Shown: one piece after another, positions 1 to 47,140 of the stretch
Layout of the letters: every line of letters starts with the position of its first letter
How positions within the stretch are numbered: the stretch's first letter is position 1
IMG/VR virus record: IMGVR_UViG_3300020027_000015
Location: 1-47,140 of that record
Reading direction: 5' to 3' (one strand)
Source of the DNA: a virus
DNA length: 47,140 nucleotides
The notes under the pieces: model-generated
What the model was told of the DNA's origin: nothing
Seen by the model: the letters and a program-made list of their open reading frames with translations, nothing else
Database searches by the model: none
Position numbers and translations under genes: made by a program

Positions 1-126
1 TGCGGGTTTGATATTGAATGCGAATGCCACTGCGATCAACCACGTCGCCAGCCGTGCGGCTGCGAACACCAAATAAAGCTCGGGCAGGCGTGGGTCACTC
101 GCGTGACGAGCGACGATGGCCCGGAC
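1..126. repeat. Left copy of terminal direct repeat (circular assembly overlap)
   Basis: These 126 bases are identical to 47006-47131. The reading frame of the gene starting at 46646 continues through this copy without a break to a stop at 313-315. The simplest reading is a circular contig whose two ends overlap by roughly a k-mer length, not a biological terminal repeat. The last nine bases of the window (47132-47140) no longer match 127-135, which is most easily explained as an assembly-end error. Confidence 0.9.
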
Positions 127-315
127 GTGTCAGTAATCGGCCCGCCTGTTCCCCTCATCGTCCCACCGGAGCCCCTGTGTGTATGCGGTCATCGCGAGTC
201 GATGCATAACCCAGACGCGGAGCCGCATACGTGCCATGGCGATGACGATACCTGCCTGTGTGAAGCCTTCGCGGCTGTCCCACCGGAGCCCCAACCGGAG
301 AAGGAGCAGCCATGA
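1..315 (+). CDS. C-terminal part of Cys-rich zinc-ribbon-like protein (continues from 46646)
   Basis: Frame 1 is open from the first base to TGA at 313-315. It is the C-terminal part of the protein that starts at 46646; joined across the circle junction the product is 224 residues. This part has clustered Cys/His pairs (CGF, CECHCD, CGCEH, then CVCGH and CLCEAF), a pattern of metal-binding ribbons. A Pro/Glu-rich tail follows. No family was recognised. The stop overlaps the ATG of the next gene (ATGA), showing translational coupling. Confidence 0.7.
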   Translation, partial: CGFDIECECHCDQPRRQPCGCEHQIKLGQAWVTRVTSDDGPDVSVIGPPVPLIVPPEPLCVCGHRESMHNPDAEPHTCHGDDDTCLCEAFAAVPPEPQPEKEQP

Positions 316-539
316 ACGAGGACGAGATGATTGGACGCGGGTTTGCGGTGTTCGGCCTCGTGATGTTTCTCGCGGCCTTCTTGATCAACCGCGCAGCTAT
401 GAAGCTCCTAAACGAGGCGCAGTCACAGGCGGACATCTGGGCCGAGCGATTAGATGAATCGGTAGCACTCGCGGAGGAGGCGAAGGTTATATACGCCAAC
501 GCTGTTCGCCTCCTCGATCGCGCAGAGAAGACGCCATGA
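312..539 (+). CDS. Small membrane protein with one TM helix and a coiled coil
   Basis: A 75-residue protein. An N-terminal hydrophobic segment at about residues 8-26 (FAVFGLVMFLAAFLI) is followed by a charged amphipathic helix to the end (LNEAQSQADIWAERLDES...). The predicted topology is a single-pass inner-membrane protein with a cytoplasmic or periplasmic coiled coil. ATG overlaps the previous stop. No family was recognised; the layout resembles small spanin-like or accessory early membrane proteins, but it lies far from the lysis genes. Confidence 0.6.
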   Translation: MNEDEMIGRGFAVFGLVMFLAAFLINRAAMKLLNEAQSQADIWAERLDESVALAEEAKVIYANAVRLLDRAEKTP

Positions 540-568
540 CGAAGAAGAGGGAAGAGAAGAAGCCGTAA
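536..568 (+). other. Ten-codon mini-ORF coupling two genes
   Basis: ATG at 536 overlaps the stop of the gene before it (ATGA), encodes MTKKREEKKP and stops at 566-568, exactly abutting the ATG of the next gene at 569. It probably acts as a ribosome-delivery or coupling ORF rather than making a functional peptide. A second ten-codon ORF with the same arrangement lies at 1036-1068. Confidence 0.3.
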
Positions 569-826
569 ATGGCCTGCATCTGCCCGCACGATCTCAAGGC
601 ATGCCCTGACGACCTCTGTCTGGGGTCAGGAACGTGCTCGGTCAACGGCTGGGGACTGCTGGAGCAATGCGCCAGTTGCGGCCAAACCTACAGCCGCGAC
701 GACGGCATCGACTGCGCGTGCGACTCCGACGATCCGTTCGATACCGATGAATGCGATCACGGCATGCCTTTTTCGGAAGTGTGCGACGACTGCGAAGACG
801 AGGCTGTTGATGACGACGAAGAATAA
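569..826 (+). CDS. Acidic Cys-rich zinc-binding protein
   Basis: An 85-residue protein with about 11 Cys residues, including CIC, CxxC (CASC), CAC and CDDC, and a very acidic C-terminus ending in DDDEE. The Cys spacing suggests one or two zinc ribbons. It starts immediately after the stop of a ten-codon ORF. Such small acidic metal-binding proteins are frequent in phage early regions, but no specific family or function can be assigned. Confidence 0.55.
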   Translation: MACICPHDLKACPDDLCLGSGTCSVNGWGLLEQCASCGQTYSRDDGIDCACDSDDPFDTDECDHGMPFSEVCDDCEDEAVDDDEE

Positions 827-836
827 CGAAAGGCCC

Positions 837-854
837 AGTAGGATGACCCCCTCT
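837..854 (+). repeat. 18-bp duplicated translation-start region, copy 1
   Basis: Eighteen bases, beginning AGTAGGATGACC, recur exactly at 1030-1047. Both copies contain a TAGG purine tract and an in-frame ATG followed by ACC-CCC-TCT. Copy 1 supplies the likely start of the gene at 843; copy 2 starts only a ten-codon ORF. This suggests a duplicated initiation region. Confidence 0.8.
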
Positions 855-1034
855 AAACGGTTGACTCTCGCACAACGCTGCAACCAGACGCCCTACAACG
901 CGGGCGAACGTCGCGGTCGTCAATTGGAGCGCGCTCGGGCTGTTCGCATCCTGAAAGCCCGCATCACTCCTTACGACGACGAGGTTAGCCAAGTGCTGAT
1001 TAGTGTCATCCGGCGGATTCAAGGAGCTAAGTAG
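843..1034 (+). CDS. Small basic hypothetical protein
   Basis: A 63-residue basic protein (MTPSKRLTLAQRC...). It is helical in character with many Arg residues (GERRGRQLERARAVRILKAR). The chosen ATG lies in the duplicated 18-bp motif, preceded by AAAGG about 9 nt upstream. An in-frame ATG at 810 would add 11 residues and overlap the gene before. No domain was recognised; a nucleic-acid-binding role is possible from its charge only. Confidence 0.5.
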   Translation: MTPSKRLTLAQRCNQTPYNAGERRGRQLERARAVRILKARITPYDDEVSQVLISVIRRIQGAK

Positions 1035-1047
1035 GATGACCCCCTCT
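1030..1047 (+). repeat. 18-bp duplicated translation-start region, copy 2
   Basis: Exact copy of 837-854. Here the ATG at 1036 opens a ten-codon ORF (MTPSDQERQP, 1036-1068) whose TGA overlaps the ATG of the HTH gene at 1065. Copy 2 therefore looks like a leader that couples translation of the HTH gene to the gene upstream. Confidence 0.8.
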
Positions 1048-1064
1048 GATCAGGAGAGACAGCC

Positions 1065-1286
1065 ATGAGGAAATACGTCAACACGCCTTGCCCTCATTGT
1101 GGCAGCCCGCAGGCCGTGGTCGATGGCGCGTGGCTTCGAAAGGTGCGCGAATCAGCGGGTGTCACGTTGCGCGAAATGGGCCGCCGACTTGGATTCTCAG
1201 CACCGTATCTCTCCGACATCGAGCACAACCGGCGGAATCGCCTCCCCAAGATTTGCGAGGCCTACGAGGCACTGGAGCGGTCATGA
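1065..1286 (+). CDS. Zinc-ribbon plus XRE-type HTH regulator
   Basis: A 73-residue protein. Residues 9-12 are CPHC, followed by a compact Cro/CI-type helix-turn-helix (LRKVRESAGVTLREMGRRLG, then FSAPYLSDIEHNRR). The order 'CxxC then XRE HTH' is common in small phage regulators. It is expected to bind DNA, probably as a dimer. Its ATG overlaps the stop of a ten-codon ORF. It lies near the end of the early operon and could modulate early-to-late switching, which is inference. Confidence 0.75.
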   Translation: MRKYVNTPCPHCGSPQAVVDGAWLRKVRESAGVTLREMGRRLGFSAPYLSDIEHNRRNRLPKICEAYEALERS

Positions 1287-2005
1287 CGAGATGCAAGGAT
1301 TGCGGAGCGACCTCACTCTCAACGACGTGCGATGTCACAGGATTCGCGTGCGTCACCGTTGAGGACAGACAGCCACTCAGCGTGGAACAGGAGAACTCAA
1401 TGGACGGCACTCGCCTTATTGCGGCTGAGAGAGCCCGGCAGGAATCGCGGAAAGGCTATTTGCGCGACCACGACGACCAGCACACCTCGTTTGAGATGAC
1501 GCGGTCGGCCGTGGCGTATGCCCTTCACGCTTCTGGGCGACTCGACGCGGACCAGCATTGGCCGTTCGGTTCCTGCGAATGGAAGCCGAGCGTGGGCGAT
1601 CCTGTTCGTGATCTGACGAAGGCGGGCGCGCTGATCGCCGCGGAGATCGATCGACTGCTTCGTCTTGGTGGAGTGCGCGCCGAGTCCGCCCCCGTCGATC
1701 AGCAGGAGACCGAGCGGCTGAAGCAGGATAACGCCAGATTTGATCAGGAATTACGCGACACCTTGGCAGCCATGAAAGCCCAATTCGACAAGCGGTTGGA
1801 AGCGGAACTTAGCGTGTCTCGTAAGAATCACATCGACGCGAACGAGAGAAACATGCAGTCGATTCAACGCGCCGAAGCCGCCGAAGCGGAACTAACCCGA
1901 CTCCGCGCCCCCGTCCATCACGACCGACAGCACCCAGACGAAGCCGACGAGAAACGGGCGTTCGATAATGGCTCACCGAGGATTCAGACACAGGAGACAC
2001 CGTGA
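1283..2005 (+). CDS. Conserved phage domain protein with N-terminal Cys cluster and coiled coil
   Basis: A 240-residue protein from ATG 1283. Residues 1-39 carry CKDCG and further Cys residues. Residues 40-125 contain a phage-typical block (TRLIAAERARQ...GYLRDHDDQH... then LTKAGALIAAEIDRLLRL), which I recognise as recurrent in phages but without known function. A long coiled coil follows (residues about 130-200). An internal in-frame ATG at 1400 has the better ribosome site (AGGAGA five bases upstream), so a 201-residue form may be the main or a second product. Confidence 0.65.
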   Translation: MTRCKDCGATSLSTTCDVTGFACVTVEDRQPLSVEQENSMDGTRLIAAERARQESRKGYLRDHDDQHTSFEMTRSAVAYALHASGRLDADQHWPFGSCEWKPSVGDPVRDLTKAGALIAAEIDRLLRLGGVRAESAPVDQQETERLKQDNARFDQELRDTLAAMKAQFDKRLEAELSVSRKNHIDANERNMQSIQRAEAAEAELTRLRAPVHHDRQHPDEADEKRAFDNGSPRIQTQETP

Positions 2006-2415
2006 CCGAAGGGGCGATCCGCGTCCGTCATTGGCGGGAACAGAAGACCGCTCGAGGTGAATGCCACGGGAAGGGCTGCCGGCGCCCGGCCGTGGGTTAT
2101 CTCTGCGACCAATGTAAGCGTCACACCTCCAGGCAGGCCGCGGAGACGATGCGGGTGATCCGGCACACCCGCGACTTCCTGCGCATCATGGGCCTACTGG
2201 CCACTGGGCTCTGTGTGTCGTGCGAGCAACCGTATCGGGATGCGCGGGGGCGTCGGTGGCGCTGCCCATCCTGCCGGCGAGAAGTTTCCGTACAGACACC
2301 ACGATCGCATTCGATCATTAGCTTGGCCGCATGCGATCGCAGCCGTACCCGCTTCTTCGTGCCCAGTGGGCTCTTACCGCCCGACATCTCGCCGCCTCAT
2401 CGCGTCCGATTCTGA
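2002..2415 (+). CDS. Zinc-finger hypothetical protein
   Basis: A 137-residue protein from a GTG that overlaps the previous stop. It has two metal-binding patches: CHGKGC...CDQCKRH at about residues 21-41, and CVSC...CPSC at about residues 71-91, both CxxC type. The last third (after residue 95) overlaps the next gene by 85 bp and looks less constrained. No family was recognised; the double CxxC suggests a small DNA- or RNA-associated ribbon protein. Confidence 0.5.
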   Translation: MTEGAIRVRHWREQKTARGECHGKGCRRPAVGYLCDQCKRHTSRQAAETMRVIRHTRDFLRIMGLLATGLCVSCEQPYRDARGRRWRCPSCRREVSVQTPRSHSIISLAACDRSRTRFFVPSGLLPPDISPPHRVRF

Positions 2416-3365
2416 TCGGGCCGTGGCGGTCTGAAGTCGGGTTCGAACTGCTGTACTGGATTCCCTTCCTCCATGCCCTCCGCGCCCGCTACAAGATCCC
2501 CGCTGAGCGCCTGATTGCCATTGGGCGTGGCGGCTCGAGCGCCTGGTATCAGACGGCCGGCCACGCGGACCTCTACGAGCATCTCCCAATCGACGTCGCG
2601 CGCGTCCTGAGTATTCAGTCCTCGCAGCAGACGGGATCGATCAAGCAGCACGAGACACACGCGTGGGAGCGGCACGTCTGCGCGCTCACGGCTACGTCGC
2701 TCGGGATCCGGAAGTATCACGTCCTCAGCCCCTCATGGATGTATCAGTTGATCGCGCCATGGTGGGAGGGCCAGAAGCCCATTCAGTGGCTGGACGGGAA
2801 GCTCCTCCACGCGGTGACGATGCCCGCCCCGCCGATCGCGCCGGAGCTTGCTGGCCAACTTCCCGAGAAATACCTCGCCATGCGCTGGTATGCCCGTCCA
2901 ACGTGGCCGCACCGGGAAGATCTGTTGCTGTGGATGCGGCGCACGGTACAGGCAATCGCGTCACACATTCCTGTAGTGCTGATTGAGTCGGGTTTCCAGA
3001 CCGACGATCACGCGGATGTGAATCTCGGGCGTATCCCGAACGTCTTACGGCTCACGGACTTAGCGGAGCAGACACCGCTCAACAACCTCGCGATTCAGTC
3101 GGCAGTGATTGCCAGAGCACAAGGCTACGTGGGCACCTACGGCGGGATGGCGCAGGGTGCGATGCGCTGGGGTGTCCCCACGCTGGCCTTCTACGACACG
3201 TTCGGGCAGACGGCGCCCGCGCATCTCTCGTTGACGCAAAGCCTGAGTCGTCAAACGGGCGTGCCGTTCATCACGAGCACGCCGAAAGACGTGGAGGCGC
3301 TGATTCCGATATTAGTGAATTCAGGCCGTGAAATGCGAAGTCTCCAGCGTGTGGAGACGGCATAA
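2331..3365 (+). CDS. GT-B-like glycosyltransferase-type protein
   Basis: A 344-residue protein. The segment GPWRSEVGFELLYWIPFLHA (about residues 31-50) is the hallmark I recognise from bacterial and phage proteins annotated as glycosyltransferase-like (GPW-x-x-E-x-G-x-E). A second Rossmann-like half follows, with PVVLIESGF and a Gly-rich turn YVGTYGGMAQGAMRWGVPTLAFYD resembling the sugar-nucleotide side of GT-B folds. It sits directly upstream of the terminase genes. The acceptor is unknown: virion protein, DNA base or host glycan are all possible. The only ATG before the conserved block gives a long overlap with the previous gene. Confidence 0.6.
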   Translation: MRSQPYPLLRAQWALTARHLAASSRPILIGPWRSEVGFELLYWIPFLHALRARYKIPAERLIAIGRGGSSAWYQTAGHADLYEHLPIDVARVLSIQSSQQTGSIKQHETHAWERHVCALTATSLGIRKYHVLSPSWMYQLIAPWWEGQKPIQWLDGKLLHAVTMPAPPIAPELAGQLPEKYLAMRWYARPTWPHREDLLLWMRRTVQAIASHIPVVLIESGFQTDDHADVNLGRIPNVLRLTDLAEQTPLNNLAIQSAVIARAQGYVGTYGGMAQGAMRWGVPTLAFYDTFGQTAPAHLSLTQSLSRQTGVPFITSTPKDVEALIPILVNSGREMRSLQRVETA

Positions 3366-3368
3366 GGT

Positions 3369-3656
3369 ATGGCGAATTCTGGGGCGTTCAAGAAGGGTGA
3401 CGGTCGCAAGCGCAAGCCCAAAGGCGCGGTCAATAAGGTCACGGGCGAACTGAAGGACATGATCCTCGCGGCGCTGTCTGGTGCGGGTGGCGTCGACTAC
3501 CTCATCGCGCGCGCCCAAGATACGCCCGGCCCGTTCCTCACCTTGGTTGGGAAGGTCTTACCACTGCAAGTCACTGGCGAAGGTGGCAAGGATCTGATTC
3601 CGCAGACCGTGACGCTCGTGATTACCAAGGTGCCTGGTGCTGACTGCAAGCCCTGA
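3369..3656 (+). CDS. terS: Putative terminase small subunit
   Basis: A 95-residue protein. The basic N-terminus FKKGDGRKRKPKGAVNK is the pattern seen at the start of small terminase-like proteins (DUF5681-like), followed by a helical region (VTGELKDMILAAL) and a short C-terminal part. It lies immediately upstream of, and overlaps by 20 bp, the large terminase. TerS normally recognises packaging DNA and loads TerL. The identification rests on position plus the N-terminal motif. Confidence 0.6.
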   Translation: MANSGAFKKGDGRKRKPKGAVNKVTGELKDMILAALSGAGGVDYLIARAQDTPGPFLTLVGKVLPLQVTGEGGKDLIPQTVTLVITKVPGADCKP

Positions 3657-5202
3657 GTTGATTCATCTGCCGCCGATGACGGGCCCTCAGGTGGAGATTC
3701 AAGAGGCCGCCGAGCGCGTGGTGTTGGTCGAGGGCTCTCCGCGATCTGCGAAGTCCTGGGGGGCGGCGTTCAAGTTGATTGGGCTGGCGTGGCTGCATCC
3801 CGGTATCCAGATGTTCTACTGCCGCTACAAGGACGAGGATGTCTTTGGGCAGTTGCGCGATCTGTGGTTGAAGGTGTGCGAGTTCTTCCCCGAGTACATG
3901 CGTCCGGTCTGGAGTGCGCAGGAAGGGGCGTGGGACTTCAAGAACGGCTCACGCGTCTACATGCGCTCGCTGAAGGTGTCGACAGAAGCCCTCATCCATA
4001 GCAAATACAAGGGGTTAACGCTGGCCGTGATCGTCGTGGAGGAAGCGAGCGAGATCTTGGCGCGCAACTTCAAGGGACTGAAGGAGCGCCTGAGCCAATC
4101 GCGTAAGCCCAACGGGACACCTTACGACTACCCGTTGCAGATCATGCTCGTTACGAACTGCGTTGATGATGATCACTGGCTGGCGAAAGCCTGCCCGACG
4201 CACGATGGGCCTGATTATCGCTACATTCGGGCCGACCTCCATTCCAATGCGCACAATCTAGGCCCGCACGTTATCGCCGGGTACGAAGCGGACTATCCCG
4301 AGGGCCATCCCGAGCGCGCGACCGTGATCGAGGGCCGGCGGGGTGTGACGCTGCGCGGGACGCCGGTCTATGGCCGGCAGTTCAAGCGTGAATGGCATGT
4401 GGCGCCCAGGCCGATCGACTTCAACCCGCTCTATCCGCTGCTGGAAGGCTGGGACTTCGGTGAAGAGAAGCCTGCTGTGGTCTGGTTTCAGTATCTACGG
4501 CATCTGGCGGCGATTCGCGTGCTATGGAGCGTGAAGGGCTCGGAGATGTTCTTGGAGACGTTCGCGCCCAAGGCGATCGCGCTCAGAAAGAAGATGTTTC
4601 CGCTCGCGCACGATGTGCAGTCGTGGTGCGATCCGACAGGGGCGACGGGTAATGGCGGGATGCAGAACACTCCAGTGGAGCTGCTGCATCAACTCGGCGT
4701 GCCGGTGCGGTACACGGAGAACGCGAATCAGGCGCCCATTCGCGCGAGCGCGATTCAGATACTTGGGGGCTACATGCTGCGCACGGCCACGGATGGGAGT
4801 CCCGGCTTCCAGATGTCACCGATCTCGACTGAGTTTGTGTGGCAGGGCGAGAGTCTTATCGAGCAGCATAACTCCAAGATCCTGACAACGGCGTTTACCG
4901 CGGGCTACATCTGGGATGACAAGGCCCCCAGTGACGCGCATCCGAACGTCAGGAAGCCGAAGAAGGGCACGCGCTACGACGATCTCATGAACGCGCTCGA
5001 GTATCCGGTGATTGGGGAGCACATTCCGATTGCCCCCTCCGCGCGCGATCTCATTACGGCAGCAGCGGCGTATCAAACGGCGCCTGAGCGGATGCAGTTG
5101 CAGCAGCAGATCGCGGAGAGTCGAGAATTGCAGCGCCAGCAGCGCGATCATGATCCAGCGGATCACATGGTGCGGCGTGGTAGCCGGCGGGGCGGGATGT
5201 GA
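3637..5202 (+). CDS. terL: Terminase large subunit
   Basis: A 521-residue packaging motor ATPase and nuclease. Walker A is the variant EGSPRSAKS (about residues 32-40), Walker B with catalytic Glu is VIVVEEAS (131-138), and the coupling motif is MLVTN. The C-terminal RNase-H-like nuclease shows acidic residues in GWDFGEE, SWCDPTG and RYDDLMNALEY. The GTG at 3637 lies inside the upstream gene; a start nearer the small-subunit stop is possible because the first 12 residues are not conserved-looking. TerL cuts concatemers and drives DNA into the procapsid through the portal. Confidence 0.95.
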   Translation: MLTASPELIHLPPMTGPQVEIQEAAERVVLVEGSPRSAKSWGAAFKLIGLAWLHPGIQMFYCRYKDEDVFGQLRDLWLKVCEFFPEYMRPVWSAQEGAWDFKNGSRVYMRSLKVSTEALIHSKYKGLTLAVIVVEEASEILARNFKGLKERLSQSRKPNGTPYDYPLQIMLVTNCVDDDHWLAKACPTHDGPDYRYIRADLHSNAHNLGPHVIAGYEADYPEGHPERATVIEGRRGVTLRGTPVYGRQFKREWHVAPRPIDFNPLYPLLEGWDFGEEKPAVVWFQYLRHLAAIRVLWSVKGSEMFLETFAPKAIALRKKMFPLAHDVQSWCDPTGATGNGGMQNTPVELLHQLGVPVRYTENANQAPIRASAIQILGGYMLRTATDGSPGFQMSPISTEFVWQGESLIEQHNSKILTTAFTAGYIWDDKAPSDAHPNVRKPKKGTRYDDLMNALEYPVIGEHIPIAPSARDLITAAAAYQTAPERMQLQQQIAESRELQRQQRDHDPADHMVRRGSRRGGM

Positions 5203-5396
5203 AGGCGATTCCTCGCGCCCGTCTCGAGATCAGAGGCTCTGCCTATCACCCAGGTAACGTCACGGTCGACACCGGAGGCTTGAAGCACGACGAGACGCCA
5301 CCGATGGGCGAGCGCATCGTAACGGATCGTGCGCGGCCCGTCCTCTATGACGCCGACGACCGTCCGATTTACCGCAAGGTGGGGTTCACATCGTGA
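5199..5396 (+). CDS. Small hypothetical protein between terminase and portal
   Basis: A 65-residue protein from a GTG overlapping the terL stop (ATGTGA). It is polar and beta-rich in appearance (VTVDTGGLKHDETPPMGERIV). No domain was recognised. Tight coupling on both sides indicates a real gene of the packaging/head operon. Confidence 0.6.
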   Translation: MKAIPRARLEIRGSAYHPGNVTVDTGGLKHDETPPMGERIVTDRARPVLYDADDRPIYRKVGFTS

Positions 5397-5623
5397 GCTT
5401 CTTTGGCCTGTCGACGTCGGCCCTGATGCCATTCCAGCCTGACGTCGACAGGCGCCCTCGGTGCGCGTGCGGGAAGGCGGACTTCCAGACGGAAGGCTCA
5501 GCGAAGCGCGCGGTCAAGAGCCTACGCACGCACGGGAAAGACCGTCGCGGCGACGGTATTCTGCATCCCTATCGCTGCCCTGCACGGCGGCACATCTGGC
5601 ACATCGGGCACACCACGGAGTAA
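5393..5623 (+). CDS. Small C2H2/Cys-type zinc-binding protein
   Basis: A 76-residue protein from a GTG overlapping the previous stop. The pattern CACGKADF...YRCP...HIWHIGH places two Cys and two or three His residues as in a single zinc finger. I have seen this 'YRCP...H.WHxGH' arrangement in small phage proteins. It may bind nucleic acid, but no function is established. Confidence 0.6.
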   Translation: MSFFGLSTSALMPFQPDVDRRPRCACGKADFQTEGSAKRAVKSLRTHGKDRRGDGILHPYRCPARRHIWHIGHTTE

Positions 5624-5628
5624 CGATT

Positions 5629-5724
5629 ATGCAAACCACTGGAGCATTTCCCCAACTCACCACGCCTCGTCCGGGCGGCAAGAAATCCGGATCGAAGAAG
5701 GGCGGCGGCAAGAGGGGCTGTTAG
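5629..5724 (+). CDS. 31-residue Lys/Gly-rich peptide before portal
   Basis: ATG at 5629, five bases after the previous stop, with the TAG directly abutting the portal ATG. The product has a short aliphatic/aromatic start and then a Lys-Gly-rich tail (GGKKSGSKKGGGKRGC) ending in Cys. The composition suggests a nucleic-acid- or capsid-binding peptide. It is too short to assign to a family; perfect packing between neighbours supports it. Confidence 0.55.
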   Translation: MQTTGAFPQLTTPRPGGKKSGSKKGGGKRGC

Positions 5725-7701
5725 ATGGCTCGCACGAGCCCCGAACAGCAAGCATGGGATGTGACACTCTCGGCTGAGAAGAAAGCCGCCTTCACTGAAT
5801 TCCTTTGCACCGAACTGACCAACGCGATTAGTCAGCGTTCTGTCCCGATCCCAGAGGTCCGCTACTGGTGGACGCTCTACGAGCAGGGCCGCACGCGCCA
5901 ACAGAACCCAAACGCGTGGCAGGATGCCGCGGACCTCACGTCCTACCTGGGGACGGAGAAGGTTGACGCCCTACGCGCGCGCATCTTGCGGACGATCATG
6001 GTCGATCCGATCTGGACGGTCGAAGGCTGGGGGCTGTCTGCGAAGAAGGCCCCGTTCGTTGAGGACTTCCACCAGTGGGCCGCCGAGTCTGAAGGGCTAC
6101 AGGCCTTCCTCGCGCGAGTGATCCATGCGTCCCTGATCGAGACACGCGGCGTGCTGGAGGTGTTCGAAGACACGACCGAACGCGTCACCCGCAAAGAGAT
6201 CATGGCGAAGCTGAAGGTGCCTACGGATGGCAGCCCCGGCTTTGTGCTGAATGCGGAAGGCATGGAGCCCGAGCTCGAGCAAGACGAATCCGGGAACTTC
6301 ATCGAAGTCGAAGACGACATGACCCCGGCGGCTAAGACGGTGATCGATGAAGTCACCCGCGTGCGCAAGGGCCCTGGCTATCGGGTCTTGAGCTACGAGC
6401 ATTTCCACGTCCTCCCCGCCCACGCACGCGAGAAGGCGGATATCTGGGGTTACGCCAAGTACTTCACCAGGCGCATCGACCAGTTAGAAGAGTCGATCAG
6501 GGCCGGCGTTTACGGCAAGGACACGCTGAGCGAGATCAATCGGTCGCCGGAAGTGAATTCCGCGCAGTCCCCCTCTGGTGAGCCGATTCCCGTGGTGGCT
6601 CAAGAAGGTCCGACCGCGGAGAAGGAACTCTACGAAGTCCAGATCCTCCACAACCTGGACGGGAAGGGCCTGCGCTGGTACGTCTGCACGGTGCATCTGC
6701 CGTCGCGCACGTTGCTCCGGTTGAAGCATGACGACGTGAACAAGGGCCGCTACATCCTGTTCGTGCCGTTCCCGCGCACGGATCGCTCCCATGAGGGGTA
6801 TTCCTTCCTCGGGCACAAGTTGATCACGACGGTCGAGGAGCACACGGCCTGGCGCAACATGCTCGCCGATCGGGCCGCAATGGTGATCAACGCGCCGATC
6901 AAGCGGCTCAGCAACGCGCTCTGGGATCCTGACTTGCAGCCGATGGGGCCGAAAGCGGTGATCGACGTGCGCGACATGAACGAGATCATGCCGATGGACG
7001 TGCCGGATCTCACGGGCCCGGCGATGGAGCGCGAGCGCGAGATTATCACCGCGGCGGAACGCGTGGCGGGTATCAACGATATTGCCGCGGGTATGACGCC
7101 GCAGACGAATCGCACGCTGGGGGAAACCAACCTCGTCGCCGAGCAGAGCTTTGTCCGTATGGATGAAGTGATCAAGAACCTGCTCGAGGCGATGGAGGAT
7201 CTTGGTCAGGTCCGTCAGGCGATCTGGCTGCGCGCACTCGAGGAGTCCCGCGGGATGGATGCGCCGGCTGCCCTGTTCGAAGGGTTGGACGAGCGCGGCG
7301 GTGATCCGTCGAAGGATCAGGAGTCGAAGGTCACGCCCGACATGCTGACCGGGACGTTCCGCTTCAAGCCGCGGGGCTCGACGGAGAACGCCGACATCAG
7401 CCGCCAGCGCGGCGACTACATCCAGTTCCTGCAGTCCCTGCCGATGCTGATGAAGATCTGGCCGGCGATGATGCAGCAGATCGGGATGAATCCGGAAGCA
7501 GCCAAGTCCGCGCTTGAGCAGGCCTTGCGGCTGTTCCGGATTCCTGACAAGCAGGCGTGGCTCAAGCAACCAGAGATGCCACCGCCGATGATGGGTATGC
7601 CTCCGGGGATGCCGGGCGCGCCGCCTGGATTACCACCAGGGCTCCCGCCACAGATTGCCGCGATGTTAACGGGTGGCGGCGGCCCACCGATGGGAGCCTA
7701 G
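5725..7701 (+). CDS. Portal (head-tail connector) protein
   Basis: A 658-residue protein in the canonical portal position and size for short-tailed phages. The N-terminal part is alpha/beta; the central region carries the portal-like long helix (MEREREIITAAERVAGINDI) followed by AAGMTPQTNRTLGETNLV, typical of podovirus-type portals. The last about 45 residues are Pro/Met/Gly-rich (PPPMMGMPPGMPG), a flexible tail. The dodecameric portal forms the DNA channel, docks terminase and later binds the adaptor encoded at 15701. Confidence 0.88.
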   Translation: MARTSPEQQAWDVTLSAEKKAAFTEFLCTELTNAISQRSVPIPEVRYWWTLYEQGRTRQQNPNAWQDAADLTSYLGTEKVDALRARILRTIMVDPIWTVEGWGLSAKKAPFVEDFHQWAAESEGLQAFLARVIHASLIETRGVLEVFEDTTERVTRKEIMAKLKVPTDGSPGFVLNAEGMEPELEQDESGNFIEVEDDMTPAAKTVIDEVTRVRKGPGYRVLSYEHFHVLPAHAREKADIWGYAKYFTRRIDQLEESIRAGVYGKDTLSEINRSPEVNSAQSPSGEPIPVVAQEGPTAEKELYEVQILHNLDGKGLRWYVCTVHLPSRTLLRLKHDDVNKGRYILFVPFPRTDRSHEGYSFLGHKLITTVEEHTAWRNMLADRAAMVINAPIKRLSNALWDPDLQPMGPKAVIDVRDMNEIMPMDVPDLTGPAMEREREIITAAERVAGINDIAAGMTPQTNRTLGETNLVAEQSFVRMDEVIKNLLEAMEDLGQVRQAIWLRALEESRGMDAPAALFEGLDERGGDPSKDQESKVTPDMLTGTFRFKPRGSTENADISRQRGDYIQFLQSLPMLMKIWPAMMQQIGMNPEAAKSALEQALRLFRIPDKQAWLKQPEMPPPMMGMPPGMPGAPPGLPPGLPPQIAAMLTGGGGPPMGA

Positions 7702-8016
7702 ATGTCAGCGATCGAGCAGAAGCAGGAATACGAAGACCTTGACACCCTCTTTCGATCGTCGGGGTGGTTACGGTTCAAAGCCTACGTGGCGCAGCAGTGG
7801 GGCACACCACACGACGGGGGCGGCGCCCGCTTTCAGGCAGCAGTGAACAGCGCGGCCGCGGAGCAGGCGGATAGCGATGCCACGGCCAAGCTCCGGCAGA
7901 TCGTCGTGGCGCAGAAGCAGATTCAAGGACTGCTGACCGAGTTCGAAGCGCGCCTACAGCATGTGCGTCCGCTGGCGGAGCGGGAGTTGGCTGTCTCTCG
8001 GCGTGGGTCACTGTGA
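7702..8016 (+). CDS. Small helical protein of the head operon
   Basis: A 104-residue, mostly helical protein (KLRQIVVAQKQIQGLLTEFE looks like a coiled coil). It starts with the first base after the portal stop and overlaps the GroES-like gene by four bases. The conserved block WLRFKAYVAQQWG near residue 22 is familiar from proteins adjacent to podovirus portals, but their role is unknown to me. A structural or assembly-chaperone role is plausible from position. Confidence 0.6.
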   Translation: MSAIEQKQEYEDLDTLFRSSGWLRFKAYVAQQWGTPHDGGGARFQAAVNSAAAEQADSDATAKLRQIVVAQKQIQGLLTEFEARLQHVRPLAERELAVSRRGSL

Positions 8017-8282
8017 TCCTACAGGTGATAGGCGATCGCGTGATCGTGAAGACCGAGGATCAGTCCCTGACTGAACGGGAGTCAGGGCTCGTCACCGTCG
8101 AGTATGACGCGCCCGAGGTGATCGGCACAGTGATCGCCTGCGCGGATGGCCTCGATGTGCGACTCGGCGATGTCGTGATCTTCCCGCCCAGCGCGGGGCA
8201 AGTCTTGGAATGGAATGCCAAACGCCATCTGGTGCTTTTTGCTGATGAAATTCTCGCGGTGTATGAAGGAGCGAACGTATGA
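8013..8282 (+). CDS. groES-like: GroES-like co-chaperonin (Cpn10 family)
   Basis: An 89-residue protein with the whole Cpn10 plan: N-terminal strand VIGDRVIVKTED, a mobile loop with the hydrophobic triplet GLV (residues 26-28; equivalent to GIV in GroES), then PEVIGTVIACADG, GDVVIFPPSAGQVLEW and the C-terminal EILAVYE. A GTG overlaps the previous stop. In T4-like phages, phage co-chaperonins replace GroES so that GroEL can fold the capsid protein. Its location between portal and scaffold supports a capsid-folding role with the host GroEL. Confidence 0.85.
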   Translation: MILQVIGDRVIVKTEDQSLTERESGLVTVEYDAPEVIGTVIACADGLDVRLGDVVIFPPSAGQVLEWNAKRHLVLFADEILAVYEGANV

Positions 8283-9193
8283 GTGAAGGACTACCGGCCG
8301 GCGCAGTCTCGCTGGAATCGGAGGAGAACGCGACGCTTGTTGGCGCCATTACGGATCCCACCGTGACGGCCGCGGAGCCAGCAGCAGAGGAGCAAGAGCC
8401 GGAAGGCGTCGTCACCACGGCAACGGGCGTCAAGATGGTGCCACTCGCCGCGGTGCAGGCGGAGCGGGGACGCCGAAAGGAAGCGGAAGGCAAGTTCACC
8501 GCGGCGGAAACCGAACTCGCCACGATTCGGCCGAAGGCGCAACGGTACGATGAGGTGGAGCCGCAGATTCGCGCGGCGATGCCGATCATTCAAGGCATCC
8601 AGCGCCGTCCCGATCTCGTCGCGCAGTTGAATCAGCCGGCGCCCGCGGTGAAAGAACCGGCCGGCCCGTTGTCGGATCAGGAAGCCATCGATCACGCCAA
8701 GGCGCTCGATCTCTACACGCCGACTGGTGAGCCGGACGTGGCACGCGCACAGAACGTGGCGAAGATGTACGCCGGGATTGCGCAGCGACAGACCCAGCAG
8801 GCCATCGCGCCCTTCCAGCAGAACGAGGCGCAACGCCAGTCCGCCACGAACTATCAGCACTTCGCGCAGATGAAGGACGCCACCGGCAACGTGGTCGATC
8901 CCAAGGTACTCGCGAACGTCTGGGCGAACGTGCCGGCCGAGCAGTCCGCTAATCCAGCCGTCGCCAACGTGCTTTATCTCATGGCCCTCGGGCAGCAGCA
9001 GGCGCTCGGAAAGAGTCCGCGCGCCGCGCTCCCGGCTGTGATTCCCACGGAAAGCGTTGGGGGTGGAAAGACGTCGTCTCCCGCCATCACCACCGTCGAT
9101 CAGAGCATGATGCGCGCGGCTGGGATCGCCGAGAAGGACTACACCGCCACCTCTGCCCGCTTTAAGCCGGGCCAGTCAAATTTCCTGGAGTAA
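8279..9193 (+). CDS. Putative capsid scaffolding protein
   Basis: A 304-residue acidic, Ala/Glu/Gln-rich protein with an extended low-complexity N-terminus (AAEPAAEEQEPEG), a central coiled coil (VQAERGRRKEAEGKFTAAET) and a helical C-terminus. Composition, size and the position between portal and capsid genes are those of scaffolding proteins, which shape the procapsid and leave before DNA packaging. The ATG overlaps the GroES-like stop by four bases. No protease was seen. Confidence 0.7.
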   Translation: MSEGLPAGAVSLESEENATLVGAITDPTVTAAEPAAEEQEPEGVVTTATGVKMVPLAAVQAERGRRKEAEGKFTAAETELATIRPKAQRYDEVEPQIRAAMPIIQGIQRRPDLVAQLNQPAPAVKEPAGPLSDQEAIDHAKALDLYTPTGEPDVARAQNVAKMYAGIAQRQTQQAIAPFQQNEAQRQSATNYQHFAQMKDATGNVVDPKVLANVWANVPAEQSANPAVANVLYLMALGQQQALGKSPRAALPAVIPTESVGGGKTSSPAITTVDQSMMRAAGIAEKDYTATSARFKPGQSNFLE

Positions 9194-9196
9194 CCC

Positions 9197-9676
9197 ATGG
9201 CAAAGAAAGCACTTCCGAAAGTCTCTGTGTTGGAGCGTCGTCTCAAGCATCCCTTCGGCGCGCCGTCTGTCCCGATCACGCTCAAGGACGGCAAGCTGTG
9301 GGCGATCCACATTGCGAATGATCGCGTGCGTACCGGCCGCGTCCACCAGATGGCGCAAATGGGCTGGACCTTTGTGCAGGCCGATGAAGTCGACGGCCGG
9401 CCGGAGGACTTCGGCTTCCGCGAGTTGGGCCATCGCCTGGTCCGCGGGGAGCACGGCGAAGAAGTCCTGATGAAGATGCCGCAGGAGGACTTCGATCAGA
9501 TCCAGAACGCGAAAGCGGACTTGAACATCAAGAACCTCGGGCAGAAGAAAACACGCGAAGCGGTGGCGCAGGCGACGGCCACGGAATACGGCGATGAGGC
9601 TGGGGAGACCGTCTTCAAGAACATCGAAGTGACGGACGGTCGCGAGCGTGTGGAGTTGGAAGACGCCGAGGCCTAA
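9197..9676 (+). CDS. Head-operon protein of unknown function
   Basis: A 159-residue protein starting three bases after the scaffold stop. The middle reads TLKDGKLWAIHIANDRVRTGRVHQMAQMGWTFV and resembles a small beta-domain; the C-terminus is charged and helical. I recognise the 'MGW.FV...D' style from uncharacterised head proteins of environmental podophages. It may be a capsid accessory protein. A stem-loop directly follows the stop. Confidence 0.6.
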   Translation: MAKKALPKVSVLERRLKHPFGAPSVPITLKDGKLWAIHIANDRVRTGRVHQMAQMGWTFVQADEVDGRPEDFGFRELGHRLVRGEHGEEVLMKMPQEDFDQIQNAKADLNIKNLGQKKTREAVAQATATEYGDEAGETVFKNIEVTDGRERVELEDAEA

Positions 9677-9678
9677 CG

Positions 9679-9697
9679 TCGCGCGGGATGGGCGCGA
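9679..9697 (+). terminator. Probable intrinsic terminator after the scaffold-side operon
   Basis: Six-base-pair GC stem TCGCGC / GCGCGA around a seven-base loop, followed directly by TTATAATTT. It begins three bases after the stop at 9676 and just precedes a promoter, so it likely separates portal-scaffold transcription from capsid transcription. The T tract is interrupted, so termination may be partial. Confidence 0.55.
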
Positions 9698-9709
9698 TTA
9701 TAATTTGGC

Positions 9710-9738
9710 TTGACTCGTGAACGCAACTCATCTAGATT
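9710..9738 (+). promoter_or_regulatory. Sigma70-type promoter for the capsid genes
   Basis: TTGACT at 9710-9715, 17-bp spacer, TAGATT at 9733-9738. It lies in the only gap over 200 bp within the head region (9677-9943), right after a stem-loop and before the decoration and major capsid genes. It would give the most abundant virion proteins their own transcript. The 5' leader would be about 200 nt; nothing else in it was identified. Confidence 0.6.
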
Positions 9739-9943
9739 GAGCATACGGGGCGCTGTGTTGGTGTGACACAGTGCCCGGCTCGTTCGCCACACCGCCCTCC
9801 CGTCGCCGGGGATCTCAAATCGGGCGCTGCTGCAGCGACACAGGTCTAACGGAACGGAGCCTGTCCGACTCGCGGTTTCCTCTAAATCCCGATCCACGTT
9901 GCGCCTCTTTCGTGATCGCGTCATGCGCGGTCCCGAGGTCAAC

Positions 9944-10498
9944 ATGGCAGACTGGACGATCGGCGCGGATTCCAATCCGCAGTTTGAACGATCCGGCGCC
10001 TCGACGCCCCTGATTCGCTATTTCGAGCAATCAACGGCTGCATCGACCGCTGCGATCAAATACGGCGATGTCGTGTCGAACGACACCGCGACTACCACGA
10101 AGTTCCGCATTGTGCGCGCGCCTGCGGGCGGCGGCAACGGCGGGAACATCCTCGCTACCACCAATGTCCTCGGTCTCGCCTCGGAAGCCTCCACGTCGGC
10201 GGGCTCCTCGGTGGTGTCGAAGCTCGGCGTCTTTGTCGCGGAACCGGATGCGGAGTATCGCGGCTTCCTGCTCGGGGCTAATAACGTTTCGGGCTCGTCC
10301 CTCATCGGCGCGTTGCGCGCGATGCGCTACGACTCCACGAATCACATCTACGGGATCGACTCTACCAACAGCACGGCGGCGCTCTTGGGCGTGCTGATTA
10401 CGGATATTCCGGATGGTACCGAGGGTGACACCAACGGTCCTGTGATCTTCCGGTTCTTGTCCACCTGGACGAGTCCTGCCGTGCGAGGTGCCTTCTAA
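9944..10498 (+). CDS. Putative capsid decoration/stabilisation protein
   Basis: A 184-residue Ser/Thr/Gly/Ala-rich protein, beta-rich in appearance, immediately upstream of and overlapping by one base (TAATG) the major capsid gene. The position and composition fit head-decoration proteins. ATG 9944 was chosen for its GAGGTC ribosome site six bases upstream; in-frame starts at 9899 (TTG) and 9923 (ATG) would extend it without conserved-looking sequence. Confidence 0.6.
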   Translation: MADWTIGADSNPQFERSGASTPLIRYFEQSTAASTAAIKYGDVVSNDTATTTKFRIVRAPAGGGNGGNILATTNVLGLASEASTSAGSSVVSKLGVFVAEPDAEYRGFLLGANNVSGSSLIGALRAMRYDSTNHIYGIDSTNSTAALLGVLITDIPDGTEGDTNGPVIFRFLSTWTSPAVRGAF

Positions 10499-11418
10499 TG
10501 GCTATCCAGACACGCGGCACATTCACTGAGCTGAACGATAACGTCGACAAAGCGGTCTTCACGCTACTGTTCGACGCCGGCAAAGAAATCCCCAACACCT
10601 GGCGGAAGCTGATCAACGTCAAGGACTCCACGCGCAAGTTTGAGCGCGTGATGTCCGTGACTGGCGTCGGTGACATCCCGGAGAAGGGCGAAGGCGCGCC
10701 GTACACCTCGCAGGTCATTCGACCGGGCTGGACGAAGGATTTCCTCCACACCGAATTCGGGGCCATGTTTGAGGTCACGAAGACGGCGCTGGAAGACGAC
10801 CAGTACGACCAGTTGGCGCAGAACGCCCGCTGGTTCATGTTCGCCTCCCGCTACGTCGAAGAGAAGCGCGCGGCGATCCTCTACAACAACGGCTTCACGA
10901 CCGAGCAATCGCCGGATGGCGTGTCGATCTTCAGCACTGGCCATCTCCTGAAGGCGGGCGGCACGGCGCGCAACACGTTCGCCACGCAGGCGGACTTGTC
11001 AGCCACGTCACTCGAGCAGGCGTTGATTGACCTGCAGACAGAGACGAAGCTGGAAGCGGGCCAGTTGTTCGATACCGCGGACTCCCTCACGTTGGTGGTC
11101 CCACCGGCGCTCGAGTTCCAGGCGCATCGCCTGCTCAACTCGACCTTGCGTCCCGGCGTGGCCGACAACGACGTCAACGCGCTCAAGGAGCGCAAGTGGA
11201 CGGTCGTTGTCAGCCGCTTCCTGACGGACCCGGATGCGTGGTTCATTCAGCCGTCGAGCAAGAAGATGCACGGCATGACCAGCTACACCCGCGTGGCGAT
11301 CCATGCGGAAGAAGCCATGACCGATCCGCGCACGCGCAACCGGCTCTATCCGGTGCGGTGGCGTCGGTCGTTCGGCTGCTCCTTCTGGCAGGGCGTGTTC
11401 GGCTCGCAGGGCATCTAG
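10498..11418 (+). CDS. Major capsid protein (Mu gpT-like HK97-fold candidate)
   Basis: A 306-residue protein. Features resembling Mu gpT-type major head proteins include VGDIPEKGEGAPY near residue 60, a long helix RYVEEKRAAILYNNGF, and the C-terminal RVAIHAEEAMTDPRTRNRLYPVRW. Length, position after scaffold and decoration genes, and a dedicated promoter plus a strong following terminator all fit the main shell protein. No N-terminal processing site was identified. It is the probable client of the GroES-like protein. Confidence 0.85.
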   Translation: MAIQTRGTFTELNDNVDKAVFTLLFDAGKEIPNTWRKLINVKDSTRKFERVMSVTGVGDIPEKGEGAPYTSQVIRPGWTKDFLHTEFGAMFEVTKTALEDDQYDQLAQNARWFMFASRYVEEKRAAILYNNGFTTEQSPDGVSIFSTGHLLKAGGTARNTFATQADLSATSLEQALIDLQTETKLEAGQLFDTADSLTLVVPPALEFQAHRLLNSTLRPGVADNDVNALKERKWTVVVSRFLTDPDAWFIQPSSKKMHGMTSYTRVAIHAEEAMTDPRTRNRLYPVRWRRSFGCSFWQGVFGSQGI

Positions 11419-11424
11419 ATATTT

Positions 11425-11453
11425 CGGGGCTGGGTCACACCGACTCAGCCCCG
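11425..11453 (+). terminator. Strong stem-loop terminator after the major capsid gene
   Basis: A 12-bp stem (11425-11436 with 11442-11453, one G-T pair, CGGGGCTG / CAGCCCCG ends) around the five-base loop ACACC, seven bases after the capsid stop. The T tract is short (CGCATTTC), but the stem is the most stable perfect hairpin in the late region and should limit transcription or protect the capsid mRNA 3' end. Confidence 0.75.
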
Positions 11454-11536
11454 CGCATTTCTCAGGCGTGACGCGCGCGCATCTGCCGGGGCCTGCCGGT
11501 GTTGGCTGTCAAATGGATGCGCGGTGAGGACAGCAC

Positions 11537-12004
11537 ATGAATTTCCGATCCACGAATCCCGAAGGGTACGTCCATTTCGGCGGCGACGTCATGAGCGGGG
11601 CGCAGAGCACCCGTGGCGTTTTGCTCTCGAGTAATACCGTGTCGCCGGTCAGCGACAACAGCAACGAAGACCTTATCCTGAGAGGCAAAGGGACGGGCGG
11701 CGTCATTGTTGGCGCCTCCACCACGCCACTGAATTTCGTCTCGGGACTGTCGACTACGACCATCCCGAACATGCCGGGGGCCTCACAGGCCGTCTCCACG
11801 ATGGCCGCGCCGGGCGTCTCCACCGGGGACATGGTGCTGTGCGCGGACCCGCGTAACTCGCTCTCGACGCACGTCACGCTGAGCCGGGCCTACCCGTCTG
11901 CGGCGGATGAGATCACGCTCGTGTGGATCAACGTCCATGCCTCCTCGATTGCAGCGGAGTCGACCGGCACCGCGATTCGCTGGACGTATCTGGATCGGAC
12001 CTAG
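11537..12004 (+). CDS. Putative virion structural protein
   Basis: A 155-residue Ser/Thr/Gly-rich, beta-rich protein with the fibre-like start MNFRSTNPEGYVHFGG and ILRGKGTGGVIVGASTT, a pattern of surface or appendage proteins. The ribosome site GTGAGGA lies just upstream. The C-terminus VWINVHASSIAAESTGTAIRW is beta-like. No family was recognised; a capsid-fibre or tail-appendage role is inferred from position between the capsid and adaptor genes. Confidence 0.55.
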   Translation: MNFRSTNPEGYVHFGGDVMSGAQSTRGVLLSSNTVSPVSDNSNEDLILRGKGTGGVIVGASTTPLNFVSGLSTTTIPNMPGASQAVSTMAAPGVSTGDMVLCADPRNSLSTHVTLSRAYPSAADEITLVWINVHASSIAAESTGTAIRWTYLDRT

Positions 12005-12007
12005 TCG

Positions 12008-12322
12008 ATGGCGATCATCGAGACGTCCTATAAGTGGACCTTCACCTCAACCGGCGTCGGGGACATCTTCGACGCCCGCGGGTTCGCGCAGAGCCTGACC
12101 TTCGGCGTGGAAACGTCGTCGGGCTGCACGGCGACGATCCAGATCCAGCATCGCATGGGCACGAGTGATGGGCCGCGCGCCGTGATGTCGACGGTGAACC
12201 TCTCCACGGGTGCGTTTACGACCGTGCAGTTTCTGGGGCCGCTGGACTTCCTGGCCCCGCGCGTCACGGACAAGACCGCGAATTCCACCAACGTCGTCAC
12301 GGTCTGGCTGAAGGGCAACTGA
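12008..12322 (+). CDS. Small beta-rich virion-type protein
   Basis: A 104-residue protein, all polar beta-strand pattern (SGCTATIQIQHRMGTSDGPRA). It starts three bases after the previous stop. It resembles single-domain jelly-roll-like decoration proteins in composition, but no homologue was recognised. Confidence 0.55.
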   Translation: MAIIETSYKWTFTSTGVGDIFDARGFAQSLTFGVETSSGCTATIQIQHRMGTSDGPRAVMSTVNLSTGAFTTVQFLGPLDFLAPRVTDKTANSTNVVTVWLKGN

Positions 12323-12323
12323 C

Positions 12324-12629
12324 GTGTGGTCGTGGATCAACGGCGTCCCGACGTTTAGCGGCACGCTGAACGTCACCGGCATGATCATGTCGACAGGGCA
12401 GAACACCGCCCTAGCACATATCTCGCTGGATGTCGGCGTTGCGAATAACGGCTATTTCTTCGCTGGCGGAGCGGGGCCGAGTTTAAGCGCAGGTAACGGA
12501 AGCCCTGAAGGCGTATTGGCGCGCGTCGTCGGTTCGCTCTACGCCCGCCTCGATGGCGGCGCGAATACCACGCTTTACATCAAGCAGACGGGCACCGGCA
12601 ATACCGGATGGGCGCCGGTCACACCGTGA
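12324..12629 (+). CDS. Small fibre-like protein
   Basis: A 101-residue protein from a GTG one base after the previous stop. Segments such as FSGTLNVTG and SLYARLDGGANTTLYIKQTGTGNTGWAPV are typical ends of phage fibre/appendage proteins that trimerise ('YxKxTGTGNTGW'). A role as a fibre or fibre-tip module is inferred. Confidence 0.6.
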   Translation: MWSWINGVPTFSGTLNVTGMIMSTGQNTALAHISLDVGVANNGYFFAGGAGPSLSAGNGSPEGVLARVVGSLYARLDGGANTTLYIKQTGTGNTGWAPVTP

Positions 12630-12868
12630 TCGCCCAGTGGCTCCGCCGTCTCGCGGACTACCTCGATCCGCCGGTGATTACGCCGCAGCCGGATCGCTCG
12701 CCGTTGCTGGCGCGCGTGCGGGCTCTGATTGAGTGGGCCGAACCGATGCACATCGACGGAGAGGCGCGCTGTCATCAGGTGTACGCGCGATTACTGAAGG
12801 AATACCCGTCCGCGCGCAAGCGTGATCTTCGGTACGCCATCGAGCAGGTTCTTCAGGAGATGCCGTAA
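12626..12868 (+). CDS. Small helical protein
   Basis: An 80-residue protein. The GTG at 12626 overlaps the previous TGA (GTGA), giving MIAQWLRRLADYLDPP; an in-frame ATG at 12608 would add six residues. The body is amphipathic-helical with ALIEWAEPMHIDGEARCHQVYARLLKEYP, a pattern I have seen in small proteins of the same neighbourhood in other phages. Function unknown. Confidence 0.6.
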   Translation: MIAQWLRRLADYLDPPVITPQPDRSPLLARVRALIEWAEPMHIDGEARCHQVYARLLKEYPSARKRDLRYAIEQVLQEMP

Positions 12869-13228
12869 GTGATACTTCGATTGCTGTTCTTGCTCATGGT
12901 GCTGCCACCGTCTGTGGCCGCGCAGATTCCTGTCCCGCATCCCACGCCCGCGACATGGCAACTCTGTTGGGACCATGACGGCGTCAACACGGATGGCTTC
13001 ATTATTCAGGACGGCACGACACGGGTCGCTGATGTTCGTCCGATCCGGAACGTCACCTCACCGTCCTACTGCATGCCCTTTCCGGCGTTGACGCCAGGAC
13101 CGCACACCTTGACCGCGATCGCCTACAACATCGCTGGGCGGGCGCCGGAGTCTGACCCGCTGGTGATCTCACTGGTGCTCGTGCCAACGCGTGTCACAAA
13201 CTTACAGAGTCGGCCGGGCGGGGAATAG
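12869..13228 (+). CDS. Exported protein with signal peptide and FN3-like domain
   Basis: A 119-residue protein from a GTG abutting the previous stop. Residues 1-18 form a Sec signal (RLLFLLMVLPPSVAA, predicted cut before QIP). The mature part resembles a single fibronectin-III/Ig-like domain (LCWDHDG...FIIQDGT...YCMPFPALTPGPHTLTAIAYN). A secreted single-domain protein inside a tail operon is unusual; it may decorate virions via the periplasm or be a host-surface factor. Confidence 0.65.
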   Translation: MILRLLFLLMVLPPSVAAQIPVPHPTPATWQLCWDHDGVNTDGFIIQDGTTRVADVRPIRNVTSPSYCMPFPALTPGPHTLTAIAYNIAGRAPESDPLVISLVLVPTRVTNLQSRPGGE

Positions 13229-13231
13229 GCG

Positions 13232-13471
13232 ATGGACATTCGATCGGTCACGCGGGCCAACGGCCCTGGGTGCCAGCATCTCACCGTGATCGTTGAACAC
13301 GGCGGGCGCGAGCACGCGCTTCACGTGACCGAAGATGAAGTCGACGCGGTCGATCTCTCGCCAGAACAATTGCGTCACGCGGCCTTGCAGGCGCTGAAGG
13401 TTGAACGTGTCGAAGGCAAGGACATCACGGCACCGAGGCCGCGCGCGCAGGGCGAAGCGGTGGAGCGCTAG
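13232..13471 (+). CDS. Small protein of the tail operon
   Basis: A 79-residue acidic protein (HALHVTEDEVDAVDLSPEQLRHAALQAL). A short beta segment is followed by one amphipathic helix. It lies between two structural genes, abutting the next ATG. No family or function was recognised. Confidence 0.55.
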   Translation: MDIRSVTRANGPGCQHLTVIVEHGGREHALHVTEDEVDAVDLSPEQLRHAALQALKVERVEGKDITAPRPRAQGEAVER

Positions 13472-14596
13472 ATGGCGCAGCAGACCTTCGGCCGCGGCAT
13501 GCTGGTGCCGACCTATCCGCCTGGACTCGCCACCGCTCCGTCTCTTGGCACGCTCGTCACCGATGCGAATGATGAAGTGGCGGCGATCATCTGCCGCGCG
13601 CCCAAGACTGGCAACGTGCGTGCGCTTTGGTCGTCCATGACGGTCGGCTCAGGCGCAGATCGGAAGATTGGGCTCTACACGGTCGATCCGGCGACAGGTG
13701 CGCCCACGAGCCCACCGACGCCCTTCAACACGACGGGTGGCAATTCAGAAGCCACGAAGACGGTGGCGGCCGGTGACAGCAACGATCTCATCTCATCCGG
13801 CGCCTTCGCGGCTGATTGTCCCGTCGTGAAAGGCGACTTGCTTGCGGTGTGCTGGATCACGCCGCCCTCGTCGCCCGGCAATCTGTTGATCAACACCTAC
13901 GCGGATGCGCCATCGCAAGAGTTTCCCTATCGTGCCCTCTTCACCGGGGCATGGGCGAAGAGCGTCGGGGCCGGGATCGTGATGTTCGAGTACGACGATG
14001 GCAGTTACGACATCCCGCTCGGGTGCGTCTGCTTTGGAGACGCGGCGGGGAACATTATCACGACCGCGACATACAACAGCGGCACGAACCCGAACACCCA
14101 AGGCGCGCGGTTTCAATTCAAAGGCCCAGTGCGCTGCAATGGCGCGTGGATCTGGGGGGACTTCGACGGCAACGCAGCGGTCTACTTGGTTGATGCCGCT
14201 TGGGACGGTACCAGCGGCGATGCCTTAGCGGTTGGCGCGATCGATAGCGATGTACGCCCGACGACCGGCGCGGGCGTGATGTTCGTCGAGTTCACGGCCG
14301 CCGTGGATCTCGCGGCGAATACGCATTACCGGCTGGTCGTGGCGCCCTCCTCGGTCACGAGTTTATCGCTCTATTACTACTCCTGTAAGGACGCGGCGCA
14401 ACTCGGCGCGCAACCCATGGGCGCGGATTTCCATTTCACTACGGGCAATAACCCGAACGACGACACCGACTGGACCAACTACAACAGCGGGACGTTTCGT
14501 GTCCCGTTCATGGGTCTGATCATCGACGGCATCAGCGATGGTGCGGGCGGCGGCGGTGGCCATACGTACTCCCGCGGCCGCGTGGTGAACGCATGA
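13472..14596 (+). CDS. Large beta-rich virion/appendage protein
   Basis: A 374-residue protein with two repeated beta-domain halves. The first contains GLYTVDPATGAPTSPPTPFNTTG, the second VYLVDAAWDGTSGDALAVGAIDSDVRPTTG; both read like jelly-roll or carbohydrate-binding-like sandwiches ('LY.VD..TG'). The last residues are Gly-rich (GAGGGGGHTYSRG). The position argues for a tail appendage or capsid surface protein. It overlaps the next gene by four bases. Confidence 0.6.
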   Translation: MAQQTFGRGMLVPTYPPGLATAPSLGTLVTDANDEVAAIICRAPKTGNVRALWSSMTVGSGADRKIGLYTVDPATGAPTSPPTPFNTTGGNSEATKTVAAGDSNDLISSGAFAADCPVVKGDLLAVCWITPPSSPGNLLINTYADAPSQEFPYRALFTGAWAKSVGAGIVMFEYDDGSYDIPLGCVCFGDAAGNIITTATYNSGTNPNTQGARFQFKGPVRCNGAWIWGDFDGNAAVYLVDAAWDGTSGDALAVGAIDSDVRPTTGAGVMFVEFTAAVDLAANTHYRLVVAPSSVTSLSLYYYSCKDAAQLGAQPMGADFHFTTGNNPNDDTDWTNYNSGTFRVPFMGLIIDGISDGAGGGGGHTYSRGRVVNA

Positions 14597-15336
14597 GGCT
14601 CGTCAAGCAGAGCACGGCGTACAACGCGATGGTCTTCATGACCGATGCGACGGGCCATATCGACGGGGCGACCGGCCTGACGCTCACGATCACCGCGAGC
14701 AAGGATGGTGCGGCGTTCGGGTCTATTTCACCGACCGTCACCGAGCGCGGAAGCGGGTGGTATTCGCTGGCGTTGACAACGACCCATACCGACACGATCG
14801 GTGATCTCGCGTTGCACGTTACAGGCACTGGCGCGGACCCGTCAGACCTTCTTCTGCAAGTGCGCGCCAATGTGCTCGGTGACACGTTGCCGGCGAGTGT
14901 GGCGGGGAATGTCGGCGGGAACGTGGTCGGGTCGGTCGGGTCCGTGGTGGGCGCGGTGGGCTCAATCGGGGCGGGCGGTATCTCGGCGGGTTCGTTTGCG
15001 GCCGGGGCGATCGACAACGCGGCGATTGCGGCGAATGCTATCGCGGCTGCAGAGATTGCGAACGATGCGATCACGTCGGCCAAGATTGCCACGGGCGCGA
15101 TTGATGCGGATGCGCTCGCGGCGGACGCGGTAGACAAGATTCACGATGACACGATCGGTGACGGGACGTTGACTTTCCGTCAGGCGGCGCGCATCGAAGT
15201 GGCCGCGCTCGCGGGCGAACTCTCAGGAGCCGCCACGACGACGGTCACGATTCGAAACGTCTCGGATAGCGCGGATGTGATTGTGGCGACGGTGGATGCC
15301 AGCGGCAACCGCACAGCCACGACGGTGACTCCGTAA
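14593..15336 (+). CDS. Appendage/fibre-type protein with Gly-Val and Ala-Ile repeats
   Basis: A 247-residue protein. The N-terminal beta domain (GLTLTITASKDGAAFGSISPTVTERGSGWYSLALT) resembles BppU-like baseplate/fibre domains. Then come short repeats: GNVGGNVVGSVGSVVGAVGS (residues about 105-124) and an Ala/Ile/Asp-rich stretch of five- to seven-residue repeats (AIAANAIAAAEIANDAI...), typical of trimeric phage-fibre shafts. A C-terminal head follows. It is likely a trimeric side fibre or appendage. Confidence 0.65.
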   Translation: MRLVKQSTAYNAMVFMTDATGHIDGATGLTLTITASKDGAAFGSISPTVTERGSGWYSLALTTTHTDTIGDLALHVTGTGADPSDLLLQVRANVLGDTLPASVAGNVGGNVVGSVGSVVGAVGSIGAGGISAGSFAAGAIDNAAIAANAIAAAEIANDAITSAKIATGAIDADALAADAVDKIHDDTIGDGTLTFRQAARIEVAALAGELSGAATTTVTIRNVSDSADVIVATVDASGNRTATTVTP

Positions 15337-15346
15337 GCGGCGATGA

Positions 15347-15589
15347 ATGTTTGCATCACGTTACTTTCCGGATCGCTACTTCGCGCCCCGCTACTGGCCG
15401 AAGATTGGCGACGATCCACCACCGGTCACGGGCGGGCCCGTGTGGGTGTGGGTGAACGGCGAGTCCCAGCCGCCCGGTACGTCGGTGCAAGGGACGCAGC
15501 AGGGCTACTGGATGTGCGTCAACGGCGTGTGGATCATTCCCTCGCCCAAGAGTTCGCCGTGGCCCCGGAGAGCACGTCATGACGATTGA
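15347..15589 (+). CDS. Small aromatic-rich 'RYFxxRYW' virion protein
   Basis: An 80-residue protein that begins MFASRYFPDRYFAPRYWPKIG, an aromatic-Arg repeat that I recognise at the start of many small proteins next to podovirus fibre genes. The rest is a Pro/Trp-rich beta domain (VWVWVNGESQPPGTSVQGTQQGYW). Function unknown; likely a virion component. It overlaps the next ORF by 11 bp. Confidence 0.6.
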   Translation: MFASRYFPDRYFAPRYWPKIGDDPPPVTGGPVWVWVNGESQPPGTSVQGTQQGYWMCVNGVWIIPSPKSSPWPRRARHDD

Positions 15590-15701
15590 GGGGCGGGCAC
15601 TGGACATCCTGCAGCAGCAGATCGGGAATCTCCTCGTCGTACTCGCGCAGAAGGATGCGGAGATTGAAGCGTTGCGCGCGGCGCTCGCGGTGAAACCCTA
15701 A
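15579..15701 (+). CDS. 40-residue coiled-coil peptide
   Basis: MTIEGRALDILQQQIGNLLV... to AALAVKP: a single heptad-patterned helix. ATG 15579 overlaps the previous gene and TAATG joins it to the adaptor gene. This small-helix gene, in which a Leu/Ile zipper precedes the adaptor, is common in phage tail operons, but its role is unknown. Confidence 0.55.
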   Translation: MTIEGRALDILQQQIGNLLVVLAQKDAEIEALRAALAVKP

Positions 15702-16495
15702 TGGCCGATTTCGGCACGCTCTATCGGGATGCGCTCGATACGGAGCTCGGCTCCAACGATAGCGCCGTGCTGTTCACGACGGCCCGGCGGAAGCATGCCG
15801 TCAACGAAGGGATGCGCCAGTTTGCGGACCTGACTGAATGTGTCATCCGGCAATCGAGCGTCACGCTGTCCTCCGGCGCGCGTGAATTCAATCTACTGTC
15901 GACGGCGGTGTTGCCGGGGAGCTCCAATGCGGGCTTTCTGCGCGTGGCGGATCAGGGCCCGGCGTATCTCGTCTCAGACTCCAACAGCAACCTGCAGACC
16001 ATCGCAGGCGATGACTTTCCCGAACGCGATGTGGCGTGGCTCGATGCGGCGGATCCAGGCTGGCGCTCGACGCATTGCGGGACGCCCTCCGGGTGGTACC
16101 TGCGCCGTGATGCCGGGACACTCAACTTCGGTCTGAATCGGCCGGCGGATATTTCGACGGCGCAATCGGGCGAGCTCTTGATTCCGTACGTCGTGAACCC
16201 CAGTTCGATGAGCACGCTGACCGATGTGCCGTTCAACTTCGGGGGCGTGGTGCGAACCGATCTCAGCCCGTATCACGCGGCGCTCGTGCATTACGCCGCG
16301 CACGATCTGGAAAAGCTACGCAAGGATCCCGAGGCGAGCGATCGGCAATTACAGAAGTTTCTCGGCTACGTGCAGCGGTATATCCAAGCCGTCAAACCCA
16401 AAGGGGCCAAGAGCTTACGACAACAGCGCAGCTACTTCCAGAATGCGCGCGGCATGCGGGAGGCGGGCTCACCGCGAGCGCCGTGGTGGCGATGA
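15701..16495 (+). CDS. Head-tail adaptor protein (podovirus tail-tubular-A-like, DUF6682-like)
   Basis: A 264-residue protein. The N-terminal helices (FGTLYRDALDTELGSNDSAVLFTTARRKHAVNEGMRQF), a central beta insert and C-terminal helices (HYAAHDLEKLRKDPEASDRQLQKFLGYVQRY) match the layout of phage adaptor proteins that attach under the portal. Presence of this type, together with no tail-tube or sheath gene, is the main argument for a short-tailed virion. Confidence 0.7.
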   Translation: MADFGTLYRDALDTELGSNDSAVLFTTARRKHAVNEGMRQFADLTECVIRQSSVTLSSGAREFNLLSTAVLPGSSNAGFLRVADQGPAYLVSDSNSNLQTIAGDDFPERDVAWLDAADPGWRSTHCGTPSGWYLRRDAGTLNFGLNRPADISTAQSGELLIPYVVNPSSMSTLTDVPFNFGGVVRTDLSPYHAALVHYAAHDLEKLRKDPEASDRQLQKFLGYVQRYIQAVKPKGAKSLRQQRSYFQNARGMREAGSPRAPWWR

Positions 16496-16656
16496 CAGTC
16501 ACATTCAAGTGTGGCCACAGCGTGACGCTCCCACGGGACGTAAAAACGGCGCCGGTCTGTGACTGCGGTGAACGCATCGTGACGCGCGTGAGTGATGCCA
16601 CGCCTCGATTTACGGGGACGTGCAAAGGCCCGCTGGTGGAAAAGGTATCCGCATGA
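16492..16656 (+). CDS. 54-residue zinc-ribbon-like protein
   Basis: ATG overlaps the adaptor stop (ATGA). The sequence has KCGH at residues 6-9, CDCGE at 23-27 and a later TCKGP, fitting a four-ligand zinc ribbon. The motif RFTGTCKGP near the C-terminus recurs in small phage proteins at this site. Function unknown. It overlaps the next gene by four bases. Confidence 0.6.
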   Translation: MTVTFKCGHSVTLPRDVKTAPVCDCGERIVTRVSDATPRFTGTCKGPLVEKVSA

Positions 16657-17282
16657 TTACAGGTGGCGTGTCATTTCAGCCGGGGATGCAGGCGCAGCAG
16701 CCGGGCCAGCGCGGCTCCGGATCGCCCGCGTCCAATCCGGTCCAAGAGGCGATCAAGGTGTTGTCGCTGCGCCTGCCGAAAGTGGTCGGCGCGCGCGGGA
16801 TTGCCCCGACGCCGCTCCTCACCTCTGAGGGGTCAGGCGGGAATAGCCGTGTTGACAGCGTAGTCAATCAGGTACTCGCGCGGATGTTCGGCGATGATCC
16901 GGGCGCAGCGGCCGCGCCGTCGCCCAGTTTCGGATCGGAGCCGTCTCAAGCACCGTCGATGCCGAATGCCCCCAGTTTTGGTGGGGATGTGCAGAGTGGC
17001 TTCCGGCCGCAGCGGGAGCAGACGTCCGTGGATCGTGTGCCCGATGATCTGTGGCGGCGTATCCCGAACATCATCATCGGCGATCTGCCGCCTGCGCACT
17101 CTGGCGATTTAATGACCGGGGCGGACGGCCGACCGATGGGTGGTGGCGGTGGCGTGTTCGGCTCACTCCCTGGCACAGATGCGAATCAGCCGCCCGCGGC
17201 GGTGGCGCCGGCTCCCCAGTGGCCGCCGTATGGCTTGCCGAGTTCACCCGAGCCGGCCTTCGAGTCGAATTCGTATCTCTGA
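16653..17282 (+). CDS. Pro/Gly/Ser-rich virion-associated protein
   Basis: A 209-residue protein of low complexity. The one ordered block is VQEAIKVLSLRLPKVVGARGIAPTPLL (about residues 27-53), which I recognise as a conserved motif in environmental podophage proteins, followed by a helix (VDSVVNQVLARMFG). The rest is disordered. It sits between adaptor and nozzle, so it may be an ejection or connector component. The upstream in-frame GTG at 16620 is rejected because 16653 overlaps the previous stop neatly. Confidence 0.6.
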   Translation: MITGGVSFQPGMQAQQPGQRGSGSPASNPVQEAIKVLSLRLPKVVGARGIAPTPLLTSEGSGGNSRVDSVVNQVLARMFGDDPGAAAAPSPSFGSEPSQAPSMPNAPSFGGDVQSGFRPQREQTSVDRVPDDLWRRIPNIIIGDLPPAHSGDLMTGADGRPMGGGGGVFGSLPGTDANQPPAAVAPAPQWPPYGLPSSPEPAFESNSYL

Positions 17283-19180
17283 TGGCGAAGTCCGTCAAGG
17301 CGAACCGGCCGCGCGCGACGTCGGTCTATCAAACCATTCCGGTCACGGACTTGACCGGCGGATTAGACCTGCGTCGATCGCCTACGCTGTTGGGCCCGAC
17401 GCGCTCGCGCGTGTGCCGGAATTTCTCCTTGGCGGAACCCGGCGCGCTCCGCGTGCGTCCTGGCTGGGCGGCGTTCTCGACGGTGCTCTCCACGCGCGCG
17501 GCGCAAGGGGCCGGCCGCATCTATCTCGGCTCGACACAGGGCACGATCGTCGCGCAGCAGGGCAACCTCTACCTCTTACCGGATAACGGCATCTGGCCAA
17601 GTACGTCCGTGTACACGGGTTTGTCGACCGCGGCGCCGGTGTACTTTGTGTTCGATCGCGATCTCGTGGCCGCGCTCGATGGCGTGTCGACGCCGGTCAA
17701 GTCGACGAACCTGACGAACTGGACACGGCTGGGGATCGAACGCTCCTCGGTCGTGTCAACGTTGTCGCTCTCGTCGCAGGCCAGTGATCTCAGCACATCG
17801 GAATTCGGACTGGTCTTTACCTATAAGGACCGGGGCACCAGCTTTGAGTCCGACCCGATCGCCACGCCGAGCACGCTCCGTTTGACGGACACGGGCAACG
17901 CGATCGTGATGAACATCCCGAACTCCACGGATCCGCAAGTGGACGCGATCGTGGCGTACGCGATCAATAAGACCGCGGGAGAATCGGTTTACCGCAAGGC
18001 CAGTTCCGGCGCGCAGAGTGGAGGCGTCTCCAGCACGCTCGTGATCAACTCAAGCGCGTGGGGCGCGAATGACGAGGCGCCGAGCACGCACGGGACACCG
18101 CCGAAGATTGCCTTCGGGGTGAACTGGAAGAATCGCTGGTGGGCGCGCTCAGCGGAGTTCCCGACGCGGCTCTACTTCACGGAGATTTTTCAGCCCCAAG
18201 GCTGGCCGGCACTCTACTACATCGACTTGCCCTTCCAGAATGGCGAAGAGATCAATGCGCTCCAACCACTGGGCGATACGTTGCTCGTGCTCGGGGCCTC
18301 GCAGATCTTCCTCGTGATTGGTCAAACGTCGCTGGACTTCGAAGTGCGCCCGTCACTCGGCGCGCAGTCCGGAGCCGTGGGGCCGAAGGCCGTGTCCCTG
18401 ATCGAAGCGGGCGTGGCCCATGCTTCGGCGGAAGGCGTGTTCATCTTCGACGGAGCAAGCGATCGCCTGCTCACGCACGATCTGACGCCTGGGTGGAAGG
18501 ATATGGTGGGCAACTCGCCTTCCACGGCCGTCCAGCGCATTCCATTGGTCTACGACTGGCACCAGAAAGAATTACGGGTGGCGGTGCCGCGGCTCTACCC
18601 GACGATCAGTGCCGGCGAATGGATCTTGGATCTGAATCGCACGCGCGAACAGAACGAACCGGCCTGGGCGGAAACCGACCGCACAATCCTCCACTACATC
18701 TTCTGGGAGGGCGACGAACCTGTGAGCGGCAACCGCGGACGGCTACAGAGTCTGCCCTCCAGCGCGGTCAAGGTGTTTGACGAATCGGTCGGCACGACCG
18801 CAGATGGCCTGGACATGAGCGCGGAGTACGACGGGCCGACGTTCGCGGCAGGGATCAATCGCGCGCGCTACACCGACCTCCATATCGAGTACGAACCTCA
18901 TGGCGGGGACTTCACCGTGGAGACGCTGGTGGACGGCGTGAGCCAAGGCCAGATTGCGATCGCGATGGGCGCCGGGCTGGCGACGTACGGCGAAGCGGTC
19001 TACGGCATCGACAGTTACGGCGGGGCGGGACGGCGGAAAGCTTACACCCCGCTCCCAATTAGCAGTGAGGGCCGCAACGTGCAGCAAAAGTTTGTGTACG
19101 CGGGGCAGGAATCGGCCGCACTCTTTACGTACGCGATCGGCATGGTACCAGAGCCGAACCCGCGTCAAATCAGCGAGTAG
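17282..19180 (+). CDS. Putative tail nozzle/hub protein
   Basis: A 632-residue protein from ATG 17282 (ATGG overlapping the previous TGA). It is all-beta in pattern, beginning YQTIPVTDLTGGLDLRRSPTLLG, RNFSLAEPGALRVRPGW, and with blade-like repeats (AQGAGRIYLGSTQGTIVAQQGNLYLLPDNG; ASAEGVFIFDGASDRLLT). Large beta-propeller-like proteins directly after the adaptor are tail nozzles in T7-like and related podoviruses. The assignment is by size, fold pattern and position, not by a specific motif. Confidence 0.6.
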   Translation: MAKSVKANRPRATSVYQTIPVTDLTGGLDLRRSPTLLGPTRSRVCRNFSLAEPGALRVRPGWAAFSTVLSTRAAQGAGRIYLGSTQGTIVAQQGNLYLLPDNGIWPSTSVYTGLSTAAPVYFVFDRDLVAALDGVSTPVKSTNLTNWTRLGIERSSVVSTLSLSSQASDLSTSEFGLVFTYKDRGTSFESDPIATPSTLRLTDTGNAIVMNIPNSTDPQVDAIVAYAINKTAGESVYRKASSGAQSGGVSSTLVINSSAWGANDEAPSTHGTPPKIAFGVNWKNRWWARSAEFPTRLYFTEIFQPQGWPALYYIDLPFQNGEEINALQPLGDTLLVLGASQIFLVIGQTSLDFEVRPSLGAQSGAVGPKAVSLIEAGVAHASAEGVFIFDGASDRLLTHDLTPGWKDMVGNSPSTAVQRIPLVYDWHQKELRVAVPRLYPTISAGEWILDLNRTREQNEPAWAETDRTILHYIFWEGDEPVSGNRGRLQSLPSSAVKVFDESVGTTADGLDMSAEYDGPTFAAGINRARYTDLHIEYEPHGGDFTVETLVDGVSQGQIAIAMGAGLATYGEAVYGIDSYGGAGRRKAYTPLPISSEGRNVQQKFVYAGQESAALFTYAIGMVPEPNPRQISE

Positions 19181-19183
19181 ACG

Positions 19184-20254
19184 ATGGCAGCGAGCTACCC
19201 AACCAGCGCCAAGGCGTTCACGACCAAGAACAATGGTCCCGGCAACACCATTGACGCCTCGCACGTCAACGACCTGCAGGCGGAAGTCACGGCGGTTGAG
19301 CAGGACTTGATTGCGGGCCTGCCTGCGGTGCGTGGGGGTACCGGGAATACAACGGCGGGCACGCTCGGGCAAGTGCTCACCTCCACCGGCACGGCGTATA
19401 CGCCCCAAGACCCGGTGGCGGCACGGTTTGCATGTCAGGGGCGGCTCTCGTTAACCACGGGCGTGCCGATCACATCTGGTGACGTCACGGCGGCCACGAC
19501 GCTCTACTGGGCGCTCTATCAGGGCAATCAGATTGGGTTGTATACCGGAACCGCGTGGGTCGCGCCGACTGTTGCGGAGTTGTCGATTCCGGTCCCGGCC
19601 ACCACGAACCAGATGTACGACGTGTTCGTGGACTACAACGCCGGTACGCCGCAACTCTCGCTCACGGCGTGGACGAATGACACCACGCGCGCGACGGCGT
19701 TGATCTTACAGGACGGCATACTGGTCTTGTCGGGGAGCCTCGAGAAGCGCTATGTCGGCTCGTTTCGTACGACTGGCGTGTCTGGGCAAACCGAAGATAG
19801 CGCGCTCAAGCACTACGTCTGGAATTACTACCACCGCGCGCCTCGGAAACTGCGCGTCACCGATGCCACGAATTCATGGGTCTACAGCACGGCCACGATT
19901 CGGCAAGCTAACGCCGCGGCGGCGAATCAGGTGGAAGTGGTCGTCGGGGTCGCGGAGGTGCGCGTGGATCTCCTCGCAATCTCGGCCACGAGTTCCGCGG
20001 CGAGTGTGGGCGTGAAGGCGACCGGCATCGGCCAGAACAGTACGACGGCATTTGCCGCGGATCAGATCGGCGGGGCCTCAGGGGCCACGACGGTTATTTT
20101 GCAGCAGAGCGCGCGGCTGGTGACGATGCCGGCGATCGGGTTCTCGTTCTTCGCCTGGTTGGAGTCTGGGTCGGCTGGGACGGATACCTGGTATGGCGAC
20201 AACGGGGACGCCGCGCTGATGCAGTCCGGTTTGAGCGGCGTGATCGATGGCTAG
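19184..20254 (+). CDS. Tail fibre protein
   Basis: A 356-residue protein. The N-terminus has an attachment-helix region (NTIDASHVNDLQAEVTAVEQDLI) followed by the classic fibre linker VRGGTGNTTAGTLGQVLTSTGTAY, which occurs in many tail fibres. The C-terminal half is a beta-rich, probably receptor-binding domain. It lies after the nozzle and overlaps the next gene by eight bases. Confidence 0.75.
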   Translation: MAASYPTSAKAFTTKNNGPGNTIDASHVNDLQAEVTAVEQDLIAGLPAVRGGTGNTTAGTLGQVLTSTGTAYTPQDPVAARFACQGRLSLTTGVPITSGDVTAATTLYWALYQGNQIGLYTGTAWVAPTVAELSIPVPATTNQMYDVFVDYNAGTPQLSLTAWTNDTTRATALILQDGILVLSGSLEKRYVGSFRTTGVSGQTEDSALKHYVWNYYHRAPRKLRVTDATNSWVYSTATIRQANAAAANQVEVVVGVAEVRVDLLAISATSSAASVGVKATGIGQNSTTAFAADQIGGASGATTVILQQSARLVTMPAIGFSFFAWLESGSAGTDTWYGDNGDAALMQSGLSGVIDG

Positions 20255-20609
20255 CATCGGTGGCGTTGAAGCGTATCTCGGCTCTCTGGAACCGGCCGTC
20301 AAGCTGGCGATGCAGCAGATCTTCCGGTACGTGCTGGGGAACCTGCAGTTTGGCGCGGTGGAGCATCAGACGCGCGCGACGAACTTTCAGGCGTACTGGT
20401 TGACGGGCACGACGCCGACGAATGCGAACGAGGAGTTTTCGATTGCGCACGGCTTGAGCAGCGCGCCGAATTTTCTCTTTCCGGTGGCGGCGTTGAATCA
20501 GATCGGCTCGCAGACCGTGCCGCTCACCGTGACGCGCGCGGCGGATGCGAACCGGATCTATTTGCGATCGAGTAGCACGGGGGCGGCGATTGCCCTGTTG
20601 GTTGGGTGA
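20247..20609 (+). CDS. Small fibre-associated structural protein
   Basis: A 120-residue protein. An N-terminal helix (VKLAMQQIFRYVLGNLQFGAVEHQTRATNFQAYWL) is followed by a beta-domain of 'SLGRVPTGF'-like type (IAHGLSSAPNFLFPV...RSSSTGAAIALLVG), a fold commonly placed at the tip or base of fibres. It overlaps the fibre gene, so probably works with it. Confidence 0.6.
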   Translation: MASIGGVEAYLGSLEPAVKLAMQQIFRYVLGNLQFGAVEHQTRATNFQAYWLTGTTPTNANEEFSIAHGLSSAPNFLFPVAALNQIGSQTVPLTVTRAADANRIYLRSSSTGAAIALLVG

Positions 20610-20611
20610 GG

Positions 20612-21424
20612 ATGAGCGAACAGCCTGAGCGTATCGAACGGCGCATCTGCATCATGGGCACGGCCCCGACGTGGAAGGACATCGCGTGGGACGATCCGAC
20701 GCTCGAGGTGTGGGCGCTCAATGACGCGTATGTACTGAACCCGCGTCGGGTCGATCGCTGGTTTGATCTCCATCCGCTCGACAAGATGTATTTCGCCAGC
20801 AAGAGCAAGAAGGTCATGGCGCATCAAGTGCCCGCGGGGTTCTTCGTGCGACCGGAGGGGCATCTGCAGTGGCTCCGTTCGCAGACGATCCCAGTCTACG
20901 TGCAGGATGCCGCGGCGCTCGGCACGCGCAGTGCGGTGACGTTTCCGCGTGCGCAGGTGGAGCAGACCATCGGGCCGTTCTTCGCGAGTTCGCCCGCGTG
21001 GATGGTGGGACTGGCCCTGCTCGAGGGCGTGACCGAGCTCCACGTCTACGGGATTCATCTCGCGACGGAATGGGAGTACCTGAAGCAGAAGCCGAACCTG
21101 TTGTTTCTGCTGGGACTTGCGGCCGGGCGCGGCGTCAAGATCGTGCTCCCGAAGGGTTCGCCACTATTGGCGGAGACCCATCAGTACGCGTACGAAGAAG
21201 ACCCGGACGTTCCGAAAGTGGCCGTGCAGCGCAAGATGAGCGGACTGCAGCAGCAGCGGGATCTACTGGCGAAGCAATTACAGCAGCGGCCGTGGTATCG
21301 CCGGCCGGATTCGAATCTGGCATCGCGGTTGTCGTGGCTCAATGCCCAACTGCTGGATGCGCAACTGGAAGTGCAACACGTCATCGCGGGCCGTGCGCCT
21401 GCGGGGGAAAGGAGCGATGCCTGA
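20612..21424 (+). CDS. Rossmann-like conserved phage protein
   Basis: A 270-residue protein from ATG 20612 (GTGAGG just upstream). CIMGTAPTWKDIAWDDPTLE, then VWALNDAYVL and RWFDLHP, then ELHVYGIHLATEWEYLKQKP, suggest an alpha/beta nucleotide- or sugar-binding fold; the start resembles DUF115/sialyltransferase-like Rossmann domains, but I cannot assign an enzyme. A C-terminal coiled coil follows. Unusual as a non-structural-looking gene in the tail operon; it could act on virion glycans together with the 28-32 kb module. Confidence 0.5.
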   Translation: MSEQPERIERRICIMGTAPTWKDIAWDDPTLEVWALNDAYVLNPRRVDRWFDLHPLDKMYFASKSKKVMAHQVPAGFFVRPEGHLQWLRSQTIPVYVQDAAALGTRSAVTFPRAQVEQTIGPFFASSPAWMVGLALLEGVTELHVYGIHLATEWEYLKQKPNLLFLLGLAAGRGVKIVLPKGSPLLAETHQYAYEEDPDVPKVAVQRKMSGLQQQRDLLAKQLQQRPWYRRPDSNLASRLSWLNAQLLDAQLEVQHVIAGRAPAGERSDA

Positions 21425-22091
21425 CTTTGGCGACAACGTAAATCCGGACGGGCGATATAGCTATTCCGATCCGGCATTGGATCCCACGCGTATGACTGAT
21501 CCGGCGCAGATTGCGGCGTATCGATCAAAGCGGAAACGGGATGCGATTCTCGGCATTCTCGCCACGCTTGGGGCAACGACGGGACTCGGTGCGCTCGGTG
21601 GCGCGCTGGCGGGCGGCGGGGCCACGGCGGCGGCCGGGGCGCTCCCGGCGATTGAAGGAGGCGCGCCGTGGGCGGTCACACCGTTTGCGGGTAGTGCGAG
21701 CATGGTGCCTACGGGCGCGGCGGCGGTCGGGGGCTCGGTTGGGGCGGGGGCGCTGGCCGGGGCGGGTGGTGAGGTGGCGAATCACGTCATGGACGGTGGG
21801 GACAGTGGCGGCGTCGGGGATGGTGGCGGCCTTGGTGGCATGTTCGGGGACATGAGCGGCAAGGATATCGCGGCGCTCGTCGCGGCGCTCGGCGGCACGA
21901 TCGGCGGCGCGCTCTCAGATCGTCCGAACAACACGCCCTCGGCGGCCACGATGGACCCCGCGATCAAGAACTTGATCGAGATGCAGACCAAGCGCATGAA
22001 TCAACAGCAGCCCCTGTATGACTCGGCGCTGTCGATGGCGAATGGACTTTTGCCGACTGAGTATCAGAACGGCGGTCGGGGGCGGGGTTAA
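21417..22091 (+). CDS. Gly/Ala-rich membrane-active internal virion protein
   Basis: A 224-residue protein. After a polar start, residues about 38-130 are almost all Gly/Ala/Val (AILGILATLGATTGLGALGGALAGGGATAAAGALPAI and more) and could insert in membranes; a second such stretch is DIAALVAALGGTIGGAL. The C-terminus is helical. Proteins like this between tail and ejection genes are thought to form the DNA channel across the envelope. The ATG at 21417 follows AAAGGA and overlaps the previous gene. Confidence 0.6.
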   Translation: MPDFGDNVNPDGRYSYSDPALDPTRMTDPAQIAAYRSKRKRDAILGILATLGATTGLGALGGALAGGGATAAAGALPAIEGGAPWAVTPFAGSASMVPTGAAAVGGSVGAGALAGAGGEVANHVMDGGDSGGVGDGGGLGGMFGDMSGKDIAALVAALGGTIGGALSDRPNNTPSAATMDPAIKNLIEMQTKRMNQQQPLYDSALSMANGLLPTEYQNGGRGRG

Positions 22092-23776
22092 TGGCAGCCG
22101 TCGATCTCGGCGGCGGTGACGCGCAACGGCTGCGCGGCGCGTATAACCAGAGCCTTCGGCGCGATGCCTCCGATGATGAGCTGACCGGCTGGCTGAGTGG
22201 CGGCTACGGTGGCGGCGGTGTCGATGATTGGATTCGGCAAATTCAAGGCTCCCATGAGGCGCAGCAGTACCAGCAGCCGCCCCAGACGCCGACACTCGGC
22301 CCGTCGCCGGGTGAGAACTATACGATGCCGACGAGTGATCCGACGCCGAGTGGCGGCGGGGATCCCTTCGCGCAGATTGAACAGTGGTATCAGCAGTTCC
22401 TCGGTCGTGGCACGGGTCAGGATGATGCGCAAAGCTGGCTGAGTGGCGCCTATGGCTGGGGCGATGCCAGTAACATGCAGGGCATCTACAACGGCATTGC
22501 TGGATCAGCGGAGGCGCGCAATCGCCCAGGCGCCCAGCCGCCCACGGCGACAGGCGCCCCCACCGCGCCTTCTCATAATCTCGATTGGTGGAGCGCGCAA
22601 GGCGTCCCGCAGTCGGAGATGTTCGACCTCACCACCGGGCAGATTAAGCCCGGCTGGCAGCGTACCGCGCAAGGCTACGAACGCACGGGCGGTACGGGCG
22701 CCGTCTCCGCTCCAGCGGGTGGCAACTTCCAGCAGTGGTTTAGCACGCTCACCAACGGTAAGCGCGTCTCCCCGAAGACCCTGAAAGAACTCGAACCCAC
22801 ACTGAATCAGTACGGGATCAAACTCGGCCCGCTCAATGGTCGTGGTTTTACGGACGGCATCATTCTTCCCGATGGCTCGTTCGTCGATGTGATTCTCTCC
22901 GCGACGGAAGACAGCGGCACTGGCTGGGGCTGGATCACTGGCGGCGGCGGGAATTCCTCGCTGAATATGCCCGGTGGGCAGTACTCCGATCAGTACACGG
23001 CGCTGCTGGAGATGATGCTGAAACAGCGCATGCAGTCGCTGAATCAGCCGGTCAACGATCCCAACCGCGCGATGTACGAAATGATGCTCAAGTCGCGTGC
23101 GGACGCGCTGGGCGGAGCCAATACGCAGGTCGATCAGTTAATGAAGTACTTGCAAGAGCGCTTCACGGACCTGAAGGGGCCGGGCTATACCGGCGCCGAA
23201 AACGAAGTCATCCGCACGCAAGCCCTTGATCCGATGGAGTCGGATCGCAATGCGGCGAAGAAGCGCGTCACCGAACGACTGTCCGCGCGCGGCCTCTCGC
23301 CGGATTCTGGCATCTACCAGCAGGCGTTACTCGAGGTCGACAAGGCGTTTGATGCGATGCGCGGGGAAACCCAAGGCGCCCTCGCCAGTAACGAACTCGC
23401 ACGCCGGGAGGATCGCTCGCAGCGCGCGCAGACCATTGGCGCGCAACTGGTGGACATTCCCAATGCCCGCGCGCGGGAGCAGTTGGACGTGTTCTCCGTG
23501 CTCGAACAACTCTCGCAGACGATGCGCAGTGAAGAAGATGCGCGCGCGCGGGAGGGACTGGGCTACGCCGGTGTGCTCTCCGATCTCGGCCCGCAGCGGT
23601 TGCAGTTGGCGTTACAGGCCATGGGGGCTGGTGGCTCTCCGGAGTCACTCGGTAATTCGTTGTTCAATATGGCGAACCTGAATCAGAACGCAGCCTTGTT
23701 GAATCGATCGAATAGCGGGAGCTTGTGGAGTGGACTCGGATCGATTGCGGCCATCTTGTCGCAGTCGGGGCGGTAG
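22091..23776 (+). CDS. Internal virion/ejection-type protein with DUF4214-like repeats
   Basis: A 561-residue protein. Two DUF4214-like units occur near the N-terminus, each 'Y...L.R.ASDDEL.GWLSGGYGGG...W...I..S.EA' (about residues 17-55 and 98-138). The middle has a beta insert (GIKLGPLNGRGFTDGIILPDGSFVDVI), then a long helical C-terminal half. It is the second gene of the internal-virion block; its TAATG start overlaps the previous stop. Confidence 0.6.
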   Translation: MAAVDLGGGDAQRLRGAYNQSLRRDASDDELTGWLSGGYGGGGVDDWIRQIQGSHEAQQYQQPPQTPTLGPSPGENYTMPTSDPTPSGGGDPFAQIEQWYQQFLGRGTGQDDAQSWLSGAYGWGDASNMQGIYNGIAGSAEARNRPGAQPPTATGAPTAPSHNLDWWSAQGVPQSEMFDLTTGQIKPGWQRTAQGYERTGGTGAVSAPAGGNFQQWFSTLTNGKRVSPKTLKELEPTLNQYGIKLGPLNGRGFTDGIILPDGSFVDVILSATEDSGTGWGWITGGGGNSSLNMPGGQYSDQYTALLEMMLKQRMQSLNQPVNDPNRAMYEMMLKSRADALGGANTQVDQLMKYLQERFTDLKGPGYTGAENEVIRTQALDPMESDRNAAKKRVTERLSARGLSPDSGIYQQALLEVDKAFDAMRGETQGALASNELARREDRSQRAQTIGAQLVDIPNARAREQLDVFSVLEQLSQTMRSEEDARAREGLGYAGVLSDLGPQRLQLALQAMGAGGSPESLGNSLFNMANLNQNAALLNRSNSGSLWSGLGSIAAILSQSGR

Positions 23777-23779
23777 ACG

Positions 23780-25168
23780 ATGCAGGACTGGCTCTCCCAA
23801 CTGATCTCGCTCGCGCCGGGCATGGCGGCCGGCGCCAAGGGCAATGGCGATGGTATGCGCCAGTTCATGGAGGCGTATCAGCGCACATCCGCGCAGTTAC
23901 AAGACCAAACGCGTCAGAAACAACTCATGACGCAGCAGGGCGAAGATCGCACGCGGATGATCACGCGGCAGGATGCGGCCGATGCGGAACACCGCCAAGA
24001 CCGTGCGGCCCTGGCAACCCAGCGCGGTCAAGCCGATGCGCTGCAGACACTCTCGATTCCCGGCCAACTCGCGGAACTCGGCGGCACGGCGGACACCGAA
24101 CAGGATGCACGACGCCTGATTGAAAGCGTCATGCCGCGGCTGTTGTCGGCCTTCGGGCAAGACACGATGGCGATGGGTGAACCGGCCGTGGAAATGGCTG
24201 GGCGTACGATCACGGCTCGTCAGAAGCGGCAAGTCAAAGACTTTGTGGACTCGGCACTCAAGACCTCGCACGTCGCCGATAACCCTGACGCCGATCCGGA
24301 GATTACCAACCTTCCCGCGCATCTGCAGAATATTCTCGGGAAAGGGGCGGCGAAGCTCAGCGAGCTCCAGCAGTTTGCGGAGTTGCCGGTGGGTAAGACA
24401 GCAGGCAAACCCTCGGATGATGTCTCGCTGCAGCAGAAGGACATGCTCGTTAACGGCAAGCTGACTCCGGTCAACTTCAATCCCAAGACTGGCACCTACA
24501 CCGACCAGTCGGGTGCTCCTGTGCGGACGGAAGCCGTGCCGCCGCGGCCGCTGTCCAGTATCGATGGTCGCTCGCCGGCCGCCGTGGCCACGTTCAATCA
24601 GATCGCCTCGCAGTATCAGCGCTCCCCGCTGACGAATGCGGCCGATCGCACGATCGTGTTGAAGGATGCGGCGGCGGCGATCAAGCGCGATCCCGCGAAC
24701 GCGTCCAATCAGATGGCGCTCGCATATTCCTACATTCAGGCGCTGGACACGTATCAAAGCGCGGTGCGCGAGGGCGAACTCCAGAACCTTGGCGCACTCG
24801 CGACACGGTGGCAGCAGTTACAGGTGGAAGCCAATCGCGTAGCCACCTCGGGCGCATTCATGCCGCCTGACGTCGCGAAGGCGATCGCGGAAGCCTCGGA
24901 TCGATTGGTGCAGACGATTGAATCTGGACGCAATCAAAAGCGCGCTGAGTTCGGCGCGCGCGCGAAAGCCTCTGGCGTTGGGGATTTGTGGAATGAGTTT
25001 ATTTCTGCAATCCCTGGTAGCGTTCCGAGCCCACAACCCTCGCCAACTCAGCGTCCAGCCCCGAAAGTGGGCACCACGGTTCGTAACAAAAAGACCGGGG
25101 AACTCGTGGAAGTCACTGGCGTGCGTCCGGACGGCTCCGTGATCGTCAAGCCGCTGGTGAAACAGTAA
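23780..25168 (+). CDS. Long helical internal virion-type protein
   Basis: A 462-residue, Gln/Ala-rich protein with predicted long helices throughout (RQDAADAEHRQDRAALATQ; YIQALDTYQSAVREGELQNL), and a C-terminal short beta domain (GTTVRNKKTGELVEVTGVRPDGSVIV). Size and composition fit ejection proteins packed in the head of podoviruses. No catalytic motif was seen. Confidence 0.55.
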   Translation: MQDWLSQLISLAPGMAAGAKGNGDGMRQFMEAYQRTSAQLQDQTRQKQLMTQQGEDRTRMITRQDAADAEHRQDRAALATQRGQADALQTLSIPGQLAELGGTADTEQDARRLIESVMPRLLSAFGQDTMAMGEPAVEMAGRTITARQKRQVKDFVDSALKTSHVADNPDADPEITNLPAHLQNILGKGAAKLSELQQFAELPVGKTAGKPSDDVSLQQKDMLVNGKLTPVNFNPKTGTYTDQSGAPVRTEAVPPRPLSSIDGRSPAAVATFNQIASQYQRSPLTNAADRTIVLKDAAAAIKRDPANASNQMALAYSYIQALDTYQSAVREGELQNLGALATRWQQLQVEANRVATSGAFMPPDVAKAIAEASDRLVQTIESGRNQKRAEFGARAKASGVGDLWNEFISAIPGSVPSPQPSPTQRPAPKVGTTVRNKKTGELVEVTGVRPDGSVIVKPLVKQ

Positions 25169-26136
25169 TGGCCGCGCAGCCGCAGCGCACCAGGCCGTAT
25201 GTGCTCACGGCCGATGAGTTCGAAGAAGTCACCGAACCGAATGTATTGCAGGCTGACGACGTCGAGGACGTGCCTCCGGTGCCCCCGCAAACGTGGGCAG
25301 ATCGCCTGGGGCTTAATGCGCCAACGGACTCGATGGCGCGTGGCTTTCTGCGTGGCGCTGGTGGCGCGGCCGTCGACATGGCGCAAGGGGCGGCTTCACG
25401 CGTCACTGGCCTGATGGATCAGAAGCTCAAGGCAGATCAGGCCGGAGTGGAGGCGTTACCTGCGCCAGCGAATAGTCGCTCACTCCCGCGTCGTGAGATG
25501 CCTGCCGGTCTCGTCACAGACGCTCCACCGAACACCGCCGGCACGGTCGGCACCTACCTCCCAGACGTGGCGGCCATGGCGGCGCCGGTGGGGGCGGCTG
25601 TGAAGACGGGTATCAACGCGATTCCAAGCGCTGCTCGAGCCGGTCAAAAATTCCAATCGGTGATGTCGGCCGCGAAAGACATTCCGGTGGATGTTAACGC
25701 GACCGGCGATGTGGCGCTGCGCATCATGCAGTTGGCCGATCGGGGCGGGACGATGCCGATCGCTGTGCGCAAGTTGCTGAATCGCGTTACCGATCCGGCG
25801 AAGGCGCCGATGGTCTACGAAGAAGCGCGCGATTTCGCGAGCAACATCAGCCGACTCTCGGTGAATGAGTTTGGACGATTGACGCCGGCCGTGGCGCGCG
25901 AAGTGGCGAATCTACGTGTGTCGCTGAATGAGGCGGTTGCACAGGCCGCGAAGCAGGCCGGGAAGATGGCTGAATATAAGTCCGCGATGCGCGAGTACTC
26001 GCAGGCGATGCGGTTGAAAGACGCCATGGCCACGGTAGTGACTGGCGCGAAGAAAGGCGTCCCATTGGCGACGGCCGGCGGCGTGAGCTACTGGCTTACG
26101 AGAAAGGTTATTTCCGCGCTCGGCGGGACGGAATAG
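25168..26136 (+). CDS. Internal virion-type protein
   Basis: A 322-residue protein. It has an acidic, disordered N-terminus (FEEVTEPNVLQADDVEDVPPVPP), then helices with a Gly/Ala membrane-like patch (MARGFLRGAGGAAVDMAQGAA) and a long amphipathic helical C-terminus (VRKLLNRVTDPAKAPMVYEEARDFASNISRL). The last gene of the structural block. Similar helical proteins occur as the last ejection component in other podophages; this is inference. Confidence 0.55.
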   Translation: MAAQPQRTRPYVLTADEFEEVTEPNVLQADDVEDVPPVPPQTWADRLGLNAPTDSMARGFLRGAGGAAVDMAQGAASRVTGLMDQKLKADQAGVEALPAPANSRSLPRREMPAGLVTDAPPNTAGTVGTYLPDVAAMAAPVGAAVKTGINAIPSAARAGQKFQSVMSAAKDIPVDVNATGDVALRIMQLADRGGTMPIAVRKLLNRVTDPAKAPMVYEEARDFASNISRLSVNEFGRLTPAVAREVANLRVSLNEAVAQAAKQAGKMAEYKSAMREYSQAMRLKDAMATVVTGAKKGVPLATAGGVSYWLTRKVISALGGTE

Positions 26137-26317
26137 GGTGGCGCTCGTGTTGGTAGGCGTCTCCGCTATCGCCGATGTGTCGCAGCAGCGCGCGTGCGGC
26201 GCGGTGAAACAAGCCGTAGGTCAGCAACGATGCCAGGATCCCCAGTGGCACGCCCAGTATGGCTACGCTGGCGATGGCCAGCACGACGACTCCGACAAAG
26301 GCGGCTGCAGAGAGCAC
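26108..26317 (-). CDS. Possible small membrane protein on the minus strand
   Basis: A 69-residue frame on the minus strand from GTG at 26317, overlapping the end of the upstream gene by 29 bp. It has two hydrophobic segments (AAAFVGVVVLAIASVAILGVP and LGILASLLTYGLFH) and a basic tail. The plus-strand frame across the same DNA is His/Cys/Gln-rich and looks non-coding. If real it is the only reverse gene in the late region, just before lysis. The ribosome site is weak (AGGCAG), so confidence is limited. Confidence 0.4.
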   Translation of the reverse strand: MLSAAAFVGVVVLAIASVAILGVPLGILASLLTYGLFHRAARALLRHIGDSGDAYQHERHPIPSRRARK

Positions 26318-26386
26318 GTCTGCCTAATTTACCACGGGAACCCCCATGTCCATTGAATCCGGCTCGGCGACCAGTCGGGGCGAGAA

Positions 26387-26821
26387 ATGAACGAATCCGA
26401 TCGCTTGCGCCTACGTGGTCGCACGAAGGTCAAAGAAGCATTCCGCTCGTCGGTCTATCCGGACTCGCTCGGCTACTGGACGATCGGCTACGGCACGCTC
26501 GTCGATGAGCGCAAAGGCGGCGGACTCACGAAGGCGGAAGCGGAATACCTGCTGGCGAATCGGCTCCGACTCGCGGAGCAGGACTGCGAATCGCTCCCGG
26601 CATACCTCGACCTCTCGCCGCCGCGACAGGCGGTGTTGATTGAGATGCGCTTCATTCTCGGCGCGTCCGGCATCCGCGAATTCAAGCGCATGTTCGCGGC
26701 GCTCGTGAAGCAGGACTACGAACACGCGGCGAGTGAGATTTTGAATTCCAGAATGGCCACGCAGATCAAGGGCCGCGCCGTCGAGATGTTCGAGCAGATG
26801 AAAACGGGCCAATGGGCTTAA
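26387..26821 (+). CDS. Endolysin, T4-lysozyme type (GH24)
   Basis: A 144-residue muramidase. The catalytic triad of T4 lysozyme (E11-D20-T26) is matched in exact spacing by E17, D26 and T32, in KEAFRSSVYPDSLGYWTIGYG. The C-terminal lobe contains RQAVLIEMRFILG and the end RAVEMFEQMKTGQW, as in family members. No signal peptide or SAR segment is visible, so export should need a holin. It cuts the glycan strands of peptidoglycan at the end of infection. Confidence 0.9.
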   Translation: MNESDRLRLRGRTKVKEAFRSSVYPDSLGYWTIGYGTLVDERKGGGLTKAEAEYLLANRLRLAEQDCESLPAYLDLSPPRQAVLIEMRFILGASGIREFKRMFAALVKQDYEHAASEILNSRMATQIKGRAVEMFEQMKTGQWA

Positions 26822-26832
26822 GAGGATTATTG

Positions 26833-27168
26833 ATGACCCCCACAGACCGCTACGGCGGACGACGACGACACGATCAGGATGACTTCCCGCAAGGCTTCTC
26901 GCAGTGGGCGCAGTTGGTCTTGAAAGTCACGACTACGACGGCGGTGATCATCATTGCCGGATTTCTCGTCTGGCGACAGGCGGGCGGATTTGACGTATTC
27001 GCCGCGAAGATGGACGCGCTCACATTACAACACACGGAGATGGCCGCCCAGTACCGCGCTTCCGACAACATGACGCGGCGGATGCTGGTGGTGCTGCGTG
27101 TGATGTGCGTGAATGCGGCGAGGACGGAAGATGCGCGGCAGAGCTGCCTACAGGAGAACATTCCATGA
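26833..27168 (+). CDS. Single-TM protein of the lysis cluster (spanin- or holin-like)
   Basis: A 111-residue protein from ATG 26833 (GAGGA upstream). A polar, basic N-terminus precedes one TM helix (TTTTAVIIIAGFLVW, about residues 30-47), then a helical domain. Type II topology and location next to the endolysin fit an i-spanin, but the soluble domain is short for that; a type III holin is the alternative. Two Cys residues lie near the C-terminus. Confidence 0.5.
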   Translation: MTPTDRYGGRRRHDQDDFPQGFSQWAQLVLKVTTTTAVIIIAGFLVWRQAGGFDVFAAKMDALTLQHTEMAAQYRASDNMTRRMLVVLRVMCVNAARTEDARQSCLQENIP

Positions 27169-27776
27169 GCGTCCCCAACTTTAGCCACGTCCCGAAGAGG
27201 CTGTTTGACACCGGATTGTTCGACCTGCGATCGCACGATGGGCAAGCCGCATTTACGGATGCCGTGGTCTCGGCGCTCAACGGCCTCGATGACAACTTCC
27301 GGCATCTAAAGAAAAAGCCTGGGCAGACCAATGTTCACATGCACGGTGAAGATTCGGTGATCTACTTGCTGCCCGACAATAAGGCGCAGGCGGTGGATTT
27401 CATCGGCGGGGCGGGTGGAGCGAACCCGCAACCGTCATGGGGCGTCGGGGAACACCTCTACACGCATGCGGACGCGCACGATCCAGGCGATCACGGCATT
27501 GGTGGCACGGCGCCATCGCCCATGCCTGCCATCCCGAGCTACGGAGAATTAGGCGACGATGCCTTTTTTCGCGCGATGATCGGCGTCCCACTTCAGGCAG
27601 ACATGCTCTCTGTAGGGCAACCGCTGAATGACGGCTCCTCGGTGTGGTTCTCACGGACGACGTATCGGCTGATGGCCGCCCTGCTGGCGTCCAACGGGCA
27701 GCCCGTCGATGTGAATGGCATCGTGCGGAGCGTCCGGAATGAATGGCGTCAGATTCTCGGTTTGCCGCCGGTTTAA
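27165..27776 (+). CDS. Hypothetical protein in the lysis cluster
   Basis: A 203-residue protein from ATG 27165 (overlapping the previous TGA). It contains helical ends and a central Gly/His-rich region with HMHGEDSVIY, HLYTHADAHDPGDHGIGG and Pro-rich linkers. The His/Asp cluster could bind metal. The C-terminal helix VNGIVRSVRNEWRQILGLP ends the protein. Position suggests a late virion or lysis accessory function; none was recognised. Confidence 0.55.
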   Translation: MSVPNFSHVPKRLFDTGLFDLRSHDGQAAFTDAVVSALNGLDDNFRHLKKKPGQTNVHMHGEDSVIYLLPDNKAQAVDFIGGAGGANPQPSWGVGEHLYTHADAHDPGDHGIGGTAPSPMPAIPSYGELGDDAFFRAMIGVPLQADMLSVGQPLNDGSSVWFSRTTYRLMAALLASNGQPVDVNGIVRSVRNEWRQILGLPPV

Positions 27777-27785
27777 AGGAACCCC

Positions 27786-27995
27786 ATGAAACTCAATCCC
27801 CTCATGCAATCGCTGTTGACGTTCCTGATCCGTCGCGGCCTGACGATGCTCGGCACGGCGGGAGCAACGGTGTCCGATGAATGGATCGGACAGACGGTGA
27901 GCATCCTGATCGTAGTCAGCAATGAGCTTGCGCAGTGGTGGCAGGCACACAAGAAGGTGAAGGATCAAGCCGAAACGGTGAGGATCACGGCATGA
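27786..27995 (+). CDS. Putative holin (Pam3-gp28 type)
   Basis: A 69-residue protein with the layout of Pam3-gp28-like small membrane proteins: LLTFLIRRGLTMLGTAGATVSDEWIGQTVSILIVVSNELAQWWQAHKK, i.e. two weakly hydrophobic helices around a short polar turn and a basic C-terminal tail. It is next to the endolysin and follows an AAAGGA ribosome site. Such proteins make the inner-membrane holes that release the endolysin. Confidence 0.65.
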   Translation: MKLNPLMQSLLTFLIRRGLTMLGTAGATVSDEWIGQTVSILIVVSNELAQWWQAHKKVKDQAETVRITA

Positions 27996-28255
27996 GCGAT
28001 TCCCTTCTGCAGCAAGCCCATCAGGCCACGCTAGATTCCGTGCGCGCCGAAAAAGCGGAGTCCTTCCGCGTCGGTGGCGTGGTGCAGATGTCCGAAGGCA
28101 AGCTACGCGCCGAAGGCGGGATCAGCTACGACCGCAAGCTGACTAATCTGTGGGGGTTGACGGCCTACGCGAATGCCTACTGGAACGACAAACCGATTGT
28201 CCCCACCGATAAGCTAGGCTTCGTGGTCGGCGGCGAACTCGCGCGGAAGTTCTGA
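27992..28255 (+). CDS. Hypothetical beta-rich protein downstream of holin
   Basis: An 87-residue protein from ATG 27992 (overlaps the previous TGA). An N-terminal helix (SDSLLQQAHQATLDSVRAEKAESF) is followed by alternating-hydrophobicity strands (RVGGVVQMSEGKLRAEGGISYDRKL, GLTAYANAYWN, LGFVVGGELARKF) ending in Phe, like four short beta-barrel strands of an outer-membrane protein, but there is no signal peptide. Function unknown. Confidence 0.55.
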   Translation: MSDSLLQQAHQATLDSVRAEKAESFRVGGVVQMSEGKLRAEGGISYDRKLTNLWGLTAYANAYWNDKPIVPTDKLGFVVGGELARKF

Positions 28256-28270
28256 CGGAAAAGTTTCCGT
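28255..28270 (+). terminator. Weak hairpin between lysis and sugar modules
   Basis: ACGGAA / TTCCGT, six base pairs around AAGT, starting at the stop of the last lysis-cluster gene. No T tract follows, so it is a pause or mRNA-end structure at best. It is the only such structure between the late operon and the sugar cassette. Confidence 0.3.
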
Positions 28271-28288
28271 ACGCTCCCCTCGCTGCCG

Positions 28289-29380
28289 ATGAACGATGAA
28301 GGAGTGCGGGCAACCTTTGCCGACCTCCCCAGATATTCTGATTGTGTCCTCGTGGATGGAGCGTTTGATCCGCTCCACGCCGGTCATCTCGCCTACCTCC
28401 AAGCCGCGCTCGACCTTGGCAAAGGCCCGCTCCTCTGCGCCGTGGCCAGTGACGATCAGATCCGAGAGAAGGGCAAAGTCCCCTTCCTGCCCGGAGAACA
28501 GCGCGTGGCCCTCGTCAATGCGCTGCATACCGTCACCTTCGCGTACCTGAAGGATCGCCCCACACACGAAGTGATCGAGCAGATGCGGCCGACCGCCTAC
28601 GTGAAGGGCGCGGACTGGATGGGGAAGATTCCACCCGAGCAGGTTGACGTCTGCGCGCGGTATGACATCCCGATCCTGATCGTGGAGACGCCGAAAGAAT
28701 CGAGCACGGCGCGGCTGAAGGCATGGGCATTGGCGGACGCGGATCAATCGCTCGAGCAGTTGGAAGCGTGGATCGCCAGTCACGCGGAAACGCCGTTTCA
28801 TGACTTCAATCGCGAGTACTTCCAGGGCAACTGGCGCGCCATTCCCTACACGCTGGACGATCGGCGTCGAGCGGAAGGGAAGCATCCCGAGTTGATCGGG
28901 GAGTGCTTCTCTGGGCTTGACGTGCTGGACGTGGGCTGCGGGCCCGGCTACCTTGTCGAACTCCTGAAGGAGCGCGGGATGCGCGTGGGCGGTATTGATC
29001 CATCGAAAGATGCGATCGCGCTCTCGAACGACAAGTGTCCTGTCTTGCACGGTGACGTCAGTGAGCTCCCAGACAAGATGTGCGACGTCGCGATCTGCCG
29101 CGAAGTGCTCGAGCATTTGCCGGTTGAGCAAGTGGCGAACATGGTCAGCGATCTCTTCCGGGTCGCTCGTCAATACGTCTACATCACCACCCGGTTTTCG
29201 CAGGGCTCGGTGTTCGGCGTCACGGACGAGCGTGACGTAGACCCCACGCATCAGACGCTGCTGTCGCAACCGTTTCTTCGCGCGATGTGTGTGCTGTGTG
29301 GCGGCCGACGCAATCTCGAGATCGAAACGACGCTGGATCACCAGCAGAAAGGCCGCGTGTTGGTCTATGAGGTTCACTAG
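28289..29380 (+). CDS. Fused cytidylyltransferase and SAM-dependent methyltransferase
   Basis: A 363-residue two-domain enzyme. Residues 18-150 are an HldE/TagD-type nucleotidyltransferase: FDPLHAGH (26-33, the HxGH signature), KGADW (106-110) and a STARLK end. Residues 209-363 are a class I methyltransferase: motif I VLDVGCGPG (212-220), acidic end of strand 2 in GGIDPSK, and REVLEHLP. I know these as separate proteins in surface-glycan loci; the fusion is unusual. It likely activates a sugar or polyol phosphate as a nucleotide and methylates a related substrate. It opens the sugar cassette. Confidence 0.8.
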   Translation: MNDEGVRATFADLPRYSDCVLVDGAFDPLHAGHLAYLQAALDLGKGPLLCAVASDDQIREKGKVPFLPGEQRVALVNALHTVTFAYLKDRPTHEVIEQMRPTAYVKGADWMGKIPPEQVDVCARYDIPILIVETPKESSTARLKAWALADADQSLEQLEAWIASHAETPFHDFNREYFQGNWRAIPYTLDDRRRAEGKHPELIGECFSGLDVLDVGCGPGYLVELLKERGMRVGGIDPSKDAIALSNDKCPVLHGDVSELPDKMCDVAICREVLEHLPVEQVANMVSDLFRVARQYVYITTRFSQGSVFGVTDERDVDPTHQTLLSQPFLRAMCVLCGGRRNLEIETTLDHQQKGRVLVYEVH

Positions 29381-30203
29381 CGTCGTCGGGTATCACATGA
29401 ACCCGCTGACCTGCGGGGTGGCGAAGTTCAACGCGGAACTCGCGAAACGGCTGGGCGTGCCGTTCGTCGGTATAGAAGGAACGCATGCCTTTTCGTCTCG
29501 CCCCTTGTTCTCACTGAAGGCATCCGAATTGGATGGCAATGCGGCGTGGAAGGTTCAGGCGCTCTCCTCGGCATTGGACGCGCGTGGGTACAGGTACGGG
29601 TTCTTTTGGCACGATGCTGGAATCCAAGGGCTGAATTCGCGCGCCGCGCACGTTTTCTACGCCGATCCCTCGCTCGGTTCTCCAGGCCTGTGGTGTCCAT
29701 CTCTGCTCACGCCATCGAAGCCGCGCACCGTGCGCCTGTTCTCCTTCGGGATGGCGCACAAGCTCCAGACGCAGTACTACACCAAGGTCCGCGCGTTATT
29801 GGAAGCGGCGGGTCTGAATTACCGCTTGCGCGTGAGCGTGGGCCTGCATGAAGGCACGAGCCTTGATGATGCTACGAAACATTTTGACGCCCTGAAAGAG
29901 ATCATGGGCGCGGACAAGGTGGCCATTCTCGGATGCCTCTCGGATGACGCGGTGGCTGAGGAGCTACAGAACGCAGATACCGTGCTGGCATTTTTCGAGA
30001 AGGGGCTGCGGGCCAACAATACGACCGTCCACGCGGCGTTAGCCTACGGCAAGGAAGTCATCACCAACCACGATCGTTTGACTGACGAGTCGATGGCGCG
30101 CGCCACGATCGACATCATCAACTGGCACGTCTGGCCCTCGACGGAGTTATGGACGTGGGGCCAGTTGCTCCATGAAATGGAGAGGCTATGCGGTCACTCG
30201 TAA
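29367..30203 (+). CDS. Glycosyltransferase-like protein (GT-B, GT4-like)
   Basis: A 278-residue protein from ATG 29367, overlapping the upstream gene by 14 bp. It starts VVGYHMNPLTCGVAKFNAELAKRLG, reminiscent of GT4 N-termini ('P..GGVA.F...L...L'). The C-terminal half has RLFSFGMAHKLQ, KVAILGCLSDDAVAEELQNADTVLAFFEKGLRANNTTVHAALAYGKEVIT, the donor-side pattern of GT-B enzymes where an acidic residue precedes the helix (here E/K-GLRANN). It probably transfers the sugar made by this cassette. Confidence 0.65.
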   Translation: MRFTSVVGYHMNPLTCGVAKFNAELAKRLGVPFVGIEGTHAFSSRPLFSLKASELDGNAAWKVQALSSALDARGYRYGFFWHDAGIQGLNSRAAHVFYADPSLGSPGLWCPSLLTPSKPRTVRLFSFGMAHKLQTQYYTKVRALLEAAGLNYRLRVSVGLHEGTSLDDATKHFDALKEIMGADKVAILGCLSDDAVAEELQNADTVLAFFEKGLRANNTTVHAALAYGKEVITNHDRLTDESMARATIDIINWHVWPSTELWTWGQLLHEMERLCGHS

Positions 30204-31144
30204 TTGGCCATCGCGAAATCTCCGACGAGTCGCCGTGTTACGTGATCGCGGAGATCGGCTCCAACCACGGGGGGGCTGTGACAACGGCCTGCGACATGAT
30301 CCGCATTGCCGCCGCGACTGGCGCGGATGCGGTGAAGTTCCAATGCCGCGACAACGATACCCTCTATAACGATCTGCTGTTGAATGCCGCGTACGACAAC
30401 GAGAACAGCTACGGCAAGACCTACGGCGAACACCGGAAGGCGTTAGAGCTCTCCGACCCCGCGTTGGCAACGTGCATGTTCACCGCGGAGCAGAGCCACG
30501 TCGCGTGCTTCGCCACGGCGTTCGATGAGCGCAGCGTGGAGCGCATCGTGAAGCTCGGTATGCCCGCGATTAAGATCGCCTCCGGTGGATTGACCGACCA
30601 TGCGTTGCTGCGCAATGTCGCGCAGGCGCGTGTCCCCGTCGTGCTCTCCACTGGGGGCGGTACGATCGAGGACGTCGATGACGCCGTGAACACGATCTTT
30701 GCCGTGCATGGGCAACTGGCGATTCTCCACTGCACGGCGGCCTATCCCGTCCGCGACTTCTCGGAATTGAATCTGGCCTGTATCCAGACGATGCGCGAGC
30801 GGTATCCGGAGTTTGTGATCGGCTGGTCTGGGCACGACTCCGGGATCGCAATGGCGGTGCAAGCCTACACACTGGGCGCGCGGATTATTGAGAAGCACTT
30901 CACGACCAACCGGGCGAACAAAGGGACGGATCACGCCTTCAGCCTGGAGCCGTCTGGGTTGTCTAAGATGTGTCGCGATCTCGGGCGTGCGCACGCGGCA
31001 ATGGGGGATGGCGTGAAGCGCTATGTGCCGTCTGAGATCGCGCCGATCTCGAAAATGCGGCGCCGCCAACAGGTAGACGGAACGTGGAAGATTACGGGAG
31101 CCACAGATGATCCGAAAGTCGATCGTACTTTTCCCGCCGTGTGA
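30188..31144 (+). CDS. neuB: N-acetylneuraminate (nonulosonate) synthase family protein
   Basis: A 318-residue TIM-barrel enzyme. Signatures: YVIAEIGSNHGG (18-29), DAVKFQ (47-52), KIASGG (129-134), HCTAAYP (181-187), GWSGHDSG (212-219), IEKHFT (234-239) and DHAFSLEP. His216 and His237 match the metal-binding His pair of meningococcal NeuB. The family condenses PEP with ManNAc or related 6-deoxy-hexoses to form nine-carbon acids. The C-terminal SAF (antifreeze-like) domain found in most NeuB proteins is missing. Strong ribosome site GGAGAGG; overlaps both neighbours. Confidence 0.88.
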   Translation: MRSLVIGHREISDESPCYVIAEIGSNHGGAVTTACDMIRIAAATGADAVKFQCRDNDTLYNDLLLNAAYDNENSYGKTYGEHRKALELSDPALATCMFTAEQSHVACFATAFDERSVERIVKLGMPAIKIASGGLTDHALLRNVAQARVPVVLSTGGGTIEDVDDAVNTIFAVHGQLAILHCTAAYPVRDFSELNLACIQTMRERYPEFVIGWSGHDSGIAMAVQAYTLGARIIEKHFTTNRANKGTDHAFSLEPSGLSKMCRDLGRAHAAMGDGVKRYVPSEIAPISKMRRRQQVDGTWKITGATDDPKVDRTFPAV

Positions 31145-31514
31145 TCTCGGTCCTCGCACGTGGGGCCGCGAGATCGTTATTGCGCAGACCCCCGCCTATC
31201 TCGGTAAGGTGCTATTGATGCACGCCGGGGAGGCGGGCGGCTTGCAGTATCACGTCGACAAGGTCGAGACGTTCTACCTGCATAGCGGGGAAGCCCTGGT
31301 CGACTACGACAATGGCGAGGGCAAGCTCACGCGCCTCGCGATGCGCGAAGGGATGTCCGTCCATGTGCCGGCGGGCGCGCCGCATCGGGTGACAGCCGTG
31401 CTCGATTGCGTGTTCTTCGAAGTTAGTACGCCGCACTTCGATGATCGCGTGCGGGTCGAAGCGGAATACGGAGAGCCGGAGACAGGTGGACTCCCAACCA
31501 CTCGGCCAGCATAG
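31107..31514 (+). CDS. Cupin-domain protein (sugar-isomerase/epimerase-like)
   Basis: A 135-residue single cupin. Motif 1 reads GLQYHVDKVETFYLHSGEA, motif 2 VHVPAGAPHRVTA; the His/Glu ligands for a metal are present. Small cupins of this shape often sit in NeuA/NeuB loci. The role in sugar supply or regulation is not established. It overlaps NeuB by 38 bp and NeuA by 29 bp. Confidence 0.75.
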   Translation: MIRKSIVLFPPCDLGPRTWGREIVIAQTPAYLGKVLLMHAGEAGGLQYHVDKVETFYLHSGEALVDYDNGEGKLTRLAMREGMSVHVPAGAPHRVTAVLDCVFFEVSTPHFDDRVRVEAEYGEPETGGLPTTRPA

Positions 31515-32202
31515 CCTCGTGGCGCTGATCCCGGCCCGTCAGGGCTCCAAGCGCTGCGTGGGGAAGAACACCAGGCGTCTCGCCGGGAAACCGCTCCTGG
31601 TCCACTCGATCAACGTCGCGAAGTCCTGCGGGCTGTTCCAGTCGATCATTGTCTCCACTGACGATGTGGAGACGTTCGCCTACGCCAAAGCAGCCGGCGC
31701 CGATGTTCACGCCCGTAAACCCGAACACGCGACGGACCAGGCATCGGACTACGCATGGGTGTCTGACGTCATGGAAGGCCGCCCTGAAGAGATCTTCTGC
31801 ATCCTGCGGCCCACGTCACCTTTCCGGACAGCGAGCACGATCAGACGCGCCTATGCCCGGTTAATCGGCACGGACGCCCATTCCGTGCGCGCGGTGGAGC
31901 GCGTCAGTCAGCATCCCGGCAAGATGTGGGTCGAAACCGGGAAGTACATCGCGCCGATGATCGACAATCGCCACCCGGACGGCACGCCGTGGCACTCAAG
32001 CCCCACGCAACTCCTGCCGCTGGTCTACGTGCAAAATGCGAGTCTGGAAATGGCGTGGTCGTGGGTGTTGCAGCAGTATCGAACGATCAGTGGCGAGCTC
32101 GTATCGCCGCTCCTCACGGATCCGGTGGAAGGCTTCGACATCAACACCGAAGAAGACTGGGAAAAAGCCGAGTTACTGGCACGAAAGATGGCAATCTGCT
32201 AA
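31486..32202 (+). CDS. neuA: Acylneuraminate cytidylyltransferase (CMP-nonulosonate synthetase)
   Basis: A 238-residue enzyme from GTG 31486 (GGAGACAG upstream). The P-loop-like signature ALIPARQGSKRCVGKN (residues 13-28; IPAR-x-GSK), LRPTSPFR and the C-terminal DPVEGFDINTEEDWEKAE identify the NeuA/KdsB-type CMP-sugar synthetase family. It would activate the NeuB product with CTP to a CMP-sugar for a transferase. It is the last plus-strand gene before attP. Confidence 0.88.
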   Translation: MDSQPLGQHSLVALIPARQGSKRCVGKNTRRLAGKPLLVHSINVAKSCGLFQSIIVSTDDVETFAYAKAAGADVHARKPEHATDQASDYAWVSDVMEGRPEEIFCILRPTSPFRTASTIRRAYARLIGTDAHSVRAVERVSQHPGKMWVETGKYIAPMIDNRHPDGTPWHSSPTQLLPLVYVQNASLEMAWSWVLQQYRTISGELVSPLLTDPVEGFDINTEEDWEKAELLARKMAIC

Positions 32203-32226
32203 TCTAGGCGCGTTTATTGACTTATT

Positions 32227-32276
32227 TTGGCCTCCGAAGCCAAAGGTTGCAGGTTCAAGTCCTGCTGGGCGCACCA
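32227..32276 (+). other. attP: attP core: 3' portion of tRNA-Arg(CCG)
   Basis: These 50 bases are the 3' half of a tRNA: anticodon stem TTGGC / GCCAA around loop CTCCGAA (anticodon CCG, Arg), a five-base variable loop, T stem GCAGG / CCTGC with TTCAAGT loop, 3' acceptor strand TGGGCGC, A, CCA. No 5' half precedes it. Temperate phages that integrate into tRNA genes carry such a copy to restore the gene. The integrase gene starts its 3' end 96 bp away. Confidence 0.88.
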
Positions 32277-32345
32277 CGATTCCTCTCCTAGACGCCGATA
32301 TTTCGGGCGTACAAAATCAACAAATACGACGTTTTGAACCGCTAC

Positions 32346-32368
32346 CCATGGCACGGTTCCATGGCACG
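32346..32368. repeat. Direct repeat CCATGGCACG near attP (possible arm-type site)
   Basis: CCATGGCACG occurs at 32346-32355 and again at 32359-32368, 13 bp apart, between the attP core and the end of the integrase gene. Closely spaced direct repeats of this size beside the core are the usual form of integrase arm-binding sites. Function is inferred from position only. Confidence 0.45.
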
Positions 32369-32371
32369 CGT

Positions 32372-33460
32372 TTAGTCTTTGACGGCGTTGACGGCGAGGT
32401 CGTAGAGCGCCTGGTCGACGTCGTACTCCATCGTCTGCCGGATGTCCGCGTGGATCGCTAGATAGTGGGCCGCCTCAATTCCGTGCTGGCGCACCGTGCG
32501 CGCGATGAACGCGTGCCGAATGTCATAGGGGTGGAGATCATCCGGCGCCGGCCACGGCTGCGGCGTCTCCCGCGCGTGCGCTTCCCAAATCGCTTTGGCC
32601 TTCTCCACAGCCAGTAGGAACGACGTGCGCATACTGGACGCGCTGAAGGGACCGAACGCATTGGCCGCAGCAAACGCGCGTAGGGCCGCGGCCGCGCGCC
32701 GGGTGATCGGCATCATGCGGCCCTTGACGCCTTTCCCCTTGCGTCTCGGGACGATGTAGACCTGCCGCGCGGCGAGATGGAGATCGGCTTTCGTGAGTCG
32801 CTGAATCACCACATGCGGCCAGCCCGTCTCGAGCATCACGCGCAGGCGCATCTTCGATAGCGACTGTTCCCCATCCTTGTACTGCTGCCCCTTTATGCGT
32901 TTCCCGCGGTTCGGCATCTGGAACAGGATCAACCGCGCCACGACATACGGGAAATCACGCGGCCGCTCGCGACGGGTCTTCGGCGGCCGTGGCACGGCGC
33001 GGACAGGATTGATGCCGCCGATCCCGAATTTCCACGTGAAGAAGTTAGCGAGCTCGCGGCGACGATGGCGACGGGTGCTGTTCGCCACTCCGGCCACGTC
33101 CCACGCGGACATCTGCGTGGCGATCTTCTCCGGCGTGATCTCCTCAATCGCCAGTTCTTTGAACACGGTGAGCCAGTGGTTGATCGCGATCGTGACATCG
33201 ACAAGGCGCCGGCCCTTGAACGTGTTGAGGAATTCGACCGTGGCGGGCGCAAACGTCTGCGTCTGCTTCGTGATCACGCCGTGGCGACGTTCCTTGATCC
33301 ATGTCTGGCGCGCGATGATGAGGTTGCCGAGATCGCTTTCTGGCGCGTAGCGGCGTTCCCGTTGCGTCCCGCCGACGTTGGTGACGACGCGGTAGCCGAT
33401 CTTGTCGCGATAGATGCCGGTGACGCGTGTGGGGCTGTCCCGTGTTTTCTTCTTCCGCAC
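32372..33460 (-). CDS. int: Tyrosine recombinase / phage integrase
   Basis: A 362-residue integrase beside attP. It has a core-binding helical domain (VTIAINHWLTVFKELAIEEITPEKI) and a catalytic domain with the beta-hairpin Lys in RRKGKGVKG, box II as PYDIRHAF and the nucleophile in ADIRQTMEYDVD (Tyr). The usual box I Arg (TG-x-R) is not apparent: the sequence reads ETGWPHVVIQRL. Box II His is Tyr. A GTG start follows the lipoprotein stop by nine bases, so it is in a minus-strand operon with the repressor. Confidence 0.88.
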   Translation of the reverse strand: MRKKKTRDSPTRVTGIYRDKIGYRVVTNVGGTQRERRYAPESDLGNLIIARQTWIKERRHGVITKQTQTFAPATVEFLNTFKGRRLVDVTIAINHWLTVFKELAIEEITPEKIATQMSAWDVAGVANSTRRHRRRELANFFTWKFGIGGINPVRAVPRPPKTRRERPRDFPYVVARLILFQMPNRGKRIKGQQYKDGEQSLSKMRLRVMLETGWPHVVIQRLTKADLHLAARQVYIVPRRKGKGVKGRMMPITRRAAAALRAFAAANAFGPFSASSMRTSFLLAVEKAKAIWEAHARETPQPWPAPDDLHPYDIRHAFIARTVRQHGIEAAHYLAIHADIRQTMEYDVDQALYDLAVNAVKD

Positions 33461-33468
33461 GTGCGTCT

Positions 33469-33933
33469 TTATTTGGTAATGGAGAACGTCCCACGCACAG
33501 TGGCCGAACCGAATGGGTCCGTTGTCGTGATCACGAATTGCATTGAGCCAGCAATCGTGCTTCCGATCAGATTACCGCGCCACGTTGAAAGCGACAGATT
33601 TGCTCCTGGTATCAATTGACCGCCCCCTGACAGTGCCACAACGTTGTCCGTACCAACGGATCCACTTACTGGAAAATTAAAGCCGCCAACGGCCATCGTC
33701 CCAGCCAGATTCGATCCGGATTGCTGTGGCGTGAACACGTGTCCGCCGCCCGTGCCAATTGCGATGCAAAACCCTGATGCGGCCCCCGTCTCTGTGCAGT
33801 TATCGATTCGATATGTGCCAGTGTATTGGCCTGTGACCGTAGGCGTGGCTGGGGTCGGTGCGGTCGGTGAATTGCCACCTCCGCCGCACGCGGAAACGAC
33901 AACCATCGTAACTAGAAGCGCTACAAGACGCAT
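33469..33933 (-). CDS. Lysogeny-operon lipoprotein (probable conversion gene)
   Basis: A 154-residue protein with a lipoprotein signal: MRLVALLVTMVVVSAC, lipobox VSAC with Cys16, followed by GGGGNSPTAPTPATPTVTG. The mature part is a single beta-rich domain with two Cys (NCTETG...FC). The style matches short lipoproteins common in Acidobacteriota. Strong ribosome site GAGGAGA. Placed between repressor and integrase, it is probably made in the lysogen and could alter the host surface or block superinfection. Function is inferred. Confidence 0.75.
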   Translation of the reverse strand: MRLVALLVTMVVVSACGGGGNSPTAPTPATPTVTGQYTGTYRIDNCTETGAASGFCIAIGTGGGHVFTPQQSGSNLAGTMAVGGFNFPVSGSVGTDNVVALSGGGQLIPGANLSLSTWRGNLIGSTIAGSMQFVITTTDPFGSATVRGTFSITK

Positions 33934-34016
33934 AGTGTCTCCTCACTCAACCTAGGGTGACAGATTGGTTCACTGGAAACGATCTCAGCCGTTGCGGTTA
34001 CCTGTGTCACGACGTA

Positions 34017-34031
34017 TAAAGGGCTTTCCCT
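34017..34031. other. Short hairpin in the repressor-lipoprotein gap (33934-34132)
   Basis: Inside the 199-bp gap between the repressor stop and the lipoprotein start, AGGG / CCCT with a four-base loop flanked by TAAA and AATC forms a short hairpin. On the minus strand this could be a weak terminator or processing site after the repressor gene. No convincing separate promoter was identified for the lipoprotein. Confidence 0.25.
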
Positions 34032-34132
34032 AATCAACGCCGTATGTCGTTGCCGGGAACCCGTTAACAATTGCCTTTCCCCTGGTCGATAGGCGGCTCA
34101 CATGAAGCCCGTTCGGCGTCGTCGTTCGGTTG

Positions 34133-34618
34133 TTATCTCCTCCCGCGTCGCTTCGCAGCTGCGATTCCTTCGCGCGTCGTTCCTTGCTTCTGATTCGGCT
34201 GGTCGCTTGGCTCTTCTGGCGCTCGCGACTCTGAGCGCACTTCCGCGAGTCGAGCCGTTGACACCAAAGCCGCGCGCCCCGCTACGCCCGCATCCTTGAA
34301 TTGACGAATCACAAATTGTAATTCAGGAGACGACTCCTCTTTCTCCATCTTCAGGACGGAGCGAAACAGGTCGACCATGTCGATGTGGAGAGCGTCAAGC
34401 AAGTCTATAAGGCTGGAGATTCGGCCGATGCGCCCGGCCTCTATCTCCGTGACCGTTTTATTCGTCGGTCCACCCTTCGCTTCCAATGAGCCTGGGCTCA
34501 TGCCCTTTCGCATTCGTTGCTCGGCGAGCTTTGCGCCCACTTCTTTCCAAAACTGGTCAGGAGTCACGCCGCGATAGTAGGAAATCTCTCCTAAAGAGAC
34601 AAGTAAATCGTTACGCAT
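34133..34618 (-). CDS. CI-like repressor (XRE-type HTH)
   Basis: A 161-residue protein from minus-strand ATG at 34618 (an in-frame TTG lies one codon upstream). An XRE/Cro helix-turn-helix spans about residues 25-80 (GAKLAEQRMRKGMSPGSLEAKG, TNKTVTEIEAGRIGRISSLIDLLDAL). The C-terminal part is charged and shows no LexA/S24 protease fold, so RecA-triggered self-cleavage is unlikely. Transcribed divergently from the Cro-like gene across three palindromic operators, it is the probable immunity repressor. Confidence 0.8.
   Translation of the reverse strand: MRNDLLVSLGEISYYRGVTPDQFWKEVGAKLAEQRMRKGMSPGSLEAKGGPTNKTVTEIEAGRIGRISSLIDLLDALHIDMVDLFRSVLKMEKEESSPELQFVIRQFKDAGVAGRAALVSTARLAEVRSESRAPEEPSDQPNQKQGTTREGIAAAKRRGRR
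34578..34593. promoter_or_regulatory. Operator-like palindrome O3 inside the repressor gene
   Basis: TAGGAAATCTCTCCTA: inverted TAGGA / TCCTA, sharing 11 of 16 positions with the operator at 34647-34662. It lies within the first codons of the repressor gene, where binding could dampen repressor transcription. Assignment is by similarity to the other two sites. Confidence 0.5.
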
Positions 34619-34646
34619 CAATAGGTTCCAAGTTATTTCGCTAATT

Positions 34647-34662
34647 GAGGAAATACTTCCTT
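34647..34662. promoter_or_regulatory. Operator O1 in the divergent switch region
   Basis: GAGGAAATACTTCCTT: AGGAA / TTCCT inverted repeat with a four-base centre. The same design recurs at 34670-34685, 23 bp centre to centre. The last two bases overlap the -35 of the rightward promoter, so occupancy should block it. Confidence 0.75.
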
Positions 34663-34690
34663 GACAATCAAGGAACTACTTCCTTAAAGT
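34661..34690 (+). promoter_or_regulatory. Rightward early promoter (PR-like), probably giving a leaderless mRNA
   Basis: Perfect -35 TTGACA at 34661-34666, 18-bp spacer, -10 TAAAGT at 34685-34690. The next gene's ATG is at 34698, only seven bases beyond the -10, so transcription should start at or next to the A of ATG. There is no ribosome site. Operator O2 fills the spacer and O1 touches the -35. Confidence 0.75.
34670..34685. promoter_or_regulatory. Operator O2 between -35 and -10 of the early promoter
   Basis: AAGGAACTACTTCCTT: AAGGAA / TTCCTT with a four-base centre, the best palindrome of the three related sites. It lies wholly in the spacer of the rightward promoter, so a bound repressor would prevent polymerase binding. 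Confidence 0.8.
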
Positions 34691-34697
34691 AGCGTTT

Positions 34698-34913
34698 ATG
34701 ACGCTTCGTGAGTTGCGCGAAAAGAAAAATCTTTCCCAAGCCCAAGTCGCAACGCGCGGCGACATCGAGCAGACCACTGTCAGTCAGCTGGAGCTCGGGA
34801 AGATTCAAGATCCTCGGTCCTCAACACTTCAGGCGCTGGCGTCGGTCTACGGTGTGCGGTTACAGGCCGTCGTAGACGCGCTAGCGGAATCCATCGAACA
34901 GGCGGCGGCCTGA
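34698..34913 (+). CDS. Cro-like XRE regulator, first gene of the early operon
   Basis: A 71-residue protein that is little more than an XRE helix-turn-helix (LRELREKKNLSQAQVATRGDIEQTTVSQLELGK, then SSTLQALASVYG). It is divergent from the repressor and closest to the early promoter, which is the Cro position. ATG lies at the expected transcription start with no Shine-Dalgarno sequence. It overlaps the next gene by one base (TGATG). Confidence 0.8.
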   Translation: MTLRELREKKNLSQAQVATRGDIEQTTVSQLELGKIQDPRSSTLQALASVYGVRLQAVVDALAESIEQAAA

Positions 34914-35158
34914 TGGCTTCCCGCCAACCCTCTCCGCTGATGACGCCGGCCGAAGTCGCCGGCGTGTGGCACCTCACCAAGCGCACGGTGATCGCGCGGA
35001 CCAAGCCCGGTTCCCGGAAGCGCAATCGCGTCGAACCCTGTTTTCTCACGCCCGACTTGCGGTGGAAGCGCGAGGACGTCTACGCCGATCTGGAGCGCGC
35101 CAGTTTTGAACGTGAGCGCATGCAGCACTCGGGGCTGAGACAGCGACGGGTGGCCTAG
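34913..35158 (+). CDS. Excisionase-like HTH protein
   Basis: An 81-residue protein. MTPAEVAGVWHLTKRTVIARTKPG (from residue 10) is the winged-helix start of excisionase/MerR-like HTH domains, continuing to a basic wing (SRKRNRVEPCF) and LRWKREDVYADLER. The position directly after the Cro-like gene and the presence of an integrase fit a role in excision or early regulation. Confidence 0.65.
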   Translation: MASRQPSPLMTPAEVAGVWHLTKRTVIARTKPGSRKRNRVEPCFLTPDLRWKREDVYADLERASFERERMQHSGLRQRRVA

Positions 35159-35160
35159 TC

Positions 35161-35391
35161 ATGGCCCACCATCTCGATCGCAGCGTCGGCAGTGACCTCT
35201 CCTATCTCGTGCTCGAGCGCCGCCAGCGCGAGGCGCAGTTGATCGCGCAAGGACTCGACTCGTCGCATCAGACGCTCCACCCGATGGCTGGCGTGGCGTA
35301 TTGCGAAGACTTCATCGCCGACCGGGAGCGGTTCGCGGGCGATCAGGCGCGGCCCAACCCCAAGACCATCGCAATCGGTGAACAGGACTAG
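35161..35391 (+). CDS. Small early protein (ambiguous strand)
   Basis: A 76-residue plus-strand frame two bases after the previous stop (MAHHLDRSVGSDLSYLVLERRQREAQL...). The opposite strand is also open as an 82-residue frame from minus ATG at 35403 (MTKQLVLFTDCDGLGV...). Co-directional tight packing favours the plus frame, but sequence quality does not decide. Neither was recognised. Confidence 0.45.
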   Translation: MAHHLDRSVGSDLSYLVLERRQREAQLIAQGLDSSHQTLHPMAGVAYCEDFIADRERFAGDQARPNPKTIAIGEQD

Positions 35392-35401
35392 TTGCTTCGT
35401 C

Positions 35402-35749
35402 ATGAGCCCAAGTCTCGCGCAGCCGTCTCTCCCGACGCCTCTCCTAGTTTCAGAGAAGCGCGGCAAACAAGCGAAATCTCTTATCCAGAAATCGGATAAA
35501 ACGCACGCGCTCCTCGGCCAGTGCATGGAAGACACGCGCATCGCCGCCGGGTTGAATCTCGATGAATACGCGCACGCGATTGGGAAAGACCCCAGTCAGG
35601 TGAAGCGCCAGATCGAAGGCAAGGAACGCCCACAGATCGAAGCCGTGTTTGCGGTCGAGCGCTTTCAGGTGTTGCTGATTACGGCGATGGCGAAGCGCAT
35701 CGGGCAGATCGAAGTGGAAACGGTGATTCGGATTCGGAGATCAGCATGA
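35402..35749 (+). CDS. CII-like / early HTH protein
   Basis: A 115-residue protein. After a polar N-terminus, MEDTRIAAGLNLDEYAHAIGKDPSQVKRQIEGKERPQIEAVFAVERFQVLLITAMAKR resembles the HTH region of phage CII-type activators and of small plasmid/phage regulators. ATG 35402 lies in a CATG, so the complementary strand also reads ATG. A weak upstream ribosome site makes the start uncertain (GTG 35378 in frame). Confidence 0.6.
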   Translation: MSPSLAQPSLPTPLLVSEKRGKQAKSLIQKSDKTHALLGQCMEDTRIAAGLNLDEYAHAIGKDPSQVKRQIEGKERPQIEAVFAVERFQVLLITAMAKRIGQIEVETVIRIRRSA

Positions 35750-36189
35750 TGCACCCCTTCGCCCTCTTCTTCTCGTTGATGCTCCTAGGCTTGGGCTTCT
35801 CGTTGGCCATGCTGGCGAGAAATCCTGAATCACGGCAGTTTGCGCGCGCCTGTCTGTTGAGTGGCTTAGTGATTGGCGTGCTGGCCTTTGTCGGCTGCGC
35901 AAGTTCCAACACCGGACGCGGCTTGAACATCGGCGTGATCGCCGCAGCGGGCCTGGATGTGCATTCCTCCCCACGACAAGGGGCGGTCGGGATGCGCGAA
36001 GGCAATCGATTGATGGGCGATGGCTTGTTGCAACAGACGCTTCTCAAGAGCCTCGGTGTCTCCACGGTGATCGCGGGCGCGGCCATCTTGACCAATAAGC
36101 AGCATCCGATCTGGGCGCATGTCGTGCGATCCGTCGTGATGGTGGCGTGGGTCGGGGCCAGTGTTCACAACTACCAATTACGGAAGTGA
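35746..36189 (+). CDS. Early membrane protein
   Basis: A 147-residue protein from ATGATG overlapping the previous TGA. Four hydrophobic segments: FALFFSLMLLGLGFSLAMLA (5-24), CLLSGLVIGVLAFVGCA (36-52), LGVSTVIAGAAILT and VVRSVVMVAWVGASV. A polar Gly-rich loop lies between helices 2 and 3. No family was recognised; an early membrane protein in this place could be an exclusion factor, but that is speculative. Confidence 0.55.
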   Translation: MMHPFALFFSLMLLGLGFSLAMLARNPESRQFARACLLSGLVIGVLAFVGCASSNTGRGLNIGVIAAAGLDVHSSPRQGAVGMREGNRLMGDGLLQQTLLKSLGVSTVIAGAAILTNKQHPIWAHVVRSVVMVAWVGASVHNYQLRK

Positions 36190-36196
36190 TGTTTTT

Positions 36197-36224
36197 GCGC
36201 TAGCGCTCGCGGTGGTCGCGGCCT
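36197..36224 (+). repeat. Dispersed early-region element, copy A
   Basis: The 28 bases from GCGCTAGCGCTCGCGG onward match 40847-40874 with one mismatch and 46003-46023 (first 22 positions) with one deleted base. It begins eight bases after a stop codon. The flanking gap 36190-36279 contains no other recognisable signal except AGAGGGG, the ribosome site of the next gene. Confidence 0.75.
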
Positions 36225-36279
36225 TAGTGCTTCGCATGACGCAGTAGTTAGACAAGTTTGAAAGAGGGGACTGAGCCTA

Positions 36280-37167
36280 GTGTGCAACTTTCTATCGGCC
36301 ATCGTGCTTCGCAATGGGGACGTGTTGACACATCCCATGCTGGATTCGCATTTGCATTTAATTCAGCACTTCAAGTTGCCGGATACGCGTGAGCATCATC
36401 AGCACTTCGCCAAAGTCGAACTGACGCCCACGGGTGACTGGCTGGACGTGTCGGCGTGGCAGTTCCGGTTAGACGAGCATACGGCGCCGGGCTGGTGGGA
36501 GGACGTGAAGGCGTCCGCAGAGTCCACCCTACGCGCACGCGCGGAAAAGATGATTCTCAAGACCGGTGAGCACTCGCTGTTGATTGATGGCTGCTGGATC
36601 ATCGGCGGTGACGCCGTGATTCGGGATGTGCGCGCAGCGCGCATCCCGCGCGTCAGTGGCGGCACGATCTCCGATGTCAGTGGCGGCACGATCTCCGGTG
36701 TCTGTGGCGGCACGATCTCCGATGTCAGTGGCGGCACGATCTCCGGTGTCAAGGGCGGCACGATCTCCGATGTCTGGGCCGGCACGATCTCCGATGTCAG
36801 GGGCGGCACGATCTCCGGTGTCAGTGGCGGCACGATCTCCGGTGTCAAGGGCGGCACGATCTCCGATGTCTGGGGCGGCACGATCTCCGATGTCAGGGGC
36901 GGCACGATCTCCGGTGTCAGTGGCGGCACGATCTCCGGTGTCAGGGGCGGCACGATCTCCGGTGTCAGGGGCGGCACGATCTCCGGTGTCAGTGGCGGCA
37001 CGATCTCCGGTGTCAGGGGCGGCACGATCTCCGGTGTCTGGGGCGGGCCCTGGAAGCCGCTCCTTGACGACTCCGCAAAAGCGCACGTAGCCATGAAGGC
37101 ATCAGAGAAACCGAAGGCGAAGCCGCGATCAAAGGCCAAGACCGCGAAGAAAGCGAAGCGCGTATGA
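36280..37167 (+). CDS. Repeat protein: novel N-domain plus 16 x 8-residue solenoid
   Basis: A 295-residue protein from GTG 36280 (AGAGGGGA upstream). Residues 1-115 form a compact domain beginning MCNFLSAIVLRNGD with TPTGDWLDVSAWQFRLDEH and GWWEDVKA, which I have seen in uncharacterised phage proteins. Residues 127-254 are 16 copies of GGTIS(D/G)V(S/C/K/W/R), probably a beta-solenoid with Ile and Val inside and the eighth residue outside. The last 40 residues are Lys-rich, suggesting DNA or RNA binding. Function unknown. Confidence 0.7.
   Translation: MCNFLSAIVLRNGDVLTHPMLDSHLHLIQHFKLPDTREHHQHFAKVELTPTGDWLDVSAWQFRLDEHTAPGWWEDVKASAESTLRARAEKMILKTGEHSLLIDGCWIIGGDAVIRDVRAARIPRVSGGTISDVSGGTISGVCGGTISDVSGGTISGVKGGTISDVWAGTISDVRGGTISGVSGGTISGVKGGTISDVWGGTISDVRGGTISGVSGGTISGVRGGTISGVRGGTISGVSGGTISGVRGGTISGVWGGPWKPLLDDSAKAHVAMKASEKPKAKPRSKAKTAKKAKRV
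36658..37041 (+). repeat. Tandem array of 16 x 24-bp units in the solenoid gene
   Basis: Sixteen in-phase 24-bp units encode GGTIS-x-V-x. They vary almost only at two places per unit (GAT/GGT and the last codon). One unit begins with GCC instead of GGC (AGT, unit 6). The array leaves several other frames open, including a long minus-strand frame, which is an artefact of the repeat. Confidence 0.95.
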
Positions 37168-37397
37168 GCTACGGAAGCCACACTCACAACCAGATCGAGC
37201 GCGACGAATCACCGCTCGAGGACGAAACCACCTTCGCGTGCGCCTGTGGTGACGAGCAATGCATTGGCCACAACGACGACGCCGCGAACATCAACATTCA
37301 CGGCACGTGGTACGCGGCGGATTGCGCGATGGCCAATCATCACCCGCTCGTAGTCGCCAGCCGTGAACGCGATGCGATGAATGAGAGGAGACGGTAA
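37164..37397 (+). CDS. Small Cys/His-rich protein
   Basis: A 77-residue acidic protein with CACGDEQCIGHNDD near residue 26, a metal-binding-like cluster, and a polar helical end. ATG overlaps the solenoid-gene stop by four bases, and its stop overlaps the next ATG (TAATG). No family was recognised. Confidence 0.55.
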   Translation: MSYGSHTHNQIERDESPLEDETTFACACGDEQCIGHNDDAANINIHGTWYAADCAMANHHPLVVASRERDAMNERRR

Positions 37398-37618
37398 TGG
37401 GCGCACAGGTGATCGACATGTATCCGGTCTCAGCCGAGAGTATTCAGCGCGCGAAAGCGGCGGCGGTGGATGAACTGATCGACTCGACCGCGCAGTTGCT
37501 GTATCGGGCGCGGACGCTCTACATCGGGAGTCTCGCGTTGCCGTGGGGGATGTTGACCGATGGGCAGCGGGACGGCTATCGGCTCGAAATGGACGCACTG
37601 ATTAAGGGGGAACTGTGA
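37397..37618 (+). CDS. Small helical early protein
   Basis: A 73-residue protein with two helices (SAESIQRAKAAAVDELIDSTAQLLYRARTLYIG; TDGQRDGYRLEMDALI). It overlaps the SSB-like gene by four bases. Unknown function; coupling suggests a replication accessory. Confidence 0.55.
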   Translation: MGAQVIDMYPVSAESIQRAKAAAVDELIDSTAQLLYRARTLYIGSLALPWGMLTDGQRDGYRLEMDALIKGEL

Positions 37619-38343
37619 GCCGTAGCAATCCGAGTGAGCACCTGTCGAATCCGTCTACGAGGTGGTTTGAGTGGAGCGGCGACAAGGGCGAGATCAAGTA
37701 CTACGACAAGGACTCCAGGAAGGACATGCAAGTGGCGTTGCCGTTCGCCTTCATCCTTTTGGACGAACTCGCGAGCGTGCGCGGCTGGCATGACGCCAGC
37801 AGCAGCGGCATCTATTCCAATGAGGTTCGGGATACCACGCAAGAAACGCTGGTCGTCAAGAGCTTCAAGGGTGGCTTGATCGCGGAAGGCAAATACAAGG
37901 CGATCAAGCTTGACGTGAACGCGGCTGGCGGTGATTACAACGCCAGCCTCTACATCGCGTTCAAGGGCGAGAGCGGTGAATACGTTATCGGATCGCTCCG
38001 TATGAAGGGCGCGGCGCTTGGTTCCTGGATGGAGTTCCGCAAGGCGCACCGTGCCGACATCTACAAGAAGGCCATCAATATCCAGTCGTTTGTTGAGGGG
38101 AAGAAGGGCAGCGTGACATTCCGCGTGCCTGTGTTCTCGCTCAAGGTTGTGTCCGCTGAAGCTGAGGCGATGGCGGTCAAGCTCGACACGGAGCTGCAAG
38201 AGTTCCTCAAGGCATATCTCCAGCGCAATAAGCGCGATCAGGCAGAGACGATCGCGCAGCAACCCGGACACGTCACGGATGAAGCGGTGGCCGCTGGTGT
38301 GGCTCCCTCGCGTGACATCACCGACGACGACATTCCCTTCTAG
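37615..38343 (+). CDS. SSB-like single-stranded-DNA-binding protein with DDDIPF tail
   Basis: A 242-residue protein from GTG 37615. The C-terminus SRDITDDDIPF is the acidic-hydrophobic tip by which bacterial SSB recruits partner proteins. The N-terminal part is beta-rich (TRWFEWSGDKGEIKYYDK...KSFKGGLIAEGKYKAIKLDV...NASLYIAFKGESGEYVIGSLRMKGAALGSWMEF) and could be an OB-like fold, though it does not match bacterial SSB. Immediately followed by a DnaQ-like exonuclease, it likely serves replication or recombination. Confidence 0.7.
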   Translation: MSRSNPSEHLSNPSTRWFEWSGDKGEIKYYDKDSRKDMQVALPFAFILLDELASVRGWHDASSSGIYSNEVRDTTQETLVVKSFKGGLIAEGKYKAIKLDVNAAGGDYNASLYIAFKGESGEYVIGSLRMKGAALGSWMEFRKAHRADIYKKAINIQSFVEGKKGSVTFRVPVFSLKVVSAEAEAMAVKLDTELQEFLKAYLQRNKRDQAETIAQQPGHVTDEAVAAGVAPSRDITDDDIPF

Positions 38344-38349
38344 GACGCC

Positions 38350-39033
38350 ATGCGCAACCGTCTACTCGATCTCGAAACGTGCCCTCATCCGGACGCCCAG
38401 AAGTGGGTCGATCCGGTCAAGGCTCCGTCGAATTACAAGGACGAAGCGAAGAAGGCGGCGTACATCGAGGAAGCCACTATTGAGCGTAACGAGAAACTGG
38501 GGCTTGATCCAGACCTGAATCGGATCGTGGCGCTCGGCTTCCATGATGTGCCGATGGGTGAGCCCACGGTCTACCTGTGCGCCGACGAGCTCGAGGAACG
38601 CGAACACCTCAAGATGTTCTGGGGCAGCTACGCGGAGCGCACGACGCGGTTGATTGGCTACAACTCGCAGCGGTTCGATCTGGTCGTGTTGGCGATGCGC
38701 TCGCTCTACCTGAATGTGCAGCATCCCGAACTAGTGATTGCGCCGGCCTGGAAGTCGCCGCATGTGGACATCTGGGAGAAGTTGAGTTTCGGCGGTGCGC
38801 GACGGGATGTGAAGTCGCAGCGGTTCTACTGCAACCGGCTCGGCATCCCGATCTATGACGACATTACCGGCGCGGACGTGGCCGCGATGGTGGCCGCTGG
38901 CGAGTGGCAGAAGGTGCATGACCACTGCCTCTCCGATCTGGGCTTGTTGCGTGCGCTGGCTGAATGGGTTGGCGTATTGCCGACTTCGGTTCCCTTTATG
39001 CCGACACCGGCAGAAATGGCGGCACCCTTCTGA
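38350..39033 (+). CDS. DnaQ-like 3'-5' exonuclease (DEDD)
   Basis: A 227-residue nuclease. Exo I is LLDLETC (D7, E9), Exo II LIGYNSQRFDLVVL (N-x-x-x-F-D), Exo III HDHCLSDLGLLRAL (D). This is the DEDD pattern of PolB-type exonuclease domains such as those acting with phage recombination or repair. No polymerase domain is attached, so it is stand-alone. It follows the SSB-like gene by six bases and may process ends at replication forks. Confidence 0.8.
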   Translation: MRNRLLDLETCPHPDAQKWVDPVKAPSNYKDEAKKAAYIEEATIERNEKLGLDPDLNRIVALGFHDVPMGEPTVYLCADELEEREHLKMFWGSYAERTTRLIGYNSQRFDLVVLAMRSLYLNVQHPELVIAPAWKSPHVDIWEKLSFGGARRDVKSQRFYCNRLGIPIYDDITGADVAAMVAAGEWQKVHDHCLSDLGLLRALAEWVGVLPTSVPFMPTPAEMAAPF

Positions 39034-39170
39034 TGGCGATCATTCCAAACCAGTGGTGCGAGAAATGCGCCGAAGACGCCGAAGAGAACGATCCGCCTGT
39101 GCCGGCGGAATACGAGCTGGACTCATGGGGCGATGGCTCTGGTGGTGGAGGGTTCCTCTGCGACAACTGA
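39033..39170 (+). CDS. 45-residue zinc-ribbon-like peptide
   Basis: ATG overlaps the exonuclease stop (TGATGG). The product MAIIPNQWCEKCAEDAEEND... has CxxC at residues 9-12 and a C-terminal Cys (GGGGFLCDN). The acidic middle is disordered. Function unknown. Confidence 0.5.
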   Translation: MAIIPNQWCEKCAEDAEENDPPVPAEYELDSWGDGSGGGGFLCDN

Positions 39171-39179
39171 GCCATCGCC

Positions 39180-39302
39180 ATGGCGGAAGCCGCCCATGAG
39201 CGCAAATTGGAGCGCTTCTATGGTAGCTCGTCTCCACAGTCGATCTCAGAACTCACAGAGAGCGCCTATCGAGAGCGGGCGGAATTGAGAAGGCGGGATT
39301 AG
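39180..39302 (+). CDS. 40-residue charged helical peptide
   Basis: ATG 39180 to TAG 39302, abutting the ATG of the HNH gene. It encodes MAEAAHERKLERFYGSSSPQ... ending in AELRRRD: one charged helix. Perfect packing with the next gene supports it, but it is too short to identify. Confidence 0.45.
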   Translation: MAEAAHERKLERFYGSSSPQSISELTESAYRERAELRRRD

Positions 39303-39773
39303 ATGGCGACGGCTTCCAATTCCAAGTTCGGCGAGAGCGGCGAATCGCTCGCGGAGTATCGCATCCGCCGACGCAATGGCCGCAAGACCAAAGAACTGGG
39401 CACCAAGACGCAATTGCGGGTGCGTGACGGGATTGGCTGTCGCTGGCCGGGGTGTGAGTACTGGAAGCACGGCGTAATCGTGGAAGGCGCGCATCTCTTT
39501 GATAAGGGCATGGGCGGCGATCCCAAGCAGATTCGCACGAAGGTCGAGCTGATGATGCGGCTCTGCAAGGTGCATCACCAGGGGCCGCAGTCGATTCACT
39601 CTGGGCATCGAGAGATTGAGTTTCTGACCGAGCGGAAAGCCGATGGCCCGTGCGCGTTCAAGAGCCGCAAGAGCCTGTTCGACCGCTTCACCACGGACGG
39701 CATCGAGAACGACTGGGATGTTAGAAGCCATCGCAACGAAGCGGCGGCGGATGAAGGCGAGGACGACGAATGA
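39303..39773 (+). CDS. HNH-type nuclease-like protein
   Basis: A 156-residue protein. CRWPGCEYW, then VEGAHLFDKGMGGDPKQIRTK, then LMMRLCKVHHQG match the treble-clef HNH order (C-x4-C, HxF/H-like, C-x2-HH) I know from stand-alone phage HNH proteins. Such proteins cut DNA, often near cos or pac sites or as recombination tools. It lies in the early replication cluster rather than near terminase. Confidence 0.7.
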   Translation: MATASNSKFGESGESLAEYRIRRRNGRKTKELGTKTQLRVRDGIGCRWPGCEYWKHGVIVEGAHLFDKGMGGDPKQIRTKVELMMRLCKVHHQGPQSIHSGHREIEFLTERKADGPCAFKSRKSLFDRFTTDGIENDWDVRSHRNEAAADEGEDDE

Positions 39774-40237
39774 TTAACGACAAACCGCACTACGGTTTTG
39801 CCCACGTTGGTGGGAAGTTGAGTCTCGACTTCAAGACGCCGTTCACCGCGTGGATCGCCAAACTGGCCGGCGACACTGGCGCCGAAGTCGTGATCTTCGT
39901 CGCGGACAAAGCGTGGTTGAAGACGCGACAGCAGGAAAAAGGCTTTCACGTGATGATCCAGCCCCTTGTTGCTAAGACCGGCTGGAAGATCGCGGCGCTC
40001 AAGCAATACCTCTTAGGCGAGATTTTCGGATGGGCTGATCTCACGGAGGGTATCCGCGTGTTGGTGGAGCCGTCCACCGCGGCCCTCAACAAGAAGCAAT
40101 ACAGCGAACTGATCGAGCAGACGCTCGAGATCGCGGCCACGGAGTTTGATACCTGGCTGGAAGCACCGAGCGAATGGAAAGAGCGACACGAGAAGGAACG
40201 TAAGCAGGCCGCTAAGAAGTTACAGACGGCGGCCTGA
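39770..40237 (+). CDS. NinB-like recombination protein
   Basis: A 155-residue protein from ATG 39770 overlapping the HNH stop. The C-terminal half TGWKIAALKQYLLGEIFGW, then VEPSTAALNKKQYSELIEQTLEIAATEFDTWL matches the conserved core of NinB/Orf-type proteins ('TG...H..LK..FL', 'S...L....F...IE....A...G..L'). Lambda NinB (Orf) is a recombination mediator that binds SSB and ssDNA, and an SSB-like gene is three genes upstream. No catalytic site is expected. Confidence 0.65.
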   Translation: MINDKPHYGFAHVGGKLSLDFKTPFTAWIAKLAGDTGAEVVIFVADKAWLKTRQQEKGFHVMIQPLVAKTGWKIAALKQYLLGEIFGWADLTEGIRVLVEPSTAALNKKQYSELIEQTLEIAATEFDTWLEAPSEWKERHEKERKQAAKKLQTAA

Positions 40238-40537
40238 GCGATGTATTGAGCGAATGAGGCGGCGGCGTGGACGGTGACACGCAGCGATGGACGCTTAAGC
40301 GCGTCGGGCTTACTGGAGCGCAACGCAATAGCGAGGACGGACCTGAAATCCCAACCCTCACGCCAGTCCCCGATAGCAGGGTTAGTACCTGCCCGTCTCA
40401 TTCGTTCAGTAGATCGTTCTCTAGAAGAAGAAATAGAAGAGAAGACTTTTCGCGCTGCGCTCCGAGAGGGCGCAACCGAGAGCGCGATTCGATCGACCGG
40501 GGCGGGTGGCGGCAGTGAACGGACAACAGGAGAGCAG
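40238..40537 (+). other. Non-coding 300-bp region with hairpin element E
   Basis: No convincing gene: the frame that reads through is Arg/Ser-rich. The main content is hairpin element E at 40452-40485: GCGCTGCGCTC, 17 bases, GAGCGC, sharing sequence and geometry with 46003-46036. The 16-mer AGAGGGCGCAACCGAG (40465-40480) recurs at 40789-40804, so the two copies flank the gene at 40538. The ribosome site CAGGAGAG of that gene ends the region. Confidence 0.65.
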
Positions 40538-40780
40538 ATGGCTGTAAAGGTAACGCAAGACCCAGAGAACGAGATCACCACGGAAGTGATCGCCACGTCG
40601 ATCCAGGCGATTGCAGATGCGATGAAGAAGATCCGCGCCGGTCGTTTAAACGACGCCGCAATCCTGCAATTGATCTACGCCGCCTGTTACCCCAAAGTGC
40701 CGCGCGATCAAGTCAAAACCGTGTTCCTGGCGATCAATAGCCTTGAGCAAACGTGGCTGAAGCCTAAAAAAACGAAGTAA
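40538..40780 (+). CDS. Small early protein flanked by repeat elements
   Basis: An 80-residue protein with a good ribosome site (AGGAGAG). The sequence is helical (EVIATSIQAIADAMKKIRAGRLNDAAILQLIYAACYPKVPRDQVKTVFLAINSLEQTW) and ends KPKKTK. It is bracketed by two copies of AGAGGGCGCAACCGAG, which makes it look like a cassette. No family was recognised. Confidence 0.6.
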   Translation: MAVKVTQDPENEITTEVIATSIQAIADAMKKIRAGRLNDAAILQLIYAACYPKVPRDQVKTVFLAINSLEQTWLKPKKTK

Positions 40781-40788
40781 CAGCGTCC

Positions 40789-40804
40789 AGAGGGCGCAAC
40801 CGAG
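40789..40804 (+). repeat. Half copy of the dispersed element
   Basis: AGAGGGCGCAACCGAG, identical to 40465-40480. It lies nine bases after the stop of the 80-residue gene. It is the right half of the element; the left GCGCTGCGCTC half is missing here. Confidence 0.75.
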
Positions 40805-40846
40805 TGGTCCGTGCGTAGGACCGAGATGAGTTGTTGCAGTTTGATG

Positions 40847-40903
40847 GCGCTAGCGCTCGCGGAGGTCGCGGCCTGATTGTCCCGTCGTCGCACCGAGAGA
40901 AGT
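40847..40903 (+). repeat. Dispersed early-region element, copy B
   Basis: Bases 40847-40874 match copy A (36197-36224) with one mismatch. Bases 40890-40903 (GCACCGAGAGAAGT) are identical to 46047-46060, also downstream of element C. Both boxes keep the same order in B and C, so the whole gap seems to be a duplicated non-coding module. Before and after it (40805-40977) only the ribosome site ACGGAGAC was noted. Confidence 0.75.
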
Positions 40904-40977
40904 TTGCAAGTAAATGAGCTGGCCGCATTACGCGGCTGACACGCTGGAAAGACGGCGCATACAACGGAGACACGAAG

Positions 40978-41223
40978 ATGGAAATGCGATTCAACCTGGA
41001 TAGCTGCAACTCACTTGTAATTTCTGATTCAACCATCGCGGACCCGCGCCCGAACATGTCGCACGGTTGCCGCGCTCCCGATGAAGTGGCCGTGCAGTTT
41101 GTGCATGTGCCGCTTGGCTCATCGGATGGACTTCCAGACTTCGTGCAGAACATCAGCCTGCGATGCGGTGAAGCCAAAACGATCGCCAGTGCGTTGATGA
41201 CGGCGGCTCAGAACGCCAGATAG
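40978..41223 (+). CDS. Small hypothetical early protein
   Basis: An 81-residue protein. It alternates beta-like segments (EVAVQFVHVPLGSSDGLPDFVQNISLRCGEAKTIASALMTAA) and is preceded by GGAGACACGAAG. It stands alone between two non-coding gaps. No domain was recognised. Confidence 0.5.
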   Translation: MEMRFNLDSCNSLVISDSTIADPRPNMSHGCRAPDEVAVQFVHVPLGSSDGLPDFVQNISLRCGEAKTIASALMTAAQNAR

Positions 41224-41320
41224 GGACTGCAAAACGAGGGCCGCGTATTTTAGTTTCTCATAGGAGAAAACGCAACTTTTCGCTTGAGTTTGAAGGTGGG
41301 CTGTGAGGTAATAAAAGAAC

Positions 41321-41360
41321 GGCGACGTAGATTGAACCCCGGCAAAGGGTCTACGTCGCC
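41321..41360 (+). ncRNA. Perfect 11-bp stem-loop in the non-coding gap
   Basis: GGCGACGTAGA (41321-41331) pairs perfectly with TCTACGTCGCC (41350-41360) across an 18-base loop whose CCC and GGG can pair further. There is no T tract, so a simple terminator is unlikely. It may be part of a structured RNA or an origin hairpin. Confidence 0.4.
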
Positions 41361-41690
41361 TGACCCTCACGCAAGCCGCACCGTGGTTGAGACACGGAAG
41401 CGAATCGACGTAAGAGCTACTGACTATCGTAGCACTCGTCCATCCTTCCTTCCAACTCACACACGGTTCGGCCCATAGAGGCGGTCCTTCATCGACGGGA
41501 ATATTACGTCTGGGTGTCGGATCGTGATTGTCAGCGACCTACAGGGGGAGTGTCAGAGGTCGCACCGTGGCTGCGAAGCGCCAGAGCGGGACACCGGATC
41601 GTATGGCGAGCCGAAAAGTCTAGCGTGAATTGTGATCGTGCCATTACGCGATCCGGTTGCCGTCATGGTGGGCCTCAGGGCACGGGCGGA

Positions 41691-41728
41691 AGGGCAGGGC
41701 ATACGTAGGAATACGTCTGCTCAGCCCT
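41691..41728 (+). ncRNA. Long imperfect hairpin upstream of HNH gene
   Basis: AGGGCAG-G-GCATACGTA pairs with TACGTCTGC-T-CAGCCCT with two mismatches and a short loop. It ends 24 bases before the ATG of the HNH gene and could regulate its translation or mark the end of the upstream transcript. Confidence 0.35.
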
Positions 41729-41752
41729 CGGTAGGCTCTAGGGATTGGGCGT

Positions 41753-42139
41753 ATGAATAGCTTCCATAAGTCAGTGATTAAGATGCGGCGAGAGATGAAG
41801 ACGCTGCTGAAAGAACCGGCTACTCGATTGGCCTTCTTGATCAAGTGGAGCGATGTGAGATGCAAGGCGGATAAGGGACTACCGCCTCAAGAACGGAGAC
41901 GCCGATTTAATCGCTCCACAAGGGCGAGGAAATTGGATTCGCTGAAGTGCTGGGTGTGTGTCAGGGCGGTGAAGTTGATTCGCCACCACATCATCCAGAT
42001 TCAGCACGGCGGCGGAAATTGGCACATCAACGTGATCGGTATTTGCGAAGGCTGTCACGCGGAAGTGCATCCCTGGTTGGACGCATCGGCGCATCCGATT
42101 GTGGAAGAAGCGAAGCAGTTAGATGCCGCGCCGTTTTAG
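41753..42139 (+). CDS. HNH homing-type endonuclease
   Basis: A 128-residue protein. A basic helical N-terminus precedes the HNH module: CWVC, RHHIIQIQHGGG, NVIGICEGCHAEVHPW, i.e. CxxC, HH, N and CxxCH of the zinc-supported beta-beta-alpha-metal fold. No ribosome site is obvious. Flanked by non-coding DNA on both sides, it has the isolation typical of a free-standing mobile HNH gene, distinct from the HNH protein at 39303. Confidence 0.75.
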   Translation: MNSFHKSVIKMRREMKTLLKEPATRLAFLIKWSDVRCKADKGLPPQERRRRFNRSTRARKLDSLKCWVCVRAVKLIRHHIIQIQHGGGNWHINVIGICEGCHAEVHPWLDASAHPIVEEAKQLDAAPF

Positions 42140-42194
42140 TGCGGACGTTACGCGGTGAGCGCGACATGACGCCGCGATTAGTGAAGGTGGAGCG

Positions 42195-42419
42195 ATGACG
42201 GCTCGTGAAAAGTTCTCGTTAGGCGACAGGGTGCGTGAAAGCGCTGCTTATCCACGCTCTCTCCAGCGCCGTAACCTCATCACGACAGGCGTGGTTGTGG
42301 GGTTTGGCTTTCTGCGTAATCCGAACGTAGTTCGGATTCGTCGCGACGGCACGAACCACGTGACGACATTCCATATGGATTTTTGGGAGCGAGTGGAACC
42401 GGAAGGCGAGCAAAAGTGA
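42195..42419 (+). CDS. Small SH3-like/KOW-like basic protein
   Basis: A 74-residue protein: KFSLGDRVRESAAYPRSLQRR, TTGVVVGFGFLRNPNVVRIRRDGTNHVTTFHMDFWERVE. It is a compact beta-barrel pattern common in small phage proteins ('GD.VR...G.V.GF....VRV..DG...T..YH..F'). Ribosome site AAGGTGGAG. Nucleic-acid contact is plausible. Confidence 0.65.
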   Translation: MTAREKFSLGDRVRESAAYPRSLQRRNLITTGVVVGFGFLRNPNVVRIRRDGTNHVTTFHMDFWERVEPEGEQK

Positions 42420-42558
42420 TCGATCACGCGGCGGTGTGGATGGACACGCTGCAGGGGATATGCGGTGAAACATCCGCTAGTAAGCAGCGCGCATGACTTT
42501 GCCCCGAAGTTAAACAGTAGGTATCAAGGCCTACCCGCGTGAACTTTTGAGGTGTGAG

Positions 42559-42759
42559 ATGGATTGCGATAAGCACGGCCCGATGACTGGTTTAGAACTG
42601 CGCGAAGTCTATGACGGCGTGAGCGCGTGGATTTGTGAGGCCTGTGAGCAATGGCATCACCGTTGGCCTGAGGGCCATCCACGCCGCGCTAAGACTGAAG
42701 TAATTATTCGCGACACCTACCCGCTGAAGTCGTGGGCTCCGAAGGACACACCCGAGTAG
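42559..42759 (+). CDS. Small CxxC zinc-binding protein
   Basis: A 66-residue protein from ATG 42559 with GAGGTGTGAG in front (TTG 42547 in frame upstream). MDCDKHGPM and ICEACEQWHHRWPEGH form a single zinc site. The 139-bp gap before it (42420-42558) holds only a weak GTAGG / CCTAC hairpin. Function unknown. Confidence 0.55.
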   Translation: MDCDKHGPMTGLELREVYDGVSAWICEACEQWHHRWPEGHPRRAKTEVIIRDTYPLKSWAPKDTPE

Positions 42760-42792
42760 TCGGACACGCACGCACCATGAGGACGGACATGA

Positions 42793-43209
42793 ATGGCGCT
42801 TCTTTTTCAACTGACGCAGAAGTTAGCCCACGGATTCCAGGGTTTCTGGGTCCGCTGGCCCCGCAAGGTCGGCAAGCTGGAAGCGGAACAAGCATGGAAG
42901 AAACATGTGACGCCAGAGGACGAGGAACCGATTCACAAAGCCCTCGATTGGCAGATTCCGATCTTCGAGACGCGGGAGCCGGAATACATCCCACACGCGA
43001 AGACGTGGATTCGCAATCGGCGGTGGGACGACGAACCCCCGACGCCCCCGAAGCCGTCGATCGCGATAGTCAGCCGAACTACCGCGACACCGATGGCGGT
43101 GCAGCAACTGGACGCCGCCGCCCGGATACGTTCGCTGATCGCGACGGGGATGAGTCCAGAGGAGGCGAAGCGCACGGTCTACCTGGAACTGGGCTGGATC
43201 AGAGAGTAA
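42793..43209 (+). CDS. Replication-initiator-like protein (phage O / DnaT-like C-domain)
   Basis: A 138-residue protein. FQGFWVRWPRKVGKLEAEQAWKKHVTPEDEEPIHKALDWQ, then YIPHAKTWIRNRRWDDEP, is the conserved motif found at the C-terminus of many phage replication proteins ('FW..YP.K..K..A...W.K...', 'PH..TWL...RW.DE'). It lacks the usual N-terminal winged helix, which could be supplied by the product of the gene at 43324. No helicase follows, so it must load the host helicase. Confidence 0.65.
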   Translation: MALLFQLTQKLAHGFQGFWVRWPRKVGKLEAEQAWKKHVTPEDEEPIHKALDWQIPIFETREPEYIPHAKTWIRNRRWDDEPPTPPKPSIAIVSRTTATPMAVQQLDAAARIRSLIATGMSPEEAKRTVYLELGWIRE

Positions 43210-43323
43210 GCCGCGAAGAACTGGCCGCGCAATTCCGCGAGTTTGCCGAGAAGCTGAGTCGAAAGATGGCGATGAAATGACGCCTCTCTTACAGCGTCTC
43301 GGCCCGCACGTGGTGAAGGGGAC

Positions 43324-43659
43324 ATGATGACCGCTCAATTGAATCTCTTACTCCCGCGAGTCCATCGGAAAGCCGCCGAGATGATGGATCGCTTCTACGA
43401 GCAGCTCCAGGACGGCCAGTGGCACAAAGGCTCGGCGCTCTCGACACGGTTGCACACCTCAGATCGCGTGGTGCGCATGTGCGCGGAGCGGTCCCAAGGC
43501 CGCGTGATCTCGGGCCAGTTGGGCTACAAGATGACCCGCTTTGCGACGGGGGACGAGATCGACCATGCGGAAGCCTGGTTGATCTCGTCGGCGTCGAAGA
43601 TGAAAGAGCGCGCGGTAGAGATTCGGATTTGTCGGAACAGGAGCGGGTGCGCGGCATGA
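43324..43659 (+). CDS. Winged-helix-like DNA-binding protein
   Basis: A 111-residue protein (ATGATG start after GGGGAC). QDGQWHKGSALSTRLHTSDRVVRMCAERSQGRVISGQLGYKMTRFATGDEIDHAEAWLISSASKM fits a winged helix followed by a coiled region, as in small phage replication or regulatory proteins. It follows the initiator-like gene by 114 bp and may be its DNA-binding partner; this is inference. Confidence 0.6.
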   Translation: MMTAQLNLLLPRVHRKAAEMMDRFYEQLQDGQWHKGSALSTRLHTSDRVVRMCAERSQGRVISGQLGYKMTRFATGDEIDHAEAWLISSASKMKERAVEIRICRNRSGCAA

Positions 43660-43958
43660 ATGCAATCACGGAGCTCGAGAATTGGCTGAAGTTGATGGAT
43701 CACGATCCCGCCGATTCGACGCCGCTTGAAGATGCCGTGGTCGAAGCCATCGAGGCGCTGAAGGCGTGCGAGCGCGCGAGTCATGTGGGCGAGTCGTGGG
43801 AGGGCCGCATGAAGCGGTTGGCGTGCTTCGGAGCCGCCACCATCGCGAACGGAGATATGCGCCAGTGCCAGTTTTGCCAAACGTCGGTGGCGTGGGACTT
43901 GGTGGATCACGGCTTCTTCGGATTTAAGGCGTCGTGCCCGATGAAAGCGAAGTCATGA
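43656..43958 (+). CDS. Small helical protein with CxxC ribbon
   Basis: A 100-residue protein from ATG 43656 overlapping the previous TGA. An acidic helical N-terminus (LEDAVVEAIEALKACERA) leads to a C-terminal zinc ribbon: CQFC...FKASCPM. The gene overlaps the nuclease gene by four bases. Function unknown. Confidence 0.55.
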   Translation: MNAITELENWLKLMDHDPADSTPLEDAVVEAIEALKACERASHVGESWEGRMKRLACFGAATIANGDMRQCQFCQTSVAWDLVDHGFFGFKASCPMKAKS

Positions 43959-44224
43959 GACGCGCTGCCCGTGTGGATAACACCGCCAAAGAGTTACGCG
44001 CCTATGCGGAGTCGATCGGCTTCGTGGTCGCCCATATCGGCGGCGTGATCGACTGCCTGCTGGTGTGGGGCACCACCGTACTCGCGGTCGATTGGAAATC
44101 CAAGGGTGGGGAACTCACGAAGGATCAAGCCAAGTGGATCGCCAAGGGCATCCCGATTCGTTTCGTGACCACGCCGGCCCAGGTGGAAGCGTTGAAGGAT
44201 GAAGTACGCGGGAGGGCGGCATGA
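43955..44224 (+). CDS. VRR-NUC-like nuclease
   Basis: An 89-residue protein from ATG 43955. The core GGVIDCLLVWGTTVLAVDWKSKGGELTKDQAKWIAKGIPIRFVTTPAQVEALKDEV is the VRR-NUC plan: 'G..D....', '(V/L)(E/D)xK...G.LT..Q..W', then a strand and helix. The central Glu of the PD-(D/E)xK motif is Asp (AVDWK). Stand-alone VRR-NUC proteins are structure-specific, Holliday-junction-type nucleases; it could resolve replication or recombination intermediates before packaging. Confidence 0.75.
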   Translation: MRRAARVDNTAKELRAYAESIGFVVAHIGGVIDCLLVWGTTVLAVDWKSKGGELTKDQAKWIAKGIPIRFVTTPAQVEALKDEVRGRAA

Positions 44225-44430
44225 GCGGCCTCACCGCGGGTTCCTTCGTACCCGGTGATCCCCGCGCGGTGGCTGGTGGCCTCAAAGCCGGACGCGGCAA
44301 GAAGTGGGAGGCGATCAATCGCATCTGCCGGCTGTTTCCTGACGTTCCTCGAGCCGCGGCGAATGCGATCTATGAGGCGGCCTATCACAACGGGAAGATG
44401 TCGAAGCGACGACAGAAGGTGACGCGATGA
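44221..44430 (+). CDS. Small basic protein after the nuclease
   Basis: A 69-residue protein with four-base overlaps on both sides. Gly-rich start (GSFVPGDPRAVAGGLKAGRGKKW) and a helical end (VPRAAANAIYEAAYHNGKMSKRRQK). Possible nucleic-acid-binding accessory; no family recognised. Confidence 0.55.
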   Translation: MSGLTAGSFVPGDPRAVAGGLKAGRGKKWEAINRICRLFPDVPRAAANAIYEAAYHNGKMSKRRQKVTR

Positions 44431-44669
44431 GCTTTCTCTGCTTCTTCGGTCACTCCTCCGACTGGACCCGCGTACTCGTGGAGGGCGTGTGGCATCGGCA
44501 GTGCATCCGATGCCAGCAGCCGACGACACCACTACTAGTCAATGACGAGGGGACCGCCATTACCCCGGCGAAGGTACCCCCGATTGTCCAGCGACACGCG
44601 GAGAAGCAGCAGAAGGTCAAGGTCAAACGTGCGGTGCGGGTACTGAAGTTGGCGAGGAAGCAAGCGTGA
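44427..44669 (+). CDS. Small Cys-ribbon, Lys-rich protein
   Basis: An 80-residue protein. C5 and the CIRCQQP pair suggest a metal site in the N-terminal half; the C-terminus is a strongly basic helix (KVKVKRAVRVLKLARKQ). It overlaps the methyltransferase gene by four bases, so probably shares its expression. Function unknown. Confidence 0.55.
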   Translation: MSFLCFFGHSSDWTRVLVEGVWHRQCIRCQQPTTPLLVNDEGTAITPAKVPPIVQRHAEKQQKVKVKRAVRVLKLARKQA

Positions 44670-46003
44670 AGTACTTGAGCGTGTGCAGCGGGATCGAAGC
44701 CGCCACGGTCGCTTGGCATCCGCTCGGCTGGCATGCTGTTGCCTTCTCGGAAATTGAGAAGTTCCCATGCGCCGTGCTGGCGCACCACTATCCGACCGTC
44801 CCGAATTGGGGCGACCTGACCAAGTTCAAGGACTGGCCCGATGCAACTCTCGATCTTCTCGTCGGCGGAACTCCCTGCCAATCGTTCAGCGTCGCCGGCC
44901 TCCGAAAGGGATTGGCTGATCCGCGTGGCAATCTGGCCCTTACGTATCTTGCCGTTGCTGACCGCTATCGGCCCGAGTGGTTGGTCTGGGAGAACGTGCC
45001 CGGCGTGTTGTCAGCAGACGACGGACGGGCGTTTGGAGCCTTCCTCGGGGGACTGGTCGAACTCGGGTATGGGTGGGCCTATCGAGTCCTGGACGCTCAG
45101 CACTTCGGAGTGGCCCAACGACGCAAGCGTGTGTTCGTTGTCGCAAGTGCTCGAGGCTGGCAACGTGCCGCAGCGGTTCTTTTTGACAGCGCGAGCGTGC
45201 GCGGGGATTCTCCGCCGAGCCGAGAAGCGGGGCAGAGAGTTACCGGCACCATTGCATCGCGCACTTCAGCAGGTGGCGGACTCGGCACCGATTTCGACTG
45301 CGATGGTGGGGTGATTCACTGTGAGCCCGTTAGCCGCGCCCTGACGGCCTGCGAGACAGCAACGGGACGCCTGGACCCCAATGAGCAGGAATTCATCGCG
45401 CATTCCCTCCGTGCCGATGGCTTCGATGCCTCAGAAGATGGCACCGGACGAGGGACGCCATTAGTGCCGATCGCTTTCGCCCATCAAACCGCTGGCGATC
45501 ACACGACGTCGATGCCGATCGAGAACGATTTCTGCCCAACCCTGAAGGCTGGGCCATCAATGGCGATCGCGTTCGATGCGCGTCAAAGCGACGTCATCCA
45601 ATACGGCTACAAGACCGGACCACTGGATACCTACGGGCATTCAATGGCGATCGGCTTTCAGTCGTCACAGAGTGGTGTTCGGCAGGTCGACGCGCACGCG
45701 ACATTAGATAGCAATAACGGAAGCCGACGCCACAACGGCGTGGTGCAAGGGATGGCCGTTCGACGACTGACGCCTCGAGAATGCGAACGCCTCCAAGGCT
45801 TCCCAGATGATTACACGCTGATTCCCTATCGCGGCAAGCTCGCAGCCGATGGCCCGCGATATAAGGCGCTCGGAAACTCGATGGCGGTGCCCTGTATGGC
45901 ATGGATCGGTCGACGCATTGCGCAGGTTCACGAACTCGACAACCAACAACGGAAGCCTCGCGTGAGAGCGGATGTCGTGCCGTTGAAGAGGAAATTAGCT
46001 TAG
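44666..46003 (+). CDS. dcm-like: DNA C5-cytosine methyltransferase
   Basis: A 445-residue enzyme with ordered C5 motifs: I YLSVCSGIEAATVAW (3-17), IV GGTPCQS (67-73, nucleophile Cys71), VI ENVPG (109-113), VIII QRRKRVF (151-157), then a long variable target-recognition region (about 160-370), and IX/X VRRLTPRECERLQGFPDDYT and KALGNSMAVP. The N6-adenine enzyme follows 63 bp later. Stand-alone phage methyltransferases protect DNA from host restriction. No cognate endonuclease was seen. Confidence 0.92.
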   Translation: MKYLSVCSGIEAATVAWHPLGWHAVAFSEIEKFPCAVLAHHYPTVPNWGDLTKFKDWPDATLDLLVGGTPCQSFSVAGLRKGLADPRGNLALTYLAVADRYRPEWLVWENVPGVLSADDGRAFGAFLGGLVELGYGWAYRVLDAQHFGVAQRRKRVFVVASARGWQRAAAVLFDSASVRGDSPPSREAGQRVTGTIASRTSAGGGLGTDFDCDGGVIHCEPVSRALTACETATGRLDPNEQEFIAHSLRADGFDASEDGTGRGTPLVPIAFAHQTAGDHTTSMPIENDFCPTLKAGPSMAIAFDARQSDVIQYGYKTGPLDTYGHSMAIGFQSSQSGVRQVDAHATLDSNNGSRRHNGVVQGMAVRRLTPRECERLQGFPDDYTLIPYRGKLAADGPRYKALGNSMAVPCMAWIGRRIAQVHELDNQQRKPRVRADVVPLKRKLA

Positions 46004-46060
46004 CGCTGCGCTCGCGGTGGTCGTTAACGAGAGCGCGTTAGTTCATGCACCGAGAGAAGT
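46003..46060 (+). repeat. Dispersed early-region element, copy C (with hairpin)
   Basis: GCGCTGCGCTCGCGGTGGTCG matches copy A with one deleted base and begins at the last base of the methyltransferase stop. GCGCTC (46008-46013) pairs with GAGCGC (46031-46036) over 17 bases, the same geometry as element E. GCACCGAGAGAAGT at 46047-46060 is shared with copy B. It fills the gap before the N6-adenine methyltransferase gene. Confidence 0.8.
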
Positions 46061-46066
46061 CTGACG

Positions 46067-46588
46067 ATGAGAACAATTGCCGCGACAGAGAATCCGTCCG
46101 TGATTGGGGCCGCGCGCACGCGGAATAACGGCCGCTACAACGGTAATGGCCGAGAGTGGGCCACGCCGCCGGAGGTGTTCGATCCGCTCCAGGCTGAGTT
46201 TGGGTTCACGCTCGACGCGTGCGCTACGCCACAGAACGCGAAGCTTCCGCGATATTTCACCGAGGCCGAAGACGGGTTGTTTCAGTCGTGGCAAGGGCAT
46301 CGCGTGTGGCTGAATCCTCCGTATGGCCGCGAGATTTACGCATGGACGCGCAAGGCGCGAGAGTCGCGCAACGACGCGGAGATTATCGTGGGTTTATTGC
46401 CGGCGTCTACAGACCTCTCGTGGTGGCACGACGACGTTTTAAGTGGAGACGCTGAGGTGCGCTACCTGAGAGGCCGTGTACGGTTTCTCACCGGTGGCCC
46501 GTATCGCGCCAGCGGCTTCTTCGCGTCGGTGGTTGTTATTTGGCGGCCACGAGCAGGCACGGTGTGTGAGCTAAGCGGCACTCGGTAA
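46067..46588 (+). CDS. dam-like: DNA N6-adenine methyltransferase (phage Dam, PF05869-type)
   Basis: A 173-residue enzyme. Signatures of the phage Dam family: EWATPPEVFDPLQAEFGFTLDACAT (30-54), PRYFTEAEDGLFQSW, and catalytic NPPYG (83-87). The C-terminus PYRASGFFASVVVIWRP is also typical. Together with the C5 enzyme it may give the phage two protective marks. A weak site (GACGATGAG) gives the start at 46067. Confidence 0.9.
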   Translation: MRTIAATENPSVIGAARTRNNGRYNGNGREWATPPEVFDPLQAEFGFTLDACATPQNAKLPRYFTEAEDGLFQSWQGHRVWLNPPYGREIYAWTRKARESRNDAEIIVGLLPASTDLSWWHDDVLSGDAEVRYLRGRVRFLTGGPYRASGFFASVVVIWRPRAGTVCELSGTR

Positions 46589-46609
46589 CGCCCTCCGCGA
46601 GCGCAGCGC
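46575..46609 (-). repeat. Dispersed early-region element, copy D (inverted)
   Basis: Read on the minus strand, GCGCTGCGCTC (46609-46599) is followed by a 17-base spacer (46598-46582, GCGGAGGGCGTTACCGA) and GTGCCGC. Left box and spacer closely match copies C and E; the right arm has diverged. It overlaps the stop of the adenine methyltransferase gene. The rest of the gap to 46645 contains AAGGA, a spaced ribosome site. Confidence 0.75.
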
Positions 46610-46645
46610 AGGACTAAGACTTTACTTTCAAGGACGTAATTTCTC

Positions 46646-47137
46646 ATGAGCGAGACACAGGACGTACAGCAGACGGGGAGGATCGAGACCCTCCGAGAGA
46701 CGGCGAGACGAGCCGCGCAGGCTGAGCATGTGAGGCAATTGCCCGATGGTAATCCCAACGGCACCACGCTTGACGATGTGGCCGATGTCGTCGCCAGGGT
46801 AACGCTGCAAGAGTTCAGGCAGGAACTACAACACCTTGACGAGCGCACGTATGGCGTTGGCAACGTCCCGCCGTTCGGCCCGACCAGATCGATTATCAAG
46901 AGGCTCGATGCGCTCCTCGCCTCGTTCGATCCCCCACGAGAGCAGGGACAAGAGACACCGCACATCGAACACGATCTGGACTGCCAGAGCCATTTCTGCG
47001 GCCAGTGCGGGTTTGATATTGAATGCGAATGCCACTGCGATCAACCACGTCGCCAGCCGTGCGGCTGCGAACACCAAATAAAGCTCGGGCAGGCGTGGGT
47101 CACTCGCGTGACGAGCGACGATGGCCCGGACCTGTAA
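46646..47137 (+). CDS. N-terminal part of Cys-rich protein (continues at base 1)
   Basis: In this linear window 163 residues are read to a TAA at 47135-47137, but the last few codons lie in unmatched end bases. With the circle closed at 47005/1 the gene runs on to 315, giving 224 residues. N-terminal half: charged helices (ETARRAAQAEHVRQLPDG; LDDVADVVARVTLQEFRQELQHL). C-terminal half: CQSHFCGQCGFDIECECHCD and other Cys/His clusters, probable zinc ribbons. No family was recognised. Confidence 0.65.
   Translation: MSETQDVQQTGRIETLRETARRAAQAEHVRQLPDGNPNGTTLDDVADVVARVTLQEFRQELQHLDERTYGVGNVPPFGPTRSIIKRLDALLASFDPPREQGQETPHIEHDLDCQSHFCGQCGFDIECECHCDQPRRQPCGCEHQIKLGQAWVTRVTSDDGPDL
47006..47131. repeat. 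Right copy of terminal direct repeat
   Basis: Identical to 1-126. Mismatches begin at 47132, where C replaces G, and the final bases do not follow 127-135. The true circular length should be 47005 bp if the left copy is correct. Confidence 0.9.
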
Positions 47138-47140
47138 CTA

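Follow-up and report, generated by a model that had tools for sequence, protein, structure and literature searches.

We identified a candidate sugar-acid module in a podophage-like genome, consisting of five clustered genes and a sixth gene elsewhere on the same strand, in which the NeuB-family synthase lacks its C-terminal SAF domain. The DNA analyzed here (the window) spans one entire IMG/VR record (47,140 bases). Gene content, predicted folds, an ancestry shared with a bacterial locus, conservation and selection are shown by the analysis. It may, with a likelihood that we put only a little short of even, be a phage glycan-modification module that makes a CMP-sugar acid and transfers it to a host surface-glycan intermediate, with loss of the receptor. 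Phage glycan-modification modules are known; this gene set and the trimmed NeuB look new.

The gene set of the window is podophage-like, with genes for terminase (3637–5202), portal (5725–7701), major capsid protein (MCP, 10498–11418) and internal virion protein (17051–19180). A GroES-like co-chaperonin gene (8013–8282; phrog_3188, 3.8e-10) lies between the portal and capsid genes, and is also present in some relatives. Five plus-strand genes, overlapping or nearly so, occupy positions 28289–32202 as had been claimed. They encode a cytidylyltransferase-methyltransferase fusion (CT-MT, 28289–29380), a GT-B-fold protein that is a probable glycosyltransferase (GT, 29367–30203, with its ATG at 29367), a NeuB-family PEP-condensing sugar-acid synthase of 318 amino acids (30188–31144), a small cupin protein (31107–31514) and a NeuA/PseF-like CMP-sugar-acid cytidylyltransferase (31441–32202). 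The original prediction placed this block between the lysis genes and attP, which is correct because a lysozyme gene (26387–26821) lies upstream, and a tRNA-like sequence (32210–32273, plus strand) and a minus-strand tyrosine integrase gene (32372–33460; phrog_1, 2.8e-12 in one search and 2.5e-14 in another) lie downstream. The last gene of the block stops 8 bases short of the tRNA-like sequence, which matched Rfam RF00005 (39.6 bits) and received no tRNA call from ARAGORN. We read it as tRNA-Arg with CCG in the anticodon loop, and as a probable att core. The five genes are not the complete module that had been supposed: a sixth plus-strand gene (2331–3365), encoding another GT-B-fold glycosyltransferase candidate, precedes the terminase gene, about 26 kb on the linear map from the other five, which follow the lysis genes. 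Moreover, no relatives of the short-chain dehydrogenase (SDR), aldehyde dehydrogenase and transketolase of bacterial loci were detected in the window at E 1. No NeuC-type epimerase was found, in agreement with the prediction.

The families proposed for NeuB, NeuA, the cupin and CT-MT were confirmed by Pfam matches far above chance. CT-MT carries CTP_transf_like (PF01467, 7.8e-12) and Methyltransf_11 (PF08241, 1.7e-13) domains in one protein and matched TIGR02199 rfaE_dom_II (5.5e-17) under the curated cut-off; it is an HldE domain II/cytidylyltransferase-like nucleotidyltransferase with an HxGH motif, joined to a class I SAM methyltransferase, and is split into two separate genes in some relatives (L005, L271). 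NeuA matched CTP_transf_3 (PF02348, 2.5e-23) and TIGR03584 PseF (2.9e-31), the latter at 108.8 against a curated cut-off of 205.7, which was not reached. Its motifs IPARxGSKR (IPARQGSKR in the window) and DIN are common to bacterial relatives. The NeuA proteins of two phage cassettes (L007:11401–12174 and L008:11297–12019) are only 55% identical, with cupins 98% and sixth genes 100% identical, a mismatch that looks like a NeuA allele swap by recombination. The cupin (Cupin_2, PF07883, 1e-9; phrog_7851, 8.8e-20) was detected by tblastn in 11 of 13 cassette-bearing relatives and occupies the place of the SDR and aldehyde dehydrogenase of bacterial loci; a sugar isomerase/epimerase-like or an accessory function are candidate roles.

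NeuB matched PF03102 strongly (1.4e-68; 231.4 bits against a cut-off of 22.1), and its closest solved relatives are SpsE 1vli and 6ncs. The NeuB TIM-barrel, the metal His and the PEP-binding Lys and Ser residues are common to it and the SpsE/NeuB synthases (1vli, 1xuu, 6ncs). It missed the NCBIfam cut-offs of the N-acetylneuraminate synthase/pseudaminic acid synthase equivalogs TIGR03569 (231.5 vs 399.65) and TIGR03586 (188.1 vs 340.25). Its conserved residues align with SiaC and SpsE, and H216, H237, K50, K129, S132, S154 and S214 (window numbering) were the same in all 23 phage and 80 bacterial NeuBs. Going by N. meningitidis NeuB, we take the two His residues to bind metal and the other five residues to bind PEP. 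A disrupted NeuB active site, which would have spoken against the prediction, was not observed, the metal- and PEP-binding residues being intact.

The C-terminal SAF (antifreeze) domain completes the active site of the partner subunit and is thought to be needed. Window NeuB had no Pfam match to SAF, and a profile of bacterial C-termini detected none in the six frames of the window at E 1. Unlike SpsE and SiaC, it therefore has no SAF domain, and its residue 134 is not acidic; the same position in N. meningitidis NeuB is a Glu of the aldose site. SAF was absent from 19 of the 23 phage NeuBs; in these 19, residue 134 is always G, A or S and residue 137 is D. The remaining four (L218, L220, L242 and L279) keep SAF, D134 and N137, and bacterial relatives have D or E at 134 and sufficient length for SAF (shown by Pfam for L062). 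The 19 SAF-less sequences form one branch (support 97), suggesting that domain loss and active-site change occurred together, once. The phage NeuBs group together as one clade with support 99, whose placement among bacterial NeuBs the tree did not resolve. Because the module genes remain under purifying selection (dN/dS 0.10–0.16 for NeuB and 0.02–0.40 over all module genes), SAF-less NeuB is probably active, with an aldose site that is altered or host-assisted. The cupin was considered as a substitute for SAF and ruled out, since SAF-bearing phage copies also have a cupin.

No sequence family was matched by the GT, and its predicted GT-B-like character was borne out by an AlphaFold model (mean pLDDT 90.7) with Foldseek matches to GT4 BshA (3.5e-7), SenB and HMW1C. 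Its homologue lies immediately 5′ of NeuB in acidobacterial loci. The sixth-gene protein, also modeled well (pLDDT 91.5; Foldseek E 1.7e-6), matched heptosyltransferases WaaF/WaaC, TibC and UDP-GlcNAc 2-epimerases in fold and resembles viral proteins named GT9. Assignment of 2331–3365 as a NeuC-type UDP-GlcNAc 2-epimerase was rejected: the fold is alike, but there was no Pfam match at 0.1. Whole-length TM-scores of both proteins were only 0.3–0.5 and allow no finer call than GT-B glycosyltransferase candidates. Homologues of the sixth gene directly follow NeuA in relatives and occur in several copies at loci such as L083; the phage gene is single-domain, whereas its homologue in Vicinamibacterales locus L062 is fused to a GT2 domain.

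A DNA-level search of 50,697 phage records gave no match, and a protein-level phage search detected only distant NeuBs (≤36%). Scanning viral contigs with NeuB yielded 12 contigs at 52–76% identity, most of which keep the order CT-MT, GT, NeuB, cupin, NeuA; the set was widened by scans with the sixth gene and with the capsid gene. Among near-complete records of the capsid family, NeuB and the sixth gene occur together in 16 (including the window) and are both missing from 8, and none has NeuB without the sixth gene. The cassette, regarded in the original prediction as unusual, is common within this phage group, recurring in 15 other near-complete records. Assembly chimerism, a concern raised with the prediction, is excluded because the block recurs across many independent phage records, within phage operons. 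Record G228 is no real exception with a sixth gene lacking NeuB, as its CT-MT-GT continues into foreign sequence at the contig end; there the cassette is broken (L314:1–3250) by a TypA/BipA gene of bacterial appearance, probably through assembly chimerism. Since the 8 cassette-free records fall into one clade of the capsid tree, these counts are not independent events: one or two phylogenetic events underlie the co-occurrence of cassette and sixth gene, and the Fisher test (p 8e-6) is descriptive only. The best evidence for the putative membership of the sixth gene in the module is that the pair persists while far apart (window, G002, G006, G009 and G013).

The contiguous block and sixth gene lie between g9197 (the homologue of window 9197–9676) and the MCP gene in G007, G008, G015, G016, G023, G025 and G248, and partial records G003, G020 and G034 have the same head-operon arrangement; in G006, G009 and G029, sugar genes are opposite in strand to head genes. 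HNH homing-type endonuclease genes (PF13392; L003:3840–4361 and L002:1262–1843) sit inside the cassette or directly before it in the two closest relatives and are a possible means of its mobility. Two further window genes, 19184–20254 (in 12/13 cassette-bearing vs 1/6 cassette-free relatives) and 20606–21424 (13/13 vs 0/6), follow a pattern that may be plain kinship, the negatives being one clade. With regard to the host, the att tRNA had no match at ≤1 mismatch in 193 Vicinamibacteria genomes, the capsid gene had one close match there, on a 3-kb contig, and MCP matches in 396 Acidobacteriota genomes were distant only.

With the phage NeuB alignment as query, a scan of genome contigs identified 80 bacterial loci (L040–L119), and most of those with enough flank have the order NeuB-SDR-aldehyde dehydrogenase-NeuA-transketolase (e.g., L062:4782–11344). 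This five-gene unit, its order conserved over about ten phyla (Thermodesulfobacteriota, Pseudomonadota, Chloroflexota, Actinomycetota, Acidobacteriota, Verrucomicrobiota, Bacteroidota, Gemmatimonadota and others), may represent a sugar-acid pathway not yet described; no description of a NeuB-aldehyde dehydrogenase-NeuA-transketolase unit was found in the open-access literature. Homologues of CT, MT, GT and the sixth gene are added only in Acidobacteriota loci, where the order is 2331-like gene, CT, MT, GT, NeuB, SDR, aldehyde dehydrogenase, NeuA, transketolase and further glycosyltransferases. The GT gene was present in 7/7 Acidobacteriota and 0/37 others of the 44 genomes with NeuB. In loci L047, L062, L075, L080 and L092, the homologues of CT-MT, GT, NeuB, NeuA and 2331–3365 have the same order and strand as in the phages. 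Acidobacteriota NeuB has SAF and D/E134, whereas most phage NeuBs lack both, and the phages have no aldehyde dehydrogenase and nearly all lack SDR and transketolase, with a cupin in their stead. One phage cassette (L223/G029, MCP 68% to the window) still contains SDR and transketolase and, by its gene content, is an apparent intermediate between bacterial locus and reduced cassette. Because Acidobacteriota chromosomes hold the same genes within larger polysaccharide loci, the cassette appears to be reduced from a bacterial sugar-acid pathway and is best read as a cut-down relative of an Acidobacteriota-type surface-polysaccharide locus.

These assignments support a NeuB/NeuA-type nonulosonate module with a transferase, as predicted; the substrate, product, acceptor and benefit described next are inferred. 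NeuB would condense PEP with a host-made aldose, which need not be the hexosamine originally proposed, and NeuA would activate the resulting sugar acid as a CMP-sugar. CT-MT may supply or methylate a second activated unit, and the two GT-B proteins (29367–30203 and 2331–3365) would transfer the sugars in the cytoplasm, most likely to a host surface-glycan intermediate. An infected or lysogenic cell would then display an altered glycan that no longer serves as receptor (superinfection exclusion). The host-surface glycan is slightly favoured over the virion as acceptor: both bacterial transferases are kept alongside the sugar genes, which suggests a bacterial kind of acceptor. Counting against it, neither a flippase nor a membrane-bound GtrA/GtrB-type partner turned up.

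Glycosylation of the virion is possible, if somewhat doubtful: the module would be expressed late, and its GT-B proteins would attach the CMP-sugar, in the cytoplasm, to proteins of the capsid or tail. The folds resemble the cytoplasmic protein glycosyltransferases HMW1C and TibC, but GT-B likeness does not separate acceptors, and the bacterial relatives sit in polysaccharide loci. Block and sixth gene are in the head-gene operon of most relatives, so the position next to attP, proposed as a trait of the cassette, is a local feature of the window; in the window, the sixth gene stands ahead of the terminase gene, and the five genes that come after the lysis genes, on the same strand, read with the late genes. 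This suggests late expression, which fits virion glycosylation, as does the scarcity of the phrog_1-type integrase, detected in just 6 of the 16 records with the cassette and missing from the other 10. On the other side, sugar genes run opposite to head genes in G006, G009 and G029, and a Cro/C1-type HTH gene (L012/G009) or an integrase gene (L009/G006) upstream on the same strand makes lysogen expression possible there. A promoter/terminator scan gave sites no more numerous than in shuffles. In the window, the position beside att fits a candidate lysogenic (sero)conversion module.

The altered synthase raises a distinctly unlikely alternative, that SAF-less NeuB, as a new PEP-condensing enzyme, uses a different acceptor and yields a non-nonulosonate sugar acid finished by the cupin. 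In 19/19 SAF-less copies D134 is replaced by G/A/S and N137 by D, which argues for it, as do the retention of both residues in the four SAF-bearing phage copies, the D/E at 134 in bacteria, and a cupin standing where bacteria have SDR and aldehyde dehydrogenase. However, a single branch means a single event, the metal- and PEP-binding residues are unaltered, NeuA is still of the CMP-sugar-acid type, and the cupin beside SAF-bearing copies is no SAF replacement. A little less improbable is that this podophage lineage uses SAF-less NeuB, with its changed aldose site, and the cupin to make a sugar acid absent from the host, coating virions (or the infected cell) by means of the two GT-B transferases. 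That the block is bacterial passenger DNA, either an assembly chimera or functionless decaying cargo, is very improbable: the genes are bacterial in origin, NeuB has lost a domain and relative G228 has a foreign TypA-bearing contig end, but the same block occurs across samples, in 16 near-complete phage records, phage NeuBs form one clade, and the genes are under purifying selection. Modification of a host glycan remains the preferred reading.

Known seroconverting phages of the P22/Sf6 type transfer glucose or acetyl groups, usually via membrane proteins, and we know of no such podophage that makes its own CMP-sugar acid. Similar to the window, these podophages (gtr, oac; Kapi1) are temperate and have the genes beside att, and Kapi1, whose integration site is a tRNA-Arg gene, modifies O-antigen (PMC8787464). 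Prophage EpaA/EpaB alter pseudaminic acid of the Acinetobacter capsule (PMC12053666), and epaA-epaB of Acinetobacter baumannii are, as proposed here, phage genes that alter a host-surface nonulosonate (PMC12053666). Known phage-made nonulosonate changes act on the host capsule (PMC12053666; PMC6586298), which speaks for a host glycan as acceptor here. However, epaA-epaB turn a sugar already present in the host, Pse, into 8ePse without NeuB, NeuA or a transferase (PMC12053666), whereas the window has all three, the transferase as a candidate. Phage NeuB-NeuA cassettes were not found described in the open-access literature.

If the preferred reading is true, small environmental phages go beyond tweaking a host glycan: they produce a CMP-activated sugar acid of their own and attach it, and the synthase they use has lost a domain that is considered necessary. 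The findings also point to a widespread, apparently undescribed NeuB-SDR-aldehyde dehydrogenase-NeuA-transketolase sugar-acid pathway in many bacterial phyla. The series from bacterial locus to phage cassette with SDR and transketolase, then to SAF-bearing and finally SAF-less phage NeuB, would provide a testable path of enzyme reduction.
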